DNA of 64,000 nt from Zeimonas arvi (GTDB lineage Bacteria; Pseudomonadota; Gammaproteobacteria; Burkholderiales; Burkholderiaceae_E). The notes under the pieces were generated by a model that saw only the letters and a program-made list of their open reading frames with translations, was not told the DNA's origin and ran no database searches. The first letter of the stretch is position 1. Every line of letters begins with the position of its first letter. Where the stretch lies: the NCBI RefSeq assembly GCF_008039575.1, contig NZ_VDUY01000005.1, forward strand, positions 1 to 64,000, written 5' to 3'. Made by a program: the position numbers and the translations under genes. Below, one piece after another: positions 1-64,000 of the stretch.

Positions 1-337
1 ACAGCCCGGCACGCGACAGCACCCGGCTCACGGTGCTCTCCGAGACACAGAGGCTCGCCGCGATGCGTGACTGCGTCAGGCGCCGGCGACGTAACTCGAC
101 GATCGCCAGTGCCTTGGACGGCGCGATCGATCTTGGGCTGCGCTTGGGCGCCGAACTCGCATCGACCAATGCCGCCTCGCCTCCGGCCAGGTAGCGCCCC
201 AGCCATTTGCGCGCAGTGGGCTCGCTGACACCGGCAGCGGCGGCAGCCGCTGCCGGTGTCAGACGCTGCTCTGTCATCTGGCGAACCATCTCGAGTCGAC
301 GGGCGAAAGTGAGTCGGGCATTCTTGTGCGTGTTCAT
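1..337 (-). CDS. IS481-family transposase, N-terminal part (runs off the window)
   Basis: The start codon is at 337-335 and the frame stays open for 112 codons to the window edge. The protein begins MNTHKNARLTFARRLEMV and contains a first helix-turn-helix with GVSEPTARKWLGRYLAGG near residues 36-53. A second helix-turn-helix follows around residues 80-110, with LTQSRIAASLCVSESTVSRV. This double-HTH layout is the DNA-binding half of IS481 transposases; the catalytic DDE domain would lie outside the window. No frameshift is seen in the visible part, so the copy may be intact. The family assignment is firm, while activity cannot be judged. Confidence 0.85.
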   Translation of the reverse strand, partial: MNTHKNARLTFARRLEMVRQMTEQRLTPAAAAAAAGVSEPTARKWLGRYLAGGEAALVDASSAPKRSPRSIAPSKALAIVELRRRRLTQSRIAASLCVSESTVSRVLSRAGL

Positions 338-428
338 TCGGCTGGCGTCCCTGGGATCTGGGTGTTTGGCGACTTCCAGTCTCTCAAACCCAGTCCGAAT
401 GGACACAACAACCTATTGAAGCTTCACA
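1..428. mobile_element. IS481-family insertion sequence, one end only
   Basis: The stretch carries the 5' part of an IS481-like transposase gene on the minus strand, followed by about 90 bp of non-coding end. The outer end, read on the minus strand from 428, begins TGTGAAGCTTCAATAGGTTG, and TG(T) termini are usual in this family. The next six bases outward, cctagc (429-434), fit the NCTAGN target known for IS481 of Bordetella. The other end and most of the transposase lie before base 1, so completeness cannot be judged. The exact boundary at 428 is inferred from the target motif. Confidence 0.75.
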
Positions 429-434
429 CCTAGC
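429..434. other. Putative IS481 target-site duplication (NCTAGN), overlapping a stop codon
   Basis: The hexamer cctagc directly abuts the presumed IS end at 428. IS481-type elements insert at NCTAGN and duplicate it. The central CTAG supplies the TAG stop (432-430) of the adjacent YeeE/YedE gene, so the insertion leaves that protein intact. The second copy of the duplication would lie outside the window. Confidence 0.55.
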
Positions 435-846
435 CCTTTCCGCCGGTCAGGCGGCCGTGCACCCAGGCGCCGGCCAGCATGGCCGCCACCGAGATCAGCA
501 GCTCCCACTGCCCGGCGCCCAGGCCCGCGATCGCGGGGCCCGGGCAGACGCCCGAAATGCCCCAGCCCACGCCGAAGATCGCCGCGCCGACGATCGTGCT
601 GCGGTTCAGCTCGGACGGATGCTTGCCGAAGCTCGCGCCGAACAACGGCTTGCTCAGCAGCTTCGGCACGAAGCGGTAGGCGAAGAAGGTCACGACCACC
701 GCGCCGCCCAGCACCAGCATCAGGCCGAAGTCCTGCCAGCGCAGGAAGGACAGCACCACCTCCGGCCGGATCATCGTCGAGAGCGCCAGCCCGAAGCCGA
801 AGAGCGCGCCGCTCGCCAGCACCATCAGCCATCCCATCGGTTTCAT
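430..846 (-). CDS. YeeE/YedE family sulfur transporter, C-terminal-half type protein
   Basis: This 138-residue membrane protein has about four hydrophobic segments. It carries the family motif WGISGVCPGPAIAGLG near residues 94-109, with the conserved cysteine that YeeE-type thiosulfate transporters use to hand sulfur species through the membrane. It corresponds to the second half of a full-length YeeE. The upstream gene (848-1315) supplies the first half, and only one base separates that gene's TGA from this ATG, so the two are translationally coupled. The stop codon lies inside the presumed IS481 target site, which may cut the operon off from anything that once followed. Whether the cargo is thiosulfate or another sulfur compound is not decidable. 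Confidence 0.85.
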   Translation of the reverse strand: MKPMGWLMVLASGALFGFGLALSTMIRPEVVLSFLRWQDFGLMLVLGGAVVVTFFAYRFVPKLLSKPLFGASFGKHPSELNRSTIVGAAIFGVGWGISGVCPGPAIAGLGAGQWELLISVAAMLAGAWVHGRLTGGKG

Positions 847-847
847 G

Positions 848-1315
848 TCAACGCCCCCCCACCATCAGCACCAGCCGGGCGGTGATCATCGCGGTGGCCA
901 GGAAGGTGAGCACCGCGAGCATCGACGGCGCCTGCAGCGAGCCCATTCCGCAGATGCCGTGTCCCGAGGTGCAGCCGTTCGACATGCGCGCGCCGAAGCC
1001 CGCCACGAAGCCGCCGACGGCGAGCTGCCACCACGGGATCGAGACCCGGTAACCGGAGTCCTGCCCCGCCGCCAGCCACCAGATCGCGGCCCCGAGGATC
1101 AGTCCGGCGGCGTAGACCAGGCGCCAGACCCGGCTGTCCACGAAGCGCGCCTGCGAGAAGAATGGCAGCCGCGACACGAAGGACCAGGTCGAGGTGAACA
1201 CGGTGCTCATGCCGCCGATCAGGCCCGTGCTCAGGAACAGCAGCGCGACGCCCAGGCCGATGATCAGGCCGCCCGCCAGGTAGTGGGCCGTGCCCAGGGG
1301 AAACAGCGCGTCCAT
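848..1315 (-). CDS. YeeE/YedE family sulfur transporter, N-terminal-half type protein
   Basis: This is a 155-residue inner-membrane protein beginning MDALFPLGTAHYLAGG. It has four to five hydrophobic segments and the motif GARMSNGCTSGHGICGMGS near residues 107-125. The Cys and His of that motif match the sulfur-relay residues of YeeE/YedE transporters. It is a half-size protein that should pair with the product of 430-846 to form one channel. The ATG at 1315 was chosen because upstream codons of the same frame show only arginine- and histidine-rich antisense-like sequence. The stop of the cupin gene ends 8 nt upstream, so the three genes form one operon. A sulfur role fits the family but is not shown here. 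Confidence 0.85.
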   Translation of the reverse strand: MDALFPLGTAHYLAGGLIIGLGVALLFLSTGLIGGMSTVFTSTWSFVSRLPFFSQARFVDSRVWRLVYAAGLILGAAIWWLAAGQDSGYRVSIPWWQLAVGGFVAGFGARMSNGCTSGHGICGMGSLQAPSMLAVLTFLATAMITARLVLMVGGR

Positions 1316-1323
1316 GACGGCGC

Positions 1324-1836
1324 TCAGCGGATGAACTGGTCGATGTAGTCGGCGCCCAGGCCGACCTTCGTGTAGTGCGCCCGGCACTTGTCGATGCGGG
1401 TGAACACGTCGTCGTAGCCGGTGGTGTTGCCGTCGGGATCGACGTAGATCATCGCGCCGTTCACCTGGAAGAAGGTGATCATCTCCTCGACGTGCGGGTC
1501 GACGACCAGGGTGTGGGTCTCGCCCGGCGACTCGTAGACGTAGCCGCCCTCGCTCGCGACCCAATCGTGCTCGAGGTAGCGCCACTCGCCCTTCAGCACG
1601 AAGCCGTGCACCGGCTGCGGATGCCGGTGGCGCGACAGCACCCCGGACTTGCGCACGCGCAGCAGGTTCATCCAGTAGCCGCGGGTGGCCGACATGCACA
1701 GCGGCCGGAACCAGACATTCTCCTCGACCGGGACCCAGATCCGCTCGTCGGTGGGGATGGCGTTCGGGACGACGAGCTCGGGCGGCGACTCGGCTGGCTG
1801 CGGATGTCGGTAGGCGACCCACTTCTCGTTGCTCAT
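1324..1836 (-). CDS. Cupin protein of the 2,4'-dihydroxyacetophenone dioxygenase-like family
   Basis: This 170-residue soluble cupin starts at 1836, preceded by the strong ribosome-binding sequence GGGGAG at about 8 nt. The metal-binding core shows as SRHRHPQPVHGFVLKGEW (near residues 68-85) and a later PGETHTLVV (near 104-112), providing His and Glu ligands for a non-haem iron. Overall sequence and length resemble 2,4'-dihydroxyacetophenone dioxygenase, which cleaves an aryl-ketone C-C bond. The gene leads an operon with the two YeeE/YedE half-transporters, an unusual partner for an aromatic dioxygenase. The true substrate could therefore be different, for example a small sulfur or keto compound. 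The cupin fold is secure and the reaction is inferred. Confidence 0.75.
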   Translation of the reverse strand: MSNEKWVAYRHPQPAESPPELVVPNAIPTDERIWVPVEENVWFRPLCMSATRGYWMNLLRVRKSGVLSRHRHPQPVHGFVLKGEWRYLEHDWVASEGGYVYESPGETHTLVVDPHVEEMITFFQVNGAMIYVDPDGNTTGYDDVFTRIDKCRAHYTKVGLGADYIDQFIR

Positions 1837-1869
1837 CGCTTCCACTCCCCGTTGAATGTCGAACCCTGG

Positions 1870-1875
1870 ATTGTA
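1870..1875 (-). promoter_or_regulatory. Candidate -10 box (TACAAT) of the cupin-YeeE operon
   Basis: On the minus strand TACAAT lies 33 nt before the cupin start codon, leaving a leader of about 26 nt that contains GGGGAG. No convincing -35 hexamer is seen 16-18 nt upstream, so an activator may be needed. Confidence 0.4.
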
Positions 1876-1987
1876 TCGAGGTCGTCCTGGGCGGGATGCC
1901 CCGCCGGGCGAGTCGGCGACCCTCGCGGGAAGGGCGTCGTCCGTGCTAACTTGGCCGAAATCGCCGGACAACCGGAGGGGTCCGCGC

Positions 1988-2965
1988 ATGCGAAGGGTTC
2001 CGCTCTACAGCCATTCGAGCCGAACGCGCCCGACCGGGGCCCTCCCGGCGCAGGCGCCCGGCCGCGCCATGCCCCGCACAGGGAGCGCGACATCGGCCGG
2101 CGGGCCTTCGCGGACGGCTGGCGACCCGCCCCCGCCAACACCCGACGCGCCGCCCGGGCGCCTCGCGCGGTTTCGCGCGAGCCTGGCCCGGCAGGCCGCC
2201 AGGCTGCGAACGCTCGCCACCGCCGCGCTGGTCGTCGCGGCGGCCGCGCTCACCGTGCGCCTGCTCGCCGAACCGCCCCTCACCCAGCGCGACATCGACG
2301 CAGCGGTCGCCCACGCGCTCGAGACGCATCCGCCGGCTCCGCCGGCCGCCAGGGCCTGGGAAGCGATCGCGCCGTCGGTGGTCCGCGTGCGGGCGCTCGA
2401 CAAGGACTCGGCCGCCAACGACGAGGCCGAAGGCAACGTCGGCAGCGGCGTGGTGATCGTCGATGACGGCACGATCCTGACCAATCTCCACGTCGTGGCT
2501 GGCGCCGAGCGCATCAGGGTGGAGTTCTTCGACGGCCACGTGTCCGACGCCCGCGTGATCGCGCTGGAGCCCGCGCAGGACCTCGCCGTTCTGCGGGCGA
2601 AATCCATCCCCGACGACCTGAAGCCGGCCACGATGGCATCCACCCGGAACCTGGCCGTGGGCGCGCAGGTGATCGCAGTCGGCTTCCCGTTCGGCATCGG
2701 CCCCACGGTCACGTCGGGCGTCGTGTCGGGCCTGCGCCGCGAGTTCCGCTCGCCGGAGGGCAAGCGCATGCTGACCGACCTGATCCAGTTCGACGCGGCC
2801 GCCAACCCCGGCAACTCGGGCGGGCCGCTGGTCACCGTCGACGGCGAGGTCGTCGGCATCGTCACCGCGATCATGAACCCCACCGAGCAGCGGGTCTTCG
2901 TGGGCATCGGCTTTGCCGTGCCCATCGAGACGGCGGCGATGTCGGTCGGCATGTCGCCGTTCTGA
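1988..2965 (+). CDS. Trypsin-like serine protease (HtrA/DegP-type, no PDZ domain)
   Basis: The start at 1988 follows GGAGGGG by 6 nt; an in-frame ATG at 1856 lacks such a site. The 325-residue protein has an arginine- and proline-rich cytoplasmic tail, one hydrophobic segment (about residues 73-90, TLATAALVVAAAALTVRLLA) and a chymotrypsin-fold protease. The catalytic triad is visible as TNLHVV (His), AQDLAVL (Asp) and AANPGNSGGPL (Ser). Unlike DegP or DegS it ends right after the protease domain, so peptide sensing by a PDZ domain is absent. It is probably a signal-anchored periplasmic protease. The MoxR gene begins 24 nt downstream, suggesting a joint operon with the MoxR-DUF58-vWA set. Confidence 0.85.
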   Translation: MRRVPLYSHSSRTRPTGALPAQAPGRAMPRTGSATSAGGPSRTAGDPPPPTPDAPPGRLARFRASLARQAARLRTLATAALVVAAAALTVRLLAEPPLTQRDIDAAVAHALETHPPAPPAARAWEAIAPSVVRVRALDKDSAANDEAEGNVGSGVVIVDDGTILTNLHVVAGAERIRVEFFDGHVSDARVIALEPAQDLAVLRAKSIPDDLKPATMASTRNLAVGAQVIAVGFPFGIGPTVTSGVVSGLRREFRSPEGKRMLTDLIQFDAAANPGNSGGPLVTVDGEVVGIVTAIMNPTEQRVFVGIGFAVPIETAAMSVGMSPF

Positions 2966-2989
2966 ATCCCGCAGGAGGCAAGGCCGCGC

Positions 2990-3992
<1,003 letters not shown>

Positions 3993-4018
<26 letters not shown>

Positions 4019-4952
4019 GGCGGCGCACGCCGCGACCGGGACACGCGATGCCGCGCACGCCGAGGGCGTGCTGCGCCGCCTCGAGTGGACCGTCATCCGC
4101 CGGCTCGACGGCCAGCTTCAGGGCGACTTCCGCACCCTGTTCCGCGGCGCCGGCATGGACCTGGCCGACCTGCGCGAGTACCAGCACCACGACGATGTCA
4201 GGCACATCGACTGGAACGTGACCGCCCGGCTGGACACGCCCCACGTGCGCCAGTTCACCGAATCGCGCGAGATCGACGCCTGGTTCCTGCTCGACCTCAG
4301 CGCCTCGGTCGACTTCGGCTCCGGGCCGGGCAGCAAGCTCGACATGGCCCGGGACTTCACCGCGGTGCTGGCGCGGCTGCTCGCGCGGCACGGCAACCGC
4401 ATCGGCGCCACGCTCTACGGCGCCGGCGTCGAGGCCACCCTGCCGGCCCGCGGCGGCCGCACCCAGGTCCTGGGTCTGCTGCACCGGATCGCCACGCGCC
4501 CGCCGCCCTTGCGGCCGCACCCGACCGACCTGGCCGAGCTGTTCCGGCGCGCCGACGACGCGATCCGCCGCCGCTCGCTGGTCTTCGTGGTCTCCGACTT
4601 CCAGAGCCTGCCAGGCTGGCACGACGCGCTGGGCCGCCTGGCGGTCCGGCACGAGGTGGTGGCGGTTCGCGTCGTCGACCCGCTGGAGCGCGAGCTGCCC
4701 GATCTGGGCGTCGTCACGATCCAGGATGCCGAGACCGGCGAGCAGTTGCAGGTCGACACCCACGACCGGGGCTTTCGCAGGCGCTTCGCCGAGGCTGCGG
4801 CCCGGCGCGAGACCGACCTCCAGGAAGCCTTCGCGCGCGCCGGCGTCGACGTGCTGGAACTCGCCACCGACGACGACCTGGCGGACGCGGTGCTGCGCTT
4901 TGCCCGGCTGCGCCGCCTGCGCAACCGGCTCGGCGCCGGAGGCGCGCGATGA
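3993..4952 (+). CDS. DUF58 domain protein, MoxR partner
   Basis: The protein is 319 residues long. The DUF58 signature is present as LREYQHHDDVRHIDWNVTAR (about residues 58-77), followed by a von Willebrand-like segment with WFLLDLSASVDFG resembling a degenerate MIDAS. No transmembrane segment is seen, so it should be cytoplasmic. Its start lies 26 nt inside the MoxR gene and its stop overlaps the following vWA gene through ATGA, indicating tight translational coupling. DUF58 proteins always travel with MoxR ATPases but have no settled biochemical role. The assignment to the family is secure. Confidence 0.9.
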
Positions 4953-6019
4953 GCTTCCTCTGGCCTCGCCTGCTGCCGCTGCTCGTCCTGCTGCCCTTGC
5001 TGGTGCTGCTCTACCTGTGGCTGCTGCGTCGGCGCGCGCGCGACGCGGTGCGCTACGCCGGCCTGGGGCTGGTGCGCGAGGCGATTTCGCCGGGCCAGGG
5101 TCTCCGCCGCCACCTGCCCCCGGCGCTCTTCCTGCTCGCGCTCACCGCGATGCTGCTCGCGGTCGCCCGGCCCGCGGCGGTGCTGACGCTGCCCTCGGCG
5201 CACGAGACCGTGATCCTCGCGATGGACGTCTCGGGCAGCATGCGCGCCGACGACGTGTCCCCGACCCGGCTCGCGGCCGCCCAGGCCGCGGCCCGCGCCT
5301 TCATCGCCGACCAGCCGCGCAGCACCCGGATCGGCCTGGTCACTTTCGGCGGGACCGCGGCGCTGGTGCAGCCCCCCACCGACAGCCGCGACGACCTGCT
5401 CGCGGCGATCGACCGCTTCGAACTGCAACGCGGCACCGCGGTCGGCAGCGGCCTGCTGATCTCGCTGAAGACGATCTTCCCCGACATCGAGTTCGACCTG
5501 CGCAGCCAGGACCCGCGGCGGCGCGCGCCCGGCCAGCGCGCGGCGCCGCTCGACCGGAGCCGCAGCGCCGCATCGGCCGCGGGCGCCGAGGCGAAGCCCG
5601 CGCCGCCGCCGGTGCCGCCCGGCTCGCACGAGTCCGCGGTCATCATCCTGCTGACCGATGGCCAGACCACCACCGGGCCGGACCCGATCGCCTCGGCCTG
5701 GATGGCCGCCGAACGCGGGGTGCGGGTCTACACGGTGGGCATCGGCACGCCCAACGGCGAGATCCTGGTCGGCGACGGCTGGTCCATGCGGGTGCGGCTC
5801 GACGAAGAGGCGCTGAAGGCGATCGCCGACATCACGATGGGCGAGTACTTCTATGCCGGCACCGCCGAGGACCTGAAGAAGGTCTACGAGTCGCTGACTG
5901 CCAAGGTGGTCCTGGAAACCCGCGAGACCGAGGTCACCGCCCTGTTCGCGGGGGCCGGCGCCGCCCTCGCGCTTCTCTCGGCGCTGCTCTCGATGCTCTG
6001 GTTCCGCAGGGTGTTCTGA
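4949..6019 (+). CDS. BatA-like von Willebrand factor A membrane protein
   Basis: This 356-residue protein starts with an ATGA overlap at 4949. Hydrophobic segments near residues 5-25 and 55-75 anchor the N terminus, and a last one near residues 332-352 closes the protein. The vWA domain between them has the complete MIDAS start DVSGSM, a later TFGG and LLTDGQTTTG, so a metal ion can be bound. An insertion rich in Arg, Ala and Pro (about residues 190-225) interrupts the vWA fold and is probably disordered. It ends the protease-MoxR-DUF58-vWA operon. BatB and TPR partners found in other Bat operons are missing. It is likely to act at the membrane with MoxR on an unknown client. Confidence 0.88.
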   Translation: MSFLWPRLLPLLVLLPLLVLLYLWLLRRRARDAVRYAGLGLVREAISPGQGLRRHLPPALFLLALTAMLLAVARPAAVLTLPSAHETVILAMDVSGSMRADDVSPTRLAAAQAAARAFIADQPRSTRIGLVTFGGTAALVQPPTDSRDDLLAAIDRFELQRGTAVGSGLLISLKTIFPDIEFDLRSQDPRRRAPGQRAAPLDRSRSAASAAGAEAKPAPPPVPPGSHESAVIILLTDGQTTTGPDPIASAWMAAERGVRVYTVGIGTPNGEILVGDGWSMRVRLDEEALKAIADITMGEYFYAGTAEDLKKVYESLTAKVVLETRETEVTALFAGAGAALALLSALLSMLWFRRVF

Positions 6020-6040
6020 ACACGCCTCCCCGGAATTCCC

Positions 6041-6046
6041 TACAAT
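6041..6046 (+). promoter_or_regulatory. Candidate -10 box (TACAAT) of TRAP operon I
   Basis: TACAAT lies 52 nt before the binding-protein start codon and 22 nt after the vWA stop. No good -35 hexamer is visible. The leader would contain the dyad at 6060-6074. Confidence 0.4.
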
Positions 6047-6059
6047 CGCGGTCCGGGAT

Positions 6060-6074
6060 CGATCGGACCGATCG
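6060..6074. repeat. Perfect inverted repeat, possible operator
   Basis: CGATCGG-A-CCGATCG has two perfect 7-bp arms around one base. It lies between the candidate -10 box and the ribosome-binding site of the TRAP binding-protein gene. The position suits a repressor site near +8 to +22 of the transcript. No regulator gene is adjacent, so the binding protein is unknown. Confidence 0.4.
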
Positions 6075-6098
6075 CGACCTCGCAAAAACGGAGACCTA

Positions 6099-7070
6099 AT
6101 GAAACTGACCAAGCTGACTCTCGGACTCGCCCTCGCGATGGGCCTGATGGCCGGCGCCGCCGCGCAGACCACGATGCGGATCAGCATCGCCACCGCGAAG
6201 GACTCGCACCAGGGCGTCGCGATCGACACCTTCGCCCAGGAAGTCGAGAAGCGGACCAACGGCCGCTACAAGATCCAGACCTTCTACAACGGTTCGCTGG
6301 GCGGCGAGCGCGAGTACATCGAGGCAGTCCAGCTCGGCACGCAGGAACTGGCCTTCAGCTCGAGCGGCCCGGTGCCGAACTTCGTGCCCGAGACCAAGAT
6401 CCTCGACGTGCCCTTCCTGTTCCGCGACAAGGCCCACGCCCGCAAGGTGCTCGACGGCGAGATCGGCCAGGACCTGCTCAAGAAGTTCGAGTCCAAGGGC
6501 TTCAAGGCCCTGGCCTGGGGCGAGAACGGCGTTCGCCACATGACGAACAGCAAGCGCCCGGTCGTCGCGCCCGACGACCTGAAGGGCCTGAAGATGCGCA
6601 CGATGGAGAACCCGGTTCACATCGCCGCCTACAAGGGGCTGGGCATCGTGACCACGCCGATGGCCTTCCCCGAGGTGTTCACCGCACTGCAGCAGGGCAC
6701 GGTCGACGGCCAGGAGAACCCGCTGTCGGTCATCATGGCCGCCAAGTTCGACCAGGTCCAGAAGCACCTGTCGTTGACCGGCCATGTCTACTCCCCCTGC
6801 ATCCTGCTGATGAACAAGGGCGCCTTCGACAAGCTCTCCGACGCCGACAAGAAGGCCTTCCTCGAGGCCGCCAAGGTCGCCGTCGAGGCCAACCGCGCCC
6901 GGGTGGACAAGGACGACGCCAACGGCGTGGCGAAGCTGCGCGAGCTCGGCATGCAGGTGGTCGACAACGTCGACAAGGCCAGGTTCCAGGCCACGCTCGC
7001 GCCGGTCATGGCCCAGTTCGAGAAGGAGTTCGGCAAGGCGAACCTGGACAAGATCCGCAACGTCCAGTAA
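6099..7070 (+). CDS. TRAP transporter I, DctP-type substrate-binding protein
   Basis: This 323-residue periplasmic protein has a clear signal peptide (residues 1-22, ending AGAAA before QTT). The DctP family pattern follows, with the substrate-carboxylate arginine in LKGLKMRTMENP (R167). Length and sequence match C4-dicarboxylate or sialic-acid class binding proteins, which pick up a carboxylate in the periplasm for the QM permease. CGGAGACC precedes the start at about 5 nt. A strong terminator-like hairpin at 7095-7130 separates it from the permease genes, which would give excess binding protein. The ligand cannot be told from sequence alone. Confidence 0.93.
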   Translation: MKLTKLTLGLALAMGLMAGAAAQTTMRISIATAKDSHQGVAIDTFAQEVEKRTNGRYKIQTFYNGSLGGEREYIEAVQLGTQELAFSSSGPVPNFVPETKILDVPFLFRDKAHARKVLDGEIGQDLLKKFESKGFKALAWGENGVRHMTNSKRPVVAPDDLKGLKMRTMENPVHIAAYKGLGIVTTPMAFPEVFTALQQGTVDGQENPLSVIMAAKFDQVQKHLSLTGHVYSPCILLMNKGAFDKLSDADKKAFLEAAKVAVEANRARVDKDDANGVAKLRELGMQVVDNVDKARFQATLAPVMAQFEKEFGKANLDKIRNVQ

Positions 7071-7094
7071 TCCGCCCCGTCGTAGTGCAATCCG

Positions 7095-7130
7095 AGCCCG
7101 CCAGCGCCCCGCCGGCGGGCTTTCTTTTTT
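7095..7130 (+). terminator. Intra-operon terminator/attenuator after the TRAP binding-protein gene
   Basis: Stem AGCCCGCC (7095-7102) pairs perfectly with GGCGGGCT (7114-7121) around an 11-nt loop and runs into TTTCTTTTTT. It is a textbook intrinsic terminator. It lies between the dctP-type and dctQ-type genes of one operon, so partial read-through is expected, yielding more binding protein than permease. Confidence 0.85.
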
Positions 7131-7145
7131 CCACGTGACTCACCG

Positions 7146-7640
7146 ATGAAACAGGCATTCCTCAGCTTCGAGCGCCTGAGCACAGGGGTTGCCATGATCG
7201 GAGCCTGCGCGATGATGGTCGTCGCGGCCTCGCTCGGCATGTTCCAGATCATCACCCGCTTCGTGCTCGAGCAGCCCGCCGAATGGACTGAAGTGCTGAT
7301 CCGCTTCAGCCTGATCTGGATGGTCTTCCTCGCGATTCCCGCCGCCTTCCGGCAAGGCGCCATGGTCTGCGTCGACGCCCTGTACCGCTGGAGCTCGCAG
7401 CCGATGCGGCGCGCGCTCGAGTGGATCGTGTTCGTCGCCAGCGTCGCGCTGATGCTGATCGTCCTGTGGTGGGGCTGGGACTACGCGCAGCGCGGTGGCA
7501 TGCAGACCATCGCCGGCCTGGAGAGCCTTTCGATGTTCTGGGCCTACCTGGCCCTGCCGGTCGGCGCGGTGTTCTCGCTCATAGGCCTGGTCGGCGCACT
7601 GATCGATCCTCAGCGGCTCGAACTGGAGACCGCGCAATGA
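7146..7640 (+). CDS. TRAP transporter I, DctQ-type small permease
   Basis: This 164-residue inner-membrane protein has four hydrophobic segments (around residues 15-37, 50-68, 87-107 and 129-150) and the family pattern PAEWTEVLIRFSLIWMVFLA. The small subunit supports the large DctM-type subunit in Na+-driven uptake. It follows the intra-operon terminator by 15 nt and overlaps the downstream large permease by ATGA. It works with the binding protein at 6099. Confidence 0.9.
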   Translation: MKQAFLSFERLSTGVAMIGACAMMVVAASLGMFQIITRFVLEQPAEWTEVLIRFSLIWMVFLAIPAAFRQGAMVCVDALYRWSSQPMRRALEWIVFVASVALMLIVLWWGWDYAQRGGMQTIAGLESLSMFWAYLALPVGAVFSLIGLVGALIDPQRLELETAQ

Positions 7641-8914
7641 CCTTCGCGATGATCGTCACGATGGTCCTGGCGTTCACGCTGACCATCTCCGTCGCAGTCT
7701 CGATCGGACTTTCGGCCATCGTGGGCCTGCAGATATCGAACGCCCACATGCTCATCTCCGTCAAGGAGATGTTCAATTCGATCAACAAGTTCCCGCTGGC
7801 CGCCATTCCCTTCTTCATCCTGGCCGGCAACCTGATGGAATCGGGCGGCATCTCGCGCCGTCTGGTGGAGTTCGCCAAGAGCCTGGTCGGCGGCGTGCAG
7901 GGCGGCCTGCCGATGACCTGCGTGCTGACCTGCATGATCTTCGCCGCAGTGTCAGGCTCCTCGGTAGCCACCACCTTCGCGATCGGCGCGATCCTGATCC
8001 CGGCGCTGCAGAAGCACGGCTATCCGACCACCTACGCGGCCTCGCTGCAGGCGACCAGCGCCGAGTTGGGCGTGATCATCCCGCCGTCGATCCCGATGAT
8101 CCTGTACGGCGTCAGCGCCGAGGTATCGATCGGCGAGCTGTTCATCGCCGGCGTCCTGCCGGGCCTGTTCATCGCCGCCTCGCTGATGTTCTTCGTCTGG
8201 GTCTGGTGCAAGATCAAGGGCTGGGGCAAGCAGGATGGCGAGGGGCGGCTGGGCGTGATCCCGGCCACCTGGCAGGCGGGCTGGGCGCTGCTGATGCCGG
8301 TGATCATCCTGGGCGGCATCTACGGCGGCATCTTCACGCCCACCGAAGCCTCGGCGGTCGCGGTGTTCTACGCGCTGATCGTGGGGATGCTCATCTACCG
8401 CGAGATCAGGCCGGGCGACCTGTACCGGGTGCTGCGCAAGTCGGTGGTCTCGTCGGCGGTGATCATGTTCATCATCGCCAACGCGGGCATGTTCGCCTTC
8501 CTGCTCACCCGCGCGGGCGTGCCGGATGCGATCGGTCACTGGCTCGAGGCGGTGCTGCAGTCGCCGGCGCTGTTCCTGCTCGGCGTGAACGCGGCGCTGT
8601 TCTTCATCGGCATGTTCATCGAGACCAGCGCGGCGATCATCGTGCTGGGGCCCATCCTGGCGCCGGTTGCGGCGCACTTCGGGATCGATCCGGTGCACTT
8701 CGGCGTCGTGATGGTGGTGAACCTGGCCCTCGGGATGATCACCCCGCCCTTCGGGGTCAACCTGTTCGCGGCCTGCACCGTCGCGCGCGTATCGCTGGAT
8801 CAGATCATCCGCGACCTGCTGCCCTTCGTGGCGGTGATCATCGGCTGCCTGATGGTGATCACCTACGTGCCCGACATCTCGCTGCTGCTGCGCGACCTGG
8901 TCTACGGGCGCTGA
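7637..8914 (+). CDS. TRAP transporter I, DctM-type large permease
   Basis: The protein has 425 residues with 12 or so membrane segments. The start at 7637 overlaps the small-permease stop by four bases. Family landmarks include FFILAGNLMESGGISRRLV, the hairpin motif AAVSGSSVATTFAIG and its mirror NLALGMITPPFGVNLF, which form the substrate and Na+ sites of the elevator domain. It closes TRAP operon I; no enzyme genes follow, so the operon gives no hint about the substrate. Confidence 0.93.
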   Translation: MTFAMIVTMVLAFTLTISVAVSIGLSAIVGLQISNAHMLISVKEMFNSINKFPLAAIPFFILAGNLMESGGISRRLVEFAKSLVGGVQGGLPMTCVLTCMIFAAVSGSSVATTFAIGAILIPALQKHGYPTTYAASLQATSAELGVIIPPSIPMILYGVSAEVSIGELFIAGVLPGLFIAASLMFFVWVWCKIKGWGKQDGEGRLGVIPATWQAGWALLMPVIILGGIYGGIFTPTEASAVAVFYALIVGMLIYREIRPGDLYRVLRKSVVSSAVIMFIIANAGMFAFLLTRAGVPDAIGHWLEAVLQSPALFLLGVNAALFFIGMFIETSAAIIVLGPILAPVAAHFGIDPVHFGVVMVVNLALGMITPPFGVNLFAACTVARVSLDQIIRDLLPFVAVIIGCLMVITYVPDISLLLRDLVYGR

Positions 8915-8981
8915 GCGCGCCGGCTCGCCGCGGCGCACCGGAGCGCCGCCGCGAGACCGGCCGCGGCGGCCCCTCCGGGGC

Positions 8982-9440
8982 CTACCAGCCCCAGAGCAGC
9001 TTGCGCGAGATCCAGCCGGTCAGGCCGTCGGCCTTGCGAACCTTCGCCCAGCCCTTGCGCCGCTCCAGGGTCTTCATCACCTCGCCGTACTGCGCCTTGC
9101 CCACCACCTTGTAGCGGGTGCCGGGTCCGCTGCGCATGTTCACGTCCTGGCCCTTCACGATGAAGTGCGGCTTCTTCGCGGTCAGGCGGCCGAGCACCCA
9201 GCCGGTGTCGTTCTCGAAGTCGCGCACCGACAGCCAGCCGCCCTTGCGGCCGGTCACGATCAGCGGATAGCCGCGGTTCAGCCGCCAGGTGGCCTCGTGG
9301 CTCGTGCCCGGGCCGGTGCGCAGGTTGATCACCTCGCGGTCGACGCTGACCATCTCGATGGCGTGCGCCGCAGGGGCCGCGAGCGTGAAGAGCGAGGCGG
9401 CGAAAGCGAGGTTGAGGGACAGGGTTCGCGTCCTGGACAT
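8982..9440 (-). CDS. Secreted protein with two SH3b domains
   Basis: This 152-residue product starts at 9440 after AAGGAA. The N-terminal signal peptide (residues 1-27, ending PAAHA) directs export. Two bacterial SH3 repeats follow, each with the core N(L/M)R(T/S)GPGT: INLRTGPGTSHEATW near residue 38 and VNMRSGPGTRYKVVG near residue 100. Each ends with a GWV or GWI strand. SH3b domains commonly bind peptidoglycan or protein partners in the periplasm. No catalytic domain is present, so it is probably an accessory envelope protein. It stands alone, convergent with TRAP operon I. Confidence 0.85.
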   Translation of the reverse strand: MSRTRTLSLNLAFAASLFTLAAPAAHAIEMVSVDREVINLRTGPGTSHEATWRLNRGYPLIVTGRKGGWLSVRDFENDTGWVLGRLTAKKPHFIVKGQDVNMRSGPGTRYKVVGKAQYGEVMKTLERRKGWAKVRKADGLTGWISRKLLWGW

Positions 9441-9492
9441 CGGTTCCTTCTGGCTGGATTCGTGGCGGCCCGTCGCGGACGGGGACACCCCG

Positions 9493-9498
9493 ATTGTA
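9493..9498 (-). promoter_or_regulatory. Candidate -10 box (TACAAT) of the SH3b gene
   Basis: TACAAT on the minus strand, in the context AAATACAATCGG, lies 52 nt before the SH3b start codon. The -35 region is weak. Confidence 0.38.
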
Positions 9499-9621
9499 TT
9501 TGCCAGAAAGCGATGCGTCTCGCCGAGCGGCGATGTCCGCCCCGCGCGCCCGGGCATTCGCTGGCGCAGCGGTGCTAGGCTACGGCCTGCGGCATTGCGG
9601 CCGTCTCCGGGCCGGATCGCT

Positions 9622-10653
9622 TCAGCCGCACTCGAGCGGCGGCTCCTGCATCGCCGCCACCTGCTCTCGCAATTCCAGCACCCGGTCCTGCCAGTAGCGC
9701 TGCGTACCGAACCACGGGAACGCGGCCGGGAATGCGGGGTCGTGCCAGCGGCGCGCCAGCCAGGCCGAATAGTGGATCAGCCGCAGGGTGCGCAAGGGCT
9801 CGATCAGCTGCAATTCGCGGCGGTCCAGGTCGGCGAAATCCTCGTAGCCGGCCAGCAGGTCGGACAGCTGGCGCGTCATCGAGGCGCGGTCGCCCGACAG
9901 CAGCATCCACAGGTCCTGGATCGCGGGCCCGCTGCGCGCATCGTCGAAGTCCACGAAATGCGGGCCGTCGTCGGTCCACAGGATGTTGCCCGCATGGCAG
10001 TCGCCGTGCAGCCGGATCGCCTTCGCCGCTCCCGCGCGGGCAAAGGCCTCGCGTACCGCGTCGAGCGCGCGATCCACGATGCCGCGCCAGGCGGGCAGCA
10101 GATCGGCCGGCACGAAGTCGTGCGCGAGCAGCCAGGCGCGCGGCTCCTCGCCGAAGCCGGCCACGTCCACGGCCGGCCGGTGCGCGAAGGGCGCGATCGC
10201 GCCGACCGCGTGGATGCGGCCGATGAACCGGCCGATGCGCTCGAGCGTGTCGGGGTCGTCCAGCTCGGGGGCGCGCCCGCCGCGGCGCGGGTAGACGGCG
10301 TAGCGATAACCCGCGAACGCGGCCAGGGTGTCGTGCTCGCCCGACACCGATGCGTCCGGCGACACCGGCCGCAGCGGCAGCGGCGCCACCACCGGGATCT
10401 CGCGCCCGGCGAGCTCGGTGGCGAATGCGTGCTCCTCGAGGATCTGCGCGTCGCTCCAGCGTCCTGGACGGTAGAACTTCGCGACCACCGCAGGGCCGTC
10501 CTCCAGGCTGACCTGGTAGACGCGGTTCTCGTAACTGTTCAGCGCGATGAAACGACCGTCGCCGCGCAGGCCCACCGCGTCGAGCGCGTCGAGCATCAGG
10601 TCCGGCGCGAGCCGGGCATAGGGTGTCTGGTCGGCCGGATCGGGTTCGCTCAT
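9622..10653 (-). CDS. srkA: Stress response serine/threonine kinase SrkA (YihE/RdoA)
   Basis: This 343-residue kinase of the aminoglycoside-phosphotransferase fold has an N-terminal lobe with ENRVYQVSLEDGPAVVAKFYRPGRWS (Lys of the ATP site), a catalytic loop RLHGDCHAGNILW and a metal loop FVDFDDARSGP. Length and motif spelling match SrkA of Enterobacteria, a cytoplasmic kinase that protects against envelope-stress-linked death. A TAGAAT box ends 8 nt before the ATG and no Shine-Dalgarno sequence is seen, so a leaderless transcript is plausible. In E. coli srkA sits beside dsbA and belongs to the Cpx regulon; here it stands alone, while a Cpx-like system lies elsewhere in this window. Confidence 0.9.
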   Translation of the reverse strand: MSEPDPADQTPYARLAPDLMLDALDAVGLRGDGRFIALNSYENRVYQVSLEDGPAVVAKFYRPGRWSDAQILEEHAFATELAGREIPVVAPLPLRPVSPDASVSGEHDTLAAFAGYRYAVYPRRGGRAPELDDPDTLERIGRFIGRIHAVGAIAPFAHRPAVDVAGFGEEPRAWLLAHDFVPADLLPAWRGIVDRALDAVREAFARAGAAKAIRLHGDCHAGNILWTDDGPHFVDFDDARSGPAIQDLWMLLSGDRASMTRQLSDLLAGYEDFADLDRRELQLIEPLRTLRLIHYSAWLARRWHDPAFPAAFPWFGTQRYWQDRVLELREQVAAMQEPPLECG

Positions 10654-11078
10654 CTCGTGGATTCTACGTGCCGAGCCTCGCCGCTGTCGGCACGACAGCT
10701 CGCGCGGCTGCGCAGGCGCGAAGCGGCTGGCAGCGCCGCCAGCTGTTGGTCGACGGTGGTCACCGGCATCAGGCAGGTTCCCGCGACAATATGGTGGCCG
10801 TCGTCCTCGGATGGCGCCTTCGCAATCGCGCTCTCCCGAGCCCCCAGGCCGGCGCGGCGGGTCTTGTGCGATGACGTGCCGACCGGCATGCAGCAGAGCC
10901 CGCGCCCCCCCAAGGCCGGTCCTTCCGGTACGAACAAGGCGAGGGCAAGGGCGCCTGCCCGGTCACTCGATTGACCGCCGTCTCGGTGGCGGGGATGGTC
11001 CGGCGCCCACTGCCGGACAGCGGGCGACCGCATGCGGAGCTTCCGTTGCCGCGTTGACAGCGCCGCTGGTCTACCCTC
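10654..11078. other. Intergenic stretch of 425 bp without a supported gene
   Basis: It lies between srkA (minus strand) and the amidase (plus strand). It holds the srkA promoter at its left edge and a TTGACA at 11054-11059 near the amidase start. Open frames crossing it have shadow-like Arg/Pro-rich composition. No repeat, RNA gene or protein fragment was recognised. Confidence 0.6.
10661..10690 (-). promoter_or_regulatory. Candidate srkA promoter giving a leaderless mRNA
   Basis: On the minus strand CCGACA (10690-10685), an 18-nt spacer and TAGAAT (10666-10661) precede the ATG at 10653. Transcription would begin at or within 1-2 nt of the start codon. Confidence 0.4.
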
Positions 11079-12557
11079 ATGATCAACTGCAAAGATCGGC
11101 AGGACGAGCGCGGGCTGCCAGAATCCAGAACGAGCGCTCCCGGGGGACAAGACATCGAACTCAGCGACCTGACACTCGCCGAGCAGGCCGAGGCGCTGCG
11201 CAGCGCGCGGTGCTCGAGCCGCGAGATCGTCGATGCGCACCTGGCCTTGATCGAACGCCTTGACGGCAGGCTGCATGCGTTCGTCGAGGTCTATCGCGGC
11301 GAGGCGCGCGCGCTGGCCGACGCCGCTGACCGGGCCCGATCGGCAGGCCTGCCGATCGGGCCTCTTCACGGACTGCCGATCGGGATCAAGGATCTGTGTG
11401 ACATCGCCGGGCGCATCGGCACGCTGGGCTCGAAGATGTGGGCGACGCGGCGGGCCGACAGCACGTCGGCCACCGTCGAGCGGCTGCTTGGCGCCGGCAT
11501 GATTCCCCTGGGCAAGCTGCACATGGTCGAGTTCGCCTTCGGCGGCTGGGGCACCAACCCGCTCATGGGTGCGCCGTGGAATCCCTGGGACATGAAGCGT
11601 CACAGGGTGCCCGGCGGCTCGTCGAGCGGCACCGCGGTGGCGGTGGCTGCAGGACTCGCGCCGGCCGGCATTGGCAGCGATACCGGCGGCTCGGTACGCA
11701 TCCCCTCGGCCTTCTGCGGCCTGGTCGGGCTCAAGGTGACCCACGGCCGAATCAGCCTGCACGGCACCGGAGTGCTCAGCTGGACGCTCGATTCGATCGG
11801 CCCGCTGTGCCGCAGCGTCGAGGACTGCGCCGAGCTCTACCGGGTGCTGGCGGGCCCCGACCCGCGTGACGCCATGACCCTCGCTCAACCACCCGTCGAC
11901 CTGCCGGCCGAGATCGTCGGCACTTCGCTGGAGCACGTCCGTATCGCGCTGCCCGATCGCAACCAGCTGCCGGAGTTCATGCACCCCGCCGTCATCGATG
12001 CCTGGCTGCAAGCGGCCGGCCAACTCGAGCGGCTCGGCGCCGAGATCGTGCCGGTTCGCCTGCCCGACTGGTATTTCGATCTGTCAAGACCGGCAGGCGT
12101 GATCATCGCTTCCGAATGCTTTGCGATCAACCGCGACAGGATCGAGGACCCGGCTGCCGAGATCGGGGAGGCCGTGCGTGCGCGAGTGCTCAATGCCCGC
12201 AGTTTCGCGCCCGGCGAGTATGCGGAAACCCTGCGCATGATGGCGCAAAGGCGCCAGTTCTTCGGCGAGTGGTTTCGCCGATTCGATGCGATCCTGCTGC
12301 CGACGGTAGCCGAACCGGCGCCGCCGATCGACGAGATCGACGAGGCCTCTCCGTTGCCCGGCTATCTGACCCGCCCGGTGAACTACCTGGGGCTGTGCAG
12401 CCTGGCGATGCCGGCCGGGCTTCATGAGGGTCTGCCCGTCGGCGTCCAGTTCATCGGAAAGCCGCATGCCGAGCGGCTGATGCTCGAGATCGGCAAGGCC
12501 TTTCAGGATGCGACCGGCTACAACCGGCTGCGCCCGGATCTCGCCGATACCGCCTGA
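11079..12557 (+). CDS. Amidase (amidase signature family) of the LIV-type transporter operon
   Basis: The product is 492 residues. The Ser-cisSer-Lys triad is visible: Lys in GLPIGIKDLCD (about residue 106), the glycine-rich PGGSSSGTAVAVAAG (about 186-200) and the nucleophile loop GSDTGGSVRIPSAFCG (about 205-220). These enzymes hydrolyse an amide to acid plus ammonia. The substrate range is wide, covering aryl and alkyl amides and Gln-tRNA. GatA is unlikely because no gatB or gatC is near. The start at 11079 has no clear ribosome-binding site, but no better in-frame start follows for more than 150 nt. The gene heads an operon with a complete LivMHGF-type importer, so the imported compound is probably the amide hydrolysed here. 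Confidence 0.85.
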   Translation: MINCKDRQDERGLPESRTSAPGGQDIELSDLTLAEQAEALRSARCSSREIVDAHLALIERLDGRLHAFVEVYRGEARALADAADRARSAGLPIGPLHGLPIGIKDLCDIAGRIGTLGSKMWATRRADSTSATVERLLGAGMIPLGKLHMVEFAFGGWGTNPLMGAPWNPWDMKRHRVPGGSSSGTAVAVAAGLAPAGIGSDTGGSVRIPSAFCGLVGLKVTHGRISLHGTGVLSWTLDSIGPLCRSVEDCAELYRVLAGPDPRDAMTLAQPPVDLPAEIVGTSLEHVRIALPDRNQLPEFMHPAVIDAWLQAAGQLERLGAEIVPVRLPDWYFDLSRPAGVIIASECFAINRDRIEDPAAEIGEAVRARVLNARSFAPGEYAETLRMMAQRRQFFGEWFRRFDAILLPTVAEPAPPIDEIDEASPLPGYLTRPVNYLGLCSLAMPAGLHEGLPVGVQFIGKPHAERLMLEIGKAFQDATGYNRLRPDLADTA

Positions 12558-12624
12558 GGAGACCCCCCGATGCGGTGCCTGGATGTGAAGCGCAGCCGGA
12601 AGTCCTGCATCGAGAAGGCGCGGC

Positions 12625-13608
12625 ATGGCGGTTGACGAGGCTCCGTCGGCGCCGCGCGCGGCCGAGCGGCGGGCGGCCGACCGGATCTACTACACGCTGG
12701 CCGCGCTGATCGGCGGCGTGGTCAGCGTCTACTTCGTGCTGGTGCCGGTCTTCGAATTGAACCTTGCCTTCCACTTCTACCTGATGCTGTGGATCACGAT
12801 GGCATCGGCCTTCAACGTGGCGGCCGGCTTCTCTGGCTACATGCCCTTCGGGTACGTCGCGTTCTATGGCGTGGGCGCGTTCACCACGGCCATCCTGGTC
12901 AAGACGCTTGGATTTCCGGTGCTGCTCGCGCTGCCGTTCTCCGGCGCCGCCGGCATCGCGCTGGGGCTGCTTTTCGCGCCCACGCTTCGACTCTCGGGCA
13001 TCTACTTCGCCATCGTCAGCCTGGCGCTGGCAAGCATCTGCCGGCTGGTCATCACCAACATGCCCGAACACATCACCGGCGGATCGTTCGGCCTGCAGCT
13101 GGGCAGCCGGGCCGAACCGGTGTTGTCCTTCTATGTGATGCTGGCCGTGATGCTGGTTGCGCTGGCCACCTTCCTGTGGCTGGCGCGCTCGCGCCTGGGC
13201 AAGGCCCTGCGCGCCGTGCGCGACGATGCGGAGGCGGCCGACATGATGGGCGTGAACGTCGCGCGAGTGCGACTGCATGGCTGGCTGATCGCGGCCTTCT
13301 TTCCGGCATTGTGCGGCGGGGTCGAGGCCTGGTACACGAATGTCGTCGACACCGAAACCGCGTTCAACACGCTGATCACGGCCAAGACCGTGATCTACGC
13401 GGTGGCCGGCGGGCTCGGCACCATCACCGGGCCGGTCATCGGCTCGATCGTGATGGTCTGGCTCGACGAGCTGATCTGGCGGCAGTTCCCGCTGCTCAAC
13501 CTGCTGATCCTCGGCGTGGCCACCGTGCTGCTCGTACTCTTCCTGCCGCGCGGCATCGTCGGCACGCTGTTGCGCCGCCGGCCGCAGTGGCGCCGCTACA
13601 TTCCCTGA
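12625..13608 (+). CDS. LivM-type ABC permease
   Basis: This 327-residue inner-membrane protein has about nine hydrophobic segments and the BPD_transp_2 pattern: FNVAAGFSGYMPFGYVAFYGVGAF near the N terminus, then LRLSGIYFAIVSLALA, GKALRAVRDD and AGGLGTITGPVIGS. It is one half of the membrane channel of a branched-chain-amino-acid-type importer. GAGAAGG stands before the start. LivH follows after 9 nt. The family also carries amides, urea and aromatic acids, and the amidase upstream suggests a non-amino-acid ligand. Confidence 0.9.
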   Translation: MAVDEAPSAPRAAERRAADRIYYTLAALIGGVVSVYFVLVPVFELNLAFHFYLMLWITMASAFNVAAGFSGYMPFGYVAFYGVGAFTTAILVKTLGFPVLLALPFSGAAGIALGLLFAPTLRLSGIYFAIVSLALASICRLVITNMPEHITGGSFGLQLGSRAEPVLSFYVMLAVMLVALATFLWLARSRLGKALRAVRDDAEAADMMGVNVARVRLHGWLIAAFFPALCGGVEAWYTNVVDTETAFNTLITAKTVIYAVAGGLGTITGPVIGSIVMVWLDELIWRQFPLLNLLILGVATVLLVLFLPRGIVGTLLRRRPQWRRYIP

Positions 13609-13617
13609 GCGTTCGCC

Positions 13618-14499
13618 ATGGAGATCCTGGTCCTCAACGGATTGCTCAACGGCCTCATCGTCGGCGGCGTCTACGCGCTGATCGGGTTGAGCCTGACGCT
13701 CCTCTACGGGGTGCTGCGCATCGTGAACTTCGCCCATGGCGAGTTTGTCATCGGTGGCGCCTTTGTCGCCTACGTGCTGTACAACAGCCTCGGCATCCCC
13801 CCCCTTCTGGCCATGCCGCTTGCGGCGGTCTTCTTCTTCGGGCTGGGCTGGGCGGGATACTTCCTGCTGATCCCACGGCTGTCGCGCAGTGACGATCCGG
13901 AGATCATGTCCTTCCTGATGATGTACGGCATGTCGATCGCGCTGGCCGCGGTGATGCTGCTGCTCTTCGAGGCGGACTCCCGGTCGATCGACTATGCCTT
14001 CGAGCCGATCTCGATGAAGGTCGGCCTGGTCTACGTGTCGACCGCGCGGCTGGTCGCGTTCGGGGTCACGCTGGCGATGTCGGCCGCGCTCGCCTGGTTC
14101 CTGTTCCGTACGTTGCCGGGCAAGGCATTGCGGGCCACGATCATGAACCGCGAGGCGATCCAGATCGTCGGCGTCGACGTGATCAAGCTGTCCGCATTCG
14201 CGTTCGCCCTGGCCACCGCAATCGCCGGAGTCAGCGGCGTGCTGGTCGCACTGGTCTTTCCGGCATTCAACCCGTTCTCCGGCACCGATTACGCCATCAT
14301 CGGCTTCATCGTGGTCGTGCTGGGCGGCCTGGGCAACCCGGTCGGCGCGCTGCTCGCCGGCCTCCTGTATGGGCTGGCCGAGCAGATGTCGACCGTCTTT
14401 CTGCCACAAGCGATGGCGCAGATCGTCGGCTTCCTCATCCTGGTCACCGTCATCCTGGTCCGCCCCACCGGCATTCTCGGCTGGAGGGCGCAGCGATGA
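13618..14499 (+). CDS. LivH-type ABC permease
   Basis: The protein is 293 residues with about eight membrane segments. Hallmarks are GLIVGGVYALIGLSLTLLYGVLRIVNFAHGEF at the N terminus (signature NFAHGEF near residue 40), the coupling-helix region LRATIMNREAIQIVGVD and the C-terminal VLGGLGNPVGALLAGLLYG. It pairs with the LivM-type protein to form the channel. Its TGA overlaps the ATG of the first ATPase gene by ATGA, showing coupled translation. Confidence 0.9.
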   Translation: MEILVLNGLLNGLIVGGVYALIGLSLTLLYGVLRIVNFAHGEFVIGGAFVAYVLYNSLGIPPLLAMPLAAVFFFGLGWAGYFLLIPRLSRSDDPEIMSFLMMYGMSIALAAVMLLLFEADSRSIDYAFEPISMKVGLVYVSTARLVAFGVTLAMSAALAWFLFRTLPGKALRATIMNREAIQIVGVDVIKLSAFAFALATAIAGVSGVLVALVFPAFNPFSGTDYAIIGFIVVVLGGLGNPVGALLAGLLYGLAEQMSTVFLPQAMAQIVGFLILVTVILVRPTGILGWRAQR

Positions 14500-15209
14500 G
14501 CGCGTCGATTCGGGTGAGCGGACTGGTGAAGCGCTTCGGCGGCCTGACCGCGTTGGCCGGCGTCGAACTCGTGGCGCAGCCCGGAGAGGTGCTTGGCATC
14601 ATCGGGGTGAACGGCGCTGGCAAGACCACGTTGATGAACTGCATCTGCGGAATCTACCGTCCCGATGAGGGCCGGGTGATGATCGGCGATCGCGAGACCA
14701 CCGGCCTGACGCCGCACGAGGTGGCCAAGCTCGGCATCGGCCGCACCTTCCAGATTCCGCGCGTCTTTCGCCGGATGTCGCTGATCGACAACCTGCTGGT
14801 GCCGGTACTCAATCGGAGTGAGCCGGACGTCGTGCTCATCGAGCGGGCCGAGTCGATGCTCGAGCGGATGCGGCTGATCGACCTGCGCCACAACTTTTCC
14901 GAGGAGCTGTCCGGCGGCCAGCAGAAACTGCTCGAAATGGCGCGCATGCTGATGCCCGAGCCAAGGGTGGTCATGCTCGATGAGCCCTTCGCCGGCGTGC
15001 ATCCGACCCTGTGCCGGTTCATGATCGAACAGATCGAGTCGATTGCCGCGGCCGGCAAGACTGTTCTTCTGATCAGTCACGACCTGACCTCGATCTACCA
15101 GTTGTCGCATCGGGTGGCGGCGCTCAACGAAGGCCGCGTGATCGCCGAGGGCAGCGTCGACCAGATCCGCAGCGACGCTGCCGTGATCGAAGCCTATCTC
15201 GGAGCCTGA
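14496..15209 (+). CDS. LivG-type ABC ATPase
   Basis: The protein has 237 residues with all ABC landmarks: Walker A GVNGAGKTT (about residues 36-44), Q-loop in GRTFQIPRVF, signature LSGGQQKLLEMARML, Walker B RVVMLDEPFAGVHP and switch histidine in LLISHDL. It hydrolyses ATP on the cytoplasmic face together with the LivF-type subunit (15214). Length and the RTFQ.PR region match LivG. Only 4 nt separate it from the next gene. Confidence 0.92.
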   Translation: MSASIRVSGLVKRFGGLTALAGVELVAQPGEVLGIIGVNGAGKTTLMNCICGIYRPDEGRVMIGDRETTGLTPHEVAKLGIGRTFQIPRVFRRMSLIDNLLVPVLNRSEPDVVLIERAESMLERMRLIDLRHNFSEELSGGQQKLLEMARMLMPEPRVVMLDEPFAGVHPTLCRFMIEQIESIAAAGKTVLLISHDLTSIYQLSHRVAALNEGRVIAEGSVDQIRSDAAVIEAYLGA

Positions 15210-15213
15210 CCGC

Positions 15214-16017
15214 ATGCACCGCGTCGTTCGCAACGAGCAACAGCCAAAGCAGGCAGGGCCTGCGGCCGGGGCGCTGGCGCCGCCAGTGCTGGAGTTGCGC
15301 AACGTCGACGTGGCCTATCACGGCGACATCCGCATCCTGCAGGGCCTGTCGATGGCAGTGCGGCCGGGTCTGATAACCGGCGTGATCGGGCCCAACGGCG
15401 CCGGCAAGTCGACGGCGCTGCGCACCTTCTACGGCCTGCTCAAACCGGTGGTCGGCGACGTGCTGATCGACGGCAAGGCTGTCACCGGCATGCCGCCCTG
15501 GCGCTTCATCGAGCACGGCATCGCCCTGGTGCCCCAGGGACGCAGCCTGTTCAACGAGCTCAGCGTGGAGGACAATCTTCGTCTGGCCTGCTGGACCTTC
15601 CGTCGCGACAAGGCGCGGGTGGCCGAGGCGCTGGACCGTACCTACGCGCAGTTCCCCATGCTCCGGGAGCGGCGCAGCCAGGCCGCGGGCGCGATGAGCG
15701 GCGGCCAGCAGCGCTTCCTGGAGCTTGGCCGGGCGCTGGCGCTGCAGCCGCGCGCCGTGCTGCTCGACGAGCCGACGGCAATGATCGCGCCGAAGGCCGC
15801 CTCCGAGATCTACGAGTTCGTCCGCGAGCTGCCCCGGCAGGGGATCACCGTGCTGCTCGTGGACCAGAACGTCCGCCAGTGCGTGCGCATCTCCGACCAC
15901 CTTTACGTGCTGGAGCTCGGGCGCAACAAGATCGACGGGTCGGCACAGGCCTTCTCGGAGGATTCGAGTCTTCGCGACATGATCGCCGAATGGATCGACT
16001 ACCGCATCGACGCCTAG
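15214..16017 (+). CDS. LivF-type ABC ATPase
   Basis: This 267-residue ATPase has Walker A GPNGAGKST (about residues 56-64), signature MSGGQQRFLELGRAL and Walker B AVLLDEPTAM. The D-loop reads EPTAMIAPK instead of the common SAGLSPK, and the switch region reads LLVDQNVRQ, the H-loop-less form usual in LivF. An N-terminal extension of about 20 residues precedes the domain, so a later start is possible. It completes the LivMHGF set. Confidence 0.9.
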   Translation: MHRVVRNEQQPKQAGPAAGALAPPVLELRNVDVAYHGDIRILQGLSMAVRPGLITGVIGPNGAGKSTALRTFYGLLKPVVGDVLIDGKAVTGMPPWRFIEHGIALVPQGRSLFNELSVEDNLRLACWTFRRDKARVAEALDRTYAQFPMLRERRSQAAGAMSGGQQRFLELGRALALQPRAVLLDEPTAMIAPKAASEIYEFVRELPRQGITVLLVDQNVRQCVRISDHLYVLELGRNKIDGSAQAFSEDSSLRDMIAEWIDYRIDA

Positions 16018-16065
16018 TGGGGCTGGCGTCCGCGGCTCGTTATGCAGCCCCACGAGGAGAACGTT

Positions 16066-17298
16066 ATGCAACGAAGGTCCTTTCTGTGGGCGCTGGCGGC
16101 GCCTGCCATGGTCACCGGCATGGCGACCACACCGGTGACGGCCCAGACGGATGCGCCGATCCGCATCGGCATGACGGTCTCGTCGGCGGGCACATTCGCG
16201 TTGGCGGCCCAGTCCGGGGAGCGCGGATTGCAGATCTGGCTCGACGATGTCAACAGCCGTGGCGGCATCGACATCGGTGGCAAGAAGCGCAAGGTCGAGC
16301 TGGTGAAGCTCGACGATCGTAGCGACAAGACACTGGTGCCCAGGGTCTACGAGACGCTCATCAAGGACGAGAAGGTGGATCTGGTGTTCGGCCCGTTCGG
16401 CAGCACGCTGACCGCAGCCGCGGCCAATGCGACCGAGACGAACGGCAAGTTCATGGTCATCTGGTCGGCCTCCGCGGACTCGATCTACCGGCAGGGCTAC
16501 AAGTACATCGTGTCGGCAACGCAGATCGCCGGCACGCTTCTCGGCCAGCCAGCGGTGCGCGCGCTGCATGCGATGGGCGTGAAGAAGATCGCCTTTGCCT
16601 ACCTGGATGAGCCCTTCCCGGCTTCGCTTACCCAGGGAGCGATCGAACTTGCCAGGAAGCTCGGCATGGAAGTCACCATGGAGGAGAAGTTCGCCAAGGG
16701 CACGAAGGATTTCAACATCCTGATCCAGAAGGCCAGGGCGAGCGGCGCCGAGGCTTTCTACCCGACGGCGTACGAGGGCGACCAGATGACGATCGCCAGG
16801 CAGATCCGGGAGGCCAATGCCGACTTCAAGGCTGTCTACCTCGTGTATGCCTCGCAACCACAGTTCCTTCAGCAGGCGGGCAAGGACGGTCACTACGTGT
16901 TCAGCCAGACGCTGCTGCACGAGAAGATCAACTGGCCGGTCACCCACGGCCTGAACCGCGCGCAGATGATGGAGCGCTACGCCAAGCTGTTCCCGAACGC
17001 CCAGTACACGGCCGACTTCCAGACCATCCTCGCCTATGGCGCCGGCGTTGTCACCGAGCAGATCATCAGCACCGCACAGTCGCTGGATGCGGCGAAGATG
17101 AAGGAGGCGGCGCTGAAGCTGAGCGGCAAGATCGTGACTGCCACCGGCGAGTACGAGATCGACGAAACCGGCAAGCAGTTCAAGAACGAGTTCTCGATCA
17201 TGCAGACGACGCCGACAGGCCTCGAAGTCGTGTATCCGCCACCGGTCGCGACGGCCAAGCCGATCTATCCGGTACCACCATTCTCGCAGCGCAAGTGA
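16066..17298 (+). CDS. Periplasmic substrate-binding protein of the LIV-type importer
   Basis: The start at 16066 follows GAGGAGA by 5 nt and gives a proper signal peptide (MQRRSFLWALAAPAMVTGMA, cleavage after VTAQ or nearby). The ATG 24 nt upstream would bury it. The 410-residue protein is a type I periplasmic-binding fold (Peripla_BP_6) beginning IRIGMTVSSAGTFA. Binding proteins with this layout serve urea, short amides, aromatic acids or amino acids. It is placed last among the transporter genes, 48 nt after the ATPase, and is followed by a strong hairpin. The ligand is probably an amide in view of the operon's first gene. Confidence 0.88.
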   Translation: MQRRSFLWALAAPAMVTGMATTPVTAQTDAPIRIGMTVSSAGTFALAAQSGERGLQIWLDDVNSRGGIDIGGKKRKVELVKLDDRSDKTLVPRVYETLIKDEKVDLVFGPFGSTLTAAAANATETNGKFMVIWSASADSIYRQGYKYIVSATQIAGTLLGQPAVRALHAMGVKKIAFAYLDEPFPASLTQGAIELARKLGMEVTMEEKFAKGTKDFNILIQKARASGAEAFYPTAYEGDQMTIARQIREANADFKAVYLVYASQPQFLQQAGKDGHYVFSQTLLHEKINWPVTHGLNRAQMMERYAKLFPNAQYTADFQTILAYGAGVVTEQIISTAQSLDAAKMKEAALKLSGKIVTATGEYEIDETGKQFKNEFSIMQTTPTGLEVVYPPPVATAKPIYPVPPFSQRK

Positions 17299-17320
17299 TG
17301 CGCTGATCGCGGTTGGAAGC

Positions 17321-17346
17321 GCTTGTGGCGCGCCGGCGCCACAGGC
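17321..17346 (+). terminator. Hairpin after the LIV-type binding-protein gene (no T-run)
   Basis: GCTTGTGGCG (17321-17330) pairs with CGCCACAGGC (17337-17346) around a 6-nt loop, with one G-U pair. No T-run follows, so it may be an mRNA-stabilising structure or a factor-dependent terminator. It separates the binding-protein gene from the decarboxylase-like gene. Confidence 0.5.
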
Positions 17347-17376
17347 CATGCAGGCAGGGAGACAGGGAGACAGGAG

Positions 17377-17781
17377 ATGGACGAAGCGCATGACGGCGCC
17401 CACCAGGTCTTGCGCGCGGCAGGCCGACAGGTGATGCGCGAGATACTCGGGAGCGACTATGTCGCGCGGCGCGACGCGAGCACGACGCGTCTGAATGCGG
17501 CCGTGCGCGGGCTCAGCGAGGAGTTCGCCTATGCCACGCTTTGGACGCGCCCAGACCTGAGCCGGCAGGTACGCAGCCTGGTCACGCTTGCCATGCTGTG
17601 CGCCCTGAATCGTCCGCACGAGCTGCGCATCCATCTGGTCGGCGCGCTCAACAACGGCTGCAGCGCAGAGGAGATCCGCGAAGTGTTCACGCATTCGGTG
17701 GCCTACTGCGGTTTTCCGGCCGCGATCGATGCACTGCGCACGGCCGAGGAAGTGCTTCGCGAGCACGGCCGGATGCCGTGA
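17377..17781 (+). CDS. Carboxymuconolactone decarboxylase/AhpD-like protein
   Basis: This 134-residue alpha-helical protein belongs to the CMD family. The core LVTLAMLCALNRPHELRIHLVGALNNGCSAEEIREVFTHSVAYCGFP (about residues 66-112) matches 4-carboxymuconolactone decarboxylases of the beta-ketoadipate pathway in layout. The AhpD CxxC pair is absent. The start at 17377 is preceded by AGGGAG at 7 nt. It is last in the amidase-LIV operon, but no other protocatechuate-pathway gene is present, so a true PcaC role is doubtful. A related lactone or peroxide-linked function is equally possible. Confidence 0.8.
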   Translation: MDEAHDGAHQVLRAAGRQVMREILGSDYVARRDASTTRLNAAVRGLSEEFAYATLWTRPDLSRQVRSLVTLAMLCALNRPHELRIHLVGALNNGCSAEEIREVFTHSVAYCGFPAAIDALRTAEEVLREHGRMP

Positions 17782-17941
17782 CGCTCCGGGCGGGTCGGGA
17801 GCGGCGCCGCGGGTCGGCGAGATTGGCCGGCCGGGCTGTCGGCCTTCGCTCGCGCGCCTCGCGCCACGGGGCCCCGCCCGCCTCGAGCGGCGGCGCAATG
17901 CAGCCGCGCGGGCGCGCCCGGCCCGCACCAAGGAGCGACTC

Positions 17942-19072
17942 ATGAGGATCGGAGTCCCGAAGGAGATCAAGACGCACGAGTACCGGGTGGGCCTCACGCC
18001 CGAGTCGGTGCGCGAGTTCGTCGAGCGCGGCCACCGCGTGATGGTCGAGACGCAGGCCGGCGCGGCGATCGGCGCCGACGACGAGGCCTACCGGCGGGCG
18101 GGCGCCACGATCGCGCCCGACGCCGCCGCGGTGTTCGCCGAGGCCGAGCTGATCGTCAAGGTGAAGGAGCCGCAGCCGGCCGAGCTCGCGATGCTCGAGC
18201 CGCGGCACATCCTGTTCACCTACCTGCACCTGGCGCCCGATCCCGCGCAGGCCGAAGGCCTGCTCGCGTCGGGCTGCGCGGCGATCGCCTACGAGACGGT
18301 GGTCGAGGCCGACGGCGCGCTGCCGCTGCTGGCCCCGATGAGCGAGGTCGCGGGCCGCCTGGCGATCACGATCGCAGGCAAGCTGCTGATGCGCAATGCC
18401 GGCGGCAGCGGCATGCTGCTGGGCGGCGTGACCGGCGTGCCGCCGGCGCGCGTGCTGGTGCTCGGCGCGGGCACGGCCGGCGCCCAGGCGGCGCGCATGG
18501 CGGCCGGCGCCGGCGCGGAAGTCACGGTGGTCAACCGCGGCCTGCCCAGGTTGCGTGCGCTCGAGGCCCAGTTGCCGGGCCGCATCCGCACCCGCCCGTC
18601 AACGCAGGCGGCCATCGAGCAGGAGCTGGCCCAGGCCGACGTGGTGATCGGCGCGGCGCTGGTCGCCGGCGCGGCCGCGCCCAAGCTGGTGTCGCGCGCG
18701 GCGCTGGCCACGATGAAACCGCGCTCGGTGCTGATCGACATCTCGATCGACCAGGGCGGCTGCTTCGAAACCTCGCGGCCGACCACCCACGCCGAGCCGA
18801 CCTTCGAGGTCGACGACATCGTCCACTACTGCGTGGCCAACATGCCGGGCGCGGTGCCGCGCACCTCGAGCCACGCGCTGAACCTGGCCACGCTGCCCTA
18901 CGGGCTCGCGCTGGCCGACCGCGGCCTGGCCGCGCTTCGGGGCAATGCCGCGTTGCGCGCCGGCCTGAACGCCCTGGCCGGGCAGGTCACGCACCCGGCG
19001 GTGGCTGCCGCGCTGGGCCGCGAGTTCGTCGAACCGGAACGCGCGCTCAGTACTTCTCCGGGATCGGCTTGA
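17942..19072 (+). CDS. ald: Alanine dehydrogenase
   Basis: This 376-residue NAD-dependent dehydrogenase catalyses the reversible deamination of L-alanine to pyruvate and ammonia. AAGGAG lies 6 nt before the ATG. The N terminus [20 protein letters not shown] is diagnostic (substrate-binding Arg in YRVGL), followed by VKVKEPQ (Lys), FTYLHLAPD (catalytic His), the Rossmann motif [22 protein letters not shown] (Asp) and [10 protein letters not shown]. Length matches the family. The gene is monocistronic, preceded by 160 bp of GC-rich spacer. Its last 26 nt overlap the end of the PPK2 gene on the opposite strand. Confidence 0.95.
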
Positions 19073-19823
19073 CCGGGCCCTTGAACTTCTCCTTCTTCGG
19101 CTCGTGCGGGAGTGGCGGCAGCTCGAAGGGCTCGGCAGGAAGGTGGCAGTCCGGCACGTTGTCGAGCAGATGCCGGATCAGGTTCAGGCGGCCGCGCTTC
19201 TGGTCGTCGAAGTTCACCACGTGCCAGGGGGCGTGCTTCGTGTGGGTGGCCTCGAACATCGCATCGCGCGCGCGGCCGTAATCGTCGTAGGCCTCGCGCG
19301 ACTTCAGATCGATCGGCGACAGCTTCCAGCGCTTGAGCGGGTCCTCGGCGCGTTCGGCGAAGCGCTCCTCCTGGTACTGCTGGTCCACCGACAGCCAGTA
19401 CTTGAACAGCAGGATGCCGTCGTCGACCAGCATCTTCTCGAACACCGGCGCCTGCTTCAGGAACAGCTCGTACTGCGCGTCGGTGCAGAATCCCATCACC
19501 TTCTCGACGCCCGCGCGGTTGTACCAGCTGCGGTCGAACATCACCAGCTCGCCGGCCGATGGCAGGTGGGCCACATAGCGCTGGAAGTACCACTGCGTGC
19601 TCTCGCGCTCGCTGGGCCTGGGCAGGGCCACGATGCGCACCTGGCGCGGATTGAGGCGCTCGGCGATCGTGTTGATCACGCCGCCCTTGCCGGCGGTGTC
19701 GCGTCCCTCGAAGATCACGACCATGCGCTTGCCGGTGTGCTGCAGCCAGCGCGCCACGTTGTTTAGCTCCAGCTCCATCGGCTCGAGCAGGTCCTTGTAG
19801 TCTCCGTTCTTCAGCTTCTTCAT
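19047..19823 (-). CDS. ppk2: Polyphosphate kinase 2 family protein
   Basis: This 258-residue PPK2 transfers phosphate between polyphosphate and nucleotides, usually making NTP from NDP or the reverse. Walker A lies in FEGRDTAGKGGVI (about residues 41-53), Walker B/lid in MFDRSWYNRAGVEKVMGF and the trailing segment in KRWKLSPIDLKSREAYDDYGRA. This is the single-domain class I form. CAGGAGC precedes the start at 19823. The C-terminal end overlaps the alanine dehydrogenase gene tail to tail by 26 nt. Confidence 0.92.
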   Translation of the reverse strand: MKKLKNGDYKDLLEPMELELNNVARWLQHTGKRMVVIFEGRDTAGKGGVINTIAERLNPRQVRIVALPRPSERESTQWYFQRYVAHLPSAGELVMFDRSWYNRAGVEKVMGFCTDAQYELFLKQAPVFEKMLVDDGILLFKYWLSVDQQYQEERFAERAEDPLKRWKLSPIDLKSREAYDDYGRARDAMFEATHTKHAPWHVVNFDDQKRGRLNLIRHLLDNVPDCHLPAEPFELPPLPHEPKKEKFKGPVKPIPEKY

Positions 19824-19907
19824 CGCAAGCTCCTGGTCGCAGGCTCGGGCTCGGCGCAATGCGTGCAGGATAACGCCGATACTGGGCACCACGAGGAGAG
19901 GATCACC

Positions 19908-20792
19908 ATGACGACCCGCCCCCGCTTCCGCGCCGCGCGCCCCGGCCTCGACGCGACCGGCCCCGGCTTTCGCGAGACCCGCCGCGCGCTGTGCGCGCTG
20001 CCGATCGCCTCGCTCGCCGCCTGCGCCTTGCCGCCGGGGCGCGGCGCCGGGCGGGGCATCGAGGCCTTCGAGCCGCTGCTCGCCGCGCCGCACCGCCGGC
20101 CCGCGAACGCGGCGCGCGACCGCTACCGGCACCCGGCCGAGACGCTCGCCTTCTTCGGCGTCACCCGCGACAGCACGGTGGTCGAGATCCTGCCCGGCAG
20201 CGCCGGCTACTACATGGAGATCCTCGCGCCCTGGCTGCGCGACCGCGGTCGCTACATCGCGGCCAGCCGGGACGAGACGTCGCCGGCGCGCTACCTGGCC
20301 GACCACCGCAGGCTGCTCGAGCGCCTGGCAGCCGAGCCGCACCTCTACGACCAGGTGCTGGTCACGAAGTTCAATGCCGACCGGCACGAGATCGCGCCGC
20401 CCGCGAGCGCCGACTTCATCCTGACCTTCCGCAACCTGCACAACTGGGTCGAGCGCGGCGAGGCCGAGGGCGCGCTGCGCGCCTTCCATCGCGCGCTGAA
20501 GCCTGGCGGAATCCTCGGCGTGGTCGACCATCGGGGCCGCAATGACCTCGGCCAGCAGGCGCAGATGGCCAGCGGCTACCTGCGCGAGGACTTCGCGATC
20601 GCGCTGATCGAGCGCGCCGGCTTCCGGCTGGCCGGCCGGTCGGAGGTCAATGCGAACCCGCGCGACACGAAGGACCATCCCGAGGGCGTCTGGACGCTGC
20701 CGCCGGCGCTTCGGATGAAGGAGCGCGACCGGGACCGTTACCTGGCGATCGGCGAGAGCGACCGCTTCACCCTGAAGTTCGAGAAGGCGTGA
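19908..20792 (+). CDS. Exported methyltransferase-like protein (predicted lipoprotein)
   Basis: The start at 19908 follows GAGGAGAGG. After an arginine-rich head, residues around 34-46 (RRALCALPIASLAACALPPG) look like a signal sequence with lipobox SLAAC, an uncommon location for a SAM-methyltransferase fold. The body contains a degenerate motif I (VVEILPGSAGYYMEILAPWL), a post-I acidic region and FRNLHNWVERGEAEGALRAFHRALKPGGILGVVDHR, typical of COG4798 predicted methyltransferases. The GxGxG motif reads LPGSAG. SAM is not known to be available in the periplasm, so the protein may use another ligand or have lost catalysis. 294 residues. Confidence 0.75.
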   Translation: MTTRPRFRAARPGLDATGPGFRETRRALCALPIASLAACALPPGRGAGRGIEAFEPLLAAPHRRPANAARDRYRHPAETLAFFGVTRDSTVVEILPGSAGYYMEILAPWLRDRGRYIAASRDETSPARYLADHRRLLERLAAEPHLYDQVLVTKFNADRHEIAPPASADFILTFRNLHNWVERGEAEGALRAFHRALKPGGILGVVDHRGRNDLGQQAQMASGYLREDFAIALIERAGFRLAGRSEVNANPRDTKDHPEGVWTLPPALRMKERDRDRYLAIGESDRFTLKFEKA

Positions 20793-20795
20793 GGG

Positions 20796-20801
20796 CATAA
20801 T
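20796..20801 (+). promoter_or_regulatory. Candidate -10 box (CATAAT) giving a leaderless serine-hydrolase mRNA
   Basis: CATAAT ends 8 nt before the ATG at 20809, so transcription would start at about the A of the ATG. No Shine-Dalgarno sequence precedes the gene. The -35 region (CTGAAG at 20772) is weak. Confidence 0.4.
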
Positions 20802-20808
20802 CCCCGGC

Positions 20809-21966
20809 ATGAACCCGACGAATCGCAGACCAGGCGGCGCCGAATTGCTCGACGCCTTCCTCGAATGGCAGATCGCGGCGCGCCACTATCCGGGCGCGGT
20901 GGTCCACGTCGAGCGTGACGGCAAGGTGCTCGCGAGCCGCGCCGCCGGCGTGATCGACCCCGAGACCGGCGCGCCCATGGTCGAGAATGCGGTCTTCCGG
21001 ATCGCTTCGATGACCAAGCCGATCGTCAGCACGCTGGCGCTGATGCTGGTCGAGCAGGGCAGGCTCGCCCTGGACGCGCCCGTGGACCGCTGGCTGCCCG
21101 AGCTCGCCGGCCTGAAGCTCGCCTCGGGCAAGGCGGCGGCGCGCCAGCCCACGGTGCGCGACCTGATGCGGCACACCTCCGGCTTCGCCTACCTGGGCGA
21201 GATCCGCGACCCGGCGCTGCGCGCGGCGGCCGCCAAGGCGGACCTCGACGGCCGCTTGCCCACGCTCTCGCCCGCCGAAGTGCTGGCCACGCTCGCGTCG
21301 CTGCCGCTGGCCTGCGAGCCGGGCACGCAGTTCCTCTACGGCTTCTCCACCGACGTGCTGGGCCTGGTCGTCGAGCGGGTCACCGGCGCGCGCCTGGGCG
21401 ATGCGCTGCGCGAGGCCCTCTTCGATCCTCTCGGGATGACCGACACCGGCTTCTCGGTCCCGGAGGCCGCCGTGGGCCGATTCGCGCGGGCCCATGCCGA
21501 GGATCGCCCGTGGCATGGCTTCTCGGACAAGTACGCGCTGGGCCAGCGGATGGGCGCGCCGATGCAGAGCGGCGGCGGCGGCTTGGTGTCCACCGTGGCC
21601 GATTACGCACGCTTTGCGCGGATGCTGGTCGGCGGCGGCCAGGCCGCGGGCCGGCGCTTCCTGTCGGAAGCCACGCTGCAGCAGATGTTCGCCAACCAGC
21701 TCGACGCGCTGAATCCCGGGCCGGTCGGCTTCACCGGGCCGGGCTTCGGCTTCGGGCTCGGGCTGGCGGTGCGACTGGATTGGGGCGCCAGCGCGACCCC
21801 CTCCACCGCCGGCGAGCTGACCTGGTTCGGCATCTGCGGCACCGTGGTCTGGCTGCATCCCCGCGAGCGCTGGTTCGCGCTCCAGTTCGGCGCCAACATG
21901 CGCTCGCGCATGCTGTCGCGAATGGAGTTCAGGCGCACCGCGCAGTTCCTGCTCGACGAATCCTGA
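20809..21966 (+). CDS. Beta-lactamase-fold serine hydrolase (class C/esterase-like)
   Basis: This 385-residue protein of the beta-lactamase family PF00144 has the SxxK nucleophile in RIASMTKPIVS (about residue 67) and a YGF variant of the YxN motif in FLYGFSTDVLG. No signal peptide is found, which argues for a cytoplasmic esterase, for example of the EstB type, rather than a penicillin-interacting enzyme. The KTG-equivalent region (GELTWFGICGTVVW) lacks a lysine triad. It precedes an ArsC-like gene by 17 nt. The substrate is unknown. Two further members of the family lie at 32917 and 50426. Confidence 0.85.
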   Translation: MNPTNRRPGGAELLDAFLEWQIAARHYPGAVVHVERDGKVLASRAAGVIDPETGAPMVENAVFRIASMTKPIVSTLALMLVEQGRLALDAPVDRWLPELAGLKLASGKAAARQPTVRDLMRHTSGFAYLGEIRDPALRAAAAKADLDGRLPTLSPAEVLATLASLPLACEPGTQFLYGFSTDVLGLVVERVTGARLGDALREALFDPLGMTDTGFSVPEAAVGRFARAHAEDRPWHGFSDKYALGQRMGAPMQSGGGGLVSTVADYARFARMLVGGGQAAGRRFLSEATLQQMFANQLDALNPGPVGFTGPGFGFGLGLAVRLDWGASATPSTAGELTWFGICGTVVWLHPRERWFALQFGANMRSRMLSRMEFRRTAQFLLDES

Positions 21967-21983
21967 ACCGACCGCCTGGCCGA

Positions 21984-22334
21984 ATGTCCGAAGCCGTCCT
22001 CTTCCACAACCCCCGCTGCTCGAAGTCGCGGGCCGCGCTGGCGCTGCTCGTCGCTCGCGGCATCGAGCCGACGATCGTTCGCTATCTCGACGAGCCGCCG
22101 GACGCCGCCACGCTGCGCGCGCTGCTCGGCAAGCTCGGCCTGCCGGCCCGCGCGCTGCTGCGCACCGGCGAGGACGAGCACCAGACACTGGGGCTCGCCG
22201 ACCCCGCGCTCGACGACGAGGCGCTGATCGCCGCGATGGTCGCGCACCCGCGGCTGATCGAGCGGCCGATCTTCGTTCGCGGCAGGCGCGCGGTGATCGG
22301 CAGGCCGCCCGAGCGCGTGCTGGAAATCCTCTGA
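21984..22334 (+). CDS. arsC: ArsC-family arsenate reductase (glutaredoxin-dependent type)
   Basis: The protein is 116 residues. Cys12 in NPRCSKSR and Arg60, Arg94 and Arg107 fall at exactly the positions of the catalytic Cys and arsenate-binding arginines of E. coli plasmid ArsC, so reduction of arsenate with glutathione/glutaredoxin is plausible. No arsenite pump (arsB, acr3) or ArsR gene is near, so it may be a housekeeping YfgD-like relative. It is co-directional with the serine hydrolase 17 nt upstream. A GC-rich hairpin follows 6 nt after the stop. Confidence 0.82.
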   Translation: MSEAVLFHNPRCSKSRAALALLVARGIEPTIVRYLDEPPDAATLRALLGKLGLPARALLRTGEDEHQTLGLADPALDDEALIAAMVAHPRLIERPIFVRGRRAVIGRPPERVLEIL

Positions 22335-22340
22335 CCCGCT

Positions 22341-22364
22341 GGCCGCGCGCATCGCCGCGCGGCC
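22341..22364 (+). terminator. GC-rich hairpin between the arsC-like gene and ettA
   Basis: GGCCGCGCG (22341-22349) and CGCGCGGCC (22356-22364) form a perfect 9-bp stem with a 6-nt loop. No T-run follows, so termination is only probable. Confidence 0.45.
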
Positions 22365-22421
22365 CCGGCGCTCCCCCGAATCCGCTATCAGGCTGCACTC
22401 AGAAGAGACTTACACAGACAC

Positions 22422-24095
<1,674 letters not shown>

Positions 24096-24104
24096 GGGGC
24101 TCGG

Positions 24105-24128
24105 GCCTGGCCCGGTGCCGGGCCGGGC
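24105..24128. terminator. Hairpin between convergent ettA and receiver-domain genes
   Basis: GCCTGGCCCG (24105-24114) pairs with CGGGCCGGGC (24119-24128) around GTGC, with one G-U pair. It could serve both strands. No T-run is present. Confidence 0.42.
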
Positions 24129-24137
24129 AGCCCGCCC

Positions 24138-24524
24138 TCAGTCGCCCAGCACCCGCGCCACCAGCGTCGAGAGGTCATCGAGGCGGAAGGGCTTGAGCAG
24201 CGCCCCGACGAAGCCGGCCTCGACCGGGGATGCGTCGCCGGGCCGGTCCAGGTCGCCGGAGAGCAGGATCGCCGGCACCGGCGATCGGCCTGCTGCCGCC
24301 TCGACCTCGCGTATCCGGGCAAGCGCCTCGTAGCCGTCAAGGCCCGGCATGCGCCGGTCCATCATGATCAAGGCGAAACGCTGGGCGGCGCAGGCCTGCA
24401 CCGCGGTCTCGCCATCCGTCGCCGACAGCGGCTGCAGGCCCAGCTGCCGGACCATGTGTTCGAGCAGCAGGCGATTGAGCTCGTCGTCGTCGACGATCAG
24501 CACCCGGCGCTCGAGCTCGGCCAT
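24138..24524 (-). CDS. Single-domain response regulator (CheY-like receiver)
   Basis: The 128-residue protein consists of one receiver domain only: acidic pocket IVDDDE (residues 10-15), phospho-acceptor Asp56 in IMMDRRMPGLDG, Ser/Thr switch in LLSGD and Lys in ALLKPF. The double arginine after Asp56 is unusual. With no output domain it must act by protein contact or as a phosphate sink. It lies 3 nt behind an amidase gene and so is probably co-transcribed with it. No histidine kinase is near, so its partner is a distant kinase. Confidence 0.88.
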   Translation of the reverse strand: MAELERRVLIVDDDELNRLLLEHMVRQLGLQPLSATDGETAVQACAAQRFALIMMDRRMPGLDGYEALARIREVEAAAGRSPVPAILLSGDLDRPGDASPVEAGFVGALLKPFRLDDLSTLVARVLGD

Positions 24525-24527
24525 CGC

Positions 24528-25982
24528 TCAGGCTGCCTGGAGGGGCTCCGGGGGCGTGCGCCGCGCCCAATCGGTGGCGCGGTCCCAGGCGTGGCCGAGC
24601 TGGAGCACCGACAGGTCGTCGCGCGGCCGGCCGACGATCTGGATGCCCATCGGCAGCCCCGCTGCCTCGCCCTCGCTCGCGAAGCCGGCCGGCACCGACA
24701 GGGCGGGACAGCCGGTGAGCGTGGGCAGGATCACCACTTCCATCCAGCGGTGATAGGTGTCCATCTCGCGCCCGGCGATCGACTTCGGCCAGCGCTGGGT
24801 CACGTCGAAGGGAAACACCTGGGCCGTGGGCAGCACCAGGAAGTCGAAATGCTCGAAGGCGGCCAGCACCGCCCGGTAGAGCGCGGTGCGATCGACCGAG
24901 GCGTCGTGGACGTCGAGGGCGCTGGTGGCCAGTCCCTGCTCGATCTCCCAGACGGCCTCGGGCTTGAGCAGCGGCCGCCGCCCGGGGTCCCGGTAGTGCG
25001 CGACCAGCGAGCCGCTCACCAGGAAGCGTCGCCAGGCGAGCCAGGTCCGCCACATCCGCTCGGGCGCGAAGTCGACGCGCGCTTCCTCGACACGGCAGCC
25101 GAGGGCCTCGAACACCCTCAGCGCGTTGCGGCAGAGCTCGAGCACGCCCGGCTCGACGGGCAGGTGGCCGCCCAGGTCGCCGAGCCAGCCGATCCGCGCG
25201 CCGCCGAAGTCGCGCTCGAGCGGCTGCGCGAAGACCGAAGGATCGTCGCCCAGCGACAGCGGCGCGCGCGCGTCGTAGCCAGCCTGGGTGGCAAGCAGCA
25301 TCGCCAGGTCGGCCACGCTGCGGGCCATCGGGCCGTCGGTGGCCAGCTGCTGGCTGAAGGCATCGGGCGCCAGCGTGTTCGGCACGCGCCCGCGCGAGGG
25401 CCGGAAGCCGTAGACGTTGCAGAAGGCCGCCGGATTGCGCAGCGAGCCCATCATGTCGCTGCCGTCGGCCACCGGCAGCATGCGCGCGGCCAGGGCGGCC
25501 GCCGCCCCGCCGCTCGAGCCACCGGCCGTCTTCGACGGGTTCCAGGGATTGAGCGTGGGCCCGAACACCTCGTTGAAGGTCTGCGAGCCGAGACCGAACT
25601 CGGGCACGTTGGTCTTGCCCACCAGGATCGCGCCGGCGGCGCGCACCCGCTCGACGATCGCGGCGTCCTGGTCCGGAACGAAGTCGCGGAAGATCGGCGA
25701 GCCCCAGGTGGTGCGCAGGCCACGGGTCTGCGCGAGATCCTTGGGCGCCTGCGGCATCCCGTGCATCCAGCCCAGCCACTCGCCGCGCGCGAGCTGCCGG
25801 TCGCGCTCGTCGGCCTGAGCCAGAAGGCGCTCCTCGGGCTCCATCGAAACGATCGCGTTGAGCGCCGGGTTCAGGCTGGAGATCCGGTCCAGGTAGGCGC
25901 GCATCGCTTCACGGCACGAGATCGCGCGCCGGCGCAGCGCTTGCGACAGCGCGAGCGCATCGAGGTCGGTGATGTCGTTCAT
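24528..25982 (-). CDS. Amidase (amidase signature family)
   Basis: The protein is 484 residues. Catalytic Lys in HGMPQAPKDLAQTRG (about residue 82), the glycine/serine motif AGGSSGGAAAALAARM and the nucleophile loop GSDMMGSLRNPAAFCNVYG are present; the loop has MMG where GG is usual (typically GSDTGGS). It resembles the AS-family amidases used on aryl or alkyl amides rather than GatA. It starts 6 nt after the TRAP large-permease stop and is followed by a CheY-like gene, so it is likely the enzyme partner of TRAP transporter II. The product would be a carboxylate plus ammonia. Confidence 0.87.
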   Translation of the reverse strand: MNDITDLDALALSQALRRRAISCREAMRAYLDRISSLNPALNAIVSMEPEERLLAQADERDRQLARGEWLGWMHGMPQAPKDLAQTRGLRTTWGSPIFRDFVPDQDAAIVERVRAAGAILVGKTNVPEFGLGSQTFNEVFGPTLNPWNPSKTAGGSSGGAAAALAARMLPVADGSDMMGSLRNPAAFCNVYGFRPSRGRVPNTLAPDAFSQQLATDGPMARSVADLAMLLATQAGYDARAPLSLGDDPSVFAQPLERDFGGARIGWLGDLGGHLPVEPGVLELCRNALRVFEALGCRVEEARVDFAPERMWRTWLAWRRFLVSGSLVAHYRDPGRRPLLKPEAVWEIEQGLATSALDVHDASVDRTALYRAVLAAFEHFDFLVLPTAQVFPFDVTQRWPKSIAGREMDTYHRWMEVVILPTLTGCPALSVPAGFASEGEAAGLPMGIQIVGRPRDDLSVLQLGHAWDRATDWARRTPPEPLQAA

Positions 25983-25988
25983 TTCGGA

Positions 25989-27305
25989 TCAGCCGAATCC
26001 CATCATCCGGTTCGGCAGCCACAGCGCGATGTCGGGGAAGACCGAGATGAGCACGATCGCGAACAGCATGATGATCACGAAGGGCATCGAGCCCTTCAGC
26101 ACGACCGGCAACGGAATCTGAGGGGCCACGCCGCGCAGCACGTAGAGATTCAGTCCGACCGGCGGCGTGATCAATCCGATCTCGAGGTTGATGGTCAGGA
26201 TGACCGCGAACCAGATCAGGTCGAACTGGGCCGCCTCGAGGACCGGCGTGAGGATCGGCATGATCATCAGGATGATCGCGACCGGCGGCAGGAACATGCC
26301 CGCCACGAGCAGGAACACGTTGATCGCCGCGAGCAGGACCCAGCGGTTCAGGTTCAGGTCGACGAGCGCCTGCGCCGCAGTCTGGGTGACGTACAGCAGC
26401 GACATCATGTACGAGAACACGGCTGCCGCCGCGATGATCATCAGGATCATCGTCGACTCGCGCACCGTGGCCCGGAAGATCTCCCACTGGTCGCGAACCC
26501 GCCAGGCGCGATAGATGATGATGACGAGCGCCATCGCCAGAATGGCGGAGATCGCCGCCACTTCAGACGGCGTGGCGAGGCCGCCATACATCGCGAAACC
26601 GATCGCGATGATGATGGCGATGAACGGCGACACGCGACCCAGGCCCTCCATCTTCTGCGCGAACGTGTAGAAGACCGGCGCCTCTTCCTTGATCAGCCTC
26701 CTGTGGCGCATGGTCTGGAACCAGGCATACAGCGCGAAGAACACGACGAGCATGATCCCCGGCACCACCCCGGCAAGAAACAGCCGGCCGATCGATGTCT
26801 CCGTCGACAAGCCGTAGAGGATCATCGTGATCGAGGGCGGGATCAGGATGCCCAGCGTTCCCCCCGCGCAGATCGATCCGGCCGCCAGCCCCTGCGGCAC
26901 GCCGCGGCGCATCATCTCGGGCATGCCGGCCTTGCCGATCGCGGCGGCCGTGGCCGGGCTCGATCCGCTGATCGCCGCGAACACCCCGCAGGCGAGGATG
27001 TTCGAGATGACCAGGCCCCCCGGAACGCGGTCGAGCAGGCGATGCAGCGACTCGTAGAGATCGCGGCCCGCTGCCGACGTGCCGACCGCCGCGCCCAGCA
27101 GGATGAACAGCGGTATGGTGAGCAACGCGAACGAGGCGAGCTCGTCGATCAGCACCAGCGGGACGTTCGCAAGACTGGCCGGCCCGGCGAACACCGTGAG
27201 GAAGCCGACGGAGACCAGCATCAGCCCCCAGGCGATCGGCAGGCCGGAGAACAGGACGAAGAGGGTGACGACCAGCACCAGCAGGCCGATCTGGAGCTCG
27301 CTCAT
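25989..27305 (-). CDS. TRAP transporter II, DctM-type large permease
   Basis: This 438-residue, roughly 12-segment membrane protein shows IPLFILLGAAVGTSAAGRDLY, the hairpin motif AAISGSSPATAAAIGKAG and the second hairpin region NLEIGLITPPVGLNLYV that mark the DctM transport domain. The ATG at 27305 overlaps the small-permease stop by four bases. The amidase gene follows 6 nt after its stop. The transporter is fed by the binding protein at 27865. Confidence 0.93.
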   Translation of the reverse strand: MSELQIGLLVLVVTLFVLFSGLPIAWGLMLVSVGFLTVFAGPASLANVPLVLIDELASFALLTIPLFILLGAAVGTSAAGRDLYESLHRLLDRVPGGLVISNILACGVFAAISGSSPATAAAIGKAGMPEMMRRGVPQGLAAGSICAGGTLGILIPPSITMILYGLSTETSIGRLFLAGVVPGIMLVVFFALYAWFQTMRHRRLIKEEAPVFYTFAQKMEGLGRVSPFIAIIIAIGFAMYGGLATPSEVAAISAILAMALVIIIYRAWRVRDQWEIFRATVRESTMILMIIAAAAVFSYMMSLLYVTQTAAQALVDLNLNRWVLLAAINVFLLVAGMFLPPVAIILMIMPILTPVLEAAQFDLIWFAVILTINLEIGLITPPVGLNLYVLRGVAPQIPLPVVLKGSMPFVIIMLFAIVLISVFPDIALWLPNRMMGFG

Positions 27306-27787
27306 GCCGCCTCCGGCGTTTCGGGCCGAGCGAGCTCGGCGATGTACTGGAGCGCCGTGAGGCCAAAGCCGATCGGCATCGTCATGAACAGCGGCCACTT
27401 GAGCGGCGACCACGCACTCTCGCTGCGCTCGCCGCTCGTGTACGCATGCAAGGCGAACTCGAAGGTGGCCCATGCGAGCCACCCGCAGACTGCGAGACTG
27501 AGCAGGGCCAGGATGACCAGCAGCGCCCGGCGGGCGCTGAAAGGCAGGTAGTGCTCCAGCAAGTCGACGCTCACATGGCCCTTGGTCATCAGCGTGTAGG
27601 GCGAGGCGAGGAACATCGACGCCACCATCATGTAGACCGACAGCTCGATCTCCCAGTAGGTCGAATAGCCCATCGCGCGATAGAGGACCATCCAGGTGAT
27701 CAGCACCGCCGATGCCGCCAGCAGGACCGACGCGACCACCGCGCATGCGATGGACAGGCGGTCCATCAACCAGACGTAGTGCTTCAT
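27302..27787 (-). CDS. TRAP transporter II, DctQ-type small permease
   Basis: The 161-residue protein has four membrane segments (about residues 7-30, 44-62, 80-102 and 125-147) and the family segment YSTYWEIELSVYMMVASMFLASPY. The start at 27787 is favoured over 27817, whose extra residues MPARCFPVGK are not family-like. It is separated from the binding-protein gene by 77 bp that contain a terminator-like hairpin. Confidence 0.88.
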   Translation of the reverse strand: MKHYVWLMDRLSIACAVVASVLLAASAVLITWMVLYRAMGYSTYWEIELSVYMMVASMFLASPYTLMTKGHVSVDLLEHYLPFSARRALLVILALLSLAVCGWLAWATFEFALHAYTSGERSESAWSPLKWPLFMTMPIGFGLTALQYIAELARPETPEAA

Positions 27788-27800
27788 TTTCCCGACCGGA

Positions 27801-27833
27801 AAACAGCGAGCCGGCACGTGGCGGCCGGCTCGC
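27801..27833 (-). terminator. Intra-operon hairpin after the TRAP II binding-protein gene
   Basis: On the minus strand GCGAGCCGGC and GCCGGCTCGC (27833-27824 and 27815-27806) form a perfect 10-bp stem with an 8-nt loop, followed by TGTTTTCC. It lies between the binding-protein and small-permease genes, at the same place as the terminator in TRAP operon I, and should lower permease expression relative to the binding protein. Confidence 0.65.
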
Positions 27834-27864
27834 AGGGGCGCTCAGGCCCGTTGGATGCGATGCT

Positions 27865-28857
27865 TCACTTGACCTGCTGGAGCAACTCGAGCAGTTCCTT
27901 GGCGTCGGCCGACTTGGCCGCGAACTCTGGCCAGGAGGTCTTCCGGGCGAGCTCGATCCACTGGTCGAACTCCGCCTTGGTCATCTGGCGGACTTCGGCG
28001 CCTGCCTTCTTGTAGGCCTCGATCATCTTGTCGGTGGATTCGCGCTGCAGCCCGAGGAAGAAGTCCTCGCTCTTGGCGGCGGCCTCCTCGAAGATCTTCT
28101 GCTGCGCGGGCGTGAGCTTGTCCCAGTGCTGCTTGGACATCAGGATCGGCTGCAGCAGCATCCAGAGGTTGTAGTCCCCGCCTACCGTTGCGTGCTTGGT
28201 CTGTTCGTACAGGCGCAGGCTCACGAAGGTTTCCGACGAAGTGAGGATGGCGTTCAGCACCCCGCTCTGGAGCGCCGGGTAGATCTCCGACGAGGCCATG
28301 CTGACCACCGACGCGCCGGCGGCCTTGAGCATCGACTCGAAGGTCGAATCCGCTGCGCGCATGTTCAGGCCGGCCACCGACGCCGGGCCGGCGATCGCGC
28401 GGTCCTTCGCCGCGAAGCCGCCGGGCGTCCACCACCAGGTGAGGATGTGAACGCCGTTGGCGTGTGCGACGGCCTGCAGCTTCTTGTGGAAGGCGGTGCC
28501 GCGCAGCTTCATCGCGAAATCGAGGCTCGGCACGGTGCCCGGCAGGATGACCGCCGAGAACTCGGGAATCTTGCCCGACCCGTAGGACAGCGGGTAGATC
28601 GCCATTTCGAGCGTGCCGTTCTGCAGCGCATCGAGCTGGGCCACCGGCTTGATGCCGAGAGACTGGCCCGGATAGATGCGGAACTTGAGGCTCGGATCGC
28701 GCTTGTTGACTTCCTCGACGAATACGCGCGCGGCGCGATCGCGGCCGTCGGTGTTCGCCCGGAACTGGTGCGACAGCTTGAGCTCCTGGGCCAGCGCGGG
28801 TGCCGCCGTGGCGACGGCGAGCGCCGAGACGGCGAGAAGACGGGTCAGGCGTTTCAT
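27865..28857 (-). CDS. TRAP transporter II, DctP-type substrate-binding protein
   Basis: The 330-residue periplasmic protein has a signal peptide of residues 1-23 (ending APALAQ). The ligand arginine lies in VAGLNMRAADSTFESM. The region HILTWWWTPGGFAAKDR, rich in tryptophan, suggests a hydrophobic or aromatic side on the ligand. AGGAGGAG stands before the start at 28857. The gene is first in the minus-strand operon with permeases, amidase and receiver protein. It is divergent from the GntR-led CoA operon, with which it shares a 224-bp control region. Confidence 0.93.
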   Translation of the reverse strand: MKRLTRLLAVSALAVATAAPALAQELKLSHQFRANTDGRDRAARVFVEEVNKRDPSLKFRIYPGQSLGIKPVAQLDALQNGTLEMAIYPLSYGSGKIPEFSAVILPGTVPSLDFAMKLRGTAFHKKLQAVAHANGVHILTWWWTPGGFAAKDRAIAGPASVAGLNMRAADSTFESMLKAAGASVVSMASSEIYPALQSGVLNAILTSSETFVSLRLYEQTKHATVGGDYNLWMLLQPILMSKQHWDKLTPAQQKIFEEAAAKSEDFFLGLQRESTDKMIEAYKKAGAEVRQMTKAEFDQWIELARKTSWPEFAAKSADAKELLELLQQVK

Positions 28858-28936
28858 CGGACTCCTCCTGTATTTCTATGTTCGTGACGGGTCGGGGCCC
28901 GTGCGACGGATGCGTGCTGCCTGCGGGTCGACGGAG

Positions 28937-28964
28937 AGTATTGAGGTCGACGCGATCCTGTCAA
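28937..28964 (-). promoter_or_regulatory. Candidate promoter of TRAP operon II
   Basis: On the minus strand a perfect -35 TTGACA (28964-28959), a 16-nt spacer and AATACT (28942-28937) lead to a leader of about 70 nt ending in AGGAGGAG. Confidence 0.55.
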
Positions 28965-29045
28965 GGAATGCCACGGCCTGCCGCCACCGGCGGCCCGTCA
29001 TGCAGATGCACGATCGAATTGTAGCCTGAGCCGGTCATTGTCTAT

Positions 29046-29073
29046 TTGTTTAATTGTATAAAACTCTTACAAT
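29046..29073 (+). promoter_or_regulatory. Candidate gntR promoter giving a leaderless mRNA
   Basis: TTGTTT (29046-29051), a 16-nt spacer and TACAAT (29068-29073) precede the ATG at 29082 by 8 nt. No Shine-Dalgarno sequence is present, so transcription probably starts at or next to the start codon. Confidence 0.5.
29053..29073. promoter_or_regulatory. Candidate GntR/FCD operator (ATTGTA-N9-TACAAT)
   Basis: ATTGTA (29053-29058) and TACAAT (29068-29073) are perfect inverted 6-bp arms with a 9-nt spacer, overlapping the spacer and -10 box of the gntR promoter. A third half-site ATTGTA stands at 29018-29023. Short TTGTA/TACAA dyads are common for FCD-type GntR proteins. Auto-repression and control of the divergent TRAP operon are inferred. 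Confidence 0.5.
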
Positions 29074-29081
29074 CTTCTTCG

Positions 29082-29828
29082 ATGACTGCAACAACCCCTC
29101 AGACGCAGATGCGCGACCCCTTCACCGAGGTGGATCTCCAGCGACGGGAGCTGCTCGCCGAGAGAATCGCCGGCTCGCTGCGCGCCGCCATCATCGACGG
29201 CCGGCTTCAACCGGGAACGCGACTCACGGAGACCGATCTTGCACAGCGGCTCGGCGTGAGCCGGGTGCCACTGCGCGAGGCGTTCCGGGTGCTCGAGGCC
29301 GAGGGCATCGTGTCGATCCAGCCCCACCGGGGCGTGACGATCAGCCCGCTTTCCCGCAAGGAGATGCTGGAGCTCTTCGAGGTGCGCGAGATGATCGAGA
29401 CGAAGGCGGCCGAGCTGCTCGCCGTCCATCGCGACCCGGCCGTGATGCGCGCTCTCCAGACGATGGGAGACGAGATGCGAGTAGCGGTCGAAGCCGGCGA
29501 TCTCGATGCCTACTACCGGCTGGCCGCCGCATTCCACGACGCACTGGTGGCGGGGAGCGGGAACGGGATCCTCGGCCGCCTGCACGCGCAGATCCGCCTG
29601 CAGCTCCGTCGCTATCAGATGGTCATGAGCGGCGTCCCGGACTCGCCGGCACAGTCCATCCTCGAGCACGACGCGTTGCTCGCCTGCATCCGTCAAGGCC
29701 GCGCCGACGATGCGGGCCAGCTGGCGCGCGAGCACATCCGCGCACTCGTCCGGCGCTTCCGTGCCATCGACGAAAAGGCGCCGGATCCGGCGCACCGACA
29801 AGCCCGCACTGAGGACGATCCTCGATGA
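29082..29828 (+). CDS. GntR family transcriptional regulator, FCD subfamily
   Basis: The protein is 248 residues. An N-terminal winged HTH (about residues 20-82) has LRAAIIDGRLQPGTRLTETDLAQRLGVSRVPLREAFRVLEAEG, and the all-helical FCD effector domain follows. Metal or ligand residues of FCD appear in FHDALV and LEHDALLACI (His near the domain ends). FCD regulators usually bind carboxylates or sugar acids and leave DNA when loaded. The ATG at 29082 is chosen over a TTG at 29046 because the promoter -10 box lies between them. It shares ATGA with the CoA-transferase gene, so regulator and pathway are co-expressed. Confidence 0.9.
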   Translation: MTATTPQTQMRDPFTEVDLQRRELLAERIAGSLRAAIIDGRLQPGTRLTETDLAQRLGVSRVPLREAFRVLEAEGIVSIQPHRGVTISPLSRKEMLELFEVREMIETKAAELLAVHRDPAVMRALQTMGDEMRVAVEAGDLDAYYRLAAAFHDALVAGSGNGILGRLHAQIRLQLRRYQMVMSGVPDSPAQSILEHDALLACIRQGRADDAGQLAREHIRALVRRFRAIDEKAPDPAHRQARTEDDPR

Positions 29829-31066
29829 ACGAAAGCACCGTGCCGACCGGCCGCGCACCCGCCCTGCCGCTGTCCGGCCTCAAGGTCCTCGACCTGTCGC
29901 GCGCGCTCGCCGGCCCGTTCTGCGGCATGATCCTCGCCGATCTCGGCGCCGACGTGATCAAGGTGGAGCCGCCCGATGGCGAGATGGTCCGCACCTGGGG
30001 GCCGTTCCAGGACGGCATCAGCGTCTACTACCTGAGCATTCACCGCAACAAGCGCAGCGTCGCGCTCGACTTCCGCGACCCGCGGGGCCTCGAGCTGCTG
30101 CGCGAGATGGCGGCCGGAGTGGACATCCTCGTCGAGAACTTCAAGCCTGGCGTGATGGAGGCCATGGGCATGGCCTACGAAACGCTGCGCGAGCGCAACC
30201 CAGGCCTGGTCTTCGCGTCGATCACCGGGTTCGGGCGCGGCGGCCCCTACTCGGACTGGCCCGGCATGGACCAGATCGCACAGGGGATGTCGGGCTTGAT
30301 GAGCCTCACCGGCCAGCCGGAATCGGGGCCGACACGGGTCGGCATCCCGATCGGCGACGTGGTGGGCGGCATGTGGGCGACCCTGGGCATCCAGGCGGCG
30401 ATCATAGAGCGACAGCGCACCGGCCAGGGCCAGCGGATCGACATCTCGCTGCTCGGCGGGCTCGTGGGCCTGCTCACGGTGCAGGGCCAGCGCCAGCTTT
30501 CGCTCGGCCAGACCCCGGGCGTGGCCGGCAACGACCACCCGGTGATCTGTCCATACGGCACTTTCGCGGCGGCCGACGGCCCGTTCAACATGGCGGGCGC
30601 CACCGACGACATGTGGGCGAGCATCTGCCGCCTGGTCGGGCTCGAGGAACTGATCGATCACCCGGACTTCGACAGCAACACCAAGCGCGCCGCCCGACGC
30701 GACGAGGTCAAGCGCCGGCTGAACGAGCGCTTCGCCACGCGCGGCAAGATGGAATGGACGCAGGCGCTCGTGAAGCTCGGCGTGCCCGCCGGTCCGATCC
30801 TCGACCTGCAGCAGGTCTTCAGCGATCCGCACGTGCGACAGACCGGGATGGTCGAGGAGATCGAGCACCCGACTATCGGGCGGCTGGAGCAACTGGCCAA
30901 CCCGATCCGGATGAGCTCGCTCGGCGGACGTTCGGTTCGTCGCGCCCCGCCGCTGCTCGGCCAGGACACCGCCGCCGTGCTCGAGGGCTTCGGGCTGCCG
31001 CCTGAACGGATCCAGGCGCTGCTCGACGCCGGCGTGGTGCGCGGCATCGAACAAGGAGATTCCTGA
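29825..31066 (+). CDS. CaiB/BaiF class III CoA-transferase
   Basis: This 413-residue interlocked-ring CoA-transferase moves CoA from one acyl-CoA to a free carboxylate through an Asp anhydride. Family marks are VLDLSRALAGPFCGMILADLGADVIKVE near residue 21-48, NKRSVALDFRDP and the catalytic Asp149 in DWPGMDQIAQGMSG. It overlaps the GntR stop by four bases and precedes VOC and crotonase-like genes by 2 nt, forming a four-gene operon. In context it should activate the acid imported by TRAP transporter II, or released by the amidase. The donor is not known. Confidence 0.92.
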   Translation: MNESTVPTGRAPALPLSGLKVLDLSRALAGPFCGMILADLGADVIKVEPPDGEMVRTWGPFQDGISVYYLSIHRNKRSVALDFRDPRGLELLREMAAGVDILVENFKPGVMEAMGMAYETLRERNPGLVFASITGFGRGGPYSDWPGMDQIAQGMSGLMSLTGQPESGPTRVGIPIGDVVGGMWATLGIQAAIIERQRTGQGQRIDISLLGGLVGLLTVQGQRQLSLGQTPGVAGNDHPVICPYGTFAAADGPFNMAGATDDMWASICRLVGLEELIDHPDFDSNTKRAARRDEVKRRLNERFATRGKMEWTQALVKLGVPAGPILDLQQVFSDPHVRQTGMVEEIEHPTIGRLEQLANPIRMSSLGGRSVRRAPPLLGQDTAAVLEGFGLPPERIQALLDAGVVRGIEQGDS

Positions 31067-31068
31067 AC

Positions 31069-32004
31069 ATGGCCACTGGCAAGCTCGCATACATCGCACT
31101 CGTCTCGAACGACGTCGACGCCACCTGCACGGTGCTCGGCAAGCATCTCGGGCTCCCCCGCAACGACCTGCAGGGCGCGAGCGGCGGCGCGACGGTGCCG
31201 GTGTTCAGCATCGGCCGCAGCGCGCTGGCGGTCTTCGCGCCCGGCGACCCGATGGTCGACGGCCACGAACGCCCCGGCCTGCACCACATGGCCCTCGCGG
31301 TCGACGACCTCGACCGGGCGATCGGCCAGCTCCAGGGCACCGGCCTGGCTCCAGTCGCCGGGACACCGGTCCACGGGCTCGGCGGACGCGAGCGTTACCT
31401 GCTGCCGCCGGAGCGCACTTGCGGACTTCGCACCTGCCTGACCCGCCCGCTCGAACTCGCACCCCACCCTGCGGGCATCATCGAGCGGATCGATCATGTC
31501 GGCGTCGCGAGCACCGATGTGCGCGCAGCCGAAGCGGTCTTCTCGGGGAAGCTCGGCTTCGAAGTGGAGAGCCGCCAGACCGACATGGAGGTCTCGATGG
31601 CCATCGAGAGCTTCACCTCCGACAAGTACGGCGTCGTCTATCACAACCGCAAGCCGGAACCGGTCGGCGGGCTGCGGGTCGTCTTCATCACGGTCGGCGA
31701 CTGCGAGCTCGAGTTCCTGGCCAATTTCGACCCGCGCCAGTCCGGCGAGGTCGAGCACGGTCGGCCTGGCGACACCCGGCAGGACCAGGGAGCGATCACC
31801 CGCTTCGTCCAGTCGCGCGGCCAGGGCCTGCATCACCTTGCCCTGAAGGCGCCCGACATCGACGCGACCCTGTCGCGACTTCACCAGGCCGGCGTGCCGA
31901 TGATCGACCTGACCGGCCGGCCGGGTTCGCGGCGGGCCCGGATCGGTTTCGCCCATCCGAAGGGGCTCGGCGGAATCCTGATGCATGTCGTCGAACGCAG
32001 CTGA
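31069..32004 (+). CDS. Tandem VOC-superfamily protein (methylmalonyl-CoA epimerase-like C-terminal half)
   Basis: The protein is 311 residues with two glyoxalase-fold units. The C-terminal unit (about 143-305) resembles methylmalonyl-CoA epimerase: IERIDHVGVAS, LEFLANFDP, GLHHLALKAPDIDATLSRL and FAHPKGLGGILMHVVE. The last metal ligand of epimerases (Glu in xIELVE) reads His. The N-terminal unit keeps GLHHMALAVDDL but has Tyr where the first His is expected, so it is likely to be structural. AAGGAGATTCCTGAAC precedes the start. Partnered by a CoA-transferase and a crotonase, it probably epimerises or rearranges a CoA ester. A dioxygenase role cannot be excluded. Confidence 0.75.
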   Translation: MATGKLAYIALVSNDVDATCTVLGKHLGLPRNDLQGASGGATVPVFSIGRSALAVFAPGDPMVDGHERPGLHHMALAVDDLDRAIGQLQGTGLAPVAGTPVHGLGGRERYLLPPERTCGLRTCLTRPLELAPHPAGIIERIDHVGVASTDVRAAEAVFSGKLGFEVESRQTDMEVSMAIESFTSDKYGVVYHNRKPEPVGGLRVVFITVGDCELEFLANFDPRQSGEVEHGRPGDTRQDQGAITRFVQSRGQGLHHLALKAPDIDATLSRLHQAGVPMIDLTGRPGSRRARIGFAHPKGLGGILMHVVERS

Positions 32005-32803
32005 GCCCGGCAGCCCAGCCGCGCCCCCGGACGGCGTGCTTGCCCGGCGCGACGGCTCGGCCCTGGTCCTGGCGATCGATCGCCCGCACGCCGGCAACTC
32101 GATCGACCTGCCGACCGCGCGCGCCCTCGGGCAGGCGCTCGACCGGCACGCCGGCGCCTGCGACCTGCGCTCGATCATCGTCACAGGGGCCGGCGGGCGC
32201 TTCTTCTGCACCGGCGGCGACGTCAAGCGCTATCGCGCGTTTGACGACGCCGACGGCCTGAACGAGACCTTCGACGCCATCCGGGCGCTGCTCGGCCGGA
32301 TCGAACGACTCGAGTTGCCGGTGATCGCCGCGATCGACGGCCATGCGCTGGGCGGCGGCGTCGAACTCGCGCTCGCCTGCGACCTCCGCATCGCCGGTCC
32401 TCAGGCGAGCCTCGGGCTGCCGCAGGCAAGAATGGGCATCGTCCCCGGCTGGGACGGAGTCGAACGACTGGTGCGGACGGTCGGCCGCGCAACGGCGATG
32501 CGCGTGCTCCTGGGTGGCGAACGACACGACGCGCAAGCCGCCCGCGCGCTGGGCCTCGTCGACATCGCCTGCGATTCCGGCAGCGCCCTCGGTGCGGCGC
32601 TCGACTTCTGCCGCGCGCTCGACGACAAGTCGCGTGCCTCCATCGTCGAGATCAAGCGTCTCGTCACCGCGTGCGTCGACGCCCCCGGGGAGGTCCGCGC
32701 AATGACCCGCGAGGCCTTCGCCCGGCTGTGGTTCGGCGCCGACCACCGCGAGGCGCAGCGCGCCGCTGCCGAAAAGCACTCGCCCCGGGTCGCGCGCGAC
32801 TGA
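31985..32803 (+). CDS. Enoyl-CoA hydratase/isomerase (crotonase) family protein
   Basis: The protein is 272 residues with the crotonase fold. The oxyanion-hole segments are FFCTGGDVKRY and DGHALGGGVELALACDLRIA. The first catalytic glutamate of hydratases (Glu144 in rat) is kept in GGVELA, but the second (Glu164) is replaced: the PE motif reads LPQARMGIVPGWDG. It may therefore be an isomerase, decarboxylase or thioesterase of the superfamily rather than a true hydratase. The gene overlaps the VOC gene by 20 nt and ends the GntR-led operon. Confidence 0.85.
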   Translation: MSSNAAEPGSPAAPPDGVLARRDGSALVLAIDRPHAGNSIDLPTARALGQALDRHAGACDLRSIIVTGAGGRFFCTGGDVKRYRAFDDADGLNETFDAIRALLGRIERLELPVIAAIDGHALGGGVELALACDLRIAGPQASLGLPQARMGIVPGWDGVERLVRTVGRATAMRVLLGGERHDAQAARALGLVDIACDSGSALGAALDFCRALDDKSRASIVEIKRLVTACVDAPGEVRAMTREAFARLWFGADHREAQRAAAEKHSPRVARD

Positions 32804-32916
32804 GGCCGATGCACGGTGCGCGAGCGCGCGCTACCATTGAACTCGGCCCCCGCGAGGCACTGCAATCCTCACGCCGACCCATCCTCCCTCCCTGCCCAGC
32901 CGCCTCACGATCCGAC

Positions 32917-33987
32917 ATGCCCCAAGTCCCGAATCCCTTCGACGACGCGATCGCCTACGCGATCGCCAGCGAAACCCCGTGGAGCCGCGAGGTCGGCGGC
33001 AACTTCGGCATCCATCATCTCGACCCCGCGCCGTGGAACCGTGCCCTCGGGCCGCTGCACGACCGGGGCCCGGTGTCGGGGGTGATCCGGCTCGACGGCC
33101 GCGAGGTCGCGCGCTGGGGCGAGCCGCATCGCGCCGACCTGACCTTCAGCGTCGCCAAGACCTACCTGGCGCTGCTGGCCGGCATCGCCGTCGATCGCGG
33201 GCTGTTGCCCGACCCCGATGAGCCCGCCCGGCTGCGCGCGCCCGGCATCGGCTTCGACGAAGGCCCCAACCGCGAGGTCACCTGGACCCACCTGCTGCAG
33301 CAGACCAGCGAGTGGCAGGGCGAATGCTTCGGCGTGCCCGACCAGGTCGACCGCTACCGGGTGGTCGAGTACCAGAAGGTCGCGCCCGCGGGTCGCAAGG
33401 GCGATCCGCGCCCGCTGCGGGCGCCGGGCACCTTCTGGGAATACAACGACGTGCGGATCAACCAGCTGTCGCTCGCGCTGCTGCACCTGTTCCGCCGGCC
33501 GCTGCCCGAGGTCTTCGAAGAGGCGGTGCTCGGGCCGGTGGGCGCCCGCGATCCCTGGCGCTGGGTGGGCTACGAGAACTCCTGGGTCGAGATCGATGGC
33601 AAGCGCGTCCAGTCGGTGCCGGGCGGCAGCCACTGGGGCGGCGGCATCTCGATCAGCGCGCACGACCAGGCGCTGATCGGCCAGATGCTCGCCGATGGCG
33701 GCACTGCCAACGGACGACGCGTGCTGTCGCAGGCGTGGATCGAGCGGATGCGCACGCCCTGCCCGCTCGCGCCTTTCTACGGCATGCTGGTCTGGCTCAA
33801 CGGCACGCAGGACGTGTTTCCGTCGGCGGGCGGCCGCGGCTTCTTCGCACTGGGCGCCGGTTCGTCGGTCACCTGGGTCGATCCCGAGCGCCGACTGGTG
33901 GCCGTGGTGCGCTGGATCGAGGGCGCGAAGATCGACGGCTTCGCGGCCCGCGTGGTGAAGGCCCTCAGCGGCCTGCGGCGATCGTGA
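32917..33987 (+). CDS. Beta-lactamase-fold serine hydrolase
   Basis: The 356-residue protein has the SxxK motif in LTFSVAKTYLALLAG and a YND version of YxN in FWEYNDVRIN. No signal peptide is seen, so it is presumably cytoplasmic. The start at 32917 is tentative: another in-frame ATG lies at 32809, and neither has a good ribosome-binding site. The family (PF00144) includes esterases, amidohydrolases and D-aminopeptidases; the substrate is open. Its 3' end overlaps the histidine-kinase gene on the other strand by 23 nt. Confidence 0.82.
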   Translation: MPQVPNPFDDAIAYAIASETPWSREVGGNFGIHHLDPAPWNRALGPLHDRGPVSGVIRLDGREVARWGEPHRADLTFSVAKTYLALLAGIAVDRGLLPDPDEPARLRAPGIGFDEGPNREVTWTHLLQQTSEWQGECFGVPDQVDRYRVVEYQKVAPAGRKGDPRPLRAPGTFWEYNDVRINQLSLALLHLFRRPLPEVFEEAVLGPVGARDPWRWVGYENSWVEIDGKRVQSVPGGSHWGGGISISAHDQALIGQMLADGGTANGRRVLSQAWIERMRTPCPLAPFYGMLVWLNGTQDVFPSAGGRGFFALGAGSSVTWVDPERRLVAVVRWIEGAKIDGFAARVVKALSGLRRS

Positions 33988-36064
33988 AGCCGACCTCGAC
34001 GCCGCCCTCGATGTCGCGGGCGAACGCGCGGCCGCCGTGGAATTCCGCGACCAGCCGAACCAGGTAGAGCCCCATGCCCAGGTGGGCGCTGCCGCGGCCC
34101 GCGCCCACCCGCACCGAGACCATCGAGTCGAACAGGCTGTCGCGCATCGTGGCGGGCAGGGCCGGCCCCTGGTTGGCGACCACGATCTTCCAGGCCGGCG
34201 CGCGCCCGCCCTCGCGCGCGAGCCCGATCCGGATCGGCGAGCCCTTGACCGCGAAATCCACGGCGTTCGAGACCAGCTTGTCGAGCGCCTGCGCGATCGC
34301 CTCGGGCACCACCGCGCAGCGGGTGTCGGCGGCTTCGCAGTCCACCTCGATCGGCACGCCGAAGGCGCTTCGATAGCCGTCGGCGCAGCTGCGGATCAGC
34401 TCGCCGAGATCCACCTGCTCGAGTTCGCTCTGCGCGAGCATCGACTCCAGGCTGGAGGCTTCGCCCATGCTGGCCACGATCCGTTCGAGCCGCTGCGCGC
34501 CTTCTCGCACGCGCTCGAGGTAGGCGGCGCGGCGCGCCTCGTCGGTCTCGGCTGCCAGGTTGTCGAGCGAGGACCGGACCACCATGATCGGCGTGCGCAG
34601 CTCGTGCACCAGCCTGCTGCGCAGGTTGCCGAGGTACTGCTGGTGCTGGCCCAGGCGCTCGAGCACCTGGGCATGGCTTTCGGCCAGCGCGCCGATCTCG
34701 TCGCCGATCGGGCCGGGCTCGATCCGGCCCACCACCCGCCCGCGGGAGTCGATCGCGCGCTCGGCCTGCCGGCGCAGCCGCACGATCCGGCCCACGGTGA
34801 TCGACGCCACCAGCAGCAGGGCGCCGGCGCTGGCCGCCAGCGCCAGGGCGGCCAGCAGCGCCAGCCGCTCGATCGCGGCCTGCCCGAACGAGAGCCGCGA
34901 GGCGGTGTTCTCCTCGATGGCCAGCGCGCCGACCACCCGGTCGCCGACCCACACCGGGTGCGCGCTGGTGAGCAGCCAGGCCGGCACCCCCGACGCGCCG
35001 GCCAGGCGCTCGGCCTGCTGCGCGGGCAGGCCGGTCAGGGCCCGGGTCAGCGCGGGCGTGTCGGTCGCCGCCACGCCACTGCCGGCCTCGCCGCGGTCGC
35101 CGGTGGCGAGCTTCGGCGCGGCCGGTCGCAGCAGGTCGGCGCCGGCCAGCAGCGTCCTGGCGAGCCGCGCCTGCCAGCCGCGGTCGGGCAGCTCGCCGCC
35201 GGTGAGCTGGCCAGTCTGCGCGAGCAGTTCGCCCGAGGCGTCGTAGACCGACACCCGGCCCGAGGCCCGCGCCAGCGAACGGATCGCGTTGCTCCACAAG
35301 GGCACCCGGGGATCGTCCGGGAGCACGTCGCCCAGCGCCCGGGCCGGCGCGAGCATGCCCGAATCGAGCCGCCCCTCCACCTTCCGCGACCCCAGGTAGT
35401 CGACGTCGACGACCCGGATGCGCAGCAGCGGCGGCTCGGGGTCGAGCTCGATCTCGGCCCGCCAGCCGCCCGTACGCTCGACCGGCTGGACCTTGAGGTC
35501 GCGCATCTCCCCGGCGCGCTCGCCCACCGAGACGATGACCTCGTCGCCGGGCTTGGCCACGCCGTCGCGAACCTCGGGCAGCACCAGGCGCTCGTCGTCG
35601 GCGTCCACCAGCAGGTACAGCTTGCCGGGGTGCTCCTGCGCGCGCGCCGCCGACAGGCGCACGCGCAGGGTCGGGGAGCGGCCGTCGCCGGCGTCGGGCT
35701 CGGTCAGAAGACGGCTCGGCATGCCGGCCCACTCGCGATCGCGCTGGTCCACGTTGACTTCCGCGAGCAGCCCGACCGCCAGCAGGCGGACCGCATCGGC
35801 GCGGCGCGCCGCATCGGGAGACGAGAAGAGCTCGGGCCGCTCGTGCAGCGAGGCCGAGAGATTCCGCGCCGCCAGCGCGAGGTTCTCGAGACGCTCGTTG
35901 CGCGCCAGCTCCGTCATGACCTCGACGAAGCGAAGCCCGATCAGCGGCAGGACCAGCAGCGGGATCAGCGACAGGACCAGCGTGAAGCGCAGGCCCAGCG
36001 GCAGGCGCCAGCGGCGGGGGCGGGCCGCTTCGGGCATCGGCTCGGCGCGCCGTGGCTCGGGCAA
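33965..36064 (-). CDS. Sensor histidine kinase resembling dedicated-sortase-system kinases
   Basis: The protein is 699 residues: one membrane segment near residues 26-45, a long extracytoplasmic sensor region, a second membrane segment near 400-422, HAMP, HisKA with His487 in LVHELRTPIMVVRSSLDNLA, and HATPase with DKLVSNAVDFA and VANQGPALP. The unusual sensor of about 350 residues and the total length match, from memory of the family, the kinases of proteobacterial dedicated sortase systems (TIGR model marine_sort_HK). No sortase or sorting-signal protein is in this window. The regulator gene ends 12 nt upstream, so the two form an operon. Confidence 0.85.
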   Translation of the reverse strand: MPEPRRAEPMPEAARPRRWRLPLGLRFTLVLSLIPLLVLPLIGLRFVEVMTELARNERLENLALAARNLSASLHERPELFSSPDAARRADAVRLLAVGLLAEVNVDQRDREWAGMPSRLLTEPDAGDGRSPTLRVRLSAARAQEHPGKLYLLVDADDERLVLPEVRDGVAKPGDEVIVSVGERAGEMRDLKVQPVERTGGWRAEIELDPEPPLLRIRVVDVDYLGSRKVEGRLDSGMLAPARALGDVLPDDPRVPLWSNAIRSLARASGRVSVYDASGELLAQTGQLTGGELPDRGWQARLARTLLAGADLLRPAAPKLATGDRGEAGSGVAATDTPALTRALTGLPAQQAERLAGASGVPAWLLTSAHPVWVGDRVVGALAIEENTASRLSFGQAAIERLALLAALALAASAGALLLVASITVGRIVRLRRQAERAIDSRGRVVGRIEPGPIGDEIGALAESHAQVLERLGQHQQYLGNLRSRLVHELRTPIMVVRSSLDNLAAETDEARRAAYLERVREGAQRLERIVASMGEASSLESMLAQSELEQVDLGELIRSCADGYRSAFGVPIEVDCEAADTRCAVVPEAIAQALDKLVSNAVDFAVKGSPIRIGLAREGGRAPAWKIVVANQGPALPATMRDSLFDSMVSVRVGAGRGSAHLGMGLYLVRLVAEFHGGRAFARDIEGGVEVGFTIAAGR

Positions 36065-36076
36065 GACGGCCCCGGT

Positions 36077-36772
36077 CTACTCGCGGACCAGGAAACGGTA
36101 ACCGAGCCCGTAGACCGTTTCGATCGCGTCGAAGTCCTTGTCGATCGCCTCGAACTTTCGACGCAGGCGCTTCACGTAGGAGGTGACCGTCTGGTCGTCG
36201 ACGACCAGGTTGGCCTCGCGCATCAGCGCCTCGCGATCGCGGACATGGCCGGGGTGCATGGCCAGCGCGTGAAGCATCCAGAACTCGGTGACCGTGAGCG
36301 CGATCGGCTCGCTGCGCCAGGTGGCCTCGAAGCGGGCGACGTCGAGGCGCAAGGGGCCGCGGATCATGGGTTCGCCCTGCTGCGAGGGCTGCGCGACCGC
36401 GTCGGCGCGCCGGAACAGCGCGGTGACCCGGGCCAGCAGGTGCGGCAGGCTCACGTTCTTGGTGACGTAGTCGTCGGCGCCGAGCCGCAACCCGGACACG
36501 ATGTCGATCTCGGAGTCGCGCGCCGACAGCATCAGGATGGGCAGGGCGGGCGCCTTTTCCCGCAGCCATCGGCAAAGCTCGAAACCGCCGTCGGGCTCGT
36601 CGGCCAGGCCGATGTCGATGATCGCCATGTCGGGCAGGCGGATCTGCATGGCCTGCTGGGCCTCGGGGCGGTTGCCGAAGGTGGAGACCTCGAAACCCTG
36701 TCGCGCCAGCGCATCACGCAGGTTGTCGCGGATCGCGGGTTCGTCTTCAATGACTGCAATGCGGCGTGCCAT
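36077..36772 (-). CDS. OmpR-type response regulator resembling dedicated-sortase-system regulators
   Basis: The 231-residue protein has a receiver domain (IEDEP pocket, Asp53 in MAIIDIGLADEPDGGFELC, Lys in DDYVTKN) and a winged-helix output ending IETVYGLGYRFLVRE. The motif DIGLADEPDGGFELCRWLR and the output segment KFEAIDKDFDAIETVYG are close to what I recall of regulators of proteobacterial dedicated sortase systems. The ATG at 36772 gives the family N terminus ARRIAVIEDEP; a farther ATG at 36802 adds ten odd residues. It is divergent from a membrane-anchored repeat protein (36960), a likely target. Confidence 0.87.
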   Translation of the reverse strand: MARRIAVIEDEPAIRDNLRDALARQGFEVSTFGNRPEAQQAMQIRLPDMAIIDIGLADEPDGGFELCRWLREKAPALPILMLSARDSEIDIVSGLRLGADDYVTKNVSLPHLLARVTALFRRADAVAQPSQQGEPMIRGPLRLDVARFEATWRSEPIALTVTEFWMLHALAMHPGHVRDREALMREANLVVDDQTVTSYVKRLRRKFEAIDKDFDAIETVYGLGYRFLVRE

Positions 36773-36959
36773 GGACGGCACTTTATCGCAAACCCGCGGC
36801 ATTCCGGCCCCTGCAAGGGGTTCGGCGCACGCGGCGCCGAGGCTGCCCCCCCTTTGCCCGAATCGGTTCCCTTTCGATCCGGTTCGCGCCTCGCGGCTGA
36901 CGCAGCGGCCCCGTCCAATTCACGCTATCGCACATGCCGTGCCGCGCCAAGGGAAGCTC

Positions 36960-37607
36960 ATGCCGACGACCGAGGGAACCGCTCAACCGACCATCGACTG
37001 GCGCGACTGGATCGCCTTCCTGGGCTACGTGCTGGCCGCCGCGGTCGTCGTCTCGGTCATGCTCGCATCGGTCGTGCTGGTGATCTCGATGCAGGCCGAG
37101 GGGCCGACGGCCGGGTCGGCAGCGCCGGCGGAGGTCCGTCGGGCGGCGCCGGAGACCGGCGAGTCCCCGGCCGCCGGGGCGCCGGCGGCGGCGAAGGCCG
37201 CGACGCCCCTGGTCGCCCCCGCGCCCGCAGCCCGGATCGAGATCACCGCGGAATCGCTGCGCGCCGACAAGCCGATCGCCGCGTCGCAGCCCGCGCCGGC
37301 TTCGCTCGACCCGGCAGCGCAGCCGGCCGGCCCCGCGGGCGAGTCCGCCGCAGCGCAGCCCCGTTCCGGCGAGGCGACTGCGACGCCGCCGCGGATCGAG
37401 ATCACCTCCGAGTCGCTGCGCGCCGAAAAGCCGATCGGCCAAACCGAGGTCGCGCCGCAGGTGCCGGCTTCCGCAGGAGCGACCGCCGCGCAATCGCTCG
37501 CGCCCAGCGCTCCGCCGACCGACGCCCGGCAGCCGGCAGCCTCGGTGCGGACGGCCACCGAGCAGGCCACCGCGCCTGCTGCCGCGGCCGGCGCACGCGC
37601 GCAGTGA
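36960..37607 (+). CDS. Membrane-anchored Ala/Pro-rich protein with a repeated RIEIT-ESLRA-KPI motif
   Basis: This 215-residue protein is of no recognised family. Residues 18-44 form one membrane helix after a short cytoplasmic head containing DWRDW. The rest is low-complexity (Ala, Pro, Glu, Thr) and probably disordered in the periplasm. Two short ordered-looking motifs stand out: RIEITAESLRADKPI (92-106) and RIEITSESLRAEKPI (145-159), differing at only two conservative positions. Such conserved islands in a disordered chain suggest peptide ligands for a partner. Codon use and GC match the neighbours. The gene is divergent from the sortase-type two-component system and lies 84 bp before the TAXI-protein gene. 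Confidence 0.65.
   Translation: MPTTEGTAQPTIDWRDWIAFLGYVLAAAVVVSVMLASVVLVISMQAEGPTAGSAAPAEVRRAAPETGESPAAGAPAAAKAATPLVAPAPAARIEITAESLRADKPIAASQPAPASLDPAAQPAGPAGESAAAQPRSGEATATPPRIEITSESLRAEKPIGQTEVAPQVPASAGATAAQSLAPSAPPTDARQPAASVRTATEQATAPAAAAGARAQ
37233..37436 (+). repeat. Two in-frame coding repeats (37233-37277 and 37392-37436)
   Basis: The two 45-nt units encode RIEITAESLRADKPI and RIEITSESLRAEKPI, starting 159 nt apart within the gene at 36960. The DNA is nearly identical (CGGATCGAGATCACC, then GCGG or TCCG variants), while the linker between them is unrelated, pointing to a constrained motif. Confidence 0.8.
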
Positions 37608-37656
37608 CCCGGCCCGCCGTCGATCAGACCTTCCAGGCGGACGCATCGGCAGATCG

Positions 37657-37684
37657 GTGACCGCGGCGAATCGGGCCCGATAAT
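37657..37684 (+). promoter_or_regulatory. Candidate promoter giving a leaderless TAXI-protein mRNA
   Basis: GTGACC (37657-37662), a 16-nt spacer and GATAAT (37679-37684) lie 7 nt before the ATG at 37692. No Shine-Dalgarno sequence is present. The position supports 37692 rather than a GTG at 37686 as the start. Confidence 0.45.
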
Positions 37685-37691
37685 CGTGCCC

Positions 37692-39062
37692 ATGCCCAGG
37701 TTCCTCCGAAACGCCCTGCTCAACGCGCGCGACTTCGCGCTCACCTTCGGTCCCTTCGCGCTGCTCGCGGCCGGCCTGCTGTGGGCCGCCTTCTGGTTCC
37801 TCCAGCCCACGCCGCCGACCACGGTCACCCTTGCCACCGGCCCGCAGCAGGGCGCCTACGCCGAGTTCGGCCGACGCTACGCCGCGTGGCTCGCCCGCCA
37901 CGGCATCGAGGTCGTGCTCCGCGAGACGCAGGGCGCGGCCGAGAACCTCGAGTTGCTGCGCGATCCCGCCTCCGGCGTTTCGCTGGCCTTCGTGCAGGGC
38001 GGCGCGGACACCCGCGAGCCGCCGCCAGGCGAAACCAAGGGCGACGGGCTGGTCGCGCTGGGCAGCCTGTTCTTCGAGCCGCTGTGGCTGTTCTACCGCG
38101 AGGATTCCGCGAGACGCCTGCTCCGGCAGGCGAGGCTGGAGAACTTGGGCGAGTTGCGCGGCTGGAAGCTGAACATCGGCCCGCCGGGCAGCGGCGTGCC
38201 CAACCTGATCGGCCGCCTGTTCGAGGCGAACGGGATCCGCGACGGCGACCTCTCGCTGCACCGGCTCGGCCAGACGCCCGCGGTCATCGAACTGCTGGCC
38301 GGCCGGATCGACGCAGTGGCCTTCGCCTCGGCCCCCGAGGCGCCGATCGTGCAGATGCTGCTGCAGACGCCGGGCGTGCGCCTGCTCGACGTGGCCCAGG
38401 CCGAGGCCTACTCGCGGCGCTTTCCCTTCCTGAGCCCGGTGCTGCTGCCGCGAGGCGTGGTCGACCTGGCGAACGACGTGCCGCCCGCCGACGTGCGGCT
38501 GGTGGCGCCGACCGCGATGCTGGTCGCGCACGCCGACCTGCACCCGGCGCTCGCCCAGCTCTTCGTGCAGGCCGCCCGGGCGATCCACGGCAATTCCGGC
38601 TGGTTCCAGCGGCGCGGCGATTTCCCGTCGGAGCGTTCGCTCGAGTGGCCGCTGGCCGCCGAGGCCGAGCGTTACTTCCGGTCGGGCACGCCCTGGCTGC
38701 AGCGCTACCTGCCGTTCTGGCTGGCCAACCTGATCGACCGGATGTGGCTCGCGCTGGTCTCGATCATCGCGGTGCTGATCCCGCTTTCACGGATCGTGCC
38801 GCCGCTCTACGAGTTCCGCGTGCGCTCGCGGATCTTCCGCTGGTACGGCCAGCTGCGCCGGATCGAGGACGCGCTGTCCGACGGCGAACGCGACCGCGTC
38901 GAGCTGCTGAGAGATCTGGACGAGCTGGACTCGCGAGTCGAGCGGATCGCGGTGCCGCTGTCGCACACCGACGCGCTGTACGCGCTGCGCAGCCACATCA
39001 GGCTGGTGCGCAACCGCGCCGAGGCCCGATCGGGTGAGCGCGCCACCGAGCAGGCCGCCTGA
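37692..39062 (+). CDS. TAXI-family TRAP substrate-binding protein, membrane-anchored at both ends
   Basis: The protein is 456 residues. A membrane helix near residues 20-38 is followed by a TAXI binding domain starting TVTLATGPQQGAYAEFGRRYAAWL and including LKINIGPPGSG-like LNIGPPGSGVPNLIGRLFEANG. A second helix near 352-372 (MWLALVSIIAVLIPLSRI) leads into a cytoplasmic tail of about 80 charged residues with coiled-coil character. Ordinary TAXI proteins are soluble and have no tail. No TRAP permease gene is adjacent, so this may be a ligand sensor rather than an importer part. Confidence 0.82.
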   Translation: MPRFLRNALLNARDFALTFGPFALLAAGLLWAAFWFLQPTPPTTVTLATGPQQGAYAEFGRRYAAWLARHGIEVVLRETQGAAENLELLRDPASGVSLAFVQGGADTREPPPGETKGDGLVALGSLFFEPLWLFYREDSARRLLRQARLENLGELRGWKLNIGPPGSGVPNLIGRLFEANGIRDGDLSLHRLGQTPAVIELLAGRIDAVAFASAPEAPIVQMLLQTPGVRLLDVAQAEAYSRRFPFLSPVLLPRGVVDLANDVPPADVRLVAPTAMLVAHADLHPALAQLFVQAARAIHGNSGWFQRRGDFPSERSLEWPLAAEAERYFRSGTPWLQRYLPFWLANLIDRMWLALVSIIAVLIPLSRIVPPLYEFRVRSRIFRWYGQLRRIEDALSDGERDRVELLRDLDELDSRVERIAVPLSHTDALYALRSHIRLVRNRAEARSGERATEQAA

Positions 39063-39089
39063 CACACGACCAGGCCGCCGGAAGCGATG

Positions 39090-39797
39090 TCAGGCCGCCT
39101 GGCGGCCGCAGCAGAGCTTGTACTTCCTGCCGCTGCCGCACGGGCAGGGGTCGTTGCGGCCAAGCTTGGGGCCTTCGCGGCGGACGGTCTCGACCCGCAT
39201 GGCCTGCGGCGTGGTGCCGGCCTTGCGGAAGGGCCTGAAGAACTCGTGGATGTCGGCGACGTCGGCGATCATCTGGTCGATCAGCGCCTCGCGCTCGCGC
39301 CGGCCGAGCTTGCGGGCGGCCGCGGGCGCGTCGTCGTCGAGCGTGGCGGCGAGGGTCTCCACCGCATCGAGCGCGTCGGAGAACTCGTCTTCCTCGATCA
39401 TCGCCTCCCAGCCTTCGGGGCGCATTTCCACGCCGCGCAGGAAGCCGACGGCCCAGGCCACGCCATCGGGCTGGCCGTGCTCGTCGTGAGCCAGCACCGG
39501 CGCATAGTCTTGCGCGGCCAGCGCCGACTCGACCTGCAGGCGATGCCGCTCGATCAGCCCGAGCAATTCGGCGGGCGCACTGCCGGCGCCCTCGGCGTCG
39601 TCGGGAAGACCGAGGATCTCGGGGAGGTATTCCTCAGGGGGCACGACCTCGGCGCCGCAGGCGAGCGCGGCAAGGAAGCCGTCGAGCTCCTCGACGATCA
39701 TCGCGTCGCCATTACCCAGTGAATCGAGCAGCGCGTCGAGCCGGTCGTAGTCGGCCTCGGCGAGCGGCGCCTGGCCTGGTTTCGTGGGGTTTTGCAT
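39090..39797 (-). CDS. UPF0149 (YecA/YgfB-like) protein with C-terminal SEC-C zinc motif
   Basis: The protein has 235 residues: an N-terminal UPF0149 helical domain (about residues 14-185, including [14 protein letters not shown] and [12 protein letters not shown]) and a C-terminal SEC-C motif [19 protein letters not shown] that binds zinc as in SecA. Proteins of this build are linked to ribosome or SecA contacts, but no fixed role is established. It is convergent with the TAXI gene, 27 nt apart. Confidence 0.9.
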
Positions 39798-39884
39798 CCG
39801 ACAATCTTACGCGCGCCTGACGGAATGCACATGACGGGCATCGTTCAGAATGGGGTCTCGGCGACACCACGAAGGAGGACAGGC

Positions 39885-40673
39885 ATGGGCAGACTGGCAG
39901 GCAAGCGCGCGATCGTGACCGGCGCGGGCAGCGGCATCGGCAGGGCGAGCGCCTTGCGCTTCGCGCAAGAGGGCGCGCGGGTCCTGGCGATCGACCGCAG
40001 CACCGACGCGGTCGAGGAGACCGCCGCCATGGTGCGGGCCGAAGGCGGCGACGCGATCGCGATGGCCGCCGACGCCGGCGACGAGGCCTCGGTGAAGGCC
40101 TATGTCGCCCGCGCGCTCGAGGCCTTCGGCGGGCTCGACGTGGTCTACGCGAACGCCGGCATCAGCGGCGGCGACGTCCCGCTGTTCGAGCAGGACGTCT
40201 CCCTCTGGACCGAGATCCTGCGGGTGAACCTGATCGGCCCCTTCCTGGCGATCAAGCACGCCGGCCGGCACATGGTCGGGCAGGGACGCGGTGCGATCGT
40301 CTGCACCGCCTCGGTGGCCGGCCTGCGCTCGAACGCCGGCGGCAGCCCCTACAGCGCCAGCAAGGCCGGCGTGATCAGCCTGGTGCAGACCGCCGCCAAC
40401 TCGATGTGGGGCAGCGGCGTGCGGATCAATGCGGTGTGCCCGGGGCTGATCGAGACCGGAATGACGAAGCCGGTCTTCGAGTACGCCCGCGCGCGGGGCA
40501 GCGAGGACAAGCTCGGCCAGCTGAACCCGCTGCGCCGCTACGGCCTGCCGCACGAGATCGCGGCCATGGCGGCCTTCCTGGCAAGCGACGACGCCTCGTA
40601 CGTGAACGGCCAGGCGATCGCGGTCGACGGCGGCCTGACCAGCACCCTGCCCTTCGCGAAGCGGCTGCGCTGA
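39885..40673 (+). CDS. Short-chain dehydrogenase/reductase (SDR)
   Basis: The 262-residue NAD(P) oxidoreductase starts at 39885, 5 nt after AAGGAGGAC. Classical SDR marks are [10 protein letters not shown] (cofactor), [12 protein letters not shown] (NAG), the Ser at [10 protein letters not shown], the YSASK active site and [10 protein letters not shown]. The Asp in AIDRS favours NAD over NADP. The C-terminal [12 protein letters not shown] is the usual end. The gene is single and its substrate is unknown. Confidence 0.92.
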
Positions 40674-40695
40674 GGGCGGGCGGCCCGATGCGCGC

Positions 40696-41241
40696 TCAGG
40701 CGGCGGGTTTCAGCCGCTGCAGCTCGAGGTCGACGCCGCCCGAGTCGTCGCCGAACCAGATCCGGCCGTCCTGGATGCTGACGCTCAGGCGCATCGAACG
40801 CCGGGCCAGGCCGGCCAGGGCGGCCGAGGCGTCGCGCGGCACCGCCGCGACGTCGAGGTTGGCGTTGCGCGCCAGCGCCGAGGCGTTCTGCGACCACCAG
40901 ACCTCGGTCTTGGCGCCGCCGTAGGCGAGCACCGACACCCGCTCGGCGCGGCCGCAGGCGCGCCGGATCCGGCGCTCGTCGGGCCAGCCGACGTCGATCC
41001 AGTGGACGATCGCGCCGGTATCGTCGCGCTGCCAGAGGTCGGGCTCGTCGTCGGTGGACAGCCCGCGACCGAAGGCGAGGTCCTCGTCTGCGAACAGCGC
41101 GAAGGCGAGCAGCCGCACCATCATCCGCTCCTCGGTCTCGGAGGGATGCAGCGCGACGGTGAGCTCGTGGTCGGAATAATGGCCGCGGTCCATGTCGGCG
41201 ATGGACAACGCGGCCTTGTGGATCGTGGAGCGAAGGGCCAT
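40696..41241 (-). CDS. yaeQ: YaeQ family protein
   Basis: The 181-residue protein begins MALRSTIHKAALSIADMDRGHY and contains DHELTVALHPSETEERMMVRLLAF, FGRGLSTDDEPDLWQRD and VWWSQN, all typical of YaeQ. The fold is a variant PD-(D/E)XK nuclease domain. E. coli YaeQ suppresses a haemolysin-expression defect of RfaH loss, but its biochemical action is unsettled. The start was set by the family N terminus. The Spy-like gene ends 76 nt upstream on the same strand. Confidence 0.93.
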   Translation of the reverse strand: MALRSTIHKAALSIADMDRGHYSDHELTVALHPSETEERMMVRLLAFALFADEDLAFGRGLSTDDEPDLWQRDDTGAIVHWIDVGWPDERRIRRACGRAERVSVLAYGGAKTEVWWSQNASALARNANLDVAAVPRDASAALAGLARRSMRLSVSIQDGRIWFGDDSGGVDLELQRLKPAA

Positions 41242-41317
41242 CGGCGGAATGTACCGCAACCGCCCTTCGGCGATCCGAGCGGGGCCGGTCGCCCGGCCCG
41301 TGGCGCCCTCCCCGGGC

Positions 41318-41875
41318 TCAGACGCGCGGACCGGCGTCCGGACCGTAGAGGTCGGAGCGTTCGGCGGGGCCTTGCCGGCCCTCACGTTTGCCGGCCCTGC
41401 GCTCCTCCATGCGCGCCATCCGCTCGCTGAACTTCTGCCGCTGCTCGGGGGTGAGCACCTGGTAGAAATCGTTGGCGGCCCTGGCGCGCTGGGCGGCCAT
41501 TTCGGCGGAGGCCTTGGCGGCGCGTTCGGCGAGCGCGCGGGCCTTGGCCTCGTCGTATTCGGCCGAGAAGCCGAGGGCGCGCAACTCGCGGCGCGCCTCG
41601 CGCATGGCCTTCGCCTGCTCCTGCATGGCCGGCGCATTCGCCTTGCGCAGCTCGGCCAGCTTGCCGCGCTGTTCCTCGCTCAGCTGCAGGTCGGCCATGA
41701 AGCCGCGCTCGCCGTACATTCCGTGCTTGCCGTGGTGATGGCCGTGCTTGTGCATCATGCCCGCGCGCGGACCGTCGGCGCACCGCTCGCCGCCGCCCCA
41801 GGCATGGGCGACCATCGGGGCCGCAACCGCAAGGGCGCCGGCCAGGGCCAGGCCGGCAACAAGTCGCTTCTTCAT
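41318..41875 (-). CDS. Spy/CpxP-like periplasmic protein (LTxxQ family)
   Basis: The 185-residue exported protein has a signal peptide of residues 1-25 (ending MVAHA), a His/Met/Gly-rich stretch HKHGHHHGKHGMYGERG that could bind metal, then helical repeats with LSEEQRGKLAEL and LTPEQRQKFSERM, the LTxxQ motifs of Spy and CpxP. These proteins chaperone periplasmic proteins and, for CpxP, hold the kinase CpxA inactive. GGAGA precedes the start. It is divergent from a CpxR/CpxA-like pair with a CpxR-type box between them, so it is likely the inhibitor and target of that system. Confidence 0.88.
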   Translation of the reverse strand: MKKRLVAGLALAGALAVAAPMVAHAWGGGERCADGPRAGMMHKHGHHHGKHGMYGERGFMADLQLSEEQRGKLAELRKANAPAMQEQAKAMREARRELRALGFSAEYDEAKARALAERAAKASAEMAAQRARAANDFYQVLTPEQRQKFSERMARMEERRAGKREGRQGPAERSDLYGPDAGPRV

Positions 41876-42012
41876 AGTCTGATCTCCGTTCGAAGGAATC
41901 GGGGGGCGCAAGCCGGGGCAGCGCCGCCGGGGCCCTGCGGGAAGAGGATCGCCCCGCATCGGGCCACGGACGCATCGTGCCGGAGCGTCTCGTTTACCGG
42001 GGTTCGGGTTGT

Positions 42013-42027
42013 GTAAACGATCGTAAA
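42013..42027 (+). promoter_or_regulatory. CpxR-type box GTAAA-N5-GTAAA
   Basis: GTAAACGATCGTAAA fits the enterobacterial CpxR consensus (two GTAAA spaced by five) exactly. It lies between the Spy/CpxP-like gene and the cpxR-like gene, about 52-66 nt upstream of a start point expected from a TATCAT box at 42067. A mirror GTTTAC stands at 41992-41997. This supports autoregulation of both operons by the adjacent regulator. Confidence 0.72.
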
Positions 42028-42092
42028 GTGCGTCGCGGGGCCGAGCGGCGCCCGACGGGCCGCGGCTATCATCGGCGCAAAGAGATGCCCCG

Positions 42093-42788
42093 ATGACCCC
42101 ACCCAGAGTCCTGCTCGTCGACGACGACGTCGAGCTCTCGACCCTGCTGGCCGAGTACCTGGCCCGCGAGGGCTTCGACGCCGAGACGGCCCCCGACGGC
42201 GAGGCCGGCGCGCGCCGGGCGCTGGACGAGCCCTTCGACATCGTCGTGCTCGACGTGATGATGCCCGGCATCGACGGCATCGAGGCACTCAGGCGCATCC
42301 GCGCGCGCAGCCCGGTGCCGGTGCTGATGCTCACCGCGCGCGGCGACGACATCGATCGCATCCTCGGGCTGGAGCTCGGGGCCGACGACTACGTGCCCAA
42401 GCCCTGCACGCCACGGGAGCTGGCCGCGCGCCTGCGCGCGATCCTGCGGCGCAGCGCCCCGCGCGAGGGCGCGCCCGACGGGCCGGTCGCGAGCGGACCG
42501 CTGCGGCTGTGGCCCGGCTCGCGTCGCGCCACCTGGCACGACGCCCCGCTGTCGCTGACCGGCACCGAGTTCGGCCTGCTCGAGATCCTCGCCCGGAATG
42601 CCGGCCGCGTGGTCGACAAGGCCGAGCTGTCCGAGACGGCGCTCGGGCGGCCGCTCGGCCGCTTCGATCGCAGCATCGACGTGCACGTGAGCAGCCTGCG
42701 GCACAAGCTCGGCCCGCGCGACGACGGCAGCTCCTGGATCGAGACCGTGCGCGGCCGCGGCTACCAGTTCGTGCGCGATCCCGAGTGA
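42093..42788 (+). CDS. CpxR-like OmpR-family response regulator
   Basis: The protein is 231 residues. Receiver: VDDDVE pocket, Asp54 in IVVLDVMMPGIDG, Thr in LTARG and Lys in DDYVPKPCTPRELAARLRAILRR, a spelling close to CpxR. The winged-helix output ends SSWIETVRGRGYQFVRDPE. It is followed 10 nt later by the kinase gene. With a CpxP-like gene divergently upstream and a CpxR-type box between, an envelope-stress role is probable. Confidence 0.88.
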   Translation: MTPPRVLLVDDDVELSTLLAEYLAREGFDAETAPDGEAGARRALDEPFDIVVLDVMMPGIDGIEALRRIRARSPVPVLMLTARGDDIDRILGLELGADDYVPKPCTPRELAARLRAILRRSAPREGAPDGPVASGPLRLWPGSRRATWHDAPLSLTGTEFGLLEILARNAGRVVDKAELSETALGRPLGRFDRSIDVHVSSLRHKLGPRDDGSSWIETVRGRGYQFVRDPE

Positions 42789-42798
42789 GGCTCCCGCG

Positions 42799-44280
42799 AT
42801 GAGCTTCCCGGGCCTGTTCTGGAAGCTGTTCCTGGGCTTCTGGCTCACCCTGATCGCGGCCGGCGTCGCGGTCGGCACCGCGGTCTGGCTGTACCAGCAG
42901 CAGCGCGACCCCCGGCCGGAGACGGCCCTGTCGGCCGGACCGCGCGCCGAGATCCTGGTGCGATCGGCAGCCGCCACGCTGCGCTACGGCGGCGAGCCGG
43001 CGCTGCGCGCGCTGCTCGAGGCCGAAGCAGGAGACGCCGGCGCAGCCGCCCGGGTTCACGCGATCGACGACACGGGCCGCGAGCTGCTCGGTCGCGCAGT
43101 GCCGGCCGATGCGGTGGCGCGGGCGCGGGCGCTGGCGGCCACCGAGGACAGCGGCAGCCGCGGCGCCGGCAGCGGCCCCATGCCCGGCGGACGCGCGGTC
43201 CGCGGCGTGCGCCTGGTCGAGACCGCGGAAGGCCGGCGTCTGCTGCTCTTCGTGCCGCTGGCCGACGGCAACACCGGCAGGCGCGCCGAGTCGCCGCGCG
43301 GCGGCCCGCCCGGCCGCCGGGCCCAGCCCCCGCCGCCGGCGCTGGGCATCGCGATCGGCCTGCTGGCCAGCCTCGCGTTCAGCGCCCTGCTTGCCGGCTA
43401 CCTGACCCGGCCGATCCGCCACCTGCGGCGCGCCTTCGCCAACGCCGCCGACGGCCGGCTGGACACCCGTGTCGCGCCGCTGATGGGCCGGCGCCGCGAC
43501 GAGATCGCCGGCCTGGGCGAGGACTTCGACCGGATGGCCGAGCGGCTGCAGAAGCTGATCGTGTCGCAGCGCAGACTGCTGCACGACGTGTCGCACGAAC
43601 TGCGCTCGCCGCTCGCGCGCCTGCAGGCCGCAGTCGGCCTGGCGCGCCAGGACCCCGAGCGGACCGCGGCGATGCTCGACCGGATCGAGCGCGACACGCA
43701 ACGCCTGGACACGCTGGTCGGCGAGCTGCTGACGCTGGCCCGGCTGGAGGCCAACGCCGGCGATGCCGCCCGCCAGGAAGTCGAGCTCGGCGAGCTGCTG
43801 CAGGAGATCGTCGAGGATGCGCGCTTCGAGGCGCAGTCGCGCGGTCGCGACGTGGCGCTCGACGCGCCGGCCGCGCCGGTCACGGTGGCGCGCGCCCAGC
43901 CTGAGTGGCTGCAACGGGCCCTCGAGAACGTGATCCGCAACGCGGTCCGGCACACCGCTGAGGGCAGCACGGTCGAGGTCGCCCTGCGCGCCGGGACGCA
44001 GGCTGGCCGGCACGCGGCGGCCCCCGCCGAGGGAACGCGTCGGTACGAGCCGGAAGCCGCGATCACGATCGTGGTCGCCGACCGCGGCCCCGGCGTGCCC
44101 CCCGATCAGCTCGACGCGATCTTCGAGCCCTTCCACCGCGGCAGCGGCAGCGCCGACGGCCACGGCCTGGGCCTGGCGATCGCGCGCCGCGCGCTGGCGG
44201 CCCACCACGGCACGATCGCGGCGGCCAATCGCACAGGCGGCGGGCTCGAGGTCACGATGACCCTGTCCGCAGGCGGCTGA
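42799..44280 (+). CDS. CpxA-like sensor histidine kinase
   Basis: The protein is 493 residues: membrane helix at about 8-31, periplasmic sensor of about 140 residues with a Gly/Pro/Arg-rich end, second helix near 176-200, HAMP, HisKA with His266 in LLHDVSHELRSPLARLQAA (the CpxA spelling), and HATPase with ENVIRNAVRHT, VVADRGPGVP and GHGLGLAI. CpxA kinases respond to misfolded envelope proteins and are restrained by CpxP. A second low-complexity insert between the N and G boxes is probably a loop. It forms an operon with the regulator gene. Confidence 0.88.
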   Translation: MSFPGLFWKLFLGFWLTLIAAGVAVGTAVWLYQQQRDPRPETALSAGPRAEILVRSAAATLRYGGEPALRALLEAEAGDAGAAARVHAIDDTGRELLGRAVPADAVARARALAATEDSGSRGAGSGPMPGGRAVRGVRLVETAEGRRLLLFVPLADGNTGRRAESPRGGPPGRRAQPPPPALGIAIGLLASLAFSALLAGYLTRPIRHLRRAFANAADGRLDTRVAPLMGRRRDEIAGLGEDFDRMAERLQKLIVSQRRLLHDVSHELRSPLARLQAAVGLARQDPERTAAMLDRIERDTQRLDTLVGELLTLARLEANAGDAARQEVELGELLQEIVEDARFEAQSRGRDVALDAPAAPVTVARAQPEWLQRALENVIRNAVRHTAEGSTVEVALRAGTQAGRHAAAPAEGTRRYEPEAAITIVVADRGPGVPPDQLDAIFEPFHRGSGSADGHGLGLAIARRALAAHHGTIAAANRTGGGLEVTMTLSAGG

Positions 44281-44346
44281 TTTTCGCGCGTGTCGTCTTG
44301 CCTCTATGCTCGAAGGTTTTCCGCTCTTCGCAAGGAGTCAGCCACG

Positions 44347-45339
44347 ATGAAAGCAGCCTGGTACGAAAAGAAGGGCGCCGCGCGCGAGGTGCTGCGCGTG
44401 GGCGAGCGGCCCGACCCGCAGCCCGCCGCCGGCGAGGTGCGGGTGCGCATCCGGATGTCCGCGGTCAACCCGTCCGATACCAAGAGCCGGGGCGGCTTGC
44501 GCGTGAAGGAAATGCCTTTCCCGGTGGTCGTTCCGCACCAGGACGGCGCCGGCGAGATCGACGCGGTCGGCCAGGGCGTCGATCCCGGCCGGATCGGCGA
44601 GCGCGTCTGGGTCTACGAGGCCAACCTCGGCCGCCCCTTCGGCACCGCGGCGCAGTACTGCTGCGTGCCTGCCCACAAGGCGGTGCGCCTGCCCGACCGC
44701 GTGGGCTTCGACGTGGGCGCCTGCATGGGCATCCCGGTCATGACCGCCCATCGCTGCGTGTTCACCGACGGCCCGATCGCCGGCAAGACCGTGCTGGTGC
44801 AGGGCGGCGCCGGCGCGGTGGGCTACTACGCGGTGCAGGTCGCGAAGCTCGGCGGCGCGGCGAAGGTGATCGCCACCGTCAGCCGCGACGAGCAGGCCCG
44901 GCGCGCCCGCGAAGCCGGCGCCGATGCGATCGTGAACCGCAAGACCGAGAACGTGGTCGAGGCGGTTCGCAGGATCTGCGGCGCCGACACGCCGCTCGAC
45001 CGCGTGATCGAGGTCGCCTTCGGCGCGAACCTGGCCGACGACATGGCCCTGCTCGAGCCGAGCGGCGTGATCGCGACCTACGCGTCCGATGCAGTTCCCG
45101 AGCCCGCCGTCCCCTTCTGGCCCATGCTTGCCAAGGACCTCACCGTGCGCTTCGTGCTGGTCTACGCGATGCCGCAGGCCGCGCACGACGAGGCCGCCGG
45201 CTGGATCTCGGAGACGCTCGCCGAGGGCCGGCTGAAGCACCAGTTCTACAAGACGTTCTCGCTCGACGAGATCGCCGCGGCGCACGAGGCGACCGAAGCC
45301 ATGGCAAACGTCGGCAAGGTCCTCGTGGCCATCGACTGA
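44347..45339 (+). CDS. NADPH:quinone reductase-like medium-chain dehydrogenase
   Basis: The 330-residue protein starts at 44347 after AAGGAG. The GroES-like N-terminal domain (MKAAWYEKKGAAREVL, VRIRMSAVNPSDTKSRGG) lacks zinc ligands, and the Rossmann part has VLVQGGAGAVGYYAVQVAKLGG, the quinone-oxidoreductase signature. It should reduce quinones or enones with NADPH in the cytoplasm. It lies 66 nt after the CpxA-like gene. The substrate is not predictable. Confidence 0.9.
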   Translation: MKAAWYEKKGAAREVLRVGERPDPQPAAGEVRVRIRMSAVNPSDTKSRGGLRVKEMPFPVVVPHQDGAGEIDAVGQGVDPGRIGERVWVYEANLGRPFGTAAQYCCVPAHKAVRLPDRVGFDVGACMGIPVMTAHRCVFTDGPIAGKTVLVQGGAGAVGYYAVQVAKLGGAAKVIATVSRDEQARRAREAGADAIVNRKTENVVEAVRRICGADTPLDRVIEVAFGANLADDMALLEPSGVIATYASDAVPEPAVPFWPMLAKDLTVRFVLVYAMPQAAHDEAAGWISETLAEGRLKHQFYKTFSLDEIAAAHEATEAMANVGKVLVAID

Positions 45340-45435
45340 ACGCTGCGGCGGTCCCCGGCGACGGGCCGGCGCTGTGTGGCGACGTTCACCCGAGCCGGCA
45401 AGCGGCAAGCCCGTCGCAGGGAAGCACCGCGCCGT

Positions 45436-46725
45436 TCAGGCAATCGCCGGTTTCGGAGCCCGAAGAGGGCGCAGCAGGCCGGCCCCGCTTGCCCGCTTGA
45501 GCAGCCACAGCACGATCGCGGCGTTGACGACGTTCCATGCGATCCCGTTGACGAAGGCGGCGTCGTAGGAGCCGGTCAGGTCGAAGATCGCGCCGGACAG
45601 CCAGCCGCCCAGGGCCATGCCGACCATGGTCGAGGTGATCACCAGGCCCACCCAGGTGCCGGCGAGGCGGGGCGAGAAGTACTCGCGCACGATGATCGCG
45701 TAGGAGGGCACGATGCCACCCTGGAACAGGCCGAACAGGATCGAGATCACGTACAGCGAGCCCAGCGTGTCGAAGGGCAGGAACAGGATCAGCGCGATCG
45801 TCTGCATGACCGAGCCGAGCAGCAGCGTGCGCAGGCCGCCAATGCGGTCGCAGATCATGCCCGATATCAGGCGACTGACGATGCCGAAGCCCAGCATCAG
45901 CGACAGCATCTCGGCGCCGCGCGCCGGACCGTAGCCCAGGTCGGCGCAGTAGGCCACGATGTGGACCTGCGGCATCGACATGGCCACGCAGCAGGCCACG
46001 CCGGCGATGCACAGCAGCGTGAGCAGCGCGCGCGGGGTCATGCCGAGCGGGCGCTCGGCCGAGTGCCCGGTGCCCGCGGTACGGGCCACCGCCTGCACCG
46101 CGGCCTTTGCCGCCTCGGTGTCGGTGAGCGGCAGCGAGGTCGCCAGCGGTCGGGGCGCGCGCAGCATCAGGGCCAGCGGCAGCATCGTGGCCAGGCAGAA
46201 GATGCCGATGCCGATGTAGGTGTTGCGCCAGCCGTAGTCCTCGACGAAGGCCTGCACGACCGTCGGCCAGATCGCGCCGCCCAGGTAGTTGCCGGCCGCG
46301 CAGATCGCCACCGCGATGCCGCGCCGGCGCAGGAACCAGAACGAGGTGTCGGCCATCAGCGGCGAGAAGGTCGACGAGCTGCCCAGGAAGCCGATCACCG
46401 CACCCTGCAGGATCGCGAAGGTGAGCAGGTTCGGCGAGAAGGCGGCAGCGACGAAGCCGACCGACAGGGCCACCGCGCCGAGCACCGCGGGAACGAGGAT
46501 CCCGAAGCGGTCGGCCAGCCGGCCCATCATGATCCCGCCCAGACCGAAGCCGATCATCGTGAGCGTGTAGGGCAGCGAGGCCTCGCCGCGGGCCACGCCG
46601 AATTCGGCCTGCACCGACGGCAGGACCACGACGACGACATACATTCCGGCCGCGCCGATCGTCATCAACGCGAGGTTGATGCCCAGGCGGAACCAGGCGT
46701 AGCGGGAGTCGACTTCGTGCTGCAT
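45436..46725 (-). CDS. MFS transporter, monocarboxylate/oxalate-formate type
   Basis: This 429-residue inner-membrane protein has 12 segments and a central cytoplasmic loop near residue 200. The start at 46725 follows AGGAGACC. MFS motif A reads GGIMMGRLADRFG after segment 2, with a second copy VSRLISGMICDRIGG in the other half. Overall pattern (FWFLRRRGIAVAICAAGNYLGGAIWP) recalls oxalate/formate and monocarboxylate carriers. It probably imports a small organic acid. Confidence 0.85.
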   Translation of the reverse strand: MQHEVDSRYAWFRLGINLALMTIGAAGMYVVVVVLPSVQAEFGVARGEASLPYTLTMIGFGLGGIMMGRLADRFGILVPAVLGAVALSVGFVAAAFSPNLLTFAILQGAVIGFLGSSSTFSPLMADTSFWFLRRRGIAVAICAAGNYLGGAIWPTVVQAFVEDYGWRNTYIGIGIFCLATMLPLALMLRAPRPLATSLPLTDTEAAKAAVQAVARTAGTGHSAERPLGMTPRALLTLLCIAGVACCVAMSMPQVHIVAYCADLGYGPARGAEMLSLMLGFGIVSRLISGMICDRIGGLRTLLLGSVMQTIALILFLPFDTLGSLYVISILFGLFQGGIVPSYAIIVREYFSPRLAGTWVGLVITSTMVGMALGGWLSGAIFDLTGSYDAAFVNGIAWNVVNAAIVLWLLKRASGAGLLRPLRAPKPAIA

Positions 46726-46834
46726 CGGCGGCGGTCTCCTGACGCCGGCGGGCAGGCCATGGAGCAAGCCCGTGCCGGCCGATCCGCCAGTCTAGTCCGG
46801 CGCGCTGCGCGCCGCCCGCGCGGCGTTCCGCGAA

Positions 46835-46868
46835 TCGCTCAGGGCAGCATGTCGCTCAGGGCAGCGCG
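46835..46868. repeat. Tandem 17-bp duplication at the helicase stop codon
   Basis: tcgctcagggcagcatg (46835-46851) and tcgctcagggcagcgcg (46852-46868) are adjacent copies differing at two bases. The right copy contains the helicase stop and the left copy repeats it outside the gene, so the duplication did not change the protein. Confidence 0.7.
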
Positions 46869-48925
46869 TCGCCCGGAAACGCCGGCGCCACCGGGTCGAG
46901 CTGCGCCAGCACCGGCGCGGTCAGGAAGCGGCTGCGAGCGCCCCAGACGTGCCGGTCGCCCCAGCGCTGCTGGCCGGTCACGTAGAAGGCCTTCGGCTCG
47001 AGCAGGTAGAGCGCGTCCCGCGCGCGGGTCGCCGCGACGTAGAGCAGGCGCCGCTCCTCCTCGATCGCCAGCGCATCGCCGGTCGCGTACTCGTTCGGGA
47101 AGTTCCCGTCGGTCACGTTCAGCACGCAGACCGCATCCCACTCCTGCCCCTTGGCCGAGTGCACGGTGGACAGGTTGAGCCAGTCCTCGTCGCGCAACGG
47201 TTCGCCCGCCAGGTCGCCGGCGGCCTGCGGCGGATCCAGCGCCAGCTCGGTGAGGAAGCGCTCGCGCGTGCCGAAGCGGGTGGCGATCGCCGCGAGCTGC
47301 TCGAGGTCGTTCGCGCGCACCGCGGCGTCGTCGTGCCGGCGCTCGAGAAGCGGCCGGTACCAGGCGAGCAGCGGATCGAGCTGCCCCGAAGGCCAGCGGG
47401 TGGAAGAATCCGCCAGCGCGGCCATCAGCGAAACGAAGCCGGCCCAGGCATCGCGGGCCGCCGCCGGAGCCTCGAAGCCACGCAGCGCGTCGACCAGCGC
47501 GTCGACCAGCGCGCCCTCCCGCACCCGCTCCAGGCAGCGCTGTGCGTTCGCCGGCCCGAAGCCGGGCATCAGCTGCAGCGCGCGAAAGCCCGCCAGCAGG
47601 TTGCGCGGATGCTCGGCCCAGCGCAGCACCGCCAGCAGGTCCTTCACGTGGGCGGCGTCGAGGAAGCGCAGGCCGCCGTGCTTCACGTAGGGCACGTTGC
47701 GCCGGACCAGCTCCACCTCGAGCAGGTCGCTGTGGTGCGCGCTGCGGAACAGCACCGCCTGGCGCTTCAGCGGCATGCCTTCCTCGCGGTGACGCAGGAC
47801 GGTGTCGATCACCCAGTCGGCCTGGGCGCGCTCGTCGGCCACGGTGACGAGCTGCGGCCGGGCGCCGCCGCCGCGGTCAGCCGACAGGGTCTTGGGGAAC
47901 TTGCGGGCCGCCTCGGCCAGCAATGCATTGGCCAGGTCGAGCACCGGCTGGACCGAGCGGTAGTTCGTTTCCAGCGTCACCTGCCCGGCCGGCGGGTCGA
48001 AGCTGGCCGGGAAGTCGAGGATGTTGCCGACGTCGGCGCCGCGAAAGGCGTAGATCGACTGCGCATCGTCGCCCACCACGGTCAGCCCCTGACCGTCCGG
48101 CTTCAGCGTCCGCAGGATGCGGGCCTGCAGCGCATTCGTGTCCTGGAACTCGTCGACCAATACCTGGTCGAATTTCGCACGCAAGCGAGCGCTGACTTCA
48201 TGAATGCCCATCGCCCGCTCCCATTCGAGCAGCAGGTCGTCGTAGTCGAGCACCGCGTTGTCGCGCTTGCGCCGCGCGTACTGCGCGAACAGGGTCTCCA
48301 GCTCCGCGCGCCAGTCGGCGCACCAGGGCCAGCCCTGCAGCACCCGGTCCAGCGGCCAGCCGGTGCTGGCCTGCAGCGAGTGGATCGCCAGGCAGGCTTC
48401 CTTGCGCGGGAAGCGTTTCTTCGTGGCCGAAAAGCCGAGCTCGTGGCGGATCGCGTCGATCAGGTCGGCGGCGTCGCCGCGGTCCAGGATGCCGAAGGCC
48501 GGGTCGAGCCCGATCGCCCCGGCGTGCTCGCGCAGCAGGCGCGCCCCGACGGAGTGGAAGGTGCCGGCCCAGGGCAGGCGGATGGCAGCGGCGGCGGGCA
48601 GGGGCCGCCCGGCCCGTTCGGCCAGCGCCCTGGCCACGAGCCGGCCCGCGCGCCGGGTCATCTCGGCTGCCGCCCGCCGGCTGAAGGTGAGCAGCAGGAT
48701 TCGCTGCGGGTCCACGCCCGCCATGACCAGGTGCGCCACGCGATGGGCGATGGTCAGCGTCTTGCCGGTGCCGGCCCCCGCGATGACGAGCAGCGGCGGG
48801 GAACGGAACCGGCCGTCGGGCCCGGTCTCGCCCCAGCAGGCGGCACGGCGCTGGGCGTCGGTCGCCTCGACGGGGGCGCGCGGACGCGCCCCCGTCGAGG
48901 CGGATTCAGTGACTTCGACGGACAT
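46856..48925 (-). CDS. UvrD/Rep-type superfamily 1 DNA helicase
   Basis: The protein is 689 residues. Motifs in order: Q motif TDAQRRAACW, Walker A VIAGAGTGKTLT, Ia LLLTFSRRAAAEMTRR, Walker B QVLVDEFQDTN, III VVGDDAQSIYAFRGAD, IV TLETNYRS, V STVHSAKGQEWDAV and VI EEERRLLYVAATRARDALYL. It is a 3'-5' helicase, shorter than UvrD (about 720) and lacking its C-terminal RNA-polymerase-binding tail. No recB-type nuclease domain is present. The gene stands alone, with palindromes directly upstream of its start. Likely role: replication restart or repair. Confidence 0.92.
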   Translation of the reverse strand: MSVEVTESASTGARPRAPVEATDAQRRAACWGETGPDGRFRSPPLLVIAGAGTGKTLTIAHRVAHLVMAGVDPQRILLLTFSRRAAAEMTRRAGRLVARALAERAGRPLPAAAAIRLPWAGTFHSVGARLLREHAGAIGLDPAFGILDRGDAADLIDAIRHELGFSATKKRFPRKEACLAIHSLQASTGWPLDRVLQGWPWCADWRAELETLFAQYARRKRDNAVLDYDDLLLEWERAMGIHEVSARLRAKFDQVLVDEFQDTNALQARILRTLKPDGQGLTVVGDDAQSIYAFRGADVGNILDFPASFDPPAGQVTLETNYRSVQPVLDLANALLAEAARKFPKTLSADRGGGARPQLVTVADERAQADWVIDTVLRHREEGMPLKRQAVLFRSAHHSDLLEVELVRRNVPYVKHGGLRFLDAAHVKDLLAVLRWAEHPRNLLAGFRALQLMPGFGPANAQRCLERVREGALVDALVDALRGFEAPAAARDAWAGFVSLMAALADSSTRWPSGQLDPLLAWYRPLLERRHDDAAVRANDLEQLAAIATRFGTRERFLTELALDPPQAAGDLAGEPLRDEDWLNLSTVHSAKGQEWDAVCVLNVTDGNFPNEYATGDALAIEEERRLLYVAATRARDALYLLEPKAFYVTGQQRWGDRHVWGARSRFLTAPVLAQLDPVAPAFPGDALP

Positions 48926-48926
48926 G

Positions 48927-48963
48927 GTCGCGAGTCTATCGCGACTACTGTGGATTCATCCAC
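48927..48963. repeat. Two adjacent palindromes in the helicase/dehydrogenase divergent promoter region
   Basis: GTCGCGA-N5-TCGCGAC (48927-48945) has perfect 7-bp arms, and GTGGAT-TC-ATCCAC (48950-48963) has perfect 6-bp arms. The first begins 2 nt before the helicase ATG. They may be operators or an mRNA-leader hairpin of the helicase transcript. Confidence 0.5.
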
Positions 48964-49013
48964 GAGCCGGCGCCGCGCCCGTCCGCCCGGCCGCGGCGCC
49001 GGGTCGCGCCGCT

Positions 49014-49019
49014 TAGAAT
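49014..49019 (+). promoter_or_regulatory. Candidate -10 box (TAGAAT) of the beta-hydroxyacid dehydrogenase gene
   Basis: TAGAAT lies 30 nt before the ATG at 49049, leaving a leader of about 22 nt with CAGGAGA. The -35 region is GC-rich and weak. Confidence 0.42.
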
Positions 49020-49048
49020 CGGTCTCCCGACACGCACAGGAGACCCCG

Positions 49049-49963
49049 ATGCCCGCCACCATCGCCTTCATCGGCCTCGGCGCAATGGGCGCGCCGATGG
49101 CCGCCAACCTGCTCGATGCCGGCTTCACGGTCCGCGCCTTCAACCGCAGCCCCGGGAAGGCGAAGCCGCTGGCCGACAAGGGCGCCACGGTCTGCGCCTC
49201 GGTGGCCCAGGCGGTGACGGGCGCGGACTTCGTCGTGTCGATCGTCGCCGACGACGAGGCCACCCGCCAGGTGATGCTCGGCGCCGACGGCGTCGTGGCC
49301 AATGCGGCGCCGGGCACGGTGATCATCGACTCGAGCACCAACACGCCGACGATGGTCCGCGAGGTCGCCGAGGCGGCGCGGGCCCGCGGCATCGAGCATC
49401 TCGATGCGCCGGTCTCGGGCAGCGTGCCCCAGTCGCGCAACCGCGAGCTGGTCTTCATGGTGGGCGGCGAAGCCGGCACGCTCGAGAAGGCGAAGCCGGT
49501 GCTCGCCGCGATGGGCAAGATGCAGGTGCACTGCGGCGGCAGCGGCGCCGGCGCCACGATCAAGCTGGTCAACAACATGCTGTCGGGCTCGCTGAACGCG
49601 GCGCTCGCCGAGGCGCTGTCGGTCGCGATAGCGGCCGGGGTCGACCCGGAGGCGGCGCAGCAGGTGCTCAACGAGGGGGCGGCCGGCTCTCGCCTGACCC
49701 GGAACAAGATCCCCAAGATCCTGTCGCGCGACTTCACGCCGCAATTCCAGATCGGGCTGATGGAGAAGGACCTTCGCTACTTCCTCGCGCTGGCGCAGCA
49801 GGTGGACCGGCCGGCGCCGATCACCTCGCTGGTCCGCAGCCAGTTCCAGGCGGCTCGCCGCGCGGGGCTGGGTTCGCTCGACGTGAGCGGGGTCTACCTG
49901 CAGGCGAGCGGCGAGATCGCGCAGAAGGGCGATGCCGGGGTCCCCGCAGGGAAGGCCGGCTGA
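49049..49963 (+). CDS. Beta-hydroxyacid dehydrogenase (3-hydroxyisobutyrate/tartronate-semialdehyde reductase type)
   Basis: The 304-residue NAD(P)-dependent enzyme starts at 49049 with CAGGAGA before it. It shows the N-terminal Rossmann motif IAFIGLGAMGAPMAANLLDAG, the substrate motif DAPVSGSVPQSRN and the catalytic Lys in GAGATIKLVNNML. These enzymes interconvert beta-hydroxyacids and semialdehydes, for example 3-hydroxyisobutyrate or glycerate. The stop overlaps the start of the TerB-like gene. No pathway genes adjoin, so the exact substrate is open. Confidence 0.9.
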   Translation: MPATIAFIGLGAMGAPMAANLLDAGFTVRAFNRSPGKAKPLADKGATVCASVAQAVTGADFVVSIVADDEATRQVMLGADGVVANAAPGTVIIDSSTNTPTMVREVAEAARARGIEHLDAPVSGSVPQSRNRELVFMVGGEAGTLEKAKPVLAAMGKMQVHCGGSGAGATIKLVNNMLSGSLNAALAEALSVAIAAGVDPEAAQQVLNEGAAGSRLTRNKIPKILSRDFTPQFQIGLMEKDLRYFLALAQQVDRPAPITSLVRSQFQAARRAGLGSLDVSGVYLQASGEIAQKGDAGVPAGKAG

Positions 49964-50433
49964 TGCTGAAGGCGATCGCCGACTTCTTCGAGCGCCAGCT
50001 CGGCGGCAGCGGCGCCGGCGCGCGCGGACAGCACACGATCGAGCTGGCCACCGCCGCGCTGCTCGCCGAAATGGCGCGCATCGACGGCGAGATCGAACCC
50101 GCCGAACGCGAGGCGGCGCTGAAGGCCGTGCGCGAGAAGCTCGGCCTGAGCGCGGCCGAAGCCGACCAGTTGTTCGATCTGGCCGAGCAGGAGGCTCGCC
50201 AGGCCACCGACTACTTCCAGTTCACCTCGCTGATCAACCGCCATTTCGACGCCGACCAGAAGATGCGCGTCATCGAGCTGATGTGGCGGGTGGCGATGGC
50301 CGACGGCGACATCGACGCGCACGAGCGCCACCTGATCCGGCGCATCGCCGACCTGATCCACGTTCCCCACGCCGACTTCGTCCACGCGCAGCGACGCGCG
50401 CAGGAGAGCCTCGGCGACGCCGCCCATGACTGA
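49963..50433 (+). CDS. TerB-like tellurite-resistance-family protein
   Basis: The 156-residue all-helical cytoplasmic protein has two related halves, each with an acidic calcium/metal-like patch: MARIDGEIEPAEREA (about residues 37-51) and VAMADGDIDAHERHL (about 108-122). This is the COG4103/TerB layout. The ATG overlaps the previous TGA by one base, and its end overlaps the next gene by 8 nt, forming a three-gene unit. No other ter genes are present, so a role in tellurite resistance is not implied. Confidence 0.87.
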   Translation: MLKAIADFFERQLGGSGAGARGQHTIELATAALLAEMARIDGEIEPAEREAALKAVREKLGLSAAEADQLFDLAEQEARQATDYFQFTSLINRHFDADQKMRVIELMWRVAMADGDIDAHERHLIRRIADLIHVPHADFVHAQRRAQESLGDAAHD

Positions 50434-51619
50434 GTTTCGCACTGCCCTCGACCCCGTCCTCTCGCAATCGATCGAAGCCGGCGAGGTGCCTGGCATCGCC
50501 GCGCTGGTCGTCGACCGCAAGGGTGTCCTCTACGAGAGCGCCTTCGGCCTGCGCACCCTCGGCGAACCGACACCGATGTCGAGCGACACCGTGGGCTGGA
50601 TCGCGTCGATGACGAAGGCGATCACCGGCGCGGCGGTGATGCAGGCCGTGGAGCGCGGCCTGCTCGAGCTCGACGCGCCGGCCGCACGCGTGGCGCCCGA
50701 GATCGACACGATCGGCGTGCTCGAGCGCTTCGAGGCCGACGGCACGCCCCGCTTTCGTCCGCCGAATCGCCCGGTCACGCTGCGCGACCTGATGACCCAC
50801 ACCGCGGGCTTCAGCTACGAGCGCTGGAGCGACGAGGTCTGGCGCTGCCACCAGGCGCTCGGCATCCCGGCCAACAGCACCTGCAAGCTGGCCATGCTGC
50901 GCTCGCCGCTGATGTTCGACCCCGGCACACGCTGGGAATACGGCATCGGCATCGACTGGGCCGGCCGGCTGCTCGAGATCGCGAGCGGCAGGAGGCTCGG
51001 CGACTGGATGCGCGACGAGATCTTCGCACCGCTGGGCATGCGCGACAGCGCCTTCCGGATCACGCCCGGCATGCGCGCGCGGCTCGCGAAGATGCACCAG
51101 CGCGATGCCGCCGGCACGATCGCCCCGCTGCCCGACTTCGAGATTCCGCAGGAGCCCGAGTTCGAGATGGGCGGCGGCGGGCTGTATTCCACCGCGGCCG
51201 ACTACGCGCGCTTCCTGCGGATGATCCTGAACCACGGCGAGCTCGATGGCGCGCGCGTGCTGCGCGCGGAGACCGTGGCGCAGATGTCCGCCGACCAGAT
51301 CCCCGGCCTGGAAGTGCAGCCGCTGCGCACGCAGGTGCCCGCGCTGTCGGAGGACGCCGAGTTCTTCCCCGGCCTGTCCAAGGGCTGGGGCCTGAGCTTC
51401 ATGATCAACCGGGCGGATGCGCCGACCGGCCGCCCGGCCGGCAGCCTGGCCTGGGCGGGCCTGAGCAATTGCTACTACTGGATCGACACGCTCAACGGCA
51501 TCGCCGGCGTGTTCGTATCGCAGCTGCTGCCTTTCGCCGACCGGATGGTGCTGCCACGCTTCCTGGCCTTCGAATCCGCGGTGTATCGGGCGATGAACGA
51601 CAGGCGTATTGCCGCATAG
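50426..51619 (+). CDS. Beta-lactamase-fold serine hydrolase (EstB-like)
   Basis: The protein is 397 residues. SxxK is seen in GWIASMTKAITGAAVM (about residue 67), a Y-G-I variant of YxN in WEYGIGIDWAGR, and a glycine-rich MGGGGLYSTAADYARFLRMI typical of carboxylesterase-like members. No signal peptide is present. It is the third such hydrolase in the window and the most similar in layout to that at 20809. It is coupled to the TerB-like gene by overlap. Confidence 0.87.
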   Translation: MTEFRTALDPVLSQSIEAGEVPGIAALVVDRKGVLYESAFGLRTLGEPTPMSSDTVGWIASMTKAITGAAVMQAVERGLLELDAPAARVAPEIDTIGVLERFEADGTPRFRPPNRPVTLRDLMTHTAGFSYERWSDEVWRCHQALGIPANSTCKLAMLRSPLMFDPGTRWEYGIGIDWAGRLLEIASGRRLGDWMRDEIFAPLGMRDSAFRITPGMRARLAKMHQRDAAGTIAPLPDFEIPQEPEFEMGGGGLYSTAADYARFLRMILNHGELDGARVLRAETVAQMSADQIPGLEVQPLRTQVPALSEDAEFFPGLSKGWGLSFMINRADAPTGRPAGSLAWAGLSNCYYWIDTLNGIAGVFVSQLLPFADRMVLPRFLAFESAVYRAMNDRRIAA

Positions 51620-51633
51620 ACCCATATTCCCAT

Positions 51634-51942
51634 ATGATGTCGATCGTGAAGACCACGATCGACATCTCCGACGACCTGCTTCGCCGTGCCAAGCAGGCCG
51701 CGCTCGAGGGCAACACCACGCTTCGCGCGATCATCGAGGCCGCGCTCGAGCGCGCGCTCGGGCCCACGCCGTCCGCATTGCCGCCGCTGCGCACGCCGAC
51801 CTGGCCGCTGGCCGCAGCCGGCGCCCCAACGCTCGACCCCGCGGCGCTGCGCGAGATTCTCGACCGCGAGCGCGAGGGCCGCGCCGACGACCCCGAGCGC
51901 TTCGCGAAGCGCTTCGGCTTCACGCCGCCGGGGCGCAAGTGA
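51634..51942 (+). CDS. VapB-like antitoxin
   Basis: The protein has 102 residues (100 or 101 if a later ATG is used; two ATG codons are adjacent). The N-terminal ribbon-helix segment TTIDISDDLLRRAKQAALEGNTTLRAIIEAALERAL (about 6-41) is the VapB/Arc-like DNA-binding and dimerisation part. The proline-rich middle and C-terminal AKRFGF would wrap the toxin. Its end overlaps the toxin gene by 4 nt. The 14 bp before it, with CATATTCCCATATG, is the most AT-rich spot nearby and may be the self-operator. Confidence 0.85.
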   Translation: MMSIVKTTIDISDDLLRRAKQAALEGNTTLRAIIEAALERALGPTPSALPPLRTPTWPLAAAGAPTLDPAALREILDREREGRADDPERFAKRFGFTPPGRK

Positions 51943-52403
51943 TCGCAGTCGACACCAACCTGCTCGTCTATGCGCACCGCAGCGACGCGCCGGCCCACGC
52001 GTCCGCGCAGGCCGCGCTGTCGCGCCTTGCCCGCGACCCGGGCGGCTGGGCGATCCCCTGGCCCTGCGCCCACGAGTTCCTCGCGGTGGTCACCGGCCGC
52101 GCCTTCGGCGAATGGCGCACCCCGCTCGACCTCGCACTCGAAACCTTGCATGCCTGGCTGGCCCATCCGGGCTGCCGCCCGATCGGCGAGACCGCGCGGC
52201 ACGCCGAAATCCTGGGCGCCCTGGCCAGCCGGGCCGGCTCGACCGGCGGCGCGACCCACGACGCGCGGATCGCCGCGATCTGCATCGAGCATGCCGTCGA
52301 GGAGTTCTGGACCGCCGATCGCGACTTCAACCGCTATCCCGATCTGCGCACGCGCAACCCCTTGATTCCCACGCTGCACGAACCGGCGCCGGCGCGGCGC
52401 TGA
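51939..52403 (+). CDS. vapC: PIN-domain ribonuclease toxin (VapC family)
   Basis: The 154-residue toxin uses a GTG start at 51939 inside the antitoxin stop. The four acidic active-site positions are present: Asp5 in IAVDTNLLVY, Glu in CAHEFLAVV, Asp in ATHDARIAAI and Asp in WTADRDFNRY. PIN toxins cleave structured RNAs such as tRNA or rRNA loops. A perfect hairpin follows 3 nt after the stop. Confidence 0.9.
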   Translation: MIAVDTNLLVYAHRSDAPAHASAQAALSRLARDPGGWAIPWPCAHEFLAVVTGRAFGEWRTPLDLALETLHAWLAHPGCRPIGETARHAEILGALASRAGSTGGATHDARIAAICIEHAVEEFWTADRDFNRYPDLRTRNPLIPTLHEPAPARR

Positions 52404-52405
52404 GC

Positions 52406-52430
52406 GCTTGCGCAGCCAGGCCGCGCAAGC
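52406..52430. terminator. Hairpin between convergent vapC and haemoglobin genes
   Basis: GCTTGCGC (52406-52413) and GCGCAAGC (52423-52430) pair perfectly over 8 bp with a 9-nt loop. It could end transcription from both sides, including the long catabolic operon on the minus strand. No T-run is present. Confidence 0.5.
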
Positions 52431-52442
52431 CGGGGCGGACGG

Positions 52443-52877
52443 CTACGGCGCCTGACGCGCCCGCGTGTGCGCGGCCCGCGCCTCGAGCTTGGCCGCAATC
52501 CGGTCCGGGTCGCGGGCCATCTGGTAGCCGAACCACAGGCTCTCGGCGATCCGTTCCGCCAGCTCGTCGGCGCGCTCGCGCATTGCCGCATTGTCCATCT
52601 CGGCCGTGGTCTCGCGGAACAAGGCCAGCCAACGCTGGAAGAGCGCCGGTTCGAGGCCCGGCAGGGCCGCGTGCTTCGGCATCGGCGTGCCGCGATAGCG
52701 CGCCGTGCCGCGCAAGGTGGACGACCAGAAGTCGACCATCTTGCCGAGGTGGTGGTCCCAGTCGGTGATCCGCGCGGCGAAGATCGGCCCGAGCAGGGCG
52801 TCGTCGCGCACCTTCGCGTAGAACGCGTGGACCAGGTGGCGGATCTCGTCTTCGGTGCAGAGGTCGGGATTGAACAT
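52443..52877 (-). CDS. Group III truncated haemoglobin
   Basis: The protein is 144 residues. The start at 52877 follows CGGAG and begins MFNPDLCTEDEIRHLVHAFY; an ATG 51 nt earlier adds an unlikely leader. Two-on-two globin features: Tyr20 at the B10 place, DWDHHLGKMVDFWSS (E helix) and the probable proximal His69 in TPMPKHAALPG, followed by FQRWLALF, typical of group III. These globins bind O2 or NO and may protect against NO or peroxide. It is the last gene of the minus-strand catabolic operon, 54 nt after the racemase-like gene. Confidence 0.87.
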   Translation of the reverse strand: MFNPDLCTEDEIRHLVHAFYAKVRDDALLGPIFAARITDWDHHLGKMVDFWSSTLRGTARYRGTPMPKHAALPGLEPALFQRWLALFRETTAEMDNAAMRERADELAERIAESLWFGYQMARDPDRIAAKLEARAAHTRARQAP

Positions 52878-52931
52878 TGCGCTCCGGGGGAAGACGACCC
52901 GTTCGGGCCGTCGGCCGCAAAGCTTCATATT

Positions 52932-54101
52932 CTATCGATCTTTCGAACCCGGGCCGACCGCGCCCGCGCCCACCAGCGTCCCGAGCCGTTCCGGAGGAAT
53001 GCCCCAGTCGACGGCCAGGCCGCCGCCGCTGGCGCCGGGCTTCTCCGGGCCGCGCGGAAGATCCGGCGGCGTGCGCGAGAAGCGCGGGGCCGGCATGCCC
53101 TGGACGACGCCATCGATCTCCCCGTAGGTGCCGCGCGCCCGGTTGTGCGGGTGCGAGGGCGCCTCGAGCGGGTCGAGCACCGGCGCGAAGCAGGCGTCGC
53201 TGCCCTCGAGCAGCTCGCACCACTCGCGCCGGGTGCGCTTGCGGAAGATCGCGGCCAGCTGCGCCTTGGCCTGCGGCCACTTCGAGCGGTCGTCGAGATC
53301 GGGCAATGCCTCGGCCTCCGGTCCGAGCCTGGCGAGCAGCACGTCGCGGAAGCGATGCTCGATCGGCGCCACCGACACGTAGCCGCCGTCCGCGCACTCG
53401 TAGGCCTCGTAGTAGGGCGCGCCGGAGTCCAGCGTGTTGGTGCCGCGCGGCCCGTTGTGCAGGCCGCCGCCGAGCAGGCCATAGAGCGCCGTCATCAGCA
53501 CTGCGACGCCGTCGACCATCGCCGCATCGACGACCTGTCCCTTGCCCGAGCGCTGCGCCTCGAGCAGCGCGCAGGCGATGCCCCAGGCCAGGAACATCGT
53601 GCCGCCGGCGTAGTCGCCGAGCAGGTTCAGCGGCGGCGTCGGCGCCGCGCCCTCCCGGCCGATCGCGTGCAGCGCACCTGCGAGCGCGATGTAGTTCATG
53701 TCGTGACCGGCCGCCTTCGCGAGTGGCCCGTCCTGGCCGAAACCGGTCACCCGCCCATAGACGAGCCCGGGGTTCAGCGCCAGGCATTCGTCGGGGCCGA
53801 GTCCCAGGCGCTCCATCGTGCCGGGCCGGAAGCCCTCGACCAGCACGTCGGCCTTCGCGATCAGCTCGCGGGCCAGCGCGATCCCCTCGGGATGCTTGAG
53901 GTCGACCGCGAGCGAGCGCTTGCCGCGATTGGCCAGGTCGAGGTGATACGGTCTCGGAACGCCCAGGTCCGTCTGCTCGAGCCGGTCGAGCCGCAGCACC
54001 TCGGCGCCCATGTCCGACAGCAGCATCCCGCACATCGGCGCCGGCCCGATGCCGGCGAACTCGACGACCCTGATGCCGGCCAGCGGCCCTTTCCTCGTCA
54101 T
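52932..54101 (-). CDS. Alpha-methylacyl-CoA racemase-like class III CoA-transferase family protein
   Basis: The protein is 389 residues. It belongs to the CaiB/BaiF fold but carries racemase marks: His133 in AAGHDMNYIALAG, Asp163 in LLGDYAGGTMF and Glu248 in VAPIEHRF. These fall at a constant +7 offset from His126/Asp156/Glu241 of Mycobacterium tuberculosis MCR. It should invert the 2-methyl centre of a branched acyl-CoA rather than move CoA. GAGGGAG precedes the start. It follows the acetyl-CoA hydrolase-like gene by 27 nt in the operon, so a 2-methyl-branched CoA intermediate is likely in this pathway. Confidence 0.88.
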   Translation of the reverse strand: MTRKGPLAGIRVVEFAGIGPAPMCGMLLSDMGAEVLRLDRLEQTDLGVPRPYHLDLANRGKRSLAVDLKHPEGIALARELIAKADVLVEGFRPGTMERLGLGPDECLALNPGLVYGRVTGFGQDGPLAKAAGHDMNYIALAGALHAIGREGAAPTPPLNLLGDYAGGTMFLAWGIACALLEAQRSGKGQVVDAAMVDGVAVLMTALYGLLGGGLHNGPRGTNTLDSGAPYYEAYECADGGYVSVAPIEHRFRDVLLARLGPEAEALPDLDDRSKWPQAKAQLAAIFRKRTRREWCELLEGSDACFAPVLDPLEAPSHPHNRARGTYGEIDGVVQGMPAPRFSRTPPDLPRGPEKPGASGGGLAVDWGIPPERLGTLVGAGAVGPGSKDR

Positions 54102-54128
54102 CTGGCGAACTCCCTCGTTGCCATGCTC

Positions 54129-55412
54129 TCACGACTCCGGCTCGCGCACCGCGCGCGCCAGCGCGTCCCGGAACTGCGGCGCGGCGATCGCGATCAGCCG
54201 CCGCGCGCGCTCGTCGAGATCGCAATGCCTCAGGTCGGCCACGCCCCACTCGGTGGCCACCAGGTCGACGTCGCTGCGGGTGACGGTGGCGGTGGCCGAA
54301 GCCAGTGTCGGCACGATCCGGCTGCGCCGGCCATCGCCGGTCGTGGCCGGCAGCGCCAGCACGGCGCGACCGCCGGCAGAATGGCGCGCGCCGCGCACGA
54401 AATCGTTCAACCCGCCGACCCCACCGCGGGGCACGCCGCCCAGCATCTCGGCATTGGCCTGGCCACTCAGGTCGACCTCGAGCACCGAGTTGATCGCCCA
54501 GAGCCGATCGATGCTCGCGAGCGTGGCCGCGCCGTGGGTGTAGACCGCCGGCCGCACCTCGAAGGCGGGATTGTCGTCGACATGCCGGCGCGCGCGCGCC
54601 GAGCCGCCGACCAGGTTCGTCACCGTGATGCCCGCGTCGATCGTCTTGCGCGCATTGGTGACCACGCCGGACTCGATCAGCTCGATCGCCCGGTCGCCGA
54701 GCAGCCCGGAGTGCAGGCCCAGCTCGCGATGTCCCGCGAGGCCGGCGAGCAGCGCGTCGGGCAGGTTGCCGATGCCGGTCTGCAGCGTGGCGCCGTCGGG
54801 AATGATCTCGGCGAGGTGGCGCGCGATCCGGGTCTCGAGCTCGCCGGCTGCCGCGTCGGAGCGGATCTCGAGCGGCGCGCAGGCCGCCTGCACCGCCAGG
54901 TCGATCCTGAGATCCGCAGGCACCTCGGCCCCGCGCGTCCACGGCGCATCGGGGTTGATCTCCGCCACCACCACGCGCGCGCGGCGCGCGGCCGCCACGA
55001 CGTAGTCGTTGGCCAGTCCGAAGCTCAGCCCCCGGCCCGCTCGGGAGGGCGCAAGCTGGATCAGCACGACGTCGGCGGGCCGCATGCCCGAGGCGAAGGC
55101 GGGCTCGAGCTCGCTGTAGTGCGTGGGCACGATCCGCAGCAGGCCGGCCGAAGCGAGCGAGGCGGCGCGGCCCATCGCGCCGTACGAGCAGAAGCGCAGC
55201 CCCTCGGCCTTCGCGGGCGAGAAGGTGTCGGAGAACAGCGTGCCGACGAACACGTCGACGCCGCCCAGCCGCTCGCGCTGCTCGACCAGCGCGCGAGTCA
55301 GCGTGAGCGGCTCCGCGGCCACCTGCCCGCAGACCACGCAGTCGCCGGGGCGGATCCACTGCGCAAGGTCAGGCACGCCGGGGCGCACCGGCACGACGTC
55401 GGGACGACTCAA
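54129..55412 (-). CDS. Acetyl-CoA hydrolase/transferase family CoA-transferase (RipA/Ict-like)
   Basis: The 427-residue class I-type CoA-transferase of the acetate/4-hydroxybutyrate group has the catalytic Glu expected in NSVLEVDLSGQANAE, with LQTGIGNLPDALL and HSGLLGDRAIELI of the CoA-binding half. Itaconate CoA-transferases (Ict of Pseudomonas aeruginosa, RipA of Yersinia) belong to this family and have similar length. In the operon it lies 28 nt behind an acyl-CoA dehydrogenase, with MaoC and CitE genes nearby, the same partners as in itaconate clusters. Activation of a C5 dicarboxylate is inferred. Confidence 0.85.
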   Translation of the reverse strand: MSRPDVVPVRPGVPDLAQWIRPGDCVVCGQVAAEPLTLTRALVEQRERLGGVDVFVGTLFSDTFSPAKAEGLRFCSYGAMGRAASLASAGLLRIVPTHYSELEPAFASGMRPADVVLIQLAPSRAGRGLSFGLANDYVVAAARRARVVVAEINPDAPWTRGAEVPADLRIDLAVQAACAPLEIRSDAAAGELETRIARHLAEIIPDGATLQTGIGNLPDALLAGLAGHRELGLHSGLLGDRAIELIESGVVTNARKTIDAGITVTNLVGGSARARRHVDDNPAFEVRPAVYTHGAATLASIDRLWAINSVLEVDLSGQANAEMLGGVPRGGVGGLNDFVRGARHSAGGRAVLALPATTGDGRRSRIVPTLASATATVTRSDVDLVATEWGVADLRHCDLDERARRLIAIAAPQFRDALARAVREPES

Positions 55413-55440
55413 GGGGAGGGCTCCTGCATCGGTTCGGCCC

Positions 55441-56607
55441 TCAGTATGACTTCGGCAGCCCGAGCACCCGCTCCGCGATGAAGCACAGCACCAGCTGCGG
55501 GCTGACCGGCGCGATGCGCGGGATCATGACCTCGCGCAGGTAGCGCTCGACGTGGAACTCCTTGGCATAGCCGAAGCCGCCGTGGGTCATCACCGCCTGC
55601 TGGCAGGCATCGAAGCCCGCCTCGCCGGCCAGGTACTTGGCCGCGTTCGCGGCGGCGCCGCAGGGCAGGCCCTTGTCGTACTGCCAGGCCGCCGACAGCA
55701 TCATCAGCCGCGCCGCCTCGAGCGCCATCCAGTTCTTCGCGAGCGGATGCTGGATCGCCTGGTTCTGGCCGATCGGCCGGTTGAAGACCACCCGCTCCTT
55801 CGCATAAGCGGTGGCCTTCGCGAGCGCGCAGCGGCCCAGTCCGATCGCCTCGGCGGCGATCAGGATCCGCTCCGGATTCATGCCGTGCAGGATGTACTCG
55901 AAGCCCTTGCCCTCCTCGCCGATCCGGTCCTCGACCGGGATCTCGAAGCCTTCGAAGAACAGCTCGTTCGAGTCGACCACCTTGCGGCCCATCTTCTCGA
56001 TCTCGTGCACGCGGATGCGGCCGCGATCGAAGTCGGTGTAGAACAGGCTCAGGCCCTCGGTCGGGCGACTGACCTCCTCGAGCGGCGTGGTGCGTGCCAG
56101 CAGCAGGATCTTGTCGGCCACCTGCGCGGTCGAGATCCAGACCTTCTGGCCGTCGACCACGTAGCGGTCGCCCTTGCGCGCCGCGCGCAGCTTGAGCTGC
56201 GTGGTGTTCAGGCCGGTGTTCGGCTCGGTGACCGCGAAGCAGGCCTTGACCTTGCCAGCCGCCATCGGCGGCAGCATCCGCTTCTTCTGCGCTTCGTCGC
56301 CGAACACCACCACCGGGTTCAGGCCGAAGATGTTGATGTGCACGGCCGACGCGCCCGACATGCCCGCGCCCGACTCGGCGATCGCCTGCGCCATGATCGC
56401 GGCCTCGGTGATCCCCTGTCCCGAGCCGCCGTAGTCCTCGGGAATGCAGATGCCGAGCCAACCGTTGGCGGCCATCGCGTCGAAGAAGTCGAACGGAAAG
56501 CCGCCCTCGCGGTCCTTCTTCAGCCAGTAGGCGTCATCGAAGTCGCGGCAGATGCGCTCGATCGAGTCGCGGATGCTTTCCTGTTCGCCGGTGAGCGAGA
56601 AGTCCAT
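55441..56607 (-). CDS. Acyl-CoA dehydrogenase
   Basis: The 388-residue FAD enzyme has the N-terminal segment SLTGEQESIRDSIERIC, the FAD/substrate motif CFAVTEPNTGLNTT, and VDGQKVWISTA. The usual catalytic Glu near the C terminus (YEGT in medium-chain enzymes) is absent: that region reads REVMIPRIAPVSPQ. Instead Glu246 in GMNPERILIAAE matches the base position of isovaleryl- and long-chain enzymes. A 2-methyl or branched short substrate is therefore plausible, such as methylsuccinyl-CoA. It is spaced 15 nt after a CoA-transferase gene. Confidence 0.9.
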   Translation of the reverse strand: MDFSLTGEQESIRDSIERICRDFDDAYWLKKDREGGFPFDFFDAMAANGWLGICIPEDYGGSGQGITEAAIMAQAIAESGAGMSGASAVHINIFGLNPVVVFGDEAQKKRMLPPMAAGKVKACFAVTEPNTGLNTTQLKLRAARKGDRYVVDGQKVWISTAQVADKILLLARTTPLEEVSRPTEGLSLFYTDFDRGRIRVHEIEKMGRKVVDSNELFFEGFEIPVEDRIGEEGKGFEYILHGMNPERILIAAEAIGLGRCALAKATAYAKERVVFNRPIGQNQAIQHPLAKNWMALEAARLMMLSAAWQYDKGLPCGAAANAAKYLAGEAGFDACQQAVMTHGGFGYAKEFHVERYLREVMIPRIAPVSPQLVLCFIAERVLGLPKSY

Positions 56608-56622
56608 CGTCTTCCTCGTCGT

Positions 56623-57855
56623 TCAGTGCTGGATGTCGGGTGGGCGGACTGCGCCGCGCTCGATCAATTCCCGGATCCGGGCGTCGTCGAAACCGGCCTC
56701 GCGCAGGATCTCGTCGCTCTGCTCGCCCAGACGCGGTGCGGGCCGGCTGGGCGACGGCTGGGTGGCCGACCAGGTGGCGGCGATCCGCATGTCGCGGATC
56801 CTGCCTTCGCTCGGGTGCTCGACGGCGCGGAAGAAGCCGGTGGCCGCGAGATGCGGGTCGGACAGCAGTCCCTGCAGGTCGTTCATCGGCATCACCGGCA
56901 CGTCGGCCGCCTCGAGCAGCGCGAGCCACTCGGCGGTCGTGCGCGTCTCGAAGATCCTGGCAAGCTCGGCGTTGACGTGATCGATGTTCGCGATGCGCGC
57001 GGCGAAACCGGCAAAGCGCGGGTCCTGCTTCGGCAGGTCCTCGCGGCCGATCGCCGCCAGGAAGGCGTTCCACTGCTTGTCGTTGTAGACCAGCGCGCAG
57101 ACGAAGCCGTCGCGGGTCCTGTACGACCTGCGGTCGGGCGACAGCTGGCGCCCGTAGCCCCCGGCGTCGAGCGGCGGCTCGAAAGTCAGCCCGCCCAGGT
57201 GGTCGCCGAGCACGAAGCCGGCCATCGTCTCCATCATCGGAATGTCGACGCGCTGGCCGCGCCCGGTGCGCTCGCGGTCGACCAGCGTTGCGGCGATGGC
57301 GCCCACCGCCGCCAGCGCCACCACCCGGTCGCTCAGCGCGGTCGGCACGTAGCGCGGCGTGCCGTCGCCGGCGCGCGCGATCAGGTGGGGCAGGCCGCAA
57401 GCCCCCTGGATCAGGTCGTCGTAGGCGGGCTTGTCGGCGTAGGGCCCGTCCTGGCCGTAGCCGAACACGCCCGCGTAGACGATGCGCGGATTGACCGCCG
57501 ACACCGCCTCCCAGGACAGGCCCAGCCGGGCCATCGCCTGCGGCCGAACGTTGTAGACCAGCGCGTCGGCCTCGGCGGCAAGCCTGAGCAGCACCTCGCG
57601 CCTCTCGGGCTTCTTCAGGTCGAGGCAGATGCTGCGCTTGCCGCGGTTCGTGTTCAGGAAGATCGGACCCATGCCGGCGTGGCGCGCGGGGCCGATCTGC
57701 CGCACCAGGTCGCCTTCGGGAGGCTCCACCTTGATCACGTCGGCGCCGTAGTCGGCCAGCGTCTGCGTGGCATACGGGCCCATCAGCACCGTGGTCATGT
57801 CCACGATGCGGATGCCGGCCAGCGGCCCCGCCGCAGCGCCGTCGCGCTGCGCCAT
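56623..57855 (-). CDS. CaiB/BaiF class III CoA-transferase (paralogue A)
   Basis: The protein has 410 residues. It shows IRIVDMTTVLMGPYATQTLADYGADVIKVE, NRGKRSICLDLKKP and catalytic Asp146 in DKPAYDDLIQG. It is a close paralogue of the gene at 59206: the first 150 residues align without gaps apart from one residue. The CitE and MaoC genes lie between the two copies. Known relatives act on mesaconyl-CoA, citramalate or succinate. It starts 4 nt after the CitE stop. Confidence 0.92.
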   Translation of the reverse strand: MAQRDGAAAGPLAGIRIVDMTTVLMGPYATQTLADYGADVIKVEPPEGDLVRQIGPARHAGMGPIFLNTNRGKRSICLDLKKPERREVLLRLAAEADALVYNVRPQAMARLGLSWEAVSAVNPRIVYAGVFGYGQDGPYADKPAYDDLIQGACGLPHLIARAGDGTPRYVPTALSDRVVALAAVGAIAATLVDRERTGRGQRVDIPMMETMAGFVLGDHLGGLTFEPPLDAGGYGRQLSPDRRSYRTRDGFVCALVYNDKQWNAFLAAIGREDLPKQDPRFAGFAARIANIDHVNAELARIFETRTTAEWLALLEAADVPVMPMNDLQGLLSDPHLAATGFFRAVEHPSEGRIRDMRIAATWSATQPSPSRPAPRLGEQSDEILREAGFDDARIRELIERGAVRPPDIQH

Positions 57856-57859
57856 CGGC

Positions 57860-58738
57860 TCAGCTCCGGCGCGGCGCGCCCGCCGCCGCGTAAGCCAGGA
57901 TCTGGCGTGCGTTCTTCAGGTGCGGCTGGTCGATCATCTTTCCGTCGAGCCGGGCCACGCCGGTGCCGCTGCTCTCCTCGAAAGCGGCGATGACCCGAAG
58001 CGCCCAGTCGATCTCCTGCTCGCTCGGCACGAAGGCGGCGTTCACCACGTCGACGTGCTTCGGATGGATCACCGCCTTGGCCACGAAGCCGTCGCGGCGC
58101 GCCGCCAGGGTCTCTTCGCGCAGGCCGTCGAGATCCTCGATGTCGACGTAGACGGTGTCGACCGCGTCCACGCCCGCCGCGGCCGCGCCGGCCAGGCACA
58201 GGTTGCGCGCCAGCAGGAAGGGGCCGAGGTACTGGCCGGCTTCCTTGTTCCGGCTGGCGCCGAGCGAGGCGGACAGGTCCTCTGCGCCCCACATCAGCCC
58301 GCACAGTCGCGCGCTCGTCCCGCGATAGTCGCCGAGCCCGAACAGCGAGCGCGCGGTCTCGGTGGCGATGGCCAGGATCCTCGTCGCACCCACCTGCTGG
58401 CCGGTCGCCGCCTCGAAGGCGTCGAGGTACAGGTCGAGGCGGCGCAGGTCGTCCGCCGAACCGCACTTGGGCAGCACGATGCCGTGGGGGCGCCCGGACA
58501 TGACCGCGGCCAGGTCGGCCAGCGTGAGCCCGGTGTCCAGCGCGTTGACCCTCACGAACAGCTTCTTGCCGGCGCGCTCGGCGCCCAGCATCGTGCGCGT
58601 GACCTGCCGCGCCTCGGCCTTGCTGGCCGGCGCGACCGAATCCTCCAGGTCGAGGATCAGCGCGTCGGCGGCGCCGGTCATCGCGCGCTCGAACTTGCGC
58701 GCGCTGTCCCCGGGAACGAACAGGTAGGAGCGGATCAT
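57860..58738 (-). CDS. CitE/HpcH-type CoA-ester lyase (citramalyl/malyl-CoA lyase-like)
   Basis: The 292-residue TIM-barrel aldolase begins MIRSYLFVPGDSARKFERA. Metal and substrate residues appear in LILDLEDSVAP, LFVRVNALDT, AIATETARSLFG (Glu) and WGAEDLSASLG (Asp). Stand-alone CitE proteins cleave citramalyl-CoA to acetyl-CoA and pyruvate (Ccl/RipC) or malyl- and methylmalyl-CoA to glyoxylate plus acyl-CoA. The start overlaps the MaoC stop by four bases, coupling hydration and cleavage. No citD or citF genes are present, ruling out citrate lyase. Confidence 0.9.
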   Translation of the reverse strand: MIRSYLFVPGDSARKFERAMTGAADALILDLEDSVAPASKAEARQVTRTMLGAERAGKKLFVRVNALDTGLTLADLAAVMSGRPHGIVLPKCGSADDLRRLDLYLDAFEAATGQQVGATRILAIATETARSLFGLGDYRGTSARLCGLMWGAEDLSASLGASRNKEAGQYLGPFLLARNLCLAGAAAAGVDAVDTVYVDIEDLDGLREETLAARRDGFVAKAVIHPKHVDVVNAAFVPSEQEIDWALRVIAAFEESSGTGVARLDGKMIDQPHLKNARQILAYAAAGAPRRS

Positions 58739-59202
58739 GGCCGTGCCTCCTCGGCGGGCAGGCGCTTCATGAAGGCCGAGCGCCGGCAGACGCAGACCAG
58801 TTCGTCGCGATGGTTGTAGCCACGATGCTCGAACTCGACGATGCCGGCGTTCGGGCGCGAGCCGCTCGCCCTGACCGACACCACCTCGGTCTCCACGCGC
58901 AGCGTGTCGCCGTGGAAGACCGGCTTCGGGAAGCGGATGTCCGACATGCCCAGGTTGGCGATCGTCGTGCCCAGCGTGGTGTCGGTCACGCTGATGCCGA
59001 TCACCAGGCCCAGCGTGAACAGGCTGTTCACCAGCCGCTGGCCGAACTCGGTCTTCTCGGAGAAGTGCGCGTCGAGGTGCAGCGGCTGCATGTTCAGGGT
59101 CATCACCGAGAAAAGCGTGTTGTCCATCTCGGTGACGGTGCGGGTCACCGCGTGGCGGAACACGTGCCCGGGTTCGAACTGCTCGAAATGGAGTCCTGCC
59201 AT
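58735..59202 (-). CDS. MaoC-family hydratase (itaconyl/mesaconyl-CoA hydratase-like)
   Basis: The 155-residue hot-dog-fold protein has the hydratase region TLNMQPLHLDAHFSEKTEFGQRLVNSLFTLGL (about residues 35-66). The catalytic Asp of classical (R)-hydratases (D-x-N-P-I-H) reads Asn37 here while His42 and Asp44 are kept, as in the subgroup that includes RipB-like proteins. It probably adds water to an unsaturated dicarboxyl-CoA, making the substrate of the coupled CitE lyase. It starts 3 nt after the stop of paralogue B. Confidence 0.88.
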   Translation of the reverse strand: MAGLHFEQFEPGHVFRHAVTRTVTEMDNTLFSVMTLNMQPLHLDAHFSEKTEFGQRLVNSLFTLGLVIGISVTDTTLGTTIANLGMSDIRFPKPVFHGDTLRVETEVVSVRASGSRPNAGIVEFEHRGYNHRDELVCVCRRSAFMKRLPAEEARP

Positions 59203-59205
59203 GTC

Positions 59206-60510
59206 CTAAGCTCCCCTGTCCTGGGTCGTGATGGTCGAAGCCGGCGCGGGGGGTGACCCTGGCGGCGGGGCGATCGGCGCGCACGGCGGATCGCGGAACT
59301 GGCGCGCGGCGCCGCTGGCAACGAGGGCGTCGATCCGATCGGGTTCGAAGCCCGCCTCGGCGAGCACCTCGCGCGTGTGCTCGCCGAGGTTGGGGGCATG
59401 CCGGTAGATGCCGGGCGGTGTCTTCGAGAAGGCCTGTGCCGGACGGATCTGCTTGATCGCGCCCTCGGTCGGGTGCTCGACGAGCTCGACGAAGCCGGCG
59501 GCCGCGAGATGCGGATCATGTTCGAGGTCTTCGATCCGGGTGACCGGCATCGCAGGAAGGTCGTGCGCCTCGAACAGCTCCAGCCACTCGGCCGTCGTGC
59601 GTCCGGTCAGGACCTCGGCCAGCATCGCGTAGGCTTCGTCGAAGTGCTGGGCGCGCGTGGCCTGGTCGGCGAAGCGCGGATCGCTGTCCCAGATGTCGGG
59701 CCGGCCGATCGCCTCGAAGAAGCTTCGCCACTGGCGGTCGTTGTAGACCAGCACGCTGATGAAACCGTCGCGCGTGCGATAGGGCCGTCGGTTCGACGAG
59801 ATCAGGCGGCTGTAGCCGGGCGGACCGATCGGCGGTTCGAAGGACAGTCCGCCCAGGTGGTCGCCCAGCACGACCTGTGCCACCGACTCGAACATCGGCA
59901 CCTCGACGTCCTGCCCCTCGCCGGTGCGCTGGCGGTGCAACAGGGCGGCCAGCATCGCGTGGACCGCGTTCAGCCCGGAGATCCGGTCGGCGATCACCGA
60001 GGGCACGTAGCGCGGGGCCTCGTCGCCGGCCAGCTCGAACATCGAGGCCATGCCGCTGGCCGCCTGGATCAGGTCGTCGTAGGCCGGCCGGCCGGCGTAA
60101 GGGCCGTTGCGCCCGTATCCGACGAGCCCCACGTGGACGATTCCCGGGTTCACCCGGGCGATGTCCACGTAGGCCAGGCCCAGCCGGGCCATGGCGGCCG
60201 GACGGATGTTGTGGACGATCGCATCGGCGCCTTCGCACAGGCGCAGCAGCGCCTCGCGCCCCTCCGGCCGCCGGATGTCCAGCACCACGCTGCGCTTGTT
60301 GCGGTTGGCGTGCAGGAAGAGCGGCCCCATGTCGCGGTGCCGCTTGGCGCCCGCCACCCGCATCACGTCGCCCTCGGGTGGCTCGACCTTGATCACGTCG
60401 GCGCCGTAGTCGGCCGCGATCTGGGTGGCGTACGGCCCCATCAGCACCGTCGTCATGTCGACGATGCGAAAGCCGCGCAGCGGGCCCGCCTGCTTACTTG
60501 AGCGCGTCAA
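59206..60510 (-). CDS. CaiB/BaiF class III CoA-transferase (paralogue B)
   Basis: The protein has 434 residues with FRIVDMTTVLMGPYATQIAADYGADVIKVE and catalytic Asp145 in GRPAYDDLIQA. It resembles paralogue A along the whole length and carries a Pro-rich tail of about 25 residues (PPCAPIAPPPGSPPAPAST) that A lacks. Its first 17 nt overlap the end of the TRAP binding-protein gene, tying substrate capture and activation together. It is likely to be the entry step of the pathway or its CoA-recycling partner. Confidence 0.92.
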   Translation of the reverse strand: MTRSSKQAGPLRGFRIVDMTTVLMGPYATQIAADYGADVIKVEPPEGDVMRVAGAKRHRDMGPLFLHANRNKRSVVLDIRRPEGREALLRLCEGADAIVHNIRPAAMARLGLAYVDIARVNPGIVHVGLVGYGRNGPYAGRPAYDDLIQAASGMASMFELAGDEAPRYVPSVIADRISGLNAVHAMLAALLHRQRTGEGQDVEVPMFESVAQVVLGDHLGGLSFEPPIGPPGYSRLISSNRRPYRTRDGFISVLVYNDRQWRSFFEAIGRPDIWDSDPRFADQATRAQHFDEAYAMLAEVLTGRTTAEWLELFEAHDLPAMPVTRIEDLEHDPHLAAAGFVELVEHPTEGAIKQIRPAQAFSKTPPGIYRHAPNLGEHTREVLAEAGFEPDRIDALVASGAARQFRDPPCAPIAPPPGSPPAPASTITTQDRGA

Positions 60511-61495
60511 CGTAGGCCTCGAGGACCTCGGTGCCCGGCTTGCCGCGCTTGTCGAGCGCGGCCGCCCAGTCCTTCTGGACCGTGGCCGCGATGCCGGCCA
60601 GCTTCTTCGTGTCGGCTTCGCCCAGCCTGGTGAAGCTCACGCCGGCGGCCGCGATCTTCGCGCGGTTCGCGGCGACGCCATTGTCGAGGAAGGTGCAGAC
60701 GTTGTTCGCAGCGGCGTCGCCGGCCGAGAGCATCGCCTGCCGCACGTTCTCGGGCAGCGACAGGAACTTCTTCTGGCTGATGCCGTAGCTGATCAGCACC
60801 GTGCCGAAGCTCACGTCCTGCGTGGCGCCCTTCAGGCGGCTGGGCAGGTCGTAGGCCAGCAGGCTGGCGGTCGGGAACACGACGCCATCGATGGTGCCGC
60901 GCGACAGCGATTCGTAGGTGTCGGGCGCCGCCATGTTGACCGGCACGCCGCCCAGCGCCTTGATGGTCGCGCCCTGGGCCGCGCCGGCGGTGCGCAGCTT
61001 CATGCCGTTGATCGACTCGAGCGACTCGATCTTCCGGGTGGCATAGACCTGGTACGGCTCGAGGATCGCGCCGAACAGGACGACGAACCCGTTGGGCGCC
61101 AGTTCCTGCTTGTCGAGGACGCCGCCGCGCACCAGCTTCATGAAGGCCCGCGTGCCCTGGCAGGAGGTGCTCGCCAGGCCCGGAAGCTCGGACACCGTCA
61201 TGAGCGGCATCTTGTCCGACACGTAGGACGGCACCACGTACGCGATGTCGGCGACGCCGGTCATCGCGAGCTGGAACATGTCCTTGGCCTTGCCCAGCTG
61301 CTCTGCCGGGAAATGCTGGACCTCGACCGCGTTGTTGGTCTGGCGACGGACCTCGGCGATCCAGAACTTCAGGCCCTGCTCGGCGAAGAAATGGCCGACC
61401 GGCAGCGAATCGGCCACGCGCAGCGAGGTCTGTGCGCCGGCGAAGAGCGGCAGGGCGGCGACCGCCGCCGCGGCCGCGAGTCTGGCGAGTTTCAT
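60494..61495 (-). CDS. TRAP transporter III, DctP-type substrate-binding protein
   Basis: The 333-residue protein has a signal peptide of residues 1-21 (ending LFAGAQ) and the DctP pattern: SLRVADSLPVGHF at the mature start and ligand Arg in SINGMKLRTAGAAQG. Two cysteines (STSCQGT and NNVCTFL) could form a disulfide. Unlike TRAP I and II, it comes last (order Q-M-P), has no hairpin behind it and overlaps a CoA-transferase gene. It probably binds the dicarboxylate that the following enzymes degrade. Confidence 0.92.
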   Translation of the reverse strand: MKLARLAAAAAVAALPLFAGAQTSLRVADSLPVGHFFAEQGLKFWIAEVRRQTNNAVEVQHFPAEQLGKAKDMFQLAMTGVADIAYVVPSYVSDKMPLMTVSELPGLASTSCQGTRAFMKLVRGGVLDKQELAPNGFVVLFGAILEPYQVYATRKIESLESINGMKLRTAGAAQGATIKALGGVPVNMAAPDTYESLSRGTIDGVVFPTASLLAYDLPSRLKGATQDVSFGTVLISYGISQKKFLSLPENVRQAMLSAGDAAANNVCTFLDNGVAANRAKIAAAGVSFTRLGEADTKKLAGIAATVQKDWAAALDKRGKPGTEVLEAYVDALK

Positions 61496-61549
61496 GCTTG
61501 TCTCCTCATGGATGTGAAAGCGGGACGTGAAGCCAGGGGCGGGGCCGCG

Positions 61550-62836
61550 TCAGAGCATCCGCGACGGGAGCCACAGCACCAGCTGCGGCATCGCCACGAG
61601 CACGGCGATGAGAACGAAATGCGCGAGCACGTGCGGCCAGGCGCCGACGAACACCTCCGACAGGGGGCGCCGCGCGTACCTGGCCACCACGAAGGCGTTG
61701 AGCCCGACCGGCGGCGTGATCATCCCGACCTCGCCGGCCACGATCATCACGACACCGAACCAGACCGGGTCGTAGCCCATCGCCTGGACCACCGGAAGCA
61801 TGACCGGCACGGTCAGCACGAGGATCGCGATCTGGTCCAGGAAGCAGCCCAGCACGACCAGGATGCCGATGATGACCGCGATGACCAGCCAGGGCGGCAG
61901 TTCGAGGGCACCGATGCCGGCGACCACCTTCGGCGTGACGCCGGTGAGCGTGAAGAAGTAGCCGAAGACGTGCGCGCCGACCAGGATCATGAAGATCATC
62001 GCGGTCGAGCGCAGCGCGTTCAGCGAGGCGGCATAGAGCTTGCCGCCCCGCATCCGGCCGGAGGCCGCAGCGATCGCGAAGGCGCCGCCGGCGCCGAGCG
62101 CCGAGGCCTCGGTCGGGGTAGCGATGCCCAGGTAGATCACCCCGGTCACGAAGCCGAACAGCACGATCATCGCCCAGACCCCCCGCAGCGAGGAGACCTT
62201 CTCGCGCAGGCTGTGGCCGTCGCCTCGCGGCGCGCGCGAGGGATCGCGCCAGACCAGGTAGAGCACCGTGAGCACGATCGTGAAGGTGACCAGGATGCCC
62301 GGGATCACCCCGCCGATCAGCAGCTTGCCGATGCTGACGTCGGCGATGATGCCGAACAGGATCAGCGCGATGCTGGGCGGGATCAGCATCGCCAGCGTGC
62401 CCGAGATCGCCACCACGCCGCAGGCGAACCGCGGCTCGTAGCCCTGCTCGAGCATGGCCGGGATCGAGGTGGCCGACAACGTCGCCGCGGCCGCGGTGCT
62501 CGACCCGGAGATCGCACCGAAGCCGGCGCCGGAGAGCGCGGTGGCGATCCCGAGGCCGCCCGGGACCCTGCCCACCCAGACCGCGGCGGCCCTGAACAGG
62601 TTGTCGGCGATCCCGCTCAGGATCACGAACTCCGCCATCAGGATGAACATCGGGATGGAGATCAGCTCGTAGGAACTGACCGTGGAGATCGAGGTCGTCG
62701 ACAGGATGCCCGACAGCAGCCCGAAGCCGCCGTGGGCGAGCAGCCCCGCCGCGCCGGCGATGGCGAGCGAGAAGCCCACCGGCACGCCCCCGGCCAGCAG
62801 CAGGAACAGCAGCACGACGATCGATGCCGCCAGCAT
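61550..62836 (-). CDS. TRAP transporter III, DctM-type large permease
   Basis: The 428-residue multi-spanning protein shows IPMFILMAEFVILSGIADNLFRAA, GAISGSSTAAAATLSATS and the second hairpin GEVGMITPPVGLNAFVVARYA. Its ATG shares one base with the stop of the small permease gene (TGATG). The binding-protein gene follows after 54 nt. Confidence 0.92.
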   Translation of the reverse strand: MLAASIVVLLFLLLAGGVPVGFSLAIAGAAGLLAHGGFGLLSGILSTTSISTVSSYELISIPMFILMAEFVILSGIADNLFRAAAVWVGRVPGGLGIATALSGAGFGAISGSSTAAAATLSATSIPAMLEQGYEPRFACGVVAISGTLAMLIPPSIALILFGIIADVSIGKLLIGGVIPGILVTFTIVLTVLYLVWRDPSRAPRGDGHSLREKVSSLRGVWAMIVLFGFVTGVIYLGIATPTEASALGAGGAFAIAAASGRMRGGKLYAASLNALRSTAMIFMILVGAHVFGYFFTLTGVTPKVVAGIGALELPPWLVIAVIIGILVVLGCFLDQIAILVLTVPVMLPVVQAMGYDPVWFGVVMIVAGEVGMITPPVGLNAFVVARYARRPLSEVFVGAWPHVLAHFVLIAVLVAMPQLVLWLPSRML

Positions 62837-63372
62837 CAGTGGTCCTCCACGCGCGCCGGCAGCGCGATCAGCGCCTTGCCGGTGACCAGCGACAGCGCGT
62901 GACCGACCGCGCGACCCAGCAGGCGCAGCGCGATGACGGCGCTGCCCAGCGCGACGATCGCGTCGGGGATCCAGCTGGGCCATTCGACGGCGCCCATCAC
63001 CACCGCGCCCGAGGCCCACTTCTCGAGCGACGAGCTCGCGAACAGCCAGACGATGACCGAGAAGACCCCCGCCATCGCGAGACCGCCGAGCACCTCGACG
63101 CCGCGCGCCAGCCAGGGCGGCATGGCGGGGCGCAGCAGATCGACCGCGATGTGATGGTCGGCCGCGAGGGTGTCGGAGACCGCGAAATAGAACATCGCGG
63201 GCATCAGGTACATGCCGATCAGCTCGTAGGACCACGGAAAGGGCGCGTTCATCAGGTAGCGCGCGCCCACGTCGCAGAACACGATGGCCATCACCGCCAG
63301 CAGGCAGGCGACGCCGATCGCGCGCAGGATGCGCTCGAGTGCCGCCATCAGGGCCCGGTTGCGCGCGATCAT
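62836..63372 (-). CDS. TRAP transporter III, DctQ-type small permease
   Basis: The 178-residue protein has four membrane segments (about residues 17-37, 48-67, 90-112 and 133-155) and the family stretch FPWSYELIGMYLMPAMFYFAVSDTL. It is the first transport gene of the operon, 55 nt behind the IclR gene. AGGAGAAGACCGGCG precedes the start. Confidence 0.9.
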   Translation of the reverse strand: MIARNRALMAALERILRAIGVACLLAVMAIVFCDVGARYLMNAPFPWSYELIGMYLMPAMFYFAVSDTLAADHHIAVDLLRPAMPPWLARGVEVLGGLAMAGVFSVIVWLFASSSLEKWASGAVVMGAVEWPSWIPDAIVALGSAVIALRLLGRAVGHALSLVTGKALIALPARVEDH

Positions 63373-63427
63373 CGCCGGTCTTCTCCTGAGTCGGGGCGTG
63401 CTCCGCGCATGCGCTCTCTCCGCCCGC

Positions 63428-64000
63428 TCAGGGCAGCCTGGCCACGAGCGCCCGCGCCTCGTCGCGCAGCAGGCGGCCGATCTGGTCCACCTTCGCCTCC
63501 ACGCGGTGGCGGGGCGCCGCGACGACCAGCGCGTGGATCGTGCCGTGCAGGTCGAAGCCCGAGGCCACCGAGATCACGTCCGGACGGAACTCGCCGAGGT
63601 TGGTCGACCAGCACTGCCGGCGCTCCCTTTCCACCGTGTCGAGCAGCGTCTTGCGGACCAGGCGCGCGCGGCCCGAGCCCCCCGCGGGCAGCGCGGCGAC
63701 CACCGCGCGCCGCGCGTCTTCGCCGAGCACCGCCAGTTGCGCCCGGCCCGAGGCCGAGAGGTGCAGCGGCTTCGTCTCGCCCGGATGGGCCGCGAAGCGC
63801 ACCAGCTCGCGGGACTCGACGACATCGAGGTACAGGGAGCGATCGGTGGCGAGCACCGAGTCGATCGCGGTCTCGCCGGTCAGGTCGCGCAGGCGCTCAA
63901 GCGACTCGCGGATCCGCAGCGAAACGGGATCGTTCTCGGAGACCGCGTGCGCCAGGTCGAGCCAGCGTCGCGTGGGGTAGTAGGTCGGCGCAGGCCCCAC
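63428..64000 (-). CDS. IclR family transcriptional regulator, C-terminal part (runs off the window)
   Basis: The visible 190 residues hold the linker and effector domain of an IclR regulator: PTRRWLDLAHAV, LRDLTGETAIDSVLATDRSLYLDVVES, HPGETKPLHLSASGRAQLA, and CWSTNLGEFRPDVISVASGFD with the ligand-domain Cys. The N-terminal winged HTH lies beyond base 64000, so the true start is not visible. IclR proteins often control aromatic or dicarboxylate catabolism. The position 55 nt before the TRAP-led operon and on the same strand suggests that it controls that operon, perhaps as its first gene. Confidence 0.9.
   Translation of the reverse strand: MGPAPTYYPTRRWLDLAHAVSENDPVSLRIRESLERLRDLTGETAIDSVLATDRSLYLDVVESRELVRFAAHPGETKPLHLSASGRAQLAVLGEDARRAVVAALPAGGSGRARLVRKTLLDTVERERRQCWSTNLGEFRPDVISVASGFDLHGTIHALVVAAPRHRVEAKVDQIGRLLRDEARALVARLP

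Follow-up and report, generated by a model that had tools for sequence, protein, structure and literature searches.

Itaconate and related C5 compounds have antimicrobial and immunomodulatory effects and matter to industry; the methylsuccinate branch was elucidated no earlier than 2023–2025 (PMC9875883, PMC12290011). According to two further reports, the catalytic residue of RipA is Glu249 (PMC3180442), and ThnP, in which the catalytic glutamate is replaced by glycine, is a demonstrated intramolecular CoA-transferase that acts on a cyclohexane dicarboxylate and serves the dehydrogenase of its own operon, ThnO, which needs one of two regio-isomeric thioesters (PMC11659651). Judged by its sequence, the operon described here matches neither published itaconate cluster; what is new is the presence, in this cassette, of an ‘acetyl-CoA hydrolase-type CoA-transferase’ (hereinafter AcH) devoid of its family's catalytic glutamate. 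Among the titles and abstract openings listed in literature searches, none gives this combination of genes.

The window, that is, the entire 64,000-nucleotide stretch of the Zeimonas arvi contig NZ_VDUY01000005.1 that was analysed, lies near Lautropia sp. SCN 70-15 in sequence. An IclR-family regulator and eleven further genes, all on the minus strand, form a real operon: minus-strand translation and Pfam matches support all twelve, and the coordinates give gaps between neighbours from −17 nt (DctP/transferase B) up to 55 nt (IclR/DctQ), bearing out the packed eleven-gene arrangement described in an earlier note on this DNA. The window holds the C-terminal part of the regulator (63428..64000; PF01614 and PF09339 over cut-off); the full gene, read from the contig, occupies 63428–64198, with its start at contig position 64198, beyond the window end. 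The TRAP transporter consists of the small permease DctQ (62836..63372; PF04290, 75.9 bits; no NCBIfam match), the large permease DctM (61550..62836; PF06808, 307 bits; TIGR00786 over cut-off) and the substrate-binding protein DctP (60494..61495; PF03480 and NF037995 over cut-off). DctP, aligned with 20 relatives, is closest among solved proteins to 7nqg (89.8 bits), and some of its solved relatives are presumably binding proteins for lignin-derived aromatic acids; since the closest ones point to no clear ligand, we did not retain DctP as a substrate clue. By fold, four genes belong to the CoA-transferase superfamily, rather than the three counted earlier: transferases A and B and the α-methylacyl-CoA racemase-like (AMACR-like) protein belong to class III, and AcH to family I.

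AcH (54129..55412; TTG start) is a 4-hydroxybutyrate CoA-transferase-like member of the acetyl-CoA hydrolase/transferase family. In the alignment with five solved homologues, it carries glycine (G236) in the column of the catalytic glutamate. The same glycine occurs in each of 20 further relatives, taken from other loci and aligned with it. It is AcH, not the class III transferases, that is homologous to RipA (186 bits to PDB 3qli, which we take to be RipA); judged from these solved homologues, AcH has lost the glutamate that corresponds to the Glu249 of RipA. Among 55 Burkholderiales matches, the residue was checked in the best 30, those given as loci, of which 25, the window's own included, carry glycine, and the five glutamate-bearing loci are the most distant (35–38% identity) and form their own clade. 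The glutamate may have been lost more than once, as a long glycine-bearing sequence from a divergent cluster (L171; MaoC 63%, dehydrogenase 69%) falls outside the main glycine clade. About 4 kb in view around 16 of the 25 glycine-type loci held no other cassette-like gene, and the surroundings of two AcH–dehydrogenase pairs (G179 and G210), inspected by eye, revealed no informative upstream pathway.

The sequences compared for residue conservation were open frames picked via tblastn, with the exclusion of L048, a locus from approximately the window's own strain. Among 20 AcH sequences, 36 positions, G236 included, are invariant, which is evidence of constraint on the protein. Together with the ThnP-like feature, a glutamate-to-glycine change in a family I (Cat1-type) protein, this suggests, by analogy, that AcH is a candidate intramolecular CoA-transferase. 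The alternative that AcH hydrolyses CoA esters or is a remnant devoid of catalysis, which would be compatible with any reading of the pathway, is rather unlikely: without the nucleophile, the family's ping-pong mechanism of CoA transfer (PMC3180442) would be abolished, yet the invariant positions speak for a constrained protein, and activity is reported for ThnP, which carries the identical change (PMC11659651). In the AMACR-like protein (52932..54101; closest solved relatives 8rmw and 1x74, 374 bits), H133, D163 and E248, present in 13 of 13 sequences, correspond, with positions matched by eye, to the catalytic His, Asp and Glu of the solved MCR, which we take to be H126, D156 and E241; the conserved residues make it a putative racemase.

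In a set of 25 hand-picked genomes, AcH is present in all 10 with an AMACR of at least 58% and in 7 of the 15 others (one-sided Fisher test, p 0.006, kinship not corrected). Within single loci, AMACR occurs without AcH in L050, L112 and the Paracoccus plasmid locus L175, and the Bradyrhizobium copies of AcH have no AMACR nearby. The methylsuccinate isomerase of the known pathway, a MmgE/PrpD protein, has no counterpart in the searches performed: there were no PF03972 matches at E 0.001 in this genome (98.9% complete) or in its congener (G102), and the Cupriavidus MmgE/PrpD protein, used as a query, had no match in this genome at 1e-60. Homologues of the isomerase (59–73%) are found in 5 of 23 searched genomes with MaoC loci (G399, G410, G412, G415 and G416), three of which also carry a cassette-type AMACR. 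Hence, the racemase does not strictly take the place of the isomerase, and substrates may differ; a simple replacement was rejected for want of clean complementarity. A racemase would also be less needed because the C. necator dehydrogenase takes both stereoisomers.

Deep branch orders in the trees carry limited weight, as these are quick and midpoint-rooted. In such a tree of 68 sequences, the acyl-CoA dehydrogenase (55441..56607) groups with the dehydrogenase adjoining a MmgE/PrpD gene in Cupriavidus (L195; 47% identity), the two clades being related. The motifs NxER and APxS are present in 43 and 42, respectively, of the 44 sequences of at least 44% identity, compared with 1 and 0 of the 23 more distant ones. 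Some copies in the 34-member clade lie in different surroundings (Polaromonas, Comamonas and Sulfitobacter plasmids), and in the 10-member clade no copy but the Cupriavidus one was seen adjoining a MmgE/PrpD gene. The position of the clade points to a succinate skeleton.

The combination of a ThnP-like, glutamate-less AcH with an AMACR-like protein retaining its catalytic residues suggests a route through racemisation and a C1–C4 shift of CoA. Our preferred reading, held tentatively and at somewhat less than even chances, is that the cassette serves a succinic acid with a substituent at C2, methylsuccinate being the simplest candidate. Gene content, recurrence, residue changes and clade positions are observed; we infer the acid, each step and the order of steps as follows. 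The TRAP transporter would import the acid, class III transferase A would load CoA from succinyl-CoA, and transferase B would be a second such enzyme, perhaps of other specificity. The AMACR-like protein would racemise the C1-thioester, in which the methyl-bearing carbon stands beside the thioester, and AcH, like ThnP on its own substrate, would shift CoA intramolecularly between C1 and C4, perhaps by way of a cyclic anhydride. The dehydrogenase would then oxidize the C4-ester to a mesaconyl-C4-CoA-type product, to be hydrated by the MaoC protein and cleaved by the CitE-type lyase into acetyl-CoA plus pyruvate (or a different 2-oxo acid). The CoA ester would thus be the form that is racemised, in place of the isomerisation of the free acid by the MmgE/PrpD methylsuccinate isomerase. 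That both enantiomers are used in this way, through AMACR-type racemisation of the C1-thioester and a glutamate-less family I shuttle between C1 and C4, is conceivable but doubtful; no such racemase and CoA-shuttle route for 2-substituted succinates appeared in the literature searched.

Transferase A (56623..57855) is closest among solved proteins to succinate–hydroxymethylglutarate CoA-transferase (9br7, 207 bits) and is 57% identical to transferase B (59206..60510; PF02515, 375 bits; TTG start, uncertain). D146 and D147 are conserved in 27 sequences; the transferase tree retained 37 sequences, with 35 dropped. Paired class III transferases may form heteromers, with SmtAB and BbsEF as models; we rejected this arrangement for A and B, which are non-adjacent and 57% identical, both carry the aspartates and occur together in few loci. 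For the MaoC-family hydratase (58735..59202; PF01575), the best curated family is RipB/Ich, at 128 bits against an equivalog cut-off of 340, a cut-off that no protein in 399 Burkholderiales genomes exceeds. The CitE-type C–C lyase (57860..58738; PF03328) fits RipC/Ccl best (192.7 bits, cut-off 375), only 4 bits ahead of the citE model (189 bits of 443); its closest solved relative is 3qll (134 bits), with malyl-CoA lyases at 106–114 bits among solved chains.

Some of this kinship would fit the same chemistry acting on another acid. This could be a glutarate substituted at C3, such as 3-methylglutarate, which would be broken down through HMG-CoA into acetyl-CoA and acetoacetate, or a 2-alkyl- or 2-arylsuccinate of larger size. 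In line with this possibility are the closest solved match of transferase A, a Rhizobium CitE relative (46.8% identity) encoded downstream of isovaleryl-CoA dehydrogenase and methylcrotonyl-type carboxylase genes, the five MaoC-bearing genomes with a methylsuccinate isomerase homologue and two versions of the cassette in metagenome-assembled genomes with additional dehydrogenases and a crotonase. Moreover, (S)-citramalyl-CoA as well as (R)-HMG-CoA is reported to be cleaved by Rv2498c, a solved CitE relative (PMC6689899), and ThnP takes a cyclohexane dicarboxylate (PMC11659651). The dehydrogenase clade argues for a succinate skeleton instead, and we consider another acid unlikely.

A pathway for itaconate, mesaconate or citramalate, in which AcH, one of the CoA-transferases and the AMACR-like protein would play an accessory part or broaden the range, seems quite unlikely. 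The necessary CoA-transferase, hydratase and lyase are all there, with RipB and RipC as the best curated families of the latter two, and transferase A resembles SUGCT, which accepts itaconate; but MaoC and CitE each fall short of the equivalog cut-off by roughly half of its value or more, and the three acids need neither a dehydrogenase nor a racemase, yet a dehydrogenase is found in 32 of the best 80 of 575 MaoC loci. Distinctly improbable is a C1 route in which CitE would cleave β-methylmalyl-CoA and AcH would be a side enzyme: An AMACR works on the carbon beside the thioester; mesaconyl-CoA hydratase (PF19315, 66.7 bits) is a further match of MaoC, which has β-methylmalyl-CoA dehydratase as its best solved relative (8hgn, 77.5 bits); and the one methylmalonyl-CoA-mutase-family match in the genome might serve propionyl-CoA. 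Against this route, CitE scores 193 bits with RipC/Ccl against 65 with the haloarchaeal malyl-/β-methylmalyl-CoA lyase model, MaoC 128 with RipB/Ich against 67 with 2-methylfumaryl-CoA hydratase, the dehydrogenase groups with the clade that contains the Cupriavidus copy, which is taken to be C4-type, and AcH would have no task.

Alpha- and betaproteobacteria share the catalytic genes of the cassette, in subsets that differ from case to case. MaoC was the anchor of the locus search, in which the best 80 of 575 matches were kept, L048 among them, with thresholds for cassette membership of our choosing; many of the 80 loci end at contig ends, so that absences there weigh little. In this set, MaoC relatives of 62–73% occur in many genera, the dehydrogenase is the commonest cassette gene after CitE, CitE is the only further cassette gene in 30 loci, and 9 loci have none besides MaoC (IclR not counted). 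In Frigidibacter mobilis, genes for a CoA-transferase, the dehydrogenase, AcH, a racemase-like protein, MaoC, CitE and TRAP-QMP sit together on a conjugative plasmid. That subsets of these genes turn up together again, both in other genera and on a plasmid, makes the grouping more than chance. The cassette is compact and probably horizontally mobile. The truncated haemoglobin (52443..52928; PF01152, 28.5 bits; true start perhaps at a later ATG) probably lies outside the cassette: it appears in one of the 80 loci, there with MaoC alone, and was rejected as a member since it adjoins other cassette genes, namely AMACR, only in the congener.

Taken together, these observations uphold the pathway class first assigned to the locus, a CoA-dependent, dicarboxylate-type cassette with TRAP and IclR genes, akin to the itaconate and methylsuccinate clusters and carrying extra genes; the enzyme mapping is supported only in part. 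The cassette may represent an additional solution, probably a mobile one, in which isomerisation follows another logic. Our reading predicts that ‘acetyl-CoA hydrolase/transferase’ proteins whose GIH[ST]E motif contains glycine act as intramolecular CoA-transferases. Should this be true, the annotation of many such proteins would be corrected, a large group of them would gain a function, pathway engineering would gain a C1–C4 shifting enzyme, and ThnP-type transferases would acquire a role with small dicarboxylates; if confirmed, flipping a stereocentre and moving CoA in combination would amount to a novel mode of using small branched dicarboxylic acids.

Among known systems, the P. aeruginosa/C. 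necator cluster (ich, mcd, mmgE, ict, ccl; PMC12290011, PMC9875883) shares with the operon a CoA-transferase, a related dehydrogenase, a hydratase and a CitE-type lyase, and in P. aeruginosa it is adjoined by the transporter genes PA0884-0886, where TRAP genes stand here. It differs in that no MmgE/PrpD protein was found in the present genome, which instead encodes two class III transferases along with the AMACR-like and glutamate-less family I proteins; moreover, the MaoC protein differs from the FAS1-type dehydratase of the Cupriavidus cluster (L195). Accordingly, of the expanded itaconate cluster envisaged in the earlier note, the pathway kinship is supported, whereas a strict itaconate cluster is not, given the missed cut-offs and the lack of a MmgE/PrpD match. 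The Yersinia pestis rip operon has homologues here of RipA (AcH), RipB (MaoC) and RipC (CitE), but AcH lacks the glutamate of RipA, MaoC and CitE fall below the cut-offs, and many genes are additional. The second half of the ethylmalonyl-CoA pathway (Mcd, Mch and Mcl1) proceeds by dehydrogenation, hydration and retro-Claisen cleavage, the same order of chemistry as proposed here, but MaoC and CitE score higher with the RipB and RipC families. Mct of the 3-hydroxypropionate bicycle performs a C1–C4 CoA shift on a C5 dicarboxylate, such as we propose; however, Mct is a class III enzyme, whereas the shift is here assigned to the family I AcH, and transferases A and B lie far below the cut-off of the Mct model TIGR04253 (about 71 bits against 725). 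Finally, in the thn operon of the naphthalene degrader N47 (PMC11659651), a family I protein with the glutamate-to-glycine change and an acyl-CoA dehydrogenase share one operon, as they do here; the present operon differs in its TRAP uptake, racemase-like protein, CitE and the small acid expected.

The minus-strand operon at 52443-64000 of the window encodes an IclR protein (its start at contig position 64198, beyond the window end), TRAP Q, M and P proteins, CoA-transferase B, MaoC, CitE, CoA-transferase A, an acyl-CoA dehydrogenase, an 'acetyl-CoA hydrolase/transferase' (AcH), an AMACR-like protein and a truncated haemoglobin, with intergenic gaps of -17 to 55 nt in the minus-strand translation. 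All of these families are backed by Pfam matches, CoA-transferases A and B both belonging to class III and AcH to family I, and CoA-dependent breakdown of a dicarboxylate, the pathway class proposed in the earlier note, is well supported. Over 9071 bases, the window is 97.9% identical to a contig of Lautropia sp. SCN 70-15. The true start of the haemoglobin gene (52443-52928) may lie downstream of the first possible one; another ATG is found 17 codons further in. About 19 kb past the operon, the sole methylmalonyl-CoA-mutase-family match of the genome (C5:82974-84563) falls in a 1163-codon frame, perhaps that of a fused acyl-CoA mutase.

The catalytic motif G[IV]H[TS]E of five solved homologues reads GLHSG in AcH (54129-55412). 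Glycine occupies the glutamate position in all 20 other aligned AcH sequences, whose loci all carry a gene of the MaoC clade, and in 25 of the best 30 of 55 Burkholderiales matches (own included), the remaining five retaining Glu at 35-38% identity. In a tree of 48 sequences, 43 have Gly and the five with Glu form a separate supported clade; a long Gly-type sequence from a Diaphorobacter plasmid falls outside the main Gly clade. ThnP of the naphthalene degrader N47, which belongs to family I (Cat1) and has Gly238 at the position of the catalytic Glu, was shown to be an intramolecular CoA-transferase serving a dehydrogenase encoded in its own operon (PMC11659651), whereas RipA retains the Glu (PMC3180442). 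By analogy, the simplest reading is that AcH would act as an intramolecular CoA-transferase. The cyclic anhydride of succinate is a favourable, five-membered ring. However, 16 of the 25 Gly-type Burkholderiales loci (about 4 kb each) contain no other cassette-like gene, which counts against the pathway reading. These 25 of the 30 best loci represent a large group of Glu-less proteins annotated as acetyl-CoA hydrolase/transferase, in varied gene contexts.

The AMACR-like protein scores 374 bits to solved alpha-methylacyl-CoA racemases versus at most 130 bits to CoA-transferases, and H133, D134, D163 and E248 are kept in 13 of 13 such sequences. As for the dehydrogenase, the window's clade (34 sequences) and the clade to which the Cupriavidus copy belongs (10 sequences) form one group on a long branch (SH-aLRT 100) in a quick, midpoint-rooted tree of 68 sequences. 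NxER occurs in 43 and APxS in 42 of 44 sequences at 44% identity or above (one gapped, one APxT), and in one and none, respectively, of 23 more distant ones. In Cupriavidus sp. EM10, a dehydrogenase gene is followed by those for an MmgE/PrpD protein, the family of the methylsuccinate isomerase, and a FAS1-type dehydratase, adjoined by what, on inspection by eye, is the binding protein of a tricarboxylate transporter; this stretch, in which we found no transferase or lyase homologue, is taken as a methylsuccinate cluster from its gene content. The tree grouping and the motif pattern point to a succinate-type C4-thioester as the dehydrogenase substrate, but the MmgE/PrpD neighbour was seen for only one of the 10 sequences in the clade of the Cupriavidus copy, and the 34-member clade contains copies from other gene settings, both of which count against this reading. 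Since an AMACR-type enzyme, working on the carbon adjoining the thioester, would need the methylsuccinate C1-ester, and the C4-ester is assumed to be the substrate of the dehydrogenase clade, the C1-C4 CoA shift predicted for AcH would connect the two. Among 25 genomes of our choosing, AcH is present in all 10 with an AMACR match of at least 58% versus 7 of the 15 others (one-sided p 0.006, uncorrected for kinship); in nine of the 10 the pair is separated by no more than 10 kb, in the other (G414) by about 150 kb. At the level of loci, AcH accompanies AMACR in nine of 12, being absent from L050, L112 and a Paracoccus plasmid (L175), and in seven Bradyrhizobium genomes with AcH the AMACR matches (1e-100) are distant or on a different contig. 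Racemisation at the CoA level combined with an intramolecular CoA shift is a coherent and testable, albeit unproven, proposal, and a search of openly licensed PubMed Central papers (titles and abstract openings) found no description of this gene set.

The gene set recurs elsewhere as a cassette. MaoC relatives (E < 1e-50) occur in five of 150 Burkholderiales genomes, the window's own counted, so its distribution is patchy. A MaoC alignment built from five sequences, scanned against one genome per species, matched 575 loci, the best 80 of which are mainly alpha- and betaproteobacterial (many Bradyrhizobium, plus Reyranella and Stappia), with a few gammaproteobacteria, actinomycetes and one Chloroflexi MAG. 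At thresholds set by us, and with many loci incomplete, CitE is the commonest companion (60 of the 80), ahead of the dehydrogenase (32), IclR (23), DctQ, DctM, DctP and transferase A (20 each), AcH (18), transferase B (13), AMACR (nine) and haemoglobin (one); leaving IclR out, CitE is the sole companion in 30 and nine have none. In Afipia sp. Root123D2, transferase A, dehydrogenase, AcH, AMACR, MaoC and CitE are consecutive, with transferase B and the TRAP genes on the opposite strand, and in the congener the set, with one class III transferase and haemoglobin, is divided between two strands. In Frigidibacter mobilis, the conjugative plasmid pcai42C has in one row a CoA-transferase, dehydrogenase, AcH, a CaiB/BaiF protein (matching the AMACR of the window at 57% and retaining its catalytic residues), MaoC, CitE and TRAP Q, M and P, with transposase genes nearby, which suggests a self-contained pathway moved by horizontal transfer. 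Variants include a Bradyrhizobium locus (L063, 2824-4377) with an AMP-binding acyl-CoA synthetase gene, a possible alternative activation step, between dehydrogenase and AcH; Rubrivivax and Thermomonas MAGs (L056 and L122, ~14180-17180; families tested in L056 only) with two more dehydrogenase-type genes and a crotonase after the cassette, which may handle a longer substrate; and a divergent cluster on the plasmid of Diaphorobacter sp. HDW4B (L171, 1-11137) with MaoC (63%), CitE (49%), dehydrogenase (69%), Gly-type AcH (33%), further dehydrogenases and a BKACE-family gene.

Isomerase homologues of 59-73% identity also count against the pathway reading: of 23 genomes, five possess them, and three of these have a cassette-type AMACR as well, so that the cassette may serve a different acid. 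A glutarate-type substrate is possible, because a CitE relative is situated in a leucine-type gene cluster and Rv2498c acts on both citramalyl-CoA and (R)-HMG-CoA (PMC6689899). On a Rhizobium sophoriradicis plasmid (L178, 1921-7831), genes for isovaleryl-CoA dehydrogenase and a methylcrotonyl-type carboxylase precede MaoC and CitE relatives, a cluster that might represent an (R)-HMG-CoA leucine route outside mycobacteria. Against a need for racemisation, the C. necator dehydrogenase takes both stereoisomers.

Whereas the itaconate-methylsuccinate cluster of P. aeruginosa and C. necator (ich, mcd, mmgE, ict, ccl; PMC12290011, PMC9875883) has an MmgE/PrpD isomerase, a domain search found no MmgE/PrpD domain in the window's genome or its congener. 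Three genomes of one genus (G055, G140 and G100) show a striking expansion of this family, with 75, 69 and 33 matches, respectively. MaoC scores 128 bits against RipB/Ich, the itaconate hydratase family with a cut-off of 340 that none of 399 genomes of the order reaches, and CitE scores 193 bits against RipC/Ccl, the corresponding lyase family (cut-off 375), with the citE family near at 189 bits. The chemistry of the operon therefore resembles that of the two published itaconate clusters, but it belongs to neither.
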